Below are positions 1-32,463 of a stretch of 32,463 nucleotides of DNA, one piece after another. Under the pieces are notes generated by a model. That model was not told where the DNA came from. It searched no databases and saw nothing but the letters and a program-made list of their open reading frames with translations. The stretch spans positions 1 through 32,463 of the forward strand of contig DUPB01000248.1 of NCBI GenBank assembly GCA_012838585.1, given 5' to 3'. Position 1 is the stretch's first letter; every line of letters starts with the position of its first letter. This DNA is from Bacteroidales bacterium. Lineage in GTDB: Bacteria > Bacteroidota > Bacteroidia > Bacteroidales > Dysgonomonadaceae. Made by a program: the position numbers and the translations under genes.

Positions 1-120
1 ATGACGGCCATTCAGGCAGTGGCAGAGAATTTTACTCTGGGAGATAAGAATAACACGAAACCCTTCGAAGATAAGATCGATTCATTAATCAGTGAGTTGG
101 ATGATTATCTAAAGAGATAG
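1..120 (+). CDS. zapA: Probable cell division protein ZapA, C-terminal end (partial)
   Basis: The window opens inside a reading frame that ends with TAG at 118-120 and gives 39 residues ending in DDYLKR. The ATG at position 1 is in frame but is probably internal, because 39 residues is far shorter than ZapA (about 95-100 residues). The visible part is charged and helix-prone, fitting the C-terminal coiled-coil half of ZapA, which stabilises FtsZ filaments at mid-cell. The main support is gene order: in Bacteroidales zapA commonly lies just upstream of rny, as here. The fragment itself is too short for a firm family call, and another small coiled-coil protein is possible. Confidence 0.6.
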   Translation: MTAIQAVAENFTLGDKNNTKPFEDKIDSLISELDDYLKR

Positions 121-124
121 CGCA

Positions 125-285
125 TTGGTAACCTAAGCGTGGCTCTTAACTTGACCGCACCTTTTGTTTGCATGGAAAGTGATGCAGGCAATCGGGTGCG
201 ATTTTTTTTGGAATCAAGGGTAATATCCTCCCCCGGGTATAACGCGTATCGGAGTGCGGTTCGCCGCCGGGAGAGGATAAAAAAC
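125..285 (+). ncRNA. Structured RNA candidate between zapA and rny, possibly 6S RNA
   Basis: This segment has unusually strong pairing for a Bacteroidota intergenic region. Hairpin 1 spans 150-218: outer stem CTTGA/TCAAG (150-154 with 214-218), middle stem CGCACC/GGTGCG (156-161 with 195-200), inner stem TGCAT/ATGCA (169-173 with 182-186). Hairpin 2 spans 225-278: a 12-bp stem with one C-A mismatch, enclosing a small GCGG-TTCG-CCGC hairpin at 256-267. A competing long-range pairing joins 153-160 with 254-261. 6S RNA (ssrS) lies next to zapA in many bacteria, and the length of about 160 nt is suitable. The identity as 6S is an inference from position and shape; a 5' UTR element of rny is the main alternative. 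Confidence 0.45.
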
Positions 286-309
286 CATTTTAATTTAATA
301 ATACGCGAT

Positions 310-1839
310 ATGGAAATAGTGATAGGAATTATCGGTTTGATCGTCGGTGCAGCGATTGCATGGTACGTGACCGGTAAGATGGCCAATTCCCGCGCCCAGA
401 ATATTTTGAGCGATGCGGAGAAGGATGCGGAAGTGATAAAAAAGAAGATTTTGCTGGAGGCGAAGGAGGATGCTTTGGCCATGAAGACCGAAGCGGAAAA
501 GCAGGCCAACGCGCGAGCCGCGAAGCTTCAAAACAACGAGAACAGGCTGAAGCAGCGAGAGATGACCCTTAACCAGCGGCAAGAGGAGCTGAACAAAAAG
601 AATGCTGAAGTGGAGGAGGTACGGGCCAACTTGGTGAGTCAGCAAGAGTTCCTGGATAAGAAGGGAGCAGAGCTGGAGCGGGTGCACCGGCAGTCTGTCG
701 AGAGGCTGGAAACCATCTCCGGGCTTTCGGCAGAAGAGGCGAAAGAGCGTCTCGTGGAGTCATTAAAGGAGGAGGCCAAGGTCGATGCCCAGTCGTACGT
801 TAACGATATCATGGAAGATGCCCGGCTCTCTGCGAATAAGGAGGCGAAGCGGATTGTCGTTCAAGCGATTCAGCGGGTGGCGACAGAGACTTCCATCGAA
901 AATGCGGTCACGGTGTTTCACATCGATTCCGACGAGGTGAAGGGACGTATCATTGGCCGTGAGGGACGCAACATTAGGGCGTTGGAGGCAGCCACGGGTG
1001 TGGAGATCGTCGTTGACGACACCCCGGAGGCTATTGTTTTATCGGGATTCGATCCGGTACGACGCGAAATAGCCCGCCTCTCGCTTCATCAGCTGGTGGC
1101 TGATGGCCGCATACACCCTGCCCGCATTGAGGAGGTGGTGTCGAAGGTGAAGACTCAGATAGAGGAGGAGATCGTGGAGACTGGAAAACGAACCATGATC
1201 GACCTGGGGATTCATGGCCTGCACCCGGAGTTGATCCGGATGGTGGGGAAGATGAAGTACCGCTCTTCGTATGGGCAGAACCTGCTGCAGCACTCCCGTG
1301 AGACGGCCAACCTGTGCGCGATCATGGCCGCGGAGCTGGGATTGAACCCCAAGAGGGCGAAACGCGCCGGTCTGCTACACGATATCGGTAAGGTGCCAGA
1401 CGACGAGCCGGAATTGCCGCACGCGATTCTGGGGATGAAACTGGCAGAGAAGTACAAGGAGAAGCCGGATATCTGCAACGCTATCGGTGCACACCACGAT
1501 GAGGTGGAGATGACCACCCTTCTGGCACCTATCGTGCAGGTGTGCGACGCCATCTCGGGCGCCCGCCCGGGGGCACGGCGTGAGATCGTGGAGGCGTACA
1601 TCAAGCGGTTGAACGACTTGGAGCAGCTAGCGCTCTCTTATCCCGGCGTGGTGAAGACCTACGCGATACAGGCGGGTCGTGAGCTCCGCGTGATCGTGGG
1701 TGCCGACAAGATTGACGATAAGGATACCGAGAAACTTTCGGCTGAAATCGCCCGGGAGATACAGACCGAGATGACCTATCCCGGTCAGGTGAAGATCACG
1801 GTGATTCGCGAAACGCGTGCCGTGAGTTACGCGAAATAA
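310..1839 (+). CDS. rny: Ribonuclease Y
   Basis: A 509-residue membrane-anchored endoribonuclease that starts bulk mRNA decay by cutting single-stranded RNA. Order of parts: an N-terminal membrane helix (about residues 2-22, [20 protein letters not shown]), a long Ala/Glu/Lys-rich coiled coil to about residue 195, a KH domain around residues 200-265 with the [10 protein letters not shown] loop near residue 211, and an HD phosphohydrolase domain with His328 (QHSRE) and the His357-Asp358 pair (LLHDIGK) that binds the catalytic metal. The length matches Bacteroidales RNase Y. The start is placed at 310 because the protein then begins with the membrane anchor. The frame stays open up to 139, but that upstream part encodes no family sequence and overlaps the structured RNA. 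Confidence 0.96.
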
Positions 1840-1858
1840 TAAGAAGTAACTATAAACC

Positions 1859-1897
1859 ATCGACCCCGCTTGTTAGTTGTGATCAGGCGGGGTCGAT
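1859..1897 (+). terminator. Hairpin terminator after rny
   Basis: An 11-bp perfect inverted repeat, ATCGACCCCGC (1859-1869) with GCGGGGTCGAT (1887-1897) and a 17-nt loop, starts 20 bases after the rny stop codon. It is followed by AAGTTTTGTA, a short T-rich stretch. This suits intrinsic termination of rny. The loop is longer than usual. Confidence 0.65.
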
Positions 1898-1943
1898 AAG
1901 TTTTGTACAGTTATTACTGTTAGGCTGTAAGCCAATGAAAGGG

Positions 1944-1973
1944 CCGTGAACCGTTACACTACTTGGTTCGCGG
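1944..1973. terminator. Second hairpin between convergent rny and GH57 genes
   Basis: CCGTGAACC (1944-1952) pairs with GGTTCGCGG (1965-1973), 9 bp with one mismatch. The plus strand continues with TTCTTATTT, and the minus-strand GH57 gene stops at 1977, directly beside it. It probably acts as a shared, bidirectional terminator between the two convergent transcription units. The T-run is poor in the minus direction. Confidence 0.5.
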
Positions 1974-1976
1974 TTC

Positions 1977-3356
1977 TTATTTCTCCGGCTCTTTTTTTAC
2001 CGGTGCTTTTTTTGGCTGTTCCTTTTTCACCGGTGCTTTTTTCGTCGACTTCTCGACCAGCTGCTCCTCGTTGCTGCTTAACACCGTTTTTAGCTTTGTC
2101 TGCAGCTTCTTGATCTCCATCTCCTGATTGTGGATGGTAGTCAGCAACGCGTTGAGCTCCTCGTTGCCAACCGTGTCAGGATACTGTGCTTTTACCCGGA
2201 CGATAAAGTCGCTCAGCACGTTCATGTAGTTATTGAACGCATCGTAAGGTGACATGTAGGGGCTAAACTGGCTTTCGCCGCTCCCGAAATGCTTGGTAGA
2301 CATGTAATGGAAGTGGTCGCTGGTCTGCAAGTAGATCCAATCTTGCTTGAGCCGCCTATCGGTGCAGAGGCGCACCCGCTCACCCACTTCGTAGAGGGCG
2401 TTTAGCGCGCTTTTTTGCAGTTCGTTGCCTAACCACGCGCTCACGTCACGTTCTTCATCAGCCCATGAGATGGTATTCGGCACGCTCAGCGTACCAATCG
2501 GCTTCAGCTTGTCCAGCGCCTCTGAGGGGGTGACAAACCCGATTCCCTTTTCTTCCGCGAACCTGGGCAGTGCCTTCATGAACTCGAAGATACCGCTGTG
2601 GGCCGGCTGCAGGTTACCAAACGTCTCGTAATTCATAAAGAGGTTAATCACCTGCTCCTCCTTTGGGGTGGCCGCGATCCAGGCAATGTACTTGTCAGCG
2701 GTGAGGGGGTACTCGCTCCAGCCGTAGTTCGAAAAACGGTAGGCGATGTCGTCGCTAAAGCGGCTGTTCTTGAGCAGCAACTTTAGTTTCGGGGTATTCT
2801 CTGCCTGGTAAACGTAGTTGGGGCTTTTCCACCCGAGGACGTGCTTGGCTCCCTCGGTAATCATCTTGGTGAACCCCATATCGAACACGGTCTCGGCAAT
2901 GTCGTCGGAGTAGATAAGCTCCGTGTTGCGGAACACGGTTGGTTTTTGACCAAACAGCATCTCGATGCGACTGGCGTGATGTTTGACCTGTGCTTGGAAC
3001 TCCTCCGGATCGAAAAGGCTGGCCAGCGAGTGAGCGTAGGTCTCTGCCAGGAACTCAACCTGCCCGGTTTTGCTCAATTCCCGGAACCCGTCGATTATCT
3101 CGGGGGTGTAAATTTCCATCTGTTCCAGCGCTACTCCCGATATGGAGAACGCCACCTTGAACTTCCCTTTATACTGATTGATTAGGTCGAGCAACATCCG
3201 GTTAGCCGGTATGAAGGAGCGGGCGGCTATCTGTTGCAAAATCTCCTCGTTGGCAAAATCATCGTAGTAGTAGTGATCATTGCCAATATTGAAAAAACGG
3301 TACCTTTTTAGTCGAAAGGGTTGGTGCACTTGAAAGTAAAAGCAAATATTCTTCAT
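1977..3356 (-). CDS. GH57 alpha-amylase-like protein, catalytic Asp replaced by Asn
   Basis: 459 residues of the GH57 (beta/alpha)7-barrel family, whose active members hydrolyse or rearrange alpha-1,4-glucans. Visible conserved regions are HQP at residues 11-13, the QVEFLAETYAHS region at 99-110, NTELIY at 144-149 containing the expected nucleophile Glu146, and MNYETFG at 241-247. In active GH57 alpha-amylases that last motif reads MDYETFG and its Asp is the proton donor; here residue 242 is Asn (codon AAT, plus-strand 2631-2633). Inactive alpha-amylase-like GH57 homologues are known, so a binding or regulatory role is possible. The last 30 or so residues are a Lys/Pro-rich tail with a repeated KKAPVKKE unit. 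It is the third gene of the glucan operon, 21 bases after the glycosyltransferase gene. No signal peptide, so cytoplasmic. Confidence 0.9.
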   Translation of the reverse strand: MKNICFYFQVHQPFRLKRYRFFNIGNDHYYYDDFANEEILQQIAARSFIPANRMLLDLINQYKGKFKVAFSISGVALEQMEIYTPEIIDGFRELSKTGQVEFLAETYAHSLASLFDPEEFQAQVKHHASRIEMLFGQKPTVFRNTELIYSDDIAETVFDMGFTKMITEGAKHVLGWKSPNYVYQAENTPKLKLLLKNSRFSDDIAYRFSNYGWSEYPLTADKYIAWIAATPKEEQVINLFMNYETFGNLQPAHSGIFEFMKALPRFAEEKGIGFVTPSEALDKLKPIGTLSVPNTISWADEERDVSAWLGNELQKSALNALYEVGERVRLCTDRRLKQDWIYLQTSDHFHYMSTKHFGSGESQFSPYMSPYDAFNNYMNVLSDFIVRVKAQYPDTVGNEELNALLTTIHNQEMEIKKLQTKLKTVLSSNEEQLVEKSTKKAPVKKEQPKKAPVKKEPEK

Positions 3357-3377
3357 ACGATTTATTATTTGTATCTG

Positions 3378-4637
3378 TCATGAAACGAGACTGTCATATA
3401 TCTTCCGGATCTTGAGACCGGCATCTTCCCACTTGATGTTGTCCACCTCCCGTTTGCCCTCCACCTTCAGGTGTTCGGCCATGGCGGGGTAGGTGCATAT
3501 GGAGTAGATGGCATCGGCCATCGAATCCACGTCCCAGTAGTCGGTTTTTATCACGTTGGTCAGGATCTCCGAGCAGCCCGACTGGTAGGAGATGATGCTT
3601 GGCACGTTGCATTGCATCGCTTCGAGGGGCGAGATGCCGAAGGGTTCCGACACCGAGGGCATGACGTAGACATCGCTCGACTTGAGCAACTCGTACACCT
3701 GTTTTCCGCGTAGGAAGCCGGTGAAGTGGAACTTATGCGCGATGCCACGATCGGCCACCAGCGCGATCATCTCATCCATCATATCGCCGCTGCCTGCCAT
3801 CACGAACCGGATATGGTCGGTTTTCTGAATCACCTGCGTCGCCGCGTCCACGAAGAACTCGGGTCCCTTTTGCATGGTGATGCGTCCCAAGAAGGTGACC
3901 ACTTTCTCGGGCACTCCCGAGATGCGCTCGATCGCTTCGATATCTGGGCTGAGCGGCTCTACCGCGTTGTGCACGGCGGTCACTTTCCAGTGCGGTTGAT
4001 GGTAGTTCTCAATCACGATACGCCGCGTGTGCTCGCTTACGCAGATGATGTGGTCGCAGTTGTCCATCCCGTTTTTTTCGATTCCGTACACGGTGGGATT
4101 CGGTTTCCCCCGGCTACGGTCGAACTCGGTGGCGTGCACGTGGATGACTACCGGCTTACCCGATACACTCTTCGCGTGAAGCCCGGCGGGGTACGTTAGC
4201 CAGTCGTGCGCGTGAATCACGTCGAAGTCGTACGCGCGTGCGATTACCCCTGCCACGATGGAGTAGTTGTTGGTCTCCTCCAGTATGTTCTGCGGGTATC
4301 TACCCGAGAACTCGATACACCCCATGTCGTTGGTGTGCATGTAGTTGAAGTCGGCGTAGATGTTGTCCCTCAGGCGGTAGTACTCGTTGGGGTCCATGTA
4401 CTTCTCGAACCTCGACTTCACCGTTTCCGGTGCCACGTCGCGCCAGACGATGGGAGTGTTGTTGGCCCCGATGATCTTCATGAAACTCTGGTCTTCGTCA
4501 CCCGAGGGTTTTGGAATCACGAAAATGAGTTCCAGGTCTTCCTGTTTGGCCATGCCTTTCGTCATTCCGTAACTCGCGGTTCCCAGTCCTCCCAGGATAT
4601 GTGGCGGGAATTCCCAACCAAACATTAGTGCTCTCAT
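3378..4637 (-). CDS. Glycosyltransferase, glycogen synthase-like (GT-B fold)
   Basis: 419 residues of a two-domain GT-B glycosyltransferase. The N-terminus carries FGWEFPPHILGGLGTA, the glycine-rich acceptor-side loop typical of glycogen synthase-like and GT4 enzymes. The C-terminal domain has FLGRITMQKGPEFF near residue 250 and the donor-binding EX7E motif EPFGISPLE with Glu331 and Glu339. In Bacteroidales this gene sits between a debranching enzyme and a GH57 gene and is usually annotated as glycogen synthase, adding glucose from a nucleotide sugar to alpha-glucan. Its start codon overlaps the stop of the debranching-enzyme gene by four bases (ATGA, 4634-4637), indicating translational coupling. 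No signal peptide, so cytoplasmic. The donor sugar and the exact GT family cannot be fixed by eye. Confidence 0.88.
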   Translation of the reverse strand: MRALMFGWEFPPHILGGLGTASYGMTKGMAKQEDLELIFVIPKPSGDEDQSFMKIIGANNTPIVWRDVAPETVKSRFEKYMDPNEYYRLRDNIYADFNYMHTNDMGCIEFSGRYPQNILEETNNYSIVAGVIARAYDFDVIHAHDWLTYPAGLHAKSVSGKPVVIHVHATEFDRSRGKPNPTVYGIEKNGMDNCDHIICVSEHTRRIVIENYHQPHWKVTAVHNAVEPLSPDIEAIERISGVPEKVVTFLGRITMQKGPEFFVDAATQVIQKTDHIRFVMAGSGDMMDEMIALVADRGIAHKFHFTGFLRGKQVYELLKSSDVYVMPSVSEPFGISPLEAMQCNVPSIISYQSGCSEILTNVIKTDYWDVDSMADAIYSICTYPAMAEHLKVEGKREVDNIKWEDAGLKIRKIYDSLVS

Positions 4638-6607
4638 GCGTTCGTAATTAAATGATGATCCAATTTTTCTTTATAGGGCTTCATAATCTTCTTCGCCCTT
4701 AGTAACTCGCCCACGCTCATGGCAAACGAGTAAGCACCGTGCGCGATGAAAGGCGGGTTGGGGTCGTAGAACTCAGAGATGGTTCCAATGCAATCGTTCT
4801 GCATCTGCCCCTCCATCTCCACCATGATCCGGTCGGTTAGGGATAACCCACTCATTTGAAATACGTTCAAGTACGCTTCAATATAGGCTCCCAGTAGCCA
4901 GGGGAAAGCCATCCCATTGAAGTAGGCCACTTTTTTCTCCTGCTCGTTACCGGCGTACCGGGGGTGAAACTTGTCGCTTTTCGGGGTCACGGTACGAATC
5001 CCGCGGGGTGTAAACAGTTCCTTGGTGACAAAGTCGAGAACCGCTTTTTTCTGGCTCCTCTCCAGCGGGGAGTAGGGGAGCGATACGGCGAAAATCATGT
5101 TGGGCCGTACGTCCGGGTCTTTAAAGGTACCATCCACGTAATCGTAGAGGTATCCCGCCTCGTTCAGGAAGATTTCCTTGAAGGAGTTACCAACGAGCCG
5201 TGCTCGTTTTTCAAACTCTTCGGCCAGCTTCTCCTCGCCCGCTTCGGTGGCCACCTCTTGAGCGAACTTGAGCGCGTTATACCACAGCGCGTTAAATTCC
5301 ACCAGGTACCCTGTCCTCGGGTTGACCGGTTTGTCGTCTATCGTGGCGTTCATCCAGCTGACCGCCACGTCGCGCCCGTATGTCAATAGCAGCCCGTTGT
5401 CACTATCTACCACCAGGTTGGGGTGTTTGCCCCCGGTGATATACTCGATCACCTCGTACAAGAAGGTGGGGTATTTTTCGTTGAACTCCTCTTTCCGTTC
5501 TTTCCAATACTGTTGGAGTGCCCATATTACCCATAGCAGCACATCGGGGTCTTCTACCTGCTTAAGGTAACCCTTAGAGGGTTTATCGGCCATGAAGTCA
5601 TGCAGGTGGGGGATGGCGCTGTCCATGATCCGCTCAAAATCGTTTGGCTTGTCCACCGCGATTGTACATCCCGGCAGGGCGATGAACTGGTCGCGTGCAC
5701 GCACCTTGAACCACGGGTACCCAGCCAGGAGGTAGCATTCATCCTGGGTGGGAATATAGTAAAACTGGTGGCTCGAGTTCTTCAAGCAGTTGTAGAAACT
5801 GGAGCGGGGTGTCCGCTTTTCTATCTCGAAATTAAACTCATCGGCAAGGGTTGAGGTATCTACCAGGATGTCTCCGGCAGAGAAGAGTATCTCTTCACCT
5901 TTTTCGATGGGCATCTCGAAGTAGCCCGGCACGTAGAGATCCTCGGTGTAGGTGTCGCCCCGCTGGAGGTCTTGCAGGTATTCGATGTTGCGATACCAGT
6001 CGGGGTAGTAGACGAACTCTGGCTTCTTGTTGAACTGCATGAACAGCTCTGGGTAGCCGAAGTACATGCAGGTGCTGATGCCATTCTCCACCTCGCGGTA
6101 GGATCTGTCTACCTGATCGTTTTCCTGGGTCAGTTGCGACGATTGGCGGAAGGCGAGGAACGGCTTGAAGCGGATGGTCGTGGGTGAATGCGCGTCCATC
6201 AGGATATACCGTATCATCAGCCGGTTCTCCTTGGAGGAGAACATGATCTCTTTCGATAAGATCACGCCACCTACCCGGTAGATGGTTTTCGGCACGCTGT
6301 CGCAGTTAAACTCGCGGATATATTTATGTCCTTTAGGGCTATATTCACCTCCCGAGTAGCGATGGATGCCAAGGTTAAACTCCGCCCCCCGTTGAATTAC
6401 CGTTTCGTCGAACGAGGAGAGGATAACGTGGTTCTCTTCATCTAGGTACGGCACGGGCATCACCAAGAGGCCTTGGTACTTGGTGGTGTTGCAGCCCGAT
6501 ATGGAAGTGTTTTGGTACGCTCCCTTACGGTTGGTCCTAAGTACGTTCCGATATAAGGAGTACTCGAGGTTTATCATTTGGTCTTTGTCGAATTTCAGAT
6601 AGTTCAT
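4634..6607 (-). CDS. Amylo-alpha-1,6-glucosidase (glycogen debranching enzyme)
   Basis: 657 residues. The N-terminal half (about 1-270) is the beta-rich GDE_N-type domain, with LRTNRKGAYQNTSISGCNT near the start. The C-terminal half is the (alpha/alpha)6 GDE_C domain, recognised by NPRTGYLVEFNALWYNAL around residues 428-445 and VAYFNGMAFPWLLGAYIEA near residue 580. The family removes alpha-1,6-linked glucose stubs during glycogen breakdown. It is the first gene of the operon, overlapping the glycosyltransferase start by four bases, so synthesis and breakdown functions are co-expressed. At residue 420 the sequence reads WMNA, where many debranching enzymes have WMDA; whether this matters is unknown. 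No signal peptide. The start at 6607 gives a normal family N-terminus. Confidence 0.92.
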   Translation of the reverse strand: MNYLKFDKDQMINLEYSLYRNVLRTNRKGAYQNTSISGCNTTKYQGLLVMPVPYLDEENHVILSSFDETVIQRGAEFNLGIHRYSGGEYSPKGHKYIREFNCDSVPKTIYRVGGVILSKEIMFSSKENRLMIRYILMDAHSPTTIRFKPFLAFRQSSQLTQENDQVDRSYREVENGISTCMYFGYPELFMQFNKKPEFVYYPDWYRNIEYLQDLQRGDTYTEDLYVPGYFEMPIEKGEEILFSAGDILVDTSTLADEFNFEIEKRTPRSSFYNCLKNSSHQFYYIPTQDECYLLAGYPWFKVRARDQFIALPGCTIAVDKPNDFERIMDSAIPHLHDFMADKPSKGYLKQVEDPDVLLWVIWALQQYWKERKEEFNEKYPTFLYEVIEYITGGKHPNLVVDSDNGLLLTYGRDVAVSWMNATIDDKPVNPRTGYLVEFNALWYNALKFAQEVATEAGEEKLAEEFEKRARLVGNSFKEIFLNEAGYLYDYVDGTFKDPDVRPNMIFAVSLPYSPLERSQKKAVLDFVTKELFTPRGIRTVTPKSDKFHPRYAGNEQEKKVAYFNGMAFPWLLGAYIEAYLNVFQMSGLSLTDRIMVEMEGQMQNDCIGTISEFYDPNPPFIAHGAYSFAMSVGELLRAKKIMKPYKEKLDHHLITNA

Positions 6608-6650
6608 CGCCGGGAAAATTAGAAGGGTTGGTTTCTGATAGAATACTTGC

Positions 6651-6681
6651 GAAAGATAATCAATAAAAGTTACTTCACAAA
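6651..6681 (-). promoter_or_regulatory. Candidate Bacteroidota promoter for the glycogen operon
   Basis: Read on the minus strand: TTTG (6681-6678), 19 bases, then TATCTTTC (6658-6651). This matches 11 of the 12 defined bases of the TTTG / TAnnTTTG consensus. It would give a leader of roughly 40 nt before the start at 6607. Confidence 0.4.
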
Positions 6682-6911
6682 CAAAATAATGGTTTTAATT
6701 AATGTGGTGGCTGCTTCGGAACCAGACTGTGTTGATTTTCAACTCTTCTCATCGTTTTTTTAAAGCCCTGCATTTTAAGCCCTTAATCGGTTTGCTTCAC
6801 CGTCTTACCCCATCGTTCACCCGCGTAATGTTGCTTCCTCGGTTTGTCGTAGTCTCTTCATGACCTCGTTATCCCATTTCCCAAAAGCATACGACCGCTT
6901 TCATGTGGAAT

Positions 6912-6945
6912 TTTGCTGCAGCCAAAAAATTTGTTTGTATTTTCG
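6912..6945 (+). promoter_or_regulatory. Candidate promoter for the rhomboid gene
   Basis: TTTG (6912-6915), 22 bases, then TATTTTCG (6938-6945), one mismatch from TAnnTTTG. Transcription would start near 6952, about 35 nt before the ATG at 6986, which supports that start codon over the upstream in-frame one. Confidence 0.35.
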
Positions 6946-6985
6946 CGATAGGTGGGTATTTGAATGGAATAGAAAGAAGCTTGCA

Positions 6986-7762
6986 ATGGATAGCAATGGC
7001 ATGAACCCTCCTTTGGGACCACTTTTTGAAAAGAAGCGTGCGTGGCTGGCGTTTTTGCCCTCTTTCGTTTGGGTGTCGTTGACCTGGGTTGCATTCGCGG
7101 TGGATCAAACCGGTGTTCTCGGTGGGAGTCTATTGCAGTGGGGCATTATGCCGCGGGAGTTGAGCGGGTTAAAGGGCATTTTGTTCTCCCCCTTTATTCA
7201 CTCGTCGCTCTCTCACGTCTGGTCCAACACCCTTCCCCTCCTGATCCTTACCTGGTTTCTCTTCTACTTTTACAGCAAGATCGCGTTTCGCGCATTCCTG
7301 TACATGTGGCTTATGAGCGGTTTGCTTACCTGGGGCATTGGCCGTGGCGTGTATCACGTGGGCGCGAGCGGGTTGGTCTTCGCGCTGTTGTTCTTCCTCT
7401 TTTTTAGCGGTTTACTTCGCAAGTACATCCCGCTGGTAGCCGTTTCGCTGGTGGTCGCCTTTATCTATGGAAGCACCATATGGAGCATCTTCCCGTTCAC
7501 CGAGTGGATCGATTCAACCATCTCCTGGGAGGGGCATCTCTCCGGCGCTATCAGCGGCTTCCTCCTCGCGATTATTTATCGCGATCAGGGGCCGCAAAAA
7601 CCGCTTCCTTTCTGGGAAGAGGAAGCGGTTGATGCTGATAATGAGATTGTTGCTAATATGGATGCGGATGCTAATGGCGATACCGATATCGATAGCTTGA
7701 TCGGCGATAAACGCCCAACCGATGATGATGCACCACTTCTTGAGGAGCCAAGGCAACGTTAG
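6986..7762 (+). CDS. Rhomboid-family intramembrane serine protease
   Basis: 258 residues, six or so membrane helices. The rhomboid dyad is visible: Ser128 in HVGASG (126-129 is GASG) and His184 in WEGHLSGAISG. The HSSLSHVWSN stretch near residue 75 corresponds to the conserved loop and helix 2 that form the oxyanion site. Rhomboids cut transmembrane substrates within the membrane; substrates are not predictable. The C-terminus (about 215-258) is a cytoplasmic tail very rich in Asp, Glu and Asn (DADNEIVANMDADANGDTD). The start is set at 6986, where family sequence begins shortly after; ATG at 7001 is an alternative. It converges on the large ribose-type operon with only 20 bases between stop codons. 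Confidence 0.9.
   Translation: MDSNGMNPPLGPLFEKKRAWLAFLPSFVWVSLTWVAFAVDQTGVLGGSLLQWGIMPRELSGLKGILFSPFIHSSLSHVWSNTLPLLILTWFLFYFYSKIAFRAFLYMWLMSGLLTWGIGRGVYHVGASGLVFALLFFLFFSGLLRKYIPLVAVSLVVAFIYGSTIWSIFPFTEWIDSTISWEGHLSGAISGFLLAIIYRDQGPQKPLPFWEEEAVDADNEIVANMDADANGDTDIDSLIGDKRPTDDDAPLLEEPRQR
7599..7630 (-). terminator. Terminator of the ribose-type operon, inside the rhomboid 3' end
   Basis: An 11-bp perfect inverted repeat (AACCGCTTCCT 7599-7609, AGGAAGCGGTT 7620-7630; 10-nt loop). Read on the minus strand the GC-rich stem is followed by a T-run (GCGGTTTTTGCGG), the form of an intrinsic terminator. No such T-run follows on the plus strand. It lies about 150 bases beyond the last stop codon of the minus-strand operon, within the coding sequence for the acidic tail of the convergent rhomboid gene. 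Confidence 0.6.
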
Positions 7763-7782
7763 CTATCCTTTTGCTTTCTCGA

Positions 7783-8763
7783 TTACTTATTCGCAGTTAA
7801 CTTCGCGAACAGGTCCCTGAAAATGGCATCCCTATTTAATGAGGTGGCCATTCTGATAAAATGGCGTGCACTATCTTTGCTGTAAGTCACCTGATCGGTG
7901 AGTATTGGGCTATGTACCAAGTCTGTTGGCACCCATGCGGGGTTGACCAACCAGGCGATGGCCACCACGTCCCATATCTCTTTTGACCAGGCATCCAGGT
8001 TTTGCGCGTTATACCCGGCCACGATCTCATACAGGTAATTGGATAAGGGGTTTTTGCCTTTCAGATAATGTTCGAGCTCGGGTAGGGTAGTATGAAAATG
8101 CGATACGACTGGGCGGCAGGGTGTTATCACCAATGGGACACCGGAATTCAGTACCACTTGTGCGGCTAGCACGTCCTGCATCAGATTGAACTCCCTCTGC
8201 GTATGCCAATCAAGCCCATTACCCCCTAACCAGACCACCACGATATTGTTGATGATGCTTGGCTCGATAAGGATGGCCGACGCGATATTGGTAATGCATC
8301 CGATGGTAACCACGTAGAGCGGGTCTTCAGGTGAGCTGGCTAACGCCTTAGACACAAGGTCAAGGGCCGCCTCACTCCGAATGGGCTGCTTGATGTCTTG
8401 CAGGTAACCGGTCGATCCTCTATAGACGAATCCTTCGGAAGGGACGTTCATGAACTCCAGCAGGCGGAGGATCTCCTGGTAACTTTTCTCCATCCCGTCG
8501 GCGGGACTTTCGGAGCGGGAGTTGTGGAATGGCGCCGCGTAAACAGCTTCCACCTTCAATTTTTCAGGCGACAGCAGCGCGTAGGCTAACGCGAACTGAT
8601 CGTCCACCTCGTTGTAGGTGTCGGTATCCAGTACCATCCGAATTTTCCCGCTTGGTGGATTCAAGCGGCTGATCCGGTCTGCCTCGTTGATGCGGGGAAA
8701 GTCTTGACAAAAGGAGGTCATTTGAAGCGAAAATAAAATTAAAACTAAGATGCTCTTTTTCAT
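7783..8763 (-). CDS. Exported nucleoside hydrolase-family protein
   Basis: 326 residues. The N-terminus MKKSILVLILFSLQMTSFCQ is a signal peptide; its FCQ end is not a good lipobox, so a soluble periplasmic protein is likely. The metal-binding signature of inosine/uridine-type nucleoside hydrolases is seen as DTDTYNEVDD (Asp46, Asp48, Asp54, Asp55), and a later WDVVA motif near residue 265 supplies the usual C-terminal Asp. The family cleaves the N-glycosidic bond of ribonucleosides to ribose and base. The start at 8763 replaces an in-frame upstream start that would bury the signal peptide. It is the last gene of the nine-gene operon, 20 bases after the LamG lipoprotein gene, and differs clearly from the nucleoside hydrolase at the operon head. 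Confidence 0.87.
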   Translation of the reverse strand: MKKSILVLILFSLQMTSFCQDFPRINEADRISRLNPPSGKIRMVLDTDTYNEVDDQFALAYALLSPEKLKVEAVYAAPFHNSRSESPADGMEKSYQEILRLLEFMNVPSEGFVYRGSTGYLQDIKQPIRSEAALDLVSKALASSPEDPLYVVTIGCITNIASAILIEPSIINNIVVVWLGGNGLDWHTQREFNLMQDVLAAQVVLNSGVPLVITPCRPVVSHFHTTLPELEHYLKGKNPLSNYLYEIVAGYNAQNLDAWSKEIWDVVAIAWLVNPAWVPTDLVHSPILTDQVTYSKDSARHFIRMATSLNRDAIFRDLFAKLTANK

Positions 8764-8783
8764 GCGATTATTGTGATCTTTAA

Positions 8784-10463
8784 TTACCTGAACTTGATTT
8801 CGTCTAACTGTGCGGCTTCCATATTGTTTAATGAGGTACCCCATATAATGATTTCAGATGCGTAAGCGTTATTTCGGTCATTCCAGCTATTGTCATCTTT
8901 GAATAAAAGAAGTTCGGGGCGAAGTGCATACATACCATCAACCCAACTTGCATTCGTGCTAATTGTTTTGACTAAATTGCCATCGAGATATATTTTCACG
9001 AATTCATCCAGTTTTATTGAATACATAACCCTATGCCATTCATTGAGTTTCATGTTTGCACTTGCTGAATTCCAATATCCATTGACACTAATTTCACCGT
9101 AGGGACTGATAAAAAGCTCACCATTATTGTTAGCGCTATTTATATCTGCAATACTAAACCATCTGAATGATGTTAGTTTTAAGTTCATTGACAATGTATA
9201 TTCATTGACATAAGTTTTGCCTGGATTTGGACTAATACCGTGCTGGCACTTCAGATATGACAGTTCGGGTATAAAAACGGCTTTGTCCTCTGGAGTAGGG
9301 CCATCTGCTGGTGTTATTTTTATACCGGATGATACTTCAATCAGTGGCTTTCCTATTTCCGCTTTAAATAAATCATTGATGTCATCAAATAACCACATTC
9401 CACTAGGTGGAATTTCGCGATAAACTATTAAAGCGCGTGTTTGAGTACTGGTCGAATAAGCTGTTGTTGGAACAATCGTCCAATAACATCTGGCACTTCC
9501 ATCTGCCACTATTTTTTTAATCTCGGATACATCCAAATTGAATGACGAAATATTTCCCAAGTCAAGTTCAAGGGTTTTGTCTGTTGGAAAGCTTGCATTT
9601 GTCGATATTTTCAAAGTGTAAGAATCTATATTCTCAACCTTTGTCCATGAGAAAGAGCATGTTTGAGACTCTTTCGCATCATTTAGGTCTATTACTTGTG
9701 ATGCAGTCGGTGTTTTAAGAAATATAACATCAGAGGCAGATTCTGAGATATTCAAATTAATGATGGATGGCCAGCTAATGGTGTCGAGGATAGAAATGCC
9801 ATTTTTTTTGGGCCTGATTTTTAACGTTAACTCCACGGGTATCGTGTTGCCTTTTCTAACGTTTTCAACGAAAAAGCTTGGTAGATCTCCTGTTCCAGTA
9901 CCTGTTTGTGTAACATTATCATTGTCTTTATAACTATATGAATATGCATAACAATCGAATAAAACCCCGGATAATTTACTATTCCATTCGATAAGAGCGG
10001 TGGAACTTGATTCTGTTATTAATGGCGATAATAGTTCCATCTGATTGAGATCGTGTGAAGTGTAAGGGATAAGTGAAATTTCTTGGGGAATCGATCGGTT
10101 GCCGTATTCATCTTCAGTATAAACTTTGAATGTGTACTCTTCCGGTTCCGTGAGTCCAGTAATATTTACCCATGAACAGACACTATCAATAATCATGGGA
10201 CTATCAAAGAAGGAACACTCGATTACTGTTTTCTTTGCTTTTTGAAGCTTCATTTTTGAAGGTGGAATTCTTCCTTTCGTTGATAAATCTATTTCAACAC
10301 GTTCAAAACCAATTTTTCCGGTAATAGTGTCAAAACTGGCTGGATACACTGTTTCCTCTGTGGCAAATTCCCTCAAAGAATCATACATGTCAGTACATGA
10401 GAAACCAGAGAGCAAGAAAACAACAGCTGTAATCCATAAAAGGTATATTTTTTGCTCTTTCAT
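8784..10463 (-). CDS. Surface lipoprotein with DUF4998-like and LamG-like domains
   Basis: 559 residues. A lipoprotein signal ends in LLSGFSC with Cys23. The first 170 residues after it resemble the DUF4998 family found beside SusD genes (MYDSLREF start, a YP...TITGKIGFERV beta strand, then fibronectin-like strands with YTFKVYTEDEYGNRS). The C-terminal 160 residues resemble a LamG/concanavalin-type beta-sandwich (EYTLSMNLKL, LNEWHRVMYSI, VKIYLDGNLV, ASEIIIWG), a fold that often binds glycans. Together this is a probable surface glycan-binding or scaffold protein of the SusCD complex. The start is at 10463 so that the lipobox is correctly placed. It follows the preceding lipoprotein gene by 13 bases. 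The ligand is unknown. Confidence 0.8.
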   Translation of the reverse strand: MKEQKIYLLWITAVVFLLSGFSCTDMYDSLREFATEETVYPASFDTITGKIGFERVEIDLSTKGRIPPSKMKLQKAKKTVIECSFFDSPMIIDSVCSWVNITGLTEPEEYTFKVYTEDEYGNRSIPQEISLIPYTSHDLNQMELLSPLITESSSTALIEWNSKLSGVLFDCYAYSYSYKDNDNVTQTGTGTGDLPSFFVENVRKGNTIPVELTLKIRPKKNGISILDTISWPSIINLNISESASDVIFLKTPTASQVIDLNDAKESQTCSFSWTKVENIDSYTLKISTNASFPTDKTLELDLGNISSFNLDVSEIKKIVADGSARCYWTIVPTTAYSTSTQTRALIVYREIPPSGMWLFDDINDLFKAEIGKPLIEVSSGIKITPADGPTPEDKAVFIPELSYLKCQHGISPNPGKTYVNEYTLSMNLKLTSFRWFSIADINSANNNGELFISPYGEISVNGYWNSASANMKLNEWHRVMYSIKLDEFVKIYLDGNLVKTISTNASWVDGMYALRPELLLFKDDNSWNDRNNAYASEIIIWGTSLNNMEAAQLDEIKFR

Positions 10464-10476
10464 TTTATTGAGATTT

Positions 10477-11748
10477 TCAATGAACATTTGCTTTTTTACC
10501 GTAAAGGGTGATCTCAGAGAGTACGAGGGGAGAATAGGAGAAACCGGTGAGGGCTTCATACCTAAACCATCGCGTGGGTTTTGTAAATGCCGGAACTTCC
10601 GGATACATCAGTGCCATATCGCCTGCATAACCTAATCTGGCAATTTCCAATTCACTTAATCCGGTTGGCACCTCGATTGTATGTTGTGAAATGAATTCCC
10701 ATTCGTTCGTTTCTTCATTTAAATAATACATATTGTATTGGTTTACATTGTCCTCTAAATAGTAGTTCCCTCTTTCGTGGGGCTTAAAAGCAACCGCGTT
10801 AAGATCGTGACGCTGATTGGTCACGATTCGGCTTAACTCATAATAATCTCCAAGATCAATCAGGAAGTTCCAGGGTGCATTTCCATCTTCCGCTTTACCG
10901 GTACGACCCCTTCCCGCGGTATGCATGATGTTAAAAATTTCACCTCTTGAAAGAATCCCATCGATGACATTTAGCGATCTGCATTCATAACCATTGCCAA
11001 AACACATGGGTATTCCTGCTATTGAATCATTGGTGTTGGGTATTCTCCAAAACTCCTTTGATAGGACTTCATCGCTCATAACCTTGATTTGTCCCATTTC
11101 AATGCTTTGGGATCTATTGCCATAGGTGTCTCCTATCCGAACCTTTACATGTAAAGTTTCGCCATCTGAAAGGACAACGTCGTCTATAATTTCTCTATTA
11201 ACAGCCTTATTTGAAGTTAGTACCCAAGTCAAATCGCGGGTTTGTCCAGGTTTGCTAAAGCTCATATCTACGTAGATGTTTACAGTTTGTTCCAAAATAT
11301 TGTCCCATTGAACAATAAATGAGTTAAATCCTGCCAATACCTCAATAGATTTCGCCACATTCAGTAAAGCCGATTCCGATGCTCTTACGGTTACGGGTAC
11401 CGAAACAGATCGATTGCCGGCCCTATCAACAGCGTATAATTGAACAACATGTTCAAGGGTGTCCGCAATTCCCATTACATCAAGTGAGTCTGTGAAGTAT
11501 GATGCGGAAAAAATGCTTTTTCTCCCGCTGTTATTGATATATTCAGCATTAACGCTAAGAACATCTTTGTCTTTGGGTGGATTGTAGAAAATTCTGGCAC
11601 CCCCTATGAGTGGCTTGTACGACAGATATTCCGGAGCTCCAGGTGCTTCGTTATCATCTGCACTAATTTCAAACCGTTGTTCTTCACCGCATGCATTAAG
11701 TCCTGCCATAAACATAATGCATAAAAATATGTATATAACCCTCATCAT
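10477..11748 (-). CDS. SusD-associated lipoprotein (DUF4959 / DUF5126 / DUF5000 type)
   Basis: 423 residues with a lipoprotein signal (lipobox GLNAC, Cys20). Three successive parts are visible: a fibronectin-like N-terminal domain with APGAPEYLSYKPLIGGARIFYNPP (DUF4959-like), a middle beta domain to about residue 230 (DUF5126-like), and a C-terminal galactose-binding/F5-8C-like sandwich (DUF5000-like) with SLNVIDGI, PWNFLIDLGDYYELSRIVTNQR and SEITLYGKK. Proteins with this layout accompany SusC/SusD pairs and are thought to help capture glycan at the cell surface. It lies 37 bases after susD and 13 before the LamG lipoprotein gene. The first codon pair is Met-Met, so the start could be one codon later. 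No catalytic motif was seen. Confidence 0.82.
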   Translation of the reverse strand: MMRVIYIFLCIMFMAGLNACGEEQRFEISADDNEAPGAPEYLSYKPLIGGARIFYNPPKDKDVLSVNAEYINNSGRKSIFSASYFTDSLDVMGIADTLEHVVQLYAVDRAGNRSVSVPVTVRASESALLNVAKSIEVLAGFNSFIVQWDNILEQTVNIYVDMSFSKPGQTRDLTWVLTSNKAVNREIIDDVVLSDGETLHVKVRIGDTYGNRSQSIEMGQIKVMSDEVLSKEFWRIPNTNDSIAGIPMCFGNGYECRSLNVIDGILSRGEIFNIMHTAGRGRTGKAEDGNAPWNFLIDLGDYYELSRIVTNQRHDLNAVAFKPHERGNYYLEDNVNQYNMYYLNEETNEWEFISQHTIEVPTGLSELEIARLGYAGDMALMYPEVPAFTKPTRWFRYEALTGFSYSPLVLSEITLYGKKANVH

Positions 11749-11785
11749 ATTTGTTTTTGTAAATGTTGCTTAAATCATGAAATAT

Positions 11786-13768
11786 TCACCATCCTGGGTT
11801 TTGAACTAAATTGTCATTGATTGTTAGTTCATGTAGGCCAATAGGCCACAAGTAGTTTTTCTTGAAAAACTTGTTTTGTTGGTAAATAGTCCTTACGAAG
11901 AATGACTCTGCATCGGTCCCTGTGTTATTCCAACCCACATTAGGCTTGCTAAACTCAGTGACGGCATTTTTGTATCGTACTACATCCCAATAACGATGTC
12001 CTTCAAAAGCCAATTCATTGTCTCGTTCTCGAAGAATTATCTCCAACATCCCCTCCTTGGTCGTGTGTTTGTTAACGGTTTTTACCCGTTCTGGATCTGA
12101 CCACACCACCTCTACATCTGGAATTCCTGCCCTGCGTCTTACTTTATTAATGGCATCGTACACCTCTTGTGTTGGAGCATCTATGTATTGCGTCAATGCT
12201 TCTGCTTTCATCAAGTATAAATCTGCCATTCGCATAAGTGGGTATGGAAATCTCACTAAACGTGCAATATGACCAGCTTTTGTATCTGGGTGTACAAATT
12301 TCTGGATACCTATTCCAGTGGTTAGATATTGTATCCCAAACTTTGCATACCTGCCACCAGGTTCTTCCGCGAACATCGAAGTAGCAATTCTGTTGGAATG
12401 TGAGCGAAAATAGCCTCCCGTTATACCAAGATTCGCGTAAAACCTTAATTCTCTATCCAGGTACATATTTACAACCTGTGCTCCTGGTTGTAAAATACCC
12501 CTTAATTTTTCGTATTCAGCACTCTCTTCAGTGGGCGTTTTAACAATATCATATCTTCTGTTGTAGTCAATTGTCACATCCTCTTCCATTGGGATACCAT
12601 TTTTAGTGTAGTATCTTTCGGTAACGGCGAGGGTTGCACTTGTGCTACCAAAGCAAATATGGGTGTCATATGAGCCACCGAAAGAATCATAACCAGTCGG
12701 CAGGGGTATATTTGTTATCGATTGCCAGTCTTCTACGCCCGATGGGCTTAAGTTTGAGAACCCCCAGACAACTTCCTTGTTCCAAGGATCTACGATAAGC
12801 ATCCGCAAATCGTAGAGGGTTTGCATTCTTTCTGTATTTGCCTCATAATCTGCACGATCATACGTGTAAAGGTTTTTGTCAAACGTGTATAATCCCAAGT
12901 TGTTTTTCTCACAGATTTCAATAGCTTCGTTAATTGCATCTAGGGCTTCTTTCCATTTTTGCTTCTCATACGTTTGAGGAAAGAAAGGCTTTCCATCTGT
13001 GTCAAGAAATTGACTGTAATCTGTGTTGCCGTTAAAGAGGGGACTTGCCCTAAATAATAATATCCTCGCCTTGATCGCTTTGGCAACTGTTTTATCTACT
13101 TGCCCATAAACATCCGAATTGGCTTTTTCTCTTAAATCAGGAATTGCTTCGTCAATGAGTTGTATAATATATTGAAAACACTCCTCCACCTTACTTCTAC
13201 GCGGATACAACTCGTCATCCGTTGCATCCATGGGTACCATATTATTGGCAATGACAACGGGACCATAATGCTGGACTAACAAAAAGGTGTAATATGCATG
13301 TAAAAACTTGGCTTGTGCTTTCCAGTCGGCTTTCTCTGTCTCGCTCATATCCCCAACAAGTTCTATGTATTCCATGAATAGATTGGTATTATATAACGCC
13401 TGATATAAATTCCAAGCACCCCCGGTTCCTGACCATAGCCCTAGTAAAGGGTAGTTTGCTGATTGATCACCACGGTTTATGACATCCGCTATTGAACGAC
13501 TATCAATTTGATTGGTTAAATATACCCGATACTCGTCACCTAAGCCATATTCACTATACAAGTGATTGTTTACATAAGGTAATGTGTAGTATATTTTGGC
13601 CAACGCGTTCCAAGCTTGCTGTTTAGATGAAAAAATATCCTCAAAGGTTACCGTGTTATCTGGAACTACATCCAGAAATTCACTACAAGAAAAGAGTGTC
13701 AGGGCTAATCCGACCGTATAAACGAATCGTTTTAGTCTTATCCTTTTATTAATATGAATATATTTCAT
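11786..13768 (-). CDS. SusD/RagB-family nutrient-binding lipoprotein (ribose-type PUL)
   Basis: 660 residues, longer than classical SusD (about 550). A lipoprotein signal ends in LTLFSC (Cys28), followed by the typical CSEFLDVVPD start. The N-terminal helical TPR-like region and the C-terminal RagB/SusD signature are present: PYPLMRMADLYLMKAEAL, then a helix with EVYDAINKVRRRAGIP, then EIILRERDNELAFEGHRYWDVVRY and a final LVQNPGW. SusD sits as a lid on the SusC barrel in the outer membrane and binds the substrate. The start at 13768 is chosen over an in-frame ATG 12 codons upstream because the signal peptide is then better proportioned. It follows susC by 32 bases. Confidence 0.93.
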   Translation of the reverse strand: MKYIHINKRIRLKRFVYTVGLALTLFSCSEFLDVVPDNTVTFEDIFSSKQQAWNALAKIYYTLPYVNNHLYSEYGLGDEYRVYLTNQIDSRSIADVINRGDQSANYPLLGLWSGTGGAWNLYQALYNTNLFMEYIELVGDMSETEKADWKAQAKFLHAYYTFLLVQHYGPVVIANNMVPMDATDDELYPRRSKVEECFQYIIQLIDEAIPDLREKANSDVYGQVDKTVAKAIKARILLFRASPLFNGNTDYSQFLDTDGKPFFPQTYEKQKWKEALDAINEAIEICEKNNLGLYTFDKNLYTYDRADYEANTERMQTLYDLRMLIVDPWNKEVVWGFSNLSPSGVEDWQSITNIPLPTGYDSFGGSYDTHICFGSTSATLAVTERYYTKNGIPMEEDVTIDYNRRYDIVKTPTEESAEYEKLRGILQPGAQVVNMYLDRELRFYANLGITGGYFRSHSNRIATSMFAEEPGGRYAKFGIQYLTTGIGIQKFVHPDTKAGHIARLVRFPYPLMRMADLYLMKAEALTQYIDAPTQEVYDAINKVRRRAGIPDVEVVWSDPERVKTVNKHTTKEGMLEIILRERDNELAFEGHRYWDVVRYKNAVTEFSKPNVGWNNTGTDAESFFVRTIYQQNKFFKKNYLWPIGLHELTINDNLVQNPGW

Positions 13769-13800
13769 GTTCTTGTTTTTAATGGTTTGAACAATGCTAA

Positions 13801-16539
13801 TCAAAATGAAAGTTGAACCCCAATGTTAAATGATCTGTTAAGTGGATAATTTAATCCGTTGCTACCAACTTCGGGGTCCCAGAGCTTGAAAGCACTTAAG
13901 ACGAATGCATTTTCACAAGTGAAATATATCCTCGCGTTGAAAAGTGCGGAGATAGCACTTGTGTTATACCCGGCTTCAATGGTTTTCAAGCGTAAGAAGC
14001 TCCCATCACGTAACCACCAAGAAGAGGCTTGAGAATTATTGTTCACAATAGAGGTGGATAAGCGTGGGAAAAAAGCATGCACATCTGGATTCGATTCGCT
14101 CCAATAGCTATCTGCTATAAAAGACAGGGAGTTTTGTCTATTTACGAACGGGGTTATTGCACTAGAGCTGATAAAGAATGACGTTCGGGCATTCCCCTGA
14201 AAGAAGAAGGAAAAATCGAACTTTTTGTATCCGATCGATGCACCAAAGCCATATTGAACTTCGGGGACCCCCGGGAACCCCATGGGTACAATATCATAGC
14301 TGTTGACTACCCCATCGTTATTAACGTCTTTGTACTTTATATCTCCTGCCATGTATGGACCAAAGTCCTGTTTGGGTGAGTTGTCGATTTCTGCCTGATC
14401 CACAAATAACCGTTCTGCAATAAGCCCGTATAGTTGATTTATAGGATTCCCAACACGTTGCAGGTATGCATAAGGATAGTTCAATTCATCCAGTTTGGTA
14501 TATTTGTTTTTCGCATAGGTTACATTCAAACGTCCCGTTAGCCAGAAGTCTTCTGTGAAAGAGTGCTGAAAGTCTATAGAACCGTCTATTCCGTGAGATT
14601 TTGCTTGGCCCGCATTTCCAGAAGGTAGTGTGCTCCAACCTGCTGTTGACGGAATGTTTGATCTAACGCTATAAATCCTACTTCTAGTATCCTTGAAAAA
14701 GTCAACGTTCAGTTTTAGGATTTCATTTTTAAAGAAACCGAACTCGAAACCAAGGTTGATTTTATCAGAGATTTCCCAGGTCATGTCTGGGTTCCCTATG
14801 CGATTTATATTATATCCACCATAGGAGGTTTGGAAAGAGTTTCCCCAAGTGTATCCACCACCACTGCCAGTTGAAATATCTGAGAGAAACCAAAAGCGGG
14901 CAGCCCTTCCAGCAATGGCATCGTTCCCAACTTTACCATAAGTCAACTTAAGTTTTAACAGGCTGAAAACATCCTTTATGGATCCCCAAAAAGGCTCATT
15001 TGATATCAACCATCCCCCACCGATAGAGGGGAAAAATCCAAACCTATGTTTACCCGAAAATTTTTCAGAACCATTATAACCGTAAACGAATTCAAAAAAA
15101 TACCTGCTGTCGTAATCATAGGTGAAACGACCTGAATTACCAAGATTTCGCTCAGGCAATGTCTCGAAGATATTGCTGCTATTGCCTCCAGTAAGTAAGC
15201 TTTGCTCGGCTGTAAATACCGTCATTAGCCCTAAATGATGCTTATTGAATTCCCGTTCCCAATTAAAACGTCCTTCAAAGTAGTAATGATTTGTAGCATT
15301 TCGGTATGGCTCTACCCCTCCAAGATAAGCTTGTCCAGAGGTGGAGTTCAAAATAAAAAGGGTGTATTCATCTGATATAGGACTGTAAGTGTCAATCGTA
15401 TAGAAATAAGGGAAGTACCTTCTTTTTGCCGTGTAAGAACTCCAGGTTGTTGCAGAAATTTTTCCCTGGAACTTCAAGTTTTCAGTGATAAAACCCAAGT
15501 CTTGTGACAAGGTAGCCGTAGCAGTTATGGTATTGTCATCTCTGCTTTGATAGCCCATTACCATCTCTGCGTAGGGATTAACCATAAGTGCACCAGAATT
15601 GTAGGCGTTACCAAATAAGGTGTGCTTAGTGAAAAGATTGGCCTCATCCGGTTCAAAGAAAGGAGGGAAATCGACAGGGTTACTTCTCATTATCGTATTG
15701 TAAATTTCCGTTGCAGAGCGGTAAGGACCATTGTAAGTTTCAAATCGTCCTTGTATCCTTGTATCAAGTGTTGTGAGCTTGGTGAGCTTAAATACAACGT
15801 TGCTTCGGATGTTAAATCTATTGATACTGATGTTGTTATTGAAGTTGTTCCTATTGTCTACTTTTAATAAACCTGTTTCATGATCATATCCAACCGACAC
15901 GTAGTATTTGGCAATATTGCCTCCTCCCGACAAATTGACATTTGTTTTCGTATTGGTCGTTGATGATTTGAATAGCTCGTCAAGCCATTGCACGTTAGGA
16001 TAAACCATTGGGTTCATGCCATCTTCAGTAGCTTGAATTCTCTGCTCACTATAATATGGACTTTCATTGGGCGTTCGTGTTAGAAGTGCCTCATTATACA
16101 TCCTCATATAAGTAACACCATCGACAAACTCATTCATTCTGGTAGGTGTAGTAATTCTGGTGTCTATACGAACATTCATCCGTACAGGACCTTCTCTTCC
16201 CTCTTTGGTTGTGACTAGGATTATCCCATTGGCCCCCCTTGGCCCATACATCGCGGTTGCCGTAGCATCCTTTAGGATAGAAAACGCCTCAATATCATCG
16301 CTTGGAAGACGAGCGAGATCGTTAGCAGAGGCTTCAAATCCATCAATTAAGATTAATGGATCCGTTTTATAACCGAATGTAGTTACACCACGAACAAAAA
16401 ATTGCGCGTTGTCATTTCCAGGTTCTCCTGTGGTTTGATAAGAGATAACCCCGGGGATTTTACCGGCGAATGCAGTTGTTAGGTTACTGCTGGGAATTTT
16501 CAGGTCTTTGGTATTAACTGTTTGAATTGAAGAGATCAT
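13801..16539 (-). CDS. SusC-type TonB-dependent transporter, main part (split by frameshift)
   Basis: 912 residues holding the plug and the whole outer-membrane beta-barrel of a SusC transporter, lacking its N-terminus. Plug motifs are NLTTAFAGKIPGVISYQTTGEPG, DPLILIDGFEASANDLARLPSDDIEAFSILKDATATAMYGPRGANG. The protein ends in FNIGVQLSF with the terminal Phe of outer-membrane barrels. The ATG at 16539 overlaps the TGA of the upstream fragment by four bases, but the sequence continues that fragment directly, so the two are almost certainly one gene of about 1,030 residues interrupted at a run of six A. With one extra A (or a -1 shift) the frames join without a gap. If the break is real and not corrected, the protein could not be exported because the signal peptide lies in the other fragment. 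Confidence 0.92.
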   Translation of the reverse strand: MISSIQTVNTKDLKIPSSNLTTAFAGKIPGVISYQTTGEPGNDNAQFFVRGVTTFGYKTDPLILIDGFEASANDLARLPSDDIEAFSILKDATATAMYGPRGANGIILVTTKEGREGPVRMNVRIDTRITTPTRMNEFVDGVTYMRMYNEALLTRTPNESPYYSEQRIQATEDGMNPMVYPNVQWLDELFKSSTTNTKTNVNLSGGGNIAKYYVSVGYDHETGLLKVDNRNNFNNNISINRFNIRSNVVFKLTKLTTLDTRIQGRFETYNGPYRSATEIYNTIMRSNPVDFPPFFEPDEANLFTKHTLFGNAYNSGALMVNPYAEMVMGYQSRDDNTITATATLSQDLGFITENLKFQGKISATTWSSYTAKRRYFPYFYTIDTYSPISDEYTLFILNSTSGQAYLGGVEPYRNATNHYYFEGRFNWEREFNKHHLGLMTVFTAEQSLLTGGNSSNIFETLPERNLGNSGRFTYDYDSRYFFEFVYGYNGSEKFSGKHRFGFFPSIGGGWLISNEPFWGSIKDVFSLLKLKLTYGKVGNDAIAGRAARFWFLSDISTGSGGGYTWGNSFQTSYGGYNINRIGNPDMTWEISDKINLGFEFGFFKNEILKLNVDFFKDTRSRIYSVRSNIPSTAGWSTLPSGNAGQAKSHGIDGSIDFQHSFTEDFWLTGRLNVTYAKNKYTKLDELNYPYAYLQRVGNPINQLYGLIAERLFVDQAEIDNSPKQDFGPYMAGDIKYKDVNNDGVVNSYDIVPMGFPGVPEVQYGFGASIGYKKFDFSFFFQGNARTSFFISSSAITPFVNRQNSLSFIADSYWSESNPDVHAFFPRLSTSIVNNNSQASSWWLRDGSFLRLKTIEAGYNTSAISALFNARIYFTCENAFVLSAFKLWDPEVGSNGLNYPLNRSFNIGVQLSF

Positions 16540-16892
16540 GCTGCTTTTTTCTGTTGTCCAAATGCCACTACTACGACTTCATCCAGCTCCTTTTCCTCTT
16601 CCTTCATTCTGACCGTGATAATTCGTGCATCGCCGATCTTCACCTCTTCAGTTTTATAACCAATGAATGAGAAAGTGAGCACACATGTATCGCTGGGTAC
16701 GGTAATTGTAAACTCTCCATTACTATCAGTTATTGTTCCAGTAGTACTCCCTCGAAGCATCACCGTAACTCCGGGAAGTGTCTCATCAAAATTGTCAAAA
16801 ACCTTGCCTGTTATTCGAAGGCTTTGTGCAAACAAAGCCGATGCAAACAATAACAGGGACATTGTAATAAAGTATTTCTTATAACTACTCAT
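16536..16892 (-). CDS. SusC-type transporter, N-terminal fragment (signal, CarboxypepD_reg, TonB box)
   Basis: 118 residues ending at TGA 16538-16536. MSSYKKYFITMSLLLFASALFAQ is a signal peptide. Then comes a carboxypeptidase-regulatory-like beta domain (LRITGKVFDNFDETLPGVTV, GTITDSNGEFTI, LTFSFIGYKT) and the TonB-box region LDEVVVVAFGQQKK. Intact SusC proteins continue from here into the plug; here the frame runs AAA AAA GCA GCA TGA and stops. The main part of the transporter follows in the -1 frame. The start at 16892 places the signal peptide at the N-terminus; an ATG at 16913 is possible. It begins 22 bases after the ADP-ribosylglycohydrolase gene. Assembly error, true pseudogene, or recoding are all possible. 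Confidence 0.85.
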   Translation of the reverse strand: MSSYKKYFITMSLLLFASALFAQSLRITGKVFDNFDETLPGVTVMLRGSTTGTITDSNGEFTITVPSDTCVLTFSFIGYKTEEVKIGDARIITVRMKEEEKELDEVVVVAFGQQKKAA

Positions 16893-16914
16893 GACCTTGA
16901 TTATTAATGACATC

Positions 16915-18609
16915 CTATTCAATTCGTATCTCTTTCCAATAGCCGGCCTCCCAGGCCCATCCATTTGCTTTATTTTCAAGATCGATCTTCACGTTTTTAC
17001 TCCCGGAGAAAGGTGTCAAATCGAAGACTACCTCAAGCCATCCATCACTGTTTACCGTCTCCTTTCCTATGGTTATGGTTTTTTGAATCGAACCGTTTAC
17101 CCGTATAATTAACTCCCAGTCACCCTTATCGTGATGGCTAACGAGCGTCTTAAGCAGGGTTTTTTTATTTTTGGGGACATCAATCTCCGTACTAAGAATG
17201 CAGGGAGTTTCTCTAGTCAACGGGTGTGTCATGATTACATCTTTTTTACCGCGGTATTCCTCCCTGTATCCCGGATTCATATCTGTTCCACAATCTGATA
17301 TTATCCAACCCGGGAACAGGTCATTTATGGCCTTTTGGATGTCAAGAAAGTCTTTAAATTTGATTTTCGCCATTTCTTCTTCAGAGAAAAGGCTATTCGC
17401 TATTGGTTCTGGATCCCAGCTAAAGACAAGGGGGCTTGGCGTTGGTTTCTTTACTGGAATAATAAAGTACTCTTCTCCATCCGCCTCTGTTTTAATTTGA
17501 CCGCCCTCTCTCAATACATACTCCCGCGCCAGCTTTTCACAAACATCAAGCAATTTGGGGAAATTGTAACTCGTGTGAGCAAAGTGCGTTTCTTGGTCAA
17601 GGTTTTCTTTAAACCGATCCGGGAGTTTTGAGGTTCCAAGGGTGGTAAACAAGACACCTGCTGCATTTGATGGATTGCAATCGGAGTCTTGGCCGCAGCG
17701 TGTTGAGATAATAATCGTGTTGTCAAGGTCTTTTTCCCCATAGAGCAAACCTATAAGAATATATGCTCCGTTGATTTTCACGTCTATACCTCCATTGGAA
17801 CACTTCTGGTATTCGGGGTTTTCCCGGTATTTTTGCTGGCATAATGACCATGTGGTTTCCCAATTGTCTGGATCTGTTTTGTACCATGAAACAACATCTC
17901 GCACCATCTCAGCGTATTGACATTCTTCTGGAATACACCTGAGGCCGGCATCAATAACCTTTACTATATCTGTTTCAAAAAATGCTTCAGCATACATGCC
18001 ACCAATGAACTGTCCCGCGTACATTCCATCGCTGTAATTCATTAATCGTCCAAATTTCTCGCCCAACTCGATCGCTACATTGGGCATTCCTGGTGCAATC
18101 AAGCCTGAATAATCGGCTTCAATTTGATAATCAATGTCATTAGGACAATTCGTGAAAGCTGGATGGCTACAATCAGGCGGGGCAATTCCTGCACGCAAAT
18201 TCCTTCGCCCAGCGGCGTTGGCACACCACAAGGGGTATTCGCTATTGGCGAAATCTATTCCTGCTTGTCGGATGGATACATCTAAGCCATGCTCTTCAAG
18301 TGTGCGTAAAAATGTCATTTCAACATATAGGTCATCTTGATTAAAGGCTGAGTTAATCAATTCAGGCTTCCAAATAGGCATGTCATTTTCCGGAATAATT
18401 TTATCCTGCCATCTAAACTCAGTAGGAGCACCCCAGGCAACCCCTACTATTTGGCCTAGCCATCCTGCTTGCAATTTATCGCGATATTCACTTACTGATA
18501 ACTTTCGATATTCAATATCTGAATCATCCTGACTGGTTTTACTGTTTAAACACCCTGTTAGACTTATTAGAATAGTAACAATAATTAGGTGTGATGCTTT
18601 GTTTAACAT
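16915..18609 (-). CDS. Lipoprotein ADP-ribosylglycohydrolase-family protein
   Basis: 564 residues. Lipobox SLTGC (Cys20) puts it on the envelope, unlike the usual cytoplasmic DraG/ARH enzymes. The family pattern is present: GWLGQIVGVAWGAPTE (residues 49-64), the QDDLYVEM metal/substrate motif with Asp92-Asp93, and GQDSDCNPSNAAG with Asp308, Asp310 and Asn312. These enzymes hydrolyse ADP-ribosyl or related N-ribosyl bonds with Mg2+. The last 130 residues look like a separate beta-sandwich (LSTEIDVPKNKKTLLKTLVSHH, WELIIRVNGS, VVFDLTPFSG), perhaps for binding. A homologous gene type (rusGH) occurs in Bacteroides ribose-utilisation loci. It is the fourth gene of the operon, 43 bases after the permease gene and directly before susC. 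The true substrate is not shown by the sequence. Confidence 0.88.
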   Translation of the reverse strand: MLNKASHLIIVTILISLTGCLNSKTSQDDSDIEYRKLSVSEYRDKLQAGWLGQIVGVAWGAPTEFRWQDKIIPENDMPIWKPELINSAFNQDDLYVEMTFLRTLEEHGLDVSIRQAGIDFANSEYPLWCANAAGRRNLRAGIAPPDCSHPAFTNCPNDIDYQIEADYSGLIAPGMPNVAIELGEKFGRLMNYSDGMYAGQFIGGMYAEAFFETDIVKVIDAGLRCIPEECQYAEMVRDVVSWYKTDPDNWETTWSLCQQKYRENPEYQKCSNGGIDVKINGAYILIGLLYGEKDLDNTIIISTRCGQDSDCNPSNAAGVLFTTLGTSKLPDRFKENLDQETHFAHTSYNFPKLLDVCEKLAREYVLREGGQIKTEADGEEYFIIPVKKPTPSPLVFSWDPEPIANSLFSEEEMAKIKFKDFLDIQKAINDLFPGWIISDCGTDMNPGYREEYRGKKDVIMTHPLTRETPCILSTEIDVPKNKKTLLKTLVSHHDKGDWELIIRVNGSIQKTITIGKETVNSDGWLEVVFDLTPFSGSKNVKIDLENKANGWAWEAGYWKEIRIE

Positions 18610-18652
18610 AGTAATGAAGTCTGTTTAGATATTCATATTGGTGATATTCCGA

Positions 18653-19663
18653 TTAATTCCCTCCAGCGGCAACGATGAATGAAAGTCCCGCGATAAACAG
18701 TATAAACATGAATGTTAGCAAGTAGTTTACCACTTTGGGGGCTCCCTTGAACTCTTTCCAGATAAATACGCCCCATAATGCAGCGATCATGGGTGCTCCT
18801 TGGCCAAGCGCGTATGAGATGGCAGGGCCGGCTTTTCCCGCGGCGATATAGCTGAAGGAGGTACCGATTCCCCAGATGATACCCCCGAGTATACCCACAA
18901 GGTGTGTTTTAGGCTTGCCTTTGAAGTATTCGGCGTAGGTGACCGGTTCCCCGATGAACGGTTTTTTCATGGCAATCGTGTTGAAGATAAAGTTACTCCC
19001 CAGGATGCCCAGCGAGAAGATAAAGAATGCGCCATAAGGTGTGAGCATACCGGCAGTGGGATTTTCAAAATTGGTCAAGTCCATCGCGGCTGCCACAAAA
19101 CGGTAGAAGAAAGACATCAAGAATCCGGCGCAAATTGCCACGATAATCCCTTTCTTCTTGGTTTTTCCCTCTTCTGTTCCCTTGCTCATTTTTCCTGAAG
19201 CAATGCCATTTAACACGATGGCGACAACGACCAAGGCAACCCCCGTGAACAAGATGACGGGATCGCCCTGCGGAGCACCGAAGTAGTTGATAAACACGCC
19301 CAGTACCAGGGCCAGTCCCACTCCCACGGGGAAAGCCACTGCCATACCGGCCATTGAGATAGAGGCAGATAGCAAAATGTTGGAAGCGTTGAAGATAATG
19401 CCTCCCGTGAAGGCGCTCCAGAAGTTTTTGGAGCTTACTTGCGAAATGTCGGCAATAAATCCACGTCCTTGATCGCCCACGCTGCCGAGCGTGAAACCAA
19501 ACAGGAGGGCGAGGAGTACGATACCGATTACGTAATCCCAATAAAACAGTTCGTAGCGCCACGTTTTGGCGGCCAGTTTTTGCGTGTTACCCCAAGAACC
19601 CCAACAGATCATGGTGACCACGCATAAGATCACTGCTAACAGATAATTGCTTACAATAAACAT
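18653..19663 (-). CDS. GRP/RusT-type sugar permease (inner membrane)
   Basis: 336 residues, about ten membrane helices, in the drug/metabolite-transporter superfamily branch that includes GRP sugar-uptake proteins. Visible family stretches are MICWGSWGNTQKLA near the N-terminus, MAVAFPVGVGLALVLGV, and GIIWGIGTSFSYIAAGKAGPAISYALGQGAPMIAALWG in the C-terminal half. The central cytoplasmic loop is Lys-rich (SKGTEEGKTKKK), dividing the two halves. A permease of this kind (RusT) serves ribose uptake in Bacteroides rus loci. Here it lies between ribokinase (31 bases) and the ADP-ribosylglycohydrolase (43 bases), so ribose or a ribosyl compound is the likely cargo. Specificity is inferred from context. 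Confidence 0.87.
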   Translation of the reverse strand: MFIVSNYLLAVILCVVTMICWGSWGNTQKLAAKTWRYELFYWDYVIGIVLLALLFGFTLGSVGDQGRGFIADISQVSSKNFWSAFTGGIIFNASNILLSASISMAGMAVAFPVGVGLALVLGVFINYFGAPQGDPVILFTGVALVVVAIVLNGIASGKMSKGTEEGKTKKKGIIVAICAGFLMSFFYRFVAAAMDLTNFENPTAGMLTPYGAFFIFSLGILGSNFIFNTIAMKKPFIGEPVTYAEYFKGKPKTHLVGILGGIIWGIGTSFSYIAAGKAGPAISYALGQGAPMIAALWGVFIWKEFKGAPKVVNYLLTFMFILFIAGLSFIVAAGGN

Positions 19664-19694
19664 ACGGCTATAAGTTTAGGTTGTTCACTATATA

Positions 19695-20615
19695 TTAATT
19701 AACTCGTTTTAAAAAAGAGCGTACCTCCTGCTCGGTTGGTATCGATGGTTGTGCACCCATCTTCGTGACGCAGATGGCAGCGGCGGCTGTCGCAAACCGG
19801 ATGGCTTCATCCCAGTCGCTCCCCCTGGCCCACTCGGCGGCTAACGCGCCACAATAGGTGTCGCCCGCGGCGGTTGTGTCGACCGCCTGGACATTAAAGG
19901 CAGGGAAATGATTGAACATATTGTTGGTTTTAATTACGGACCCCCGTTTTCCTAACGTTAAGACCACGGTTTTTGCCCCCATGGCCAACAAGGCATCCAC
20001 GATCGCTTCCTCACCGATCTCTTCCATCTTTTTCCCGGAAATTGTCTCCGCTTCCGTTTCGTTTACCACCAGGATGTCGATTTTCCTGATGATCTCTTCG
20101 TCTAACTTGTTCGCGGGAGCCACGTTGAGTAGTACCTTCTTGTCATTCTCATGGGCCATATCGCACACCGTTTTTACCGTTTCGTATGGGATCTCCATCT
20201 GCATGACAATCAGGTCGGCCTTCAGTACTTCATCTTTTATACTATGGATGCATTGGGGCGAAAGCATGCCGTTGGCTCCCGGTATCACCACGATGCTGTT
20301 TTCTCCCTTTTCGTTCACCCAGATAAGTGCAACCCCGGACGGGGCCTTATCGGTAACGAAAGAGAGGGAGGCATCTAGTCCCTCTTTCTGGTAATACTCG
20401 AGCGAGTTCAAGCCGTTGGAATCGTTTCCCACGCTGGCGATAAACTTCACGTCTCCACCCAGTCGGTGTGCCGCTAACGCCTGGTTGGCCCCTTTGCCTC
20501 CATTTACTTGTAGGTAGGAAACCCCCATGATGGTTTCGCCCGCCTTGGGAAACTCTTTTACTCTCCCGATCAGATCGGTGTTCGAACTGCCAATAACTAC
20601 TATTTTTTTCTTCAT
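19695..20615 (-). CDS. rbsK: Ribokinase
   Basis: 306 residues of the PfkB sugar-kinase family. The substrate-binding motif NGGKGANQA lies at residues 38-46 and the ATP-site/catalytic motif DTTAAGDTYCGALA near residue 250, with Asp of AAGD as the base. N-terminal VIGSSNTDLIGRV is characteristic of ribokinases. It makes ribose 5-phosphate from ribose and ATP in the cytoplasm, feeding the pentose phosphate pathway. The start at 20615 (MKKKIVVIGS) is preferred over an in-frame ATG eight codons upstream because the first beta strand then begins the protein. It is the second gene of the operon, 39 bases after the nucleoside hydrolase gene, and indicates ribose as the sugar released upstream. Confidence 0.93.
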   Translation of the reverse strand: MKKKIVVIGSSNTDLIGRVKEFPKAGETIMGVSYLQVNGGKGANQALAAHRLGGDVKFIASVGNDSNGLNSLEYYQKEGLDASLSFVTDKAPSGVALIWVNEKGENSIVVIPGANGMLSPQCIHSIKDEVLKADLIVMQMEIPYETVKTVCDMAHENDKKVLLNVAPANKLDEEIIRKIDILVVNETEAETISGKKMEEIGEEAIVDALLAMGAKTVVLTLGKRGSVIKTNNMFNHFPAFNVQAVDTTAAGDTYCGALAAEWARGSDWDEAIRFATAAAAICVTKMGAQPSIPTEQEVRSFLKRVN

Positions 20616-20654
20616 ATTGTAAAGATGTAAATTGTTCAAATTAACAGGATTACG

Positions 20655-21701
20655 TTACTTGAAATGAGCAGGCTGTTGGGTGATTAGCTGAATGAAACGT
20701 TGCTTGATTTGTTCGGCTTGCAAGGAGTCCGCCGTGAGGTAGTACCGGTTCCCGTTTTCATCAAGTGTGAATGAGGTTGTTCCTTGATCCGACACCTCGA
20801 TCTTACCCGGCTCGGAAACGTTAAAATAGGAGGCTCCTTCAACCGCGTACAAGACCGAAGTCAAATCCCAAGTGGGACGGTCGTAAGGCATCTCCTGGTA
20901 GCATCTGTAGCCTTCCACTAGCGGGTGCTCAGTTGCCCATGCGAAATCATTTTCGATGCTGCTCCCCGGGTAGTGGATGGCCATTCCCACCTCAAACGGT
21001 GATGTAACAAGTACGGTGGGCCACTCCGAGAAAACCTTTTTGGCCGAGGAAATATCTTTAACCACGTTGTACTCGTACCACTCCGGGTTATTAAAGCAAC
21101 CTGCCATGGTACACAGCAGCTTTACCTTTTGTTCAACCAACTCTTGTCCCGTGAGCTTCGAAAATTCATCCGCGGGTGTATCGAGCAAACGAGCCAGGTT
21201 GGTGGAAAAGCCCACTGAGACGATGGTGACAGAGTGGTCCGGCTGTTGAGCCAATAGTTCACGGTACAACAGGTGCGCTTCAGGTAAAGCGGTATAGTCG
21301 TTCAGGGAGCGTTGAAACTTAGGTTCCCCATTCGCGTTCTCCATGACTGATACACATCGGGTGTAATTGGCGGCATCATGTTCACACTCCACACCGTTGT
21401 GGATAATCCCGATAGGAATATCCGGGTAGCCATACCAGCTATTCATGATGTCCGTGAATTCCGGGGGATGCGTGCCCTCTTTATTAATCATGACTGCTAA
21501 CAACTCGATATCACCTGCATCCAGGTATTTGTAGAGCATGTCGAGTGCCAGGGCATCATCAATATCGTTTCCAATATCTGTTTCAAAGATAACCTTCTGT
21601 GTACCGGAAGCGGGTTGCACACTTTGTTGCTTGTTAGAAGTGCAACCGACTAAAACTACCAGAAGTAGAAGCGGTAGCCAATACTTTTTGTTTTTCATCA
21701 T
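20655..21701 (-). CDS. Lipoprotein nucleoside hydrolase
   Basis: 348 residues. Lipobox VLVGC (Cys20) followed by a Ser/Gln-rich linker shows an envelope-anchored enzyme. The nucleoside-hydrolase metal site is ETDIGNDIDDALAL, with Asp42, Asp46, Asp48 and Asp49; the first Asp of the textbook DxDxxxxDD pattern is Glu40. A later WDLTSVLYAV segment near residue 285 supplies the usual C-terminal Asp. The reaction is hydrolysis of ribonucleosides, or a similar N-riboside, to ribose and base. It is the first gene of the ribose-type operon, so it is transcribed from the divergent promoter region shared with lacI. It is only distantly similar to the nucleoside hydrolase at the operon end. Confidence 0.9.
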   Translation of the reverse strand: MMKNKKYWLPLLLLVVLVGCTSNKQQSVQPASGTQKVIFETDIGNDIDDALALDMLYKYLDAGDIELLAVMINKEGTHPPEFTDIMNSWYGYPDIPIGIIHNGVECEHDAANYTRCVSVMENANGEPKFQRSLNDYTALPEAHLLYRELLAQQPDHSVTIVSVGFSTNLARLLDTPADEFSKLTGQELVEQKVKLLCTMAGCFNNPEWYEYNVVKDISSAKKVFSEWPTVLVTSPFEVGMAIHYPGSSIENDFAWATEHPLVEGYRCYQEMPYDRPTWDLTSVLYAVEGASYFNVSEPGKIEVSDQGTTSFTLDENGNRYYLTADSLQAEQIKQRFIQLITQQPAHFK

Positions 21702-21761
21702 GGAGATACGTTATATAAAAATCAGTACATCTAGAACGAACATTATTTTTACCAACCAATG

Positions 21762-21769
21762 CAAATATA
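21762..21769 (-). promoter_or_regulatory. -7 element candidate for the ribose-type operon
   Basis: Read on the minus strand the sequence is TATATTTG, an exact match to TAnnTTTG, about 60 bases before the first start codon at 21701. No TTTG is found at the expected -33 spacing, so activator help or a weak promoter is possible. It lies within the segment that is repeated near 31071. Confidence 0.45.
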
Positions 21770-21864
21770 AAACATATAAATTAAGGAATAATCGTTTGAG
21801 CAAAATAATTCCATTAAAAATAGTTAATTAGCGCTTTTCTGGTAAAAAATCAATTTAAATCTGG

Positions 21865-21872
21865 TAGTTTTG
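21865..21872 (+). promoter_or_regulatory. -7 element candidate for lacI
   Basis: TAGTTTTG is an exact TAnnTTTG match ending 14 bases before the lacI ATG at 21887. The transcript would have a very short leader of about ten bases. In the repeat copy near 31174 the same position reads TCGTTTTG, so the box is damaged there. Confidence 0.45.
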
Positions 21873-21886
21873 TTTAAAAAAAGAGT

Positions 21887-22909
21887 ATGCAGCATAAACC
21901 GAATATCGTTGATATAGCCGAAATAACCGGTTTTTCCATTACGACGGTCTCTCGTGTATTAAATGGGAAAGGGGAGAAGTACCGAATTAGCAAGGCCACG
22001 CGGGAGAAAATCAAGTCGGTAGCAGAGGAGTTGGAATACGTTCCCAATGAGTTTGCAAGAAATCTTCGTATAGGGAAAAGTAAAACGATTGCGCTGATTG
22101 TGCCTTCCTTGAAAAATCCCTTTTTCGCTGAGATCGCGAGCGTTGTAAACACCGAAGTGCGAAAGTACGGGTACATCACGCTTATAGGGGATAGTGACGA
22201 CCAGGTTGAAAACGAAAAAACTGAGTTGTCGCATTTATCATCGAGGAGTTTAGACGGGATGATCGTGGTTCCTTGCGGGGAAAAGTGGGATCATCTGGTT
22301 AAGGTTCATGAGAGTGGCTTACCGTTAATATGCATCGACCGCTATTTTGAAGATACCAGTCTATCGTATGTCTCTTCTGACAATTACGAGGGGGCCTATT
22401 CGGCCACCAAATACCTGATTGATCAAGGGCACACGGATATCGCGTGCATTCAGGGGGTGAGGCATTCGATGCCTAACATTCAGCGGGTGAAAGGGTTCAC
22501 GGATGCGATGAAAGATGCAGGAATGGATACCTATACGGTAACGGGGGATGCTTTCAGCGAACAGAATGGCTATTTGGAAACGAAACTGCTGTTGAGTCGG
22601 GGGAAGCGCCCCTCCGCGATTTTCGCTTTTAGCAACATGATTGCCATGGGCTGCTTGAAAGCCCTTAAGGAAGAAAATGTCCGTATCCCGGAAGCCATTT
22701 CACTGATCACTTTCGATGACAACCCCTACATGAATTATATTGACCCCCCGCTTACCTGTATATCGCAACCGGTAGAAGATATATGCAAAATAGCGGTGAA
22801 AATCCTTTTTTCCCATATCCTCGATGACGATAAAACGCCAAAACATGTGCTGTTAAAGTGTACGTTAAAGGTAAAGGAATCCGTGAAAAATGTAAGTTAC
22901 TCCTCTTGA
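21887..22909 (+). CDS. LacI-family transcriptional regulator
   Basis: 340 residues. The N-terminal helix-turn-helix is at residues 7-26 (IVDIAEITGFSITTVSRVLN), followed by ISKATREKI and the hinge helix YVPNEFARNLR near residues 50-60. The rest is the two-lobed periplasmic-binding-protein-like effector domain (IALIVPSLKNPFFAEI, ICIDRYF, DGMIVVPCG, ISLITFDDNPYMNYIDPPLT). It is divergent from the ribose-type operon with 185 bases between starts, so that operon is its most likely target and a ribosyl compound or ribose its likely effector. Bacteroides rus systems use a different, dedicated regulator, so a LacI protein here is a local variation. The flanking DNA is duplicated near 31071-31260. Confidence 0.94.
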   Translation: MQHKPNIVDIAEITGFSITTVSRVLNGKGEKYRISKATREKIKSVAEELEYVPNEFARNLRIGKSKTIALIVPSLKNPFFAEIASVVNTEVRKYGYITLIGDSDDQVENEKTELSHLSSRSLDGMIVVPCGEKWDHLVKVHESGLPLICIDRYFEDTSLSYVSSDNYEGAYSATKYLIDQGHTDIACIQGVRHSMPNIQRVKGFTDAMKDAGMDTYTVTGDAFSEQNGYLETKLLLSRGKRPSAIFAFSNMIAMGCLKALKEENVRIPEAISLITFDDNPYMNYIDPPLTCISQPVEDICKIAVKILFSHILDDDKTPKHVLLKCTLKVKESVKNVSYSS

Positions 22910-22962
22910 ATGTTCGTGGATCATTGTTCGTGAGATATTAAGTGCCACAGGGAGGAATATCT

Positions 22963-23002
22963 ATCGGGTACCGTCAATAGCCATACTCTCGTGATTTCCT
23001 AT
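22963..23002 (+). repeat. Direct-repeat unit, copy A tail (just downstream of lacI)
   Basis: ATCGGGTA (22963-22970) recurs at 31204-31211, and bases 22974-23002 recur at 31232-31260 with 27 of 29 identical, including CCATACTCTCGTGAT without change. Copy B carries 17 extra bases bounded by GGGTA direct repeats. This tail is non-coding and lies between the convergent lacI and DUF4434 genes. No good hairpin with a T-run is seen in it. Confidence 0.8.
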
Positions 23003-23039
23003 AGAGATGAGATGTACAGTCATTTCTTTTGCATTAAGA

Positions 23040-24371
23040 TCAATTCATTTGTGCTTTTATTCTTGCGGACTCTTTTCCGATAGAATTATAGGTCGAAACC
23101 TCATACGTATGTAGTTTCCCCGTAAGAGCGTTATCATCTGTGAATTTGCTTTCAAACTTGTCGTCCTTTGCAAACTGAATGTTACCTATCTTCTCCCCAT
23201 CCTTGTAGATATAAAAACCTACAACATTAGAGATGTCCCCTGGTGCTTTCCACGTTAAATTGAGTATGTTTGATGTGCGTTTACCAGAAACTTCCGATAC
23301 AGGTGGAGGTTGTGGTGTATCAGGAAGCTTGCCGTTCTTTACATAGTACAAATAAGCTTCATGAAATTTTTTGTTTACCACATTGGGGCTGTAATAATGA
23401 CTATAGGCAAATGTGATTACTTTTTCTACGTAAGGAGCAGTCAAGTTCAATTGTTCTACAAATCTATTCAAAGGTGCAGATGCCCAATATTTTTGTTCAA
23501 ACGTTTCCGCATCGGACCAGAACTGTAATCCTGTTTTTTTTTTCACTGCCTTGCCTAATGCTTCAAACCATTCAGGTATCATCCGCAACTCAAGTCCCCC
23601 GGCCCCCACGCAATCCTGTGGGGCAAAAATATCACCTGCCTGAAAGTGTGTTCTTTCAAATATATATTCCCATGATTCCGCGTACTTATGGGCATCTCCA
23701 ATACGATAGTTCATAAAGGGGCATAACATAAAAGGCATGTTGGGGGTAACCTTATGTAAATGTGTTAAGTTAATATTCAACGCGTTTACAAGAGCATCTT
23801 TATATTTTTGTTGCAACAATTCAGGTATATTGGCTACCTCCCACACCCAGTACCATCCATACATACTATCTCCATATCGGTCTTTGTATTTGTTAATCAG
23901 TTCATCGGCAACCGTGTTACCAATATTCATCTGATCCAACAACCAAGCTTCATCGCCATCACCAGACCACCATCTTTCATGAAAATTCAGGCCCAGAAAA
24001 ACCTTGAAGTTGGCTTTTTGTGCATTTTTTAGGCATTGTTCCACTAAATCGGAATATCTATCATTCTGATTGCCGGTAAATGGAGTTTGGTATAGACTTA
24101 TCATTTGGCCATCCATACCCGTATGTAATACAGGGCCGAACACGATATACTTCATGCCTACCTCTTTCAATGCTTTTAGCTCTTTTTGCCACTGTTCGTC
24201 ATTCCAATTATAAACTAGGTGGGCTTGAATAAATGTTCCCTCGGGTATAAGGTGGTTTTTGTCTGAAACAATCTGGTCAAGCCCACCATGCTCTTTTTGA
24301 CACCCTTGCAGTGAAAAGATGACCGCGGAAAGAATGAGCGTGAAGAGAATGGAATAAATTTTCTTTTTCAT
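23040..24371 (-). CDS. DUF4434-type glycosidase-like lipoprotein with C-terminal Fn3 domain
   Basis: 443 residues. Lipobox SLQGC (Cys24). Residues about 40-345 resemble DUF4434, a TIM-barrel family related to glycoside hydrolases: IPEGTFIQAHLVYNWNDEQWQKEL at the start, KVFLGLNFHERWW, YGWYWVWEVAN with Glu178, FAPQDCVGAGG, and LQFWSDAETFEQ with Glu289. Glu178 at the end of a strand (WEVAN) and Glu289 are plausible acid/base and nucleophile, but this is inferred from position. The last 95 residues form a fibronectin type III-like domain (LNLTWKAPGDISNVVGFYIYKDGEKIG). It is the last gene of the second PUL, separated from it by a strong hairpin. It is the only recognisable candidate enzyme of that PUL. 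The start at 24371 is set by the signal peptide. Confidence 0.82.
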   Translation of the reverse strand: MKKKIYSILFTLILSAVIFSLQGCQKEHGGLDQIVSDKNHLIPEGTFIQAHLVYNWNDEQWQKELKALKEVGMKYIVFGPVLHTGMDGQMISLYQTPFTGNQNDRYSDLVEQCLKNAQKANFKVFLGLNFHERWWSGDGDEAWLLDQMNIGNTVADELINKYKDRYGDSMYGWYWVWEVANIPELLQQKYKDALVNALNINLTHLHKVTPNMPFMLCPFMNYRIGDAHKYAESWEYIFERTHFQAGDIFAPQDCVGAGGLELRMIPEWFEALGKAVKKKTGLQFWSDAETFEQKYWASAPLNRFVEQLNLTAPYVEKVITFAYSHYYSPNVVNKKFHEAYLYYVKNGKLPDTPQPPPVSEVSGKRTSNILNLTWKAPGDISNVVGFYIYKDGEKIGNIQFAKDDKFESKFTDDNALTGKLHTYEVSTYNSIGKESARIKAQMN

Positions 24372-24404
24372 TATAGAATTACAGGCTGTTAAGATAGAAG
24401 AAAA

Positions 24405-24461
24405 CATAAAGCAGTAACTGACCTGTTAGTCATGCCGGTTTCGTACAATTACTGCTTTATG
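24405..24461 (-). terminator. Strong hairpin between the glycan-binding and DUF4434 genes
   Basis: A 13-bp perfect inverted repeat (24405-24417 with 24449-24461; stem CATAAAGCAGTAA) and a 31-nt loop. In the minus direction it is followed by TTTTCTTCTATCTT, so it can work as a terminator or attenuator. It lies 20 bases after the stop of the glycan-binding protein gene and before the DUF4434 start, which would lower DUF4434 expression relative to susCD. Confidence 0.6.
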
Positions 24462-24481
24462 AAATAAAAATAACTTCTTTT

Positions 24482-25612
24482 TCAGCTTCCTTTTTTGTAT
24501 ACGCGAATATTATCGAATGCAAAATTACGTGCAATATTGGGGTCAATTTCAAGTCGCATATTGAAAGACCTATAATAGTAGTTTTCTGGATAGGTAGATG
24601 AGCGATTTACAACAAAAGGTAACGTGATTGTTTCCCATCTGTTGAAGTTTTGGAAAATAAAATCACTTGGGACCCACTCCATCGGGTTAGCATCCCAAAA
24701 CAGATAATTGCAAAACTTGATTTTACCATCAATAAATTGATTGGCTGTCCTGAACTCACACTTTATCACGTAGTCCTCGTAATTGTCGAGCATGTCATCT
24801 GTATATGGAACTCCTCCAATTTCAGTAATATACCACCAGCCTGCATAGGCTGATGTATCATCAATTCGCAGGAAATTTCCACTTAGGCGCTGTTTATCAT
24901 TGGGATCCATGACCACGTTGGCAACATTGGAAGGCATGTGTTCATCAAAATCCATGATCATGCCCTCTTTGTCGTAATAGCGGCCGGGACAGAATGCTTC
25001 AACGTTGTGTTTCGTTCCTATAACTTTGATCTTGATATTCTGATCAACATTCAATGGCACTTTTGCCGTTAAATGATTATTCGAGGAGCTGATAACAGGG
25101 GACTCTATACCATTGAAGTCGACTACGGCATTGTCAGCGTTTATTTCATATAACTCAAAGAAGTCACCGTAAATCATTATTGTATCACCGGGTTTAGTAT
25201 ATTCGTTAAACATACGCTCAAGGTATAAAGCAGGTGGAAGTGCCTTAAACGGTATTGCCTGCACACCCAGGCTATTATGAACATATATCCTGTTCGTCTC
25301 GATCATAGCCAGTTTGACAGGTATTTTCATGAAAAGGATGTCATTTTCGGTATATACCTCCAACAAATCCACTTTCACGTCATTAATGAGCACTGAATCA
25401 ATATTCGCCAGATCCAATCCCGTTCCATGGATGGCAATGAAATCACCTAATGCTGCCTCCGTGATTGCCATGTTCAGATCGGCTACCGTGGTAACTTTAC
25501 TTAGTGTGATTGGTTTATAGTCTGTTACATCCTCTGAACATGCTAGCAGGGAGATTACAAGGAATATGATTCCTATCCTGTGGATATTATCCAAATTAAA
25601 AATATTTCTCAT
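24482..25612 (-). CDS. IPT/TIG surface glycan-binding lipoprotein (SGBP-B type)
   Basis: 376 residues with lipobox SLLAC (Cys25). Two immunoglobulin-like IPT/TIG repeats follow (AALGDFIAIHGTGLDLANIDSVLINDVKV and TKPGDTIMIYGDFFELYEINADNAVVDFNG). The C-terminal 170 residues form a beta-sandwich of the surface glycan-binding type, rich in Trp and Tyr (AGWWYITEIGGVPY, FWDANPMEWVPSDF, FAFDNIRVYKK). Such proteins follow susCD in many PULs and hold the polysaccharide at the surface. The gene starts 57 bases after susD. Ligand specificity cannot be read by eye. Confidence 0.85.
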   Translation of the reverse strand: MRNIFNLDNIHRIGIIFLVISLLACSEDVTDYKPITLSKVTTVADLNMAITEAALGDFIAIHGTGLDLANIDSVLINDVKVDLLEVYTENDILFMKIPVKLAMIETNRIYVHNSLGVQAIPFKALPPALYLERMFNEYTKPGDTIMIYGDFFELYEINADNAVVDFNGIESPVISSSNNHLTAKVPLNVDQNIKIKVIGTKHNVEAFCPGRYYDKEGMIMDFDEHMPSNVANVVMDPNDKQRLSGNFLRIDDTSAYAGWWYITEIGGVPYTDDMLDNYEDYVIKCEFRTANQFIDGKIKFCNYLFWDANPMEWVPSDFIFQNFNRWETITLPFVVNRSSTYPENYYYRSFNMRLEIDPNIARNFAFDNIRVYKKGS

Positions 25613-25669
25613 ACGATTATTTTTCTTTATATTTCATCTTATTATTCTTATTCATTAATAAAAAAAACA

Positions 25670-27382
25670 TTACCATCCGGGATTATTGGTTTCAATGAAA
25701 GGATTGGCGTTAACTTCGTTCAATGGTAACGGCAATAGCAAGTGTTTAGACTCGCGCCTTTTTACAATACCATTTTCGTCAACCGTGCCAATAGCATTCA
25801 TTACCTGTAGATAAATCCCCCAGCGTATCAAGTCTGATCGACGGATACCTTCGCCGGCAAACTCTTTAGCTCTCTCCTCCAAGATATAGGATCGGAAGGT
25901 TTCCTTGTTAAAAGGAGTGTTGCTATTTCTAACTGAAACCAGCGTGCTATTATTACGTTCGTTCAACATATCTACCACTTGCAATGCCTGACTAGAAGGA
26001 CCGTTATTTACCTCGTTATCGGCTTCTGCAAATATCAACAATGTTTCGGCGTAGCGCATATAAGGCCAGTTAAAGTCGGCCCTGTTACCATCCAGCGGAA
26101 ATTCAGATACCGCGGAGAATTTCATCAGTTTAGAACCATACATGTGGGCTCCTTCTGCAACCACATCGGTTACATCGTAGCCTTTTGTCCCCTGTCGCAC
26201 GTATACACTATCCCTTTCCGGATAAAAGTAATACAATAATTTACCTGTATTTTCATTATAATGATAAGGAATACGATGTAGTATGCCCCATGTAATGCGT
26301 TCATCCTCCCAGTCATCGAACGTCTGTAGCCAATGATCTCTTTGTACATAGTAACCATTCCTCCACTCACCGTTGTATACAGGGCTAGAATATCCCAAAT
26401 AATCAACAGGCACAAAGTTATTGTAAAGAGAACCTTTGCCATTTATTGTCTGCAGGCAAAAAATAAATTCAGGACCATTTTTATACGCCGCGCTCCACAA
26501 TTCTTCTTGACTGGCTGCAAGACTAAACTCCCCTTCTTGAATCACTTCCAATGCTTTGTCTCTTGCTAGTCGATAATACTCTTGTGAATCAAAACCTTCG
26601 TAACCAGCCACCTGACTTTTTTCGTGGGCGATTGGTGTTGGCATCAGCCGTGAAGTCGTACCATCCGGATTGGTGACCGAGCCCGGACCGCCTTTCACGA
26701 CTATTTTCCCGCTTTTCATTGAAGCAGAGCCAATAGTCGCGTACACCTTTGCCAATAAGGCTTTGGCTGAGCCACGACACACGTGTCCCTTTTCATATGC
26801 TGGATCATTGCGAGGGGTTAACAGGAGTTCCGCTTCTTCTAAGGTCTCTATGATATGGTCATAGACTTCGCTTACTGCAGCCCGTGGTTGTTCCGGTACG
26901 TTGCCTTCAGATATCGATGACTTAAATAACGGGATAGGGCCAAAATGCTGTACGAGTTGAAATTGTGCCCAAGCTTTCAGGAATAGCAGTTCACCAAGCG
27001 CATTATTCTTGGTTTTTTCCGGGATGTTGGTAATCATTTTCACTAACGAATAGTGATAATTGGCTCTGTGAACAGATTGATTGTAGTATTGATAAAAATT
27101 GTCATTAGACGCCGAGTTGTAAAAGTTACCGGCACCTATGGAACCGAATGCCCATCCTGGCCCGGTTTGGTAATCACAGTCAAAGTTCACCAACTCGTGA
27201 TAATTGCCCCATTCAAAGGGGAACAGTAAAGTTAAATAAGCTCCCGAAACCAGCTGGTCATAATTGCCAGATGCAGCAACATCTTCACCTGAAACGAATG
27301 TGAAAGTCTCTTCATCCAGGTTACAAGCAGTCATCAACATCAGCGTTGCCAATATGTAGATCAATATATTCATTTTATTCAT
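25670..27382 (-). CDS. SusD/RagB-family nutrient-binding lipoprotein (second PUL)
   Basis: 570 residues, a typical SusD length. Lipobox LMTAC (Cys20). Family features include YDQLVSGAYLTLLFPFEW near the N-terminus, LGELLFLKAWAQFQLVQHFGPIPL, and the C-terminal signature FNWPYMRYAETLLIFAEADNEVN, ERAKEFAGEGIRRSDLIRWGIYL, then ETNNPGW at the end. It binds substrate above the SusC barrel in the outer membrane. The start could be 27382 or the Met codon three positions later. It follows susC by 12 bases and is clearly a different lineage from the SusD of the ribose-type operon. Confidence 0.94.
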   Translation of the reverse strand: MNKMNILIYILATLMLMTACNLDEETFTFVSGEDVAASGNYDQLVSGAYLTLLFPFEWGNYHELVNFDCDYQTGPGWAFGSIGAGNFYNSASNDNFYQYYNQSVHRANYHYSLVKMITNIPEKTKNNALGELLFLKAWAQFQLVQHFGPIPLFKSSISEGNVPEQPRAAVSEVYDHIIETLEEAELLLTPRNDPAYEKGHVCRGSAKALLAKVYATIGSASMKSGKIVVKGGPGSVTNPDGTTSRLMPTPIAHEKSQVAGYEGFDSQEYYRLARDKALEVIQEGEFSLAASQEELWSAAYKNGPEFIFCLQTINGKGSLYNNFVPVDYLGYSSPVYNGEWRNGYYVQRDHWLQTFDDWEDERITWGILHRIPYHYNENTGKLLYYFYPERDSVYVRQGTKGYDVTDVVAEGAHMYGSKLMKFSAVSEFPLDGNRADFNWPYMRYAETLLIFAEADNEVNNGPSSQALQVVDMLNERNNSTLVSVRNSNTPFNKETFRSYILEERAKEFAGEGIRRSDLIRWGIYLQVMNAIGTVDENGIVKRRESKHLLLPLPLNEVNANPFIETNNPGW

Positions 27383-27394
27383 AGTCGTATGCTT

Positions 27395-30300
27395 TTAGAA
27401 TGATAGTTGAAGCCCCAGGTTAAACGTGCGAGCACTGGGGTAAGAAGATAAGTCCACGCCTCTACGTGAGGCATCGCTACCAAAACTATTCACGTCAGGG
27501 TCATACCAATCATATTTTGTAATGGTGAACAGGTTTGATACACTAGCGGTTAAGATTAACGACTCCACGTGGATGATTGGTCTTTTCCAATTGTAGCTCA
27601 AGCTGATGTTTTTACATCTAAGGTAAGAACCATCTTTCACGTAACGATCGGATGCCTTCATGGATCGTGTATAGGTATTGTCTGGACGTGGCCATCGTGC
27701 TATATTCCTATTCTCCGGGGTCCAACGGGTATCCCATACGCTTTTCGGCATGTTGGTGGATCCTACTAAATCGAATGGTAGTAAATTGACATTCAAAATA
27801 TCATTACCTTGCGTTCCCTGCAGGAAAAAGCTAAAAGTCCACTCTTTATAGGCAAAGGTATTGGTCATACCATAGAAGAAGTCCGGATTGGTGTCACCAA
27901 TAATGGCCTTATCGCGGTCATCAATAACCGGGTCATCGTCCATATTCTTATATTTAATCTGTCCCACCATGCTCTTAACCTTCGAAGCACTCTCTGTTGC
28001 ATAATATGGATCTGCCCTTACTTCAGCCTCGTTGTCATAAAACCCATCTTCAACATATCCATACAAGGTGCCAATCGGGTACCCGTTTCTCCTTAAAAAC
28101 ATACTTTCCATTCCCCATACCACATCGGAGAACTGATCAGCGTTCAATCCGCTTATTTCGTTTCTGTTAAAAGAGATATTCGCATCAATCGTCCACACGA
28201 AGTTCCTGCCTTTAACCGGCATAAAATTGCCGCTCAGCTCTAGACCTTTATTCGTCACATTTCCATAATTCGTTGCAATCTGATTAAACCCGGAACTCAT
28301 TGGGATTAGTTTGTACTGTAACAGATCAGTTGTTTTCTTATAATAGACATCAAATACAAAATTGACCCTACTATTGAAGAATGAGACATCCAATCCTACA
28401 TCATACTGACTCGTTGTTTCCCACTTCAAATCGGGTGCGGCGGGTCCACCCCAACGATCTTCAGCCATCCCGCTGGTGAATTTTCCATCAAAGGAATAGT
28501 TCGAAGCGACAAACTTAGAACGGGTGGCATAAGCACTTACACCTTGATTTCCTGTCTGTCCGGCGCTGAGTCTTAGTTTCAGGTTGTCAAAGAAATTTAA
28601 TGACTTGATGATGGGTTCATCGGATAAACGCCAAGCAATAGCACCTGAATAAAAGTTGTTCCATCGATTTAGGGCTAATCGACTTGATCCATCACGACGT
28701 ATTGAAAATGTCATCAAGTATTTATCCATGAGGTTATAATTGACTCGAAATAGATAAGACATCAATTGAGATTTGCCACGGTAGCTGCTAATGTTTTTAT
28801 CACCAACCGCCGCGTCAATATCATTATCCTCCGTGTCATCGATCGGGAAATTCTTAGCGTTCATCGATTTCCCTTTCCATGTAACTTTTTCATAGGTTAC
28901 ACCAGCCACAGCATTAATTGCATGCCTATTGAACTTCTTGTCAAAAGAGAGTGTTGACTCCTCGGTTAAACTTTCGTAAGTACCATCCGATTTAACCGCG
29001 TACCCATTCGTGGGAGACTGTCCAGCACCTGTGTATCGGTTATAATACTGGCTCCTTTCATTAAAACTATACCCGTAACCTAAATTCTGACGAAATGTCA
29101 AAAAGTCCGTAAATTTGACTTCGGCAAATCCAGACGTGAAAACGTTGATTGTTGAAAGCACATTTTTTTCAGTTTGAACGGTCAAATATGGATTAGCCAG
29201 TCCTGTTGCAAAATCCTCCGAGAAACCAGAGTCGGCCTCTGGGTCGAAAACGGGGCGGGTAGGGTTAAAAGATACGGCAGAAGCAATCACCCCGTAATTT
29301 TCACTATTCGTGCGGGCAAAGCGGTTGTCTGATTTGGTAAAACTGAGGTTAGCTCCAATTTGAAGGAATTTATTAATATGGCGGGTATTATTGGCGCGTG
29401 CGTTATAGCGCTTGTAATAAGAATTCACGATAACTCCCTGTTGATCCAAATATCCGCCAGAGTACATGTAAGACCCCCTTTTGTCTCCCCCTGAAACGGT
29501 GAGATTGTAATCACTGCTTAATGCAGTATGGAATATTTCATCTTGCCAGTTAGTGCCGTAAAATAATGTGCCATCTCCAGTTCGATCGTATCCATTTCTG
29601 AAATCGTCAGGGCTTGGCAAATATCTTTTATCAATGACCTCCGATTGACCTGTTACTGGATTTGGTTGCTTGACTTCATGCCAACGCCCAGGAATAGGAA
29701 AAGGCAAATTATTAGGACTTACCACCTCCCTACCATCGTACAAGTATCCATTTATTACCAGTTCATTGCGGTACTCGGCGTATTCAGCCGCATCCAGCAC
29801 ATCAATTTTTTTTACCACGTTAGAACTGCTGAAATTTGAACTGAATTGTACACGGGCTTTACCTTCGTAACCAGATTTAGTGGTTATAATGATTACCCCG
29901 TTGGCACCGCGGGAACCATAGATAGCGGTGGCCGATGCATCTTTCAAAACCTCAATAGAATGGATGTCCTGAGGGTTGATCGTGCTTAAGGGGTTGTTGG
30001 TCTGCTTGGTCCCGTAATCCGTGGCAGGAGCCTCACCTATTGAAAAAGGGATACCATCGACAATATACAAGGGTTCTGTACTAGTGGTAAATGAATTTGC
30101 ACCACGTATTTGGATGTTAATTCCCGCGCCAGGTGCTCCATCTGCTTGTGAAACGCTAATACCCGCCAATTTCCCCTGTAATCCTTGATTCAGACTTACC
30201 GGGTTTGTTTTCATCAAATCATCCCCTTTTAACGAAGAGACAGAGCCTGTGAGGTCTCTTTTCTTTACCGTACCATATCCAACGACGACAACTTCTTCCA

Positions 30301-30631
30301 ACAGTTCACTGCTCTCCTGTAAAGAGACTTCCAAGTAAGTCCTTCCATTGAGGGGAACGGTCTCAGTTTGAAAGCCCACATATGAAAACTCTATGGTTAC
30401 ATTTTTATCCGAGGCAGTCAATTGAAATTCCCCTTCCTTATTGGTTATTGTTCCTTGTCGTGTATCAGACATAATAACATTTACGCCAATCAAAGCATTA
30501 CCATTAACATCGGTTACCTTTCCTGTTACCCTGATTTGCGTGAATCCCAAAAAGGGAATGAACAAAAAGGCGAAAAATGATAACAATTTAATGAATGGGT
30601 TAATGCCTAAGTTTTCTGGATTCTTTCTCAT
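27395..30631 (-). CDS. SusC/RagA-family TonB-dependent transporter (second PUL)
   Basis: 1078 residues and intact. A signal peptide ends near FLGFTQ (residue 32). It is followed by a carboxypeptidase-regulatory-like domain (RVTGKVTDVNGNALIGVNVIM, GEFQLTA), the TonB box region EEVVVVGYGTVKKRDLTGSVSSL, and the plug with GLQGKLAGISVSQADGAPGAG, YIVDGIPF, IEVLKDASATAIYGSRGANGVIIITTKSG. The barrel ends in RTFNLGLQLSF. It imports glycan fragments across the outer membrane with energy from TonB. It is the first gene of the second PUL, with an unusually long upstream region of about 770 bases to the next gene, which includes the repeated lacI control region. Confidence 0.96.
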   Translation of the reverse strand: MRKNPENLGINPFIKLLSFFAFLFIPFLGFTQIRVTGKVTDVNGNALIGVNVIMSDTRQGTITNKEGEFQLTASDKNVTIEFSYVGFQTETVPLNGRTYLEVSLQESSELLEEVVVVGYGTVKKRDLTGSVSSLKGDDLMKTNPVSLNQGLQGKLAGISVSQADGAPGAGINIQIRGANSFTTSTEPLYIVDGIPFSIGEAPATDYGTKQTNNPLSTINPQDIHSIEVLKDASATAIYGSRGANGVIIITTKSGYEGKARVQFSSNFSSSNVVKKIDVLDAAEYAEYRNELVINGYLYDGREVVSPNNLPFPIPGRWHEVKQPNPVTGQSEVIDKRYLPSPDDFRNGYDRTGDGTLFYGTNWQDEIFHTALSSDYNLTVSGGDKRGSYMYSGGYLDQQGVIVNSYYKRYNARANNTRHINKFLQIGANLSFTKSDNRFARTNSENYGVIASAVSFNPTRPVFDPEADSGFSEDFATGLANPYLTVQTEKNVLSTINVFTSGFAEVKFTDFLTFRQNLGYGYSFNERSQYYNRYTGAGQSPTNGYAVKSDGTYESLTEESTLSFDKKFNRHAINAVAGVTYEKVTWKGKSMNAKNFPIDDTEDNDIDAAVGDKNISSYRGKSQLMSYLFRVNYNLMDKYLMTFSIRRDGSSRLALNRWNNFYSGAIAWRLSDEPIIKSLNFFDNLKLRLSAGQTGNQGVSAYATRSKFVASNYSFDGKFTSGMAEDRWGGPAAPDLKWETTSQYDVGLDVSFFNSRVNFVFDVYYKKTTDLLQYKLIPMSSGFNQIATNYGNVTNKGLELSGNFMPVKGRNFVWTIDANISFNRNEISGLNADQFSDVVWGMESMFLRRNGYPIGTLYGYVEDGFYDNEAEVRADPYYATESASKVKSMVGQIKYKNMDDDPVIDDRDKAIIGDTNPDFFYGMTNTFAYKEWTFSFFLQGTQGNDILNVNLLPFDLVGSTNMPKSVWDTRWTPENRNIARWPRPDNTYTRSMKASDRYVKDGSYLRCKNISLSYNWKRPIIHVESLILTASVSNLFTITKYDWYDPDVNSFGSDASRRGVDLSSYPSARTFNLGLQLSF

Positions 30632-31070
30632 GTTATTGATACATTTTTAAATATTGTTTAACACAAAATTCACGTTATTATTTCGTGATTTCATTAAAGT
30701 AAATTAACGACTGTTTGATTTCGGGTGGGGTGTTTCCCTCATTTGCTTCATGGATAAACACGGTTGTACCCGCTTGCTGTTTCAGAAAATCCGGTTAATT
30801 CAAAAAGTCGGTACTCCTTTTACATTCAACACATCTTTTCCCTGCGTGCCTTATGCGGCATTTTTTTTAATCCATCATAAGCGATACTTTTTTGTGATTT
30901 TGTTTTTATTTATGAAGGTGCTCTCTTGTTCTTTTTTATAACATGATCATGTCTCTTTTGCTCATTCACCGTTATGACTGTATCTTGGTTTGAAGAAAAT
31001 GCTTTGTGCTTATTAAGGAATCCAATGATTGAAGATATTTGGATTCTATCTGTATGTCTTGCTAACTGAT
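30632..31070. other. Long leader or intergenic DNA upstream of the second PUL
   Basis: About 440 bases without a convincing gene. The sequence is AT-rich. TCACG (30670-30674) and CGTGA (30684-30688) form a small dyad 40 bases before susC. GAATTTTG on the minus strand (30671-30664) is one base from the -7 consensus and could be the susC promoter. GAATCCA/TGGATTC (31018-31024, 31040-31046) is a 7-bp inverted repeat. Short open frames here look like chance. If transcription instead starts in the repeat at 31071, the leader would be over 400 nt. Confidence 0.5.
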
Positions 31071-31260
31071 GCGAATATAAAACATAAAAATTAAAAAATA
31101 ATCGTTTGAACAAGGGGGATTGGTTAAATAAAGTTAATCGCTGCTTTTTGCCAACAAAACGAATTATGTCTGGTCGTTTTGTTAAAAAATGCAGGCACTA
31201 TAAATCGGGTACTTTTGAGGTTTGGGTATCATCAATGGCCATACTCTCGTGATATCCTAT
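31071..31260 (+). repeat. Direct-repeat copy B: lacI control region and tail without the lacI gene
   Basis: The head (31071-31194) resembles 21761-21892 and ends in ATGCAG (31189-31194), the first two codons of lacI. Only nine bases later the tail begins (ATCGGGTA 31204-31211, then 31232-31260), which resembles DNA found after the lacI stop codon. About 1.06 kb present in copy A is therefore missing. Copies A and B have the same orientation and flank the whole second PUL. The -7 boxes are each altered by one base (TATATTCG on minus, TCGTTTTG on plus). Confidence 0.8.
31153..31183. promoter_or_regulatory. 10-bp inverted repeat, operator candidate
   Basis: AACAAAACGA (31153-31162) and TCGTTTTGTT (31174-31183) are perfect inverted repeats separated by 11 bases. 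The right arm is conserved upstream of lacI (21865-21874, TAGTTTTGTT); the left arm is only partly conserved there. A dimeric regulator could bind, but the arm is also the promoter -7 region, so this may be coincidence. Confidence 0.35.
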
Positions 31261-31275
31261 CTTGGTAACGGGTTG

Positions 31276-31287
31276 TAAAACGTTTTA
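31276..31287. promoter_or_regulatory. 12-bp palindrome TAAAACGTTTTA, LacI-type operator candidate
   Basis: A perfect palindrome with a central CG, the usual form of LacI/GalR-family operators (AAACG/CGTTT half-sites). It lies 128 bases before the start of the TonB-dependent receptor and 16 bases after repeat copy B. Binding by the LacI protein at 21887 is a guess. No identical palindrome was found in copy A. Confidence 0.4.
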
Positions 31288-31293
31288 ATAACC

Positions 31294-31348
31294 GTAACAT
31301 TTTCTTAATCAAAAAGTAATCACTTCGTAATAAAAATGTAAGTCCTTT
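31294..31348 (+). promoter_or_regulatory. Five 11-bp-phased TAA direct repeats upstream of the TonB receptor
   Basis: Five consecutive 11-mers start with GTAAC (31294), TTAAT (31305), GTAAT (31316), GTAAT (31327) and GTAAG (31338). The 11-bp phasing is typical of sites for OmpR/PhoB-type response regulators, such as Pho boxes. A weak -7 candidate, TCACTTTG (31364-31371), follows, so the repeats sit where an activator would replace the -33 box. Which regulator binds is not shown. Confidence 0.45.
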
Positions 31349-31403
31349 GTAGAATTAATCTCATCACTTTGAGATTCTGCAAATCAACTAATTACATTAA
31401 ATT

Positions 31404-32463
31404 ATGAAGAAGATTTTACTGCTATTACTCATTGTACTTCCATTGTCGACAAAATCCCTTTTCGCTTTCAACGATCCGGTGTCAGATCTTGTATCTGGTG
31501 CACTTACCGGTCGTGTAGTCGACAAAATGGGTTACGTGCTACCCGGGGCCACTATTTTAATTGAGGGTACCCATATCGGCATCGTTTCTGATGTGAACGG
31601 TTTTTTCAGGATTACCGGACTTAAGGATGGTGCTTATACCATACGGGTATCTTACGTTGGATTCACGCCGGAAGATATACGGTTGACCATTAAGGATGGT
31701 GAAACCAACGCGTTAAACAACATCGTGTTAAACGAGGGTTTATTGATGAATGAGGTTGTGGTTACCGGTATGAATTCGCAATACAAGGCGATGTCGCAAC
31801 AGAAAAATAGCATCAATATCGCTAATGTTATTTCGGCTGACCAGGTGTCGCGTTTTCCCGATTCCAACATTGGCGATGCACTGAAACGCATACCCGGTAT
31901 CAGCGTACAGTACGACCAGGGCGAGGCACGCTTCGGTCATGTTCGCGGTACCTCTCCCGATTTGAGCTCGGTAACCATTGACGGTACACGTGTCCCCTCG
32001 GCTGAGGCGGAGATGCGTTCGGTACAGCTCGACCTTATACCGGCTGATATGATTCAGACCATTGAGGTGAACAAGGTGGTCACCGCCAATATGGATGCGG
32101 ATGCTATAGGGGGCTCGGTAAATCTTATAACGAAAAGTCAACCCTCGGGGCGCCGTATTACCGCCATGGGAGGTAGCGGCTACAACCTGATTTCAGAGAA
32201 GCCCCTGTTGAACTTGGGGTTCAGCTACGGGAATCGGTTTTTTGAGGATAAACTGGGCATGGTGCTTGCCGCCTCTTACCAGTACAACCCCTTGGGATCG
32301 GATAATATAGAGTTTGAATGGGAAAAAGATGATAAGGGCAAAAGCTACGTTTCAGATTACCAGGTTCGGCAATACCTTGTTAGCAGGGAGCGACAGAGTT
32401 ATTCAGCCGCTTTTGATTATCAGTTTAATCCCGATCATAAGATCGTGCTTAGCGGGATGTACA
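31404..32463 (+). CDS. TonB-dependent receptor, N-terminal part (runs off the window)
   Basis: 353 complete codons, open to the window edge. A signal peptide (MKKILLLLLIVLPLSTKSLFA) is followed by a carboxypeptidase-regulatory-like domain (LTGRVVDKMGYVLPGATILIEG, GFFRITGLKDGAYTIRVSYVGF). The TonB-box-like MNEVVVTGM and the plug come next: VSRFPDSNIGDALKRIPGISVQYDQ, RFGHVRGTSPDLSSVTIDGTRVPS, DADAIGGSVNLITKSQ. The wording of the plug places it with the TIGR01782-like receptors rather than SusC, and no SusD gene is expected. Barrel strands begin after about residue 265. The start at 31404 is the first ATG before the signal peptide. Substrate unknown; phosphate-containing compounds are one idea given the phased repeats upstream. 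Confidence 0.93.
   Translation, partial: MKKILLLLLIVLPLSTKSLFAFNDPVSDLVSGALTGRVVDKMGYVLPGATILIEGTHIGIVSDVNGFFRITGLKDGAYTIRVSYVGFTPEDIRLTIKDGETNALNNIVLNEGLLMNEVVVTGMNSQYKAMSQQKNSINIANVISADQVSRFPDSNIGDALKRIPGISVQYDQGEARFGHVRGTSPDLSSVTIDGTRVPSAEAEMRSVQLDLIPADMIQTIEVNKVVTANMDADAIGGSVNLITKSQPSGRRITAMGGSGYNLISEKPLLNLGFSYGNRFFEDKLGMVLAASYQYNPLGSDNIEFEWEKDDKGKSYVSDYQVRQYLVSRERQSYSAAFDYQFNPDHKIVLSGMY

What the first reader, a model, noticed from the sequence alone, without database searches (positions are those of the whole stretch)
31071..31260. Ghost LacI locus: regulator control region and 3' flank duplicated, gene deleted
The DNA in front of lacI (21761-21892) and the DNA behind it (22963-23002) both recur here in the right order and orientation. 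The best blocks match 38 of 43, 14 of 15 and 27 of 29 bases. In the copy the head runs to ATGCAG and then, nine bases on, into the tail, so about 1.06 kb covering lacI from codon 3 past its stop is absent. CAG occurs at both deletion edges in copy A (ATGCAG and CACAGG), which fits a short-homology deletion. The simplest story is a second LacI-type regulator for the second PUL that was lost, leaving its control DNA.
Basis: partly seen in the sequence, partly recalled or inferred. Interest (0 to 1): 0.78.

Follow-up and report, generated by a model that had tools for sequence, protein, structure and literature searches.

The report
Relic of a lost lacI gene
A sugar or nucleoside gene cluster in this Bacteroidales genome keeps the control DNA and first codons of a repressor gene that was once there, while a second copy of that repressor survives 9 kb away; it is a well-preserved trace of ordinary duplication and gene loss.

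Summary
The repeats are real. The lacI leader (U, 21749-21886) recurs at 31059-31192 and a tail (T, 22966-23002) at 31224-31260, in order; 0 of 1000 shuffles reach either score. U is a lacI leader, not a dispersed element: close copies occur only in this genome and one congener, G030.

G030 has an intact lacI where the ghost lies, directly before the same TonB-receptor gene. Three relatives with this PUL gene order have lacI divergent from the PUL's first genes, an oxidoreductase and an isomerase. In the window an eroded isomerase end lies left of the ghost leader and the first lacI codons right of it. So the ghost is the PUL's ancestral lacI address; the surviving lacI sits at a rearranged one.

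Corrections: the ghost start codon is AGG at 31193, not the ATGCAG named, so the CAG microhomology deletion is not supported. The ghost keeps an operator-like site and is about as conserved as the working leaders, so it may still control the PUL; no call shows that. How the duplication arose is open. Ordinary, well-documented gene loss.

The parts
31059..31192 (+). U_B: relict lacI leader / divergent control region (ghost)
   Evidence: 75% to U_A, E 2.5e-15; 79% to the G030 lacI leader, E 1e-27; shares 17 derived columns with A and G030 against eight other lacI leaders
31097..31111 (+). LacI-type operator-like site retained in the ghost (AATAATCGTTTGAAC)
   Evidence: matrix score 12.7, instance B not used in the matrix; rank 4 in the window and, apart from copy A, the best-scoring site between genes
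31193..31207 (+). remnant of lacI codons 1-5, start codon ATG now AGG (possibly on to codon 11, 31225)
   Evidence: 11 of 15 identical to copy A; 18 of 33 over codons 1-11 in this register only
31224..31260 (+). T_B: copy of the DNA behind lacI
   Evidence: 33 of 37 to T_A; in 101 family genomes its 24-base core occurs only in these two copies, apart from two 3-mismatch hits in G015 and G021
31276..31287 (.). perfect palindrome TAAAACGTTTTA (possible LacI-type site) before the TonB gene, absent at this place in G030
   Evidence: G030 sequence
30684..30752 (-). relic of the C-terminal end of the TIM-barrel isomerase gene that precedes susC2 in relatives
   Evidence: tblastn 56% over 23 residues, E 4e-5 (811 bases searched) and 0.003 (whole window, best hit)
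30812..30841 (-). second piece of the same isomerase relic (GKDVLNVKGV vs GTGVLNVKGM)
   Evidence: 7 of 10 residues, right order and spacing; weak alone, E 0.84
21749..21886 (+). U_A: leader of the surviving lacI, divergent from the nucleoside hydrolase gene
21887..22909 (+). surviving lacI (RbsR/CytR-like LacI-family regulator)
   Evidence: PF00356, PF13377; best NCBIfam model is an RbsR, at 257 bits against a cut-off of 382
22966..23002 (+). T_A
23040..30631 (-). PUL2: DUF4434 (23040-24407), SGBP-B-like (24482-25612), SusD (25670-27382), SusC (27395-30631)
31404..32462 (+). 5' part of a TonB-dependent receptor gene (contig ends inside it)
   Evidence: 95% to G030 residues 1-353

Best explanation
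The ghost is the eroded original control region and first codons of a lacI gene that stood between PUL2 and the TonB-receptor gene. Shown: in G487 a LacI gene is read away from the PUL2 operon with a two-way leader (U) between them (inferred across contig ends in G466 and G468), and the window keeps U flanked by remains of both old neighbours, isomerase on the left and lacI codons on the right. Inferred: this lineage came to carry two lacI loci in tandem. One is of the G030 kind (hydrolase <- U_A -> lacI_A - T_A) and one of the ancestral kind (PUL2 <- U_B -> lacI_B - T_B - TonB). They arose by tandem duplication with complementary gene loss, or by additive recombination with a close relative's allele. 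With two repressors for one operator type, lacI_B was redundant and about 1.05 kb of it was deleted. Inferred, less sure: U_B still serves PUL2 as promoter and operator, so the single surviving LacI_A controls both the hydrolase-ribokinase-permease operon and PUL2.
For: Repeat significance. Intact lacI before the same TonB leader in G030, its stop codon followed at once by the sequence that begins at window 31289. PUL2-lacI adjacency with a divergent oxidoreductase in G487, and in G466 and G468 through an oxidoreductase gene split over two contig ends; G013 has a PUL2-type cluster, in another order, beside a divergent lacI. Isomerase relic left of U_B. lacI codon register right of U_B. U_B lies inside the G000/G030 clade: 17 derived columns shared by A, B and G030. 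An operator-like site and the GTTAAATAAAGTTA block are kept in U_B. At conserved columns of U, B-only changes are 6, against 5 for A and 3 for G030.
Against: The lacI-ward -7-like box of U_B is TCGTTTTG instead of TAGTTTTG, and no exact TAnnTTTG faces susC2 between 30632 and 31200 (TATATTCG, as in G030), so continued promoter activity is unproven. The isomerase relic is short and its DNA score (20) only just exceeds the best of 300 shuffles (19). No oxidoreductase remnant was found. T is absent from G030, so T's history needs an extra gain or loss. PUL2 has GC3 39-43 against 54-77 for the nine other window genes measured outside the two low-GC blocks, which points to import rather than simple vertical descent. 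Of 8 other genomes with a PUL2-type SGBP, four (G028, G410, G452, G464) show no lacI in the stretch fetched around PUL2.
Confidence: 0.82

Rival explanations
1. U_B and T_B were copied from locus A (or the U-lacI-T segment was inserted next to newly arrived PUL2) and never belonged to PUL2; the lacI between them was then lost. Copy A is the original.
For: A shares the hydrolase-U junction with G030; PUL2 is compositionally unlike its neighbours, and G030 has no match to its SusD or SGBP at the thresholds used.
Against: U_B is flanked by the isomerase relic and lacI codons, neighbours that U's counterpart has in other genera. U_B matches G030 as well as or better than A does (40/45 and 60/82 against 39/45 and 55/83).
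Confidence: 0.15
2. U_B is purely a neutral fossil with no present role; PUL2 uses another promoter in 30632-31058.
For: Changed lacI-ward -7-like box; no exact TAnnTTTG toward susC2; the divergence of U among A, B and G030 (75-79% identity) is about that of four-fold sites, 0.20-0.30.
Against: The half with the operator-like site is 40 of 45 identical to A and to G030, as high as A to G030 (39 of 45). No exact TAnnTTTG was found anywhere in 30632-31200 toward susC2, so no better alternative was seen either.
Confidence: 0.4
3. Chance similarity of AT-rich DNA or a dispersed repeat.
For: Short 29-47 base matches of U exist in 4 other genomes of 393 in the order (two candidates scored per genome).
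Against: 0 of 1000 shuffles for each block; same order and orientation; strong matches only in G000 and, beside lacI, in G030.
Confidence: 0.01

Closest known systems
LacI-family repressor genes with divergent, shared control regions (RbsR/CytR-like)
   Same: Window lacI carries PF00356 and PF13377, and its leader holds a CG-centred operator-like site found beside most lacI genes of relatives.
   Different: At the ghost the regulator gene itself is missing; only the leader and a few codons remain.
Gene relics after duplication (pseudogene remnants)
   Same: Deleted body, preserved flanks, intact paralogue nearby.
   Different: Here the preserved part is the control region of the neighbouring PUL, which may be why it persists (inferred).
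SusCD-type polysaccharide utilization loci of Bacteroidota
   Same: SusC, SusD and SGBP-B-like genes in order.
   Different: Linked in relatives to ADP-ribosylglycohydrolase, ribokinase-like and permease genes beside a LacI regulator; SusR, HTCS or ECF regulators were not searched for.

Membership tests
lacI gene relic | intact homologue at the same place in a relative | tested here: met
   G030 lacI directly before the same TonB gene
lacI gene relic | residual coding sequence in register | tested here: met
   codons 1-5, 11 of 15; codons 6-11 inconclusive, 7 of 18
lacI gene relic | no intact reading frame | tested here: met
   no ORF of 90 aa or more listed between susC2 and the TonB gene; start codon AGG
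LacI-controlled operator region | operator conserved across relatives | tested here: met
   AAACGTTT or AATCGTTT core in 10 of the 11 genus lacI leaders printed besides A and B (not G013) and in 4 of 7 leaders from other genera of the family (not G467, G475, G476, whose lacI is 59% identical)
LacI-controlled operator region | LacI protein binds it and regulates PUL2 | not testable with these tools
   needs DNA-binding and transcription experiments
Dispersed repeat / mobile element | many unrelated genomic copies | tested here: not met
   in the own genome the two copies and one 35-base match; elsewhere G030 and short weak hits

The most novel reading that the evidence does not exclude
U_B is an orphaned two-way control region kept by selection after its own regulator gene was lost. 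Two alleles of one regulon (one that lost its PUL, one that kept it) became fused in tandem, and a single LacI now runs both halves from the wrong end of the PUL, with a new LacI-type palindrome drawing the TonB-receptor gene into the same regulon.
Probability: 0.35. Interest if true: 0.45.

Novelty: new member of a known kind. Interest (0 to 1): 0.3.

Why it matters
It shows, at base level, how a PUL can lose its own regulator and perhaps stay under the control of a paralogue, and how a lost regulator can be recognised from its leader alone. It predicts a testable regulon: hydrolase operon, PUL2 and perhaps the TonB receptor under one LacI protein.

Tried and rejected
Dispersed repeat: rejected. 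Chance: rejected. CAG microhomology at ATGCAG: not supported, since lacI homology continues beyond it in another register. Relic of the oxidoreductase between U_B and the isomerase relic: none found (DNA score 12 against a shuffle mean of 12.6, reached by 236 of 300 shuffles). Other remains of lacI coding DNA between the ghost and the TonB gene: best blastn match 12 bases, E 0.15, discounted. Dating the duplication with U alone: informative columns split 2 (AB), 2 (AG), 3 (BG), so the order of duplication and G000/G030 split is open. A claim that lacI codons in B decay faster than U_B: B-only changes are 11 in the codon columns against 6 in U, but most lie in codons 6-11, whose homology is uncertain, so I rest nothing on it. 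T as a named element: no source found. Right of the window: the rest of the TonB gene was not found in the own assembly (only a 31% paralogue), nor a DAPDH gene at E up to 1e-60 (the tool says an empty answer shows nothing). Papers: only search listings with the starts of abstracts were seen; none was opened, and no statement rests on them.

Full report
OBSERVATION. U: 21759-21880 against 31069-31189, 75% over a gapped alignment, E 2.5e-15 in a search of the whole genome. T: 22966-23002 against 31224-31260, 33 of 37, E 6.4e-7. In dinucleotide-preserving shuffles 0 of 1000 reached the U score (93; best shuffle 34) and 0 of 1000 the T score (54; best 27). The 43-base core has one good partner in the window (38 of 43); the next best place has 26. 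The organism is a Bacteroidales bacterium by the record title of a contig that, by its length, belongs to the same-genus genome G025; no finer name was established.

WHAT U IS. In 39 genomes of the genus, matches to U_A at E up to 0.001 occur in 2: the window's own and G030. Among 61 relatives, 5 have any match to the 221-base ghost query at E up to 0.001; apart from the window's own copies and the main G030 place these are 29-35 base fragments. Among 393 genomes of the order, 5 match U_A at E up to 1e-4, the four foreign ones over 29-47 bases; that search scored only two candidates per genome. So U is not a dispersed repeat. More distant lacI leaders can be aligned with it. They share a CG-centred site (AAACGTTT; AATCGTTT in A, B and G030), a GTTAAATAA block (altered in A) and a TA..TTTG box before the lacI start. 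The core site is in 10 of the 11 genus leaders printed besides A and B (not G013) and in 4 of 7 from other genera (not G467, G475, G476). That TA..TTTG is a Bacteroidota -7 box is recalled, not tested.

THE EMPTY SEAT. In G030 the order is permease, ribokinase-like, nucleoside hydrolase <- U -> lacI (95% identical protein) -> TonB receptor -> metallophosphoesterase -> DAPDH-like gene. Its lacI stop codon is followed at once by the sequence that begins at window 31289, before the TonB gene. In the window the same TonB gene is preceded by the ghost, and 8 kb with PUL2 lies between the surviving lacI and the ghost. T is not in G030.

THE ANCESTRAL ADDRESS. A PUL2-type SGBP is found in 9 of 101 family genomes, own included. 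Three with the window's gene order (G466, G468, G487) carry susC2-susD2-SGBP-DUF4434-ADP-ribosylglycohydrolase, with ribokinase-like and permease genes behind. In G487 an isomerase (PF01261) and a Gfo/Idh oxidoreductase stand before susC2, and lacI is read away from them with the U-type leader between. In G466 and G468 the oxidoreductase gene is cut by contig ends: its start lies beside lacI on one contig, its end before susC2 on another, which gives the same order by inference. G466 has the isomerase intact; G468 has what I read by eye as an isomerase remnant, though tblastn did not list it at E 1e-5. G013 has a PUL2-type cluster in another gene order beside a divergent lacI, with oxidoreductase and isomerase at the far end. 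G028, G410, G452 and G464 show no lacI in the PUL2 stretch fetched. Of 18 relatives' lacI loci fetched, the next matched gene behind lacI is the DAPDH gene in 11 (1.4 kb away in G466); in G030 two genes stand between; 5 show no DAPDH in the stretch; one is cut by its contig end.

BOTH OLD NEIGHBOURS ARE STILL THERE AS REMAINS. Left of U_B, at 30684-30752 on the minus strand, 23 residues match the isomerase C-terminus at 56% (E 4e-5 in 811 bases; 0.003 and best hit in the whole window), and a second piece (E 0.84 alone) lies at 30812-30841 with fitting order and spacing. The DNA score is 20 against a best of 19 in 300 shuffles, so each statistic is modest; place, strand and order add weight. 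No oxidoreductase remnant was found. Right of U_B, of 15 offsets tried only 31193 matches lacI codons 1-11 well: 18 of 33, start codon AGG. Codons 1-5 are 11 of 15; codons 6-11 are uncertain. Because homology passes the ATGCAG at 31189, the proposed CAG microhomology deletion is not supported.

HISTORY. A, B and G030 share 17 derived columns against eight other lacI leaders (of 17 relatives' leaders in hand besides G030), so U_B belongs to this clade; within it the informative columns split 2, 2 and 3, unresolved. Four-fold-site divergence between G000 and G030 is 0.20-0.30 in six genes, about the U divergence, so the duplication is about as old as, or older than, that split. The hydrolase-U junction is shared by A and G030. 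PUL2's SusD groups with G466, G468 and G487 at 100/99 support, not with the two PUL2-type clusters of its own genus, G013 and G028. PUL2 has GC3 39-43, against 54-77 in the nine other window genes measured outside the low-GC blocks (and 54-68 in four G030 genes); five genes in 8784-18609 are also low, 33-40. I therefore see two loci fused in tandem: a G030-like one and a PUL2-bearing ancestral one from the same clade. Whether by tandem duplication with complementary losses or by additive recombination with a relative is open.

FUNCTION. U_B keeps the operator-like site (31097-31111) and, at conserved columns of U, has 6 private changes against 5 in A and 3 in G030. Its hydrolase-side half is 40 of 45 identical to A and to G030; A to G030 is 39 of 45. 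Its lacI-ward box is changed (TCGTTTTG), as one would expect if lacI expression no longer matters. The susC2-ward box is TATATTCG, the same as in G030, not the exact pattern; no exact TAnnTTTG faces susC2 in 30632-31200, and one (TACTTTTG, 31210) faces the TonB gene. I think it somewhat more likely than not that U_B still drives PUL2 under LacI_A, but no call shows it.

VERDICT. It is a clean case of regulator loss after duplication. I saw no published description of this locus in four search listings, which is not a thorough search.

Noticed in passing
window 31276-31287: Perfect 12-base palindrome TAAAACGTTTTA before the TonB gene, absent at this place in G030; the window scan counted 10 perfect palindromes of 12 or more bases.
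   Followed up: partly
window 8784-18609: A second low-GC3 block (33-40) with SusC, SusD and a 564-aa ADP-ribosylglycohydrolase, absent at this place in G030; the first 390 residues of its SusC ORF are 90% identical to a gene cut by a contig end in G007.
   Followed up: partly
L072 (G468) about 166-314: G468 seems to have its own eroded isomerase before susC2: signal-peptide start and C-terminal end with the middle missing (read by eye).
   Followed up: no
L074 (G472) 9439-10353: lacI of G472 has a TAA stop inside the matched frame.
   Followed up: no
L044 (G010) 1003-2044: Nucleoside hydrolase of G010 matches in two adjoining pieces, perhaps a frameshift.
   Followed up: no
window 1971-2045: Short 15-base tandem repeats at the end of the minus-strand ORF 1977-3356.
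   Followed up: no
window 32462: The contig ends inside the TonB gene; its remainder was not found elsewhere in the assembly.
   Followed up: partly
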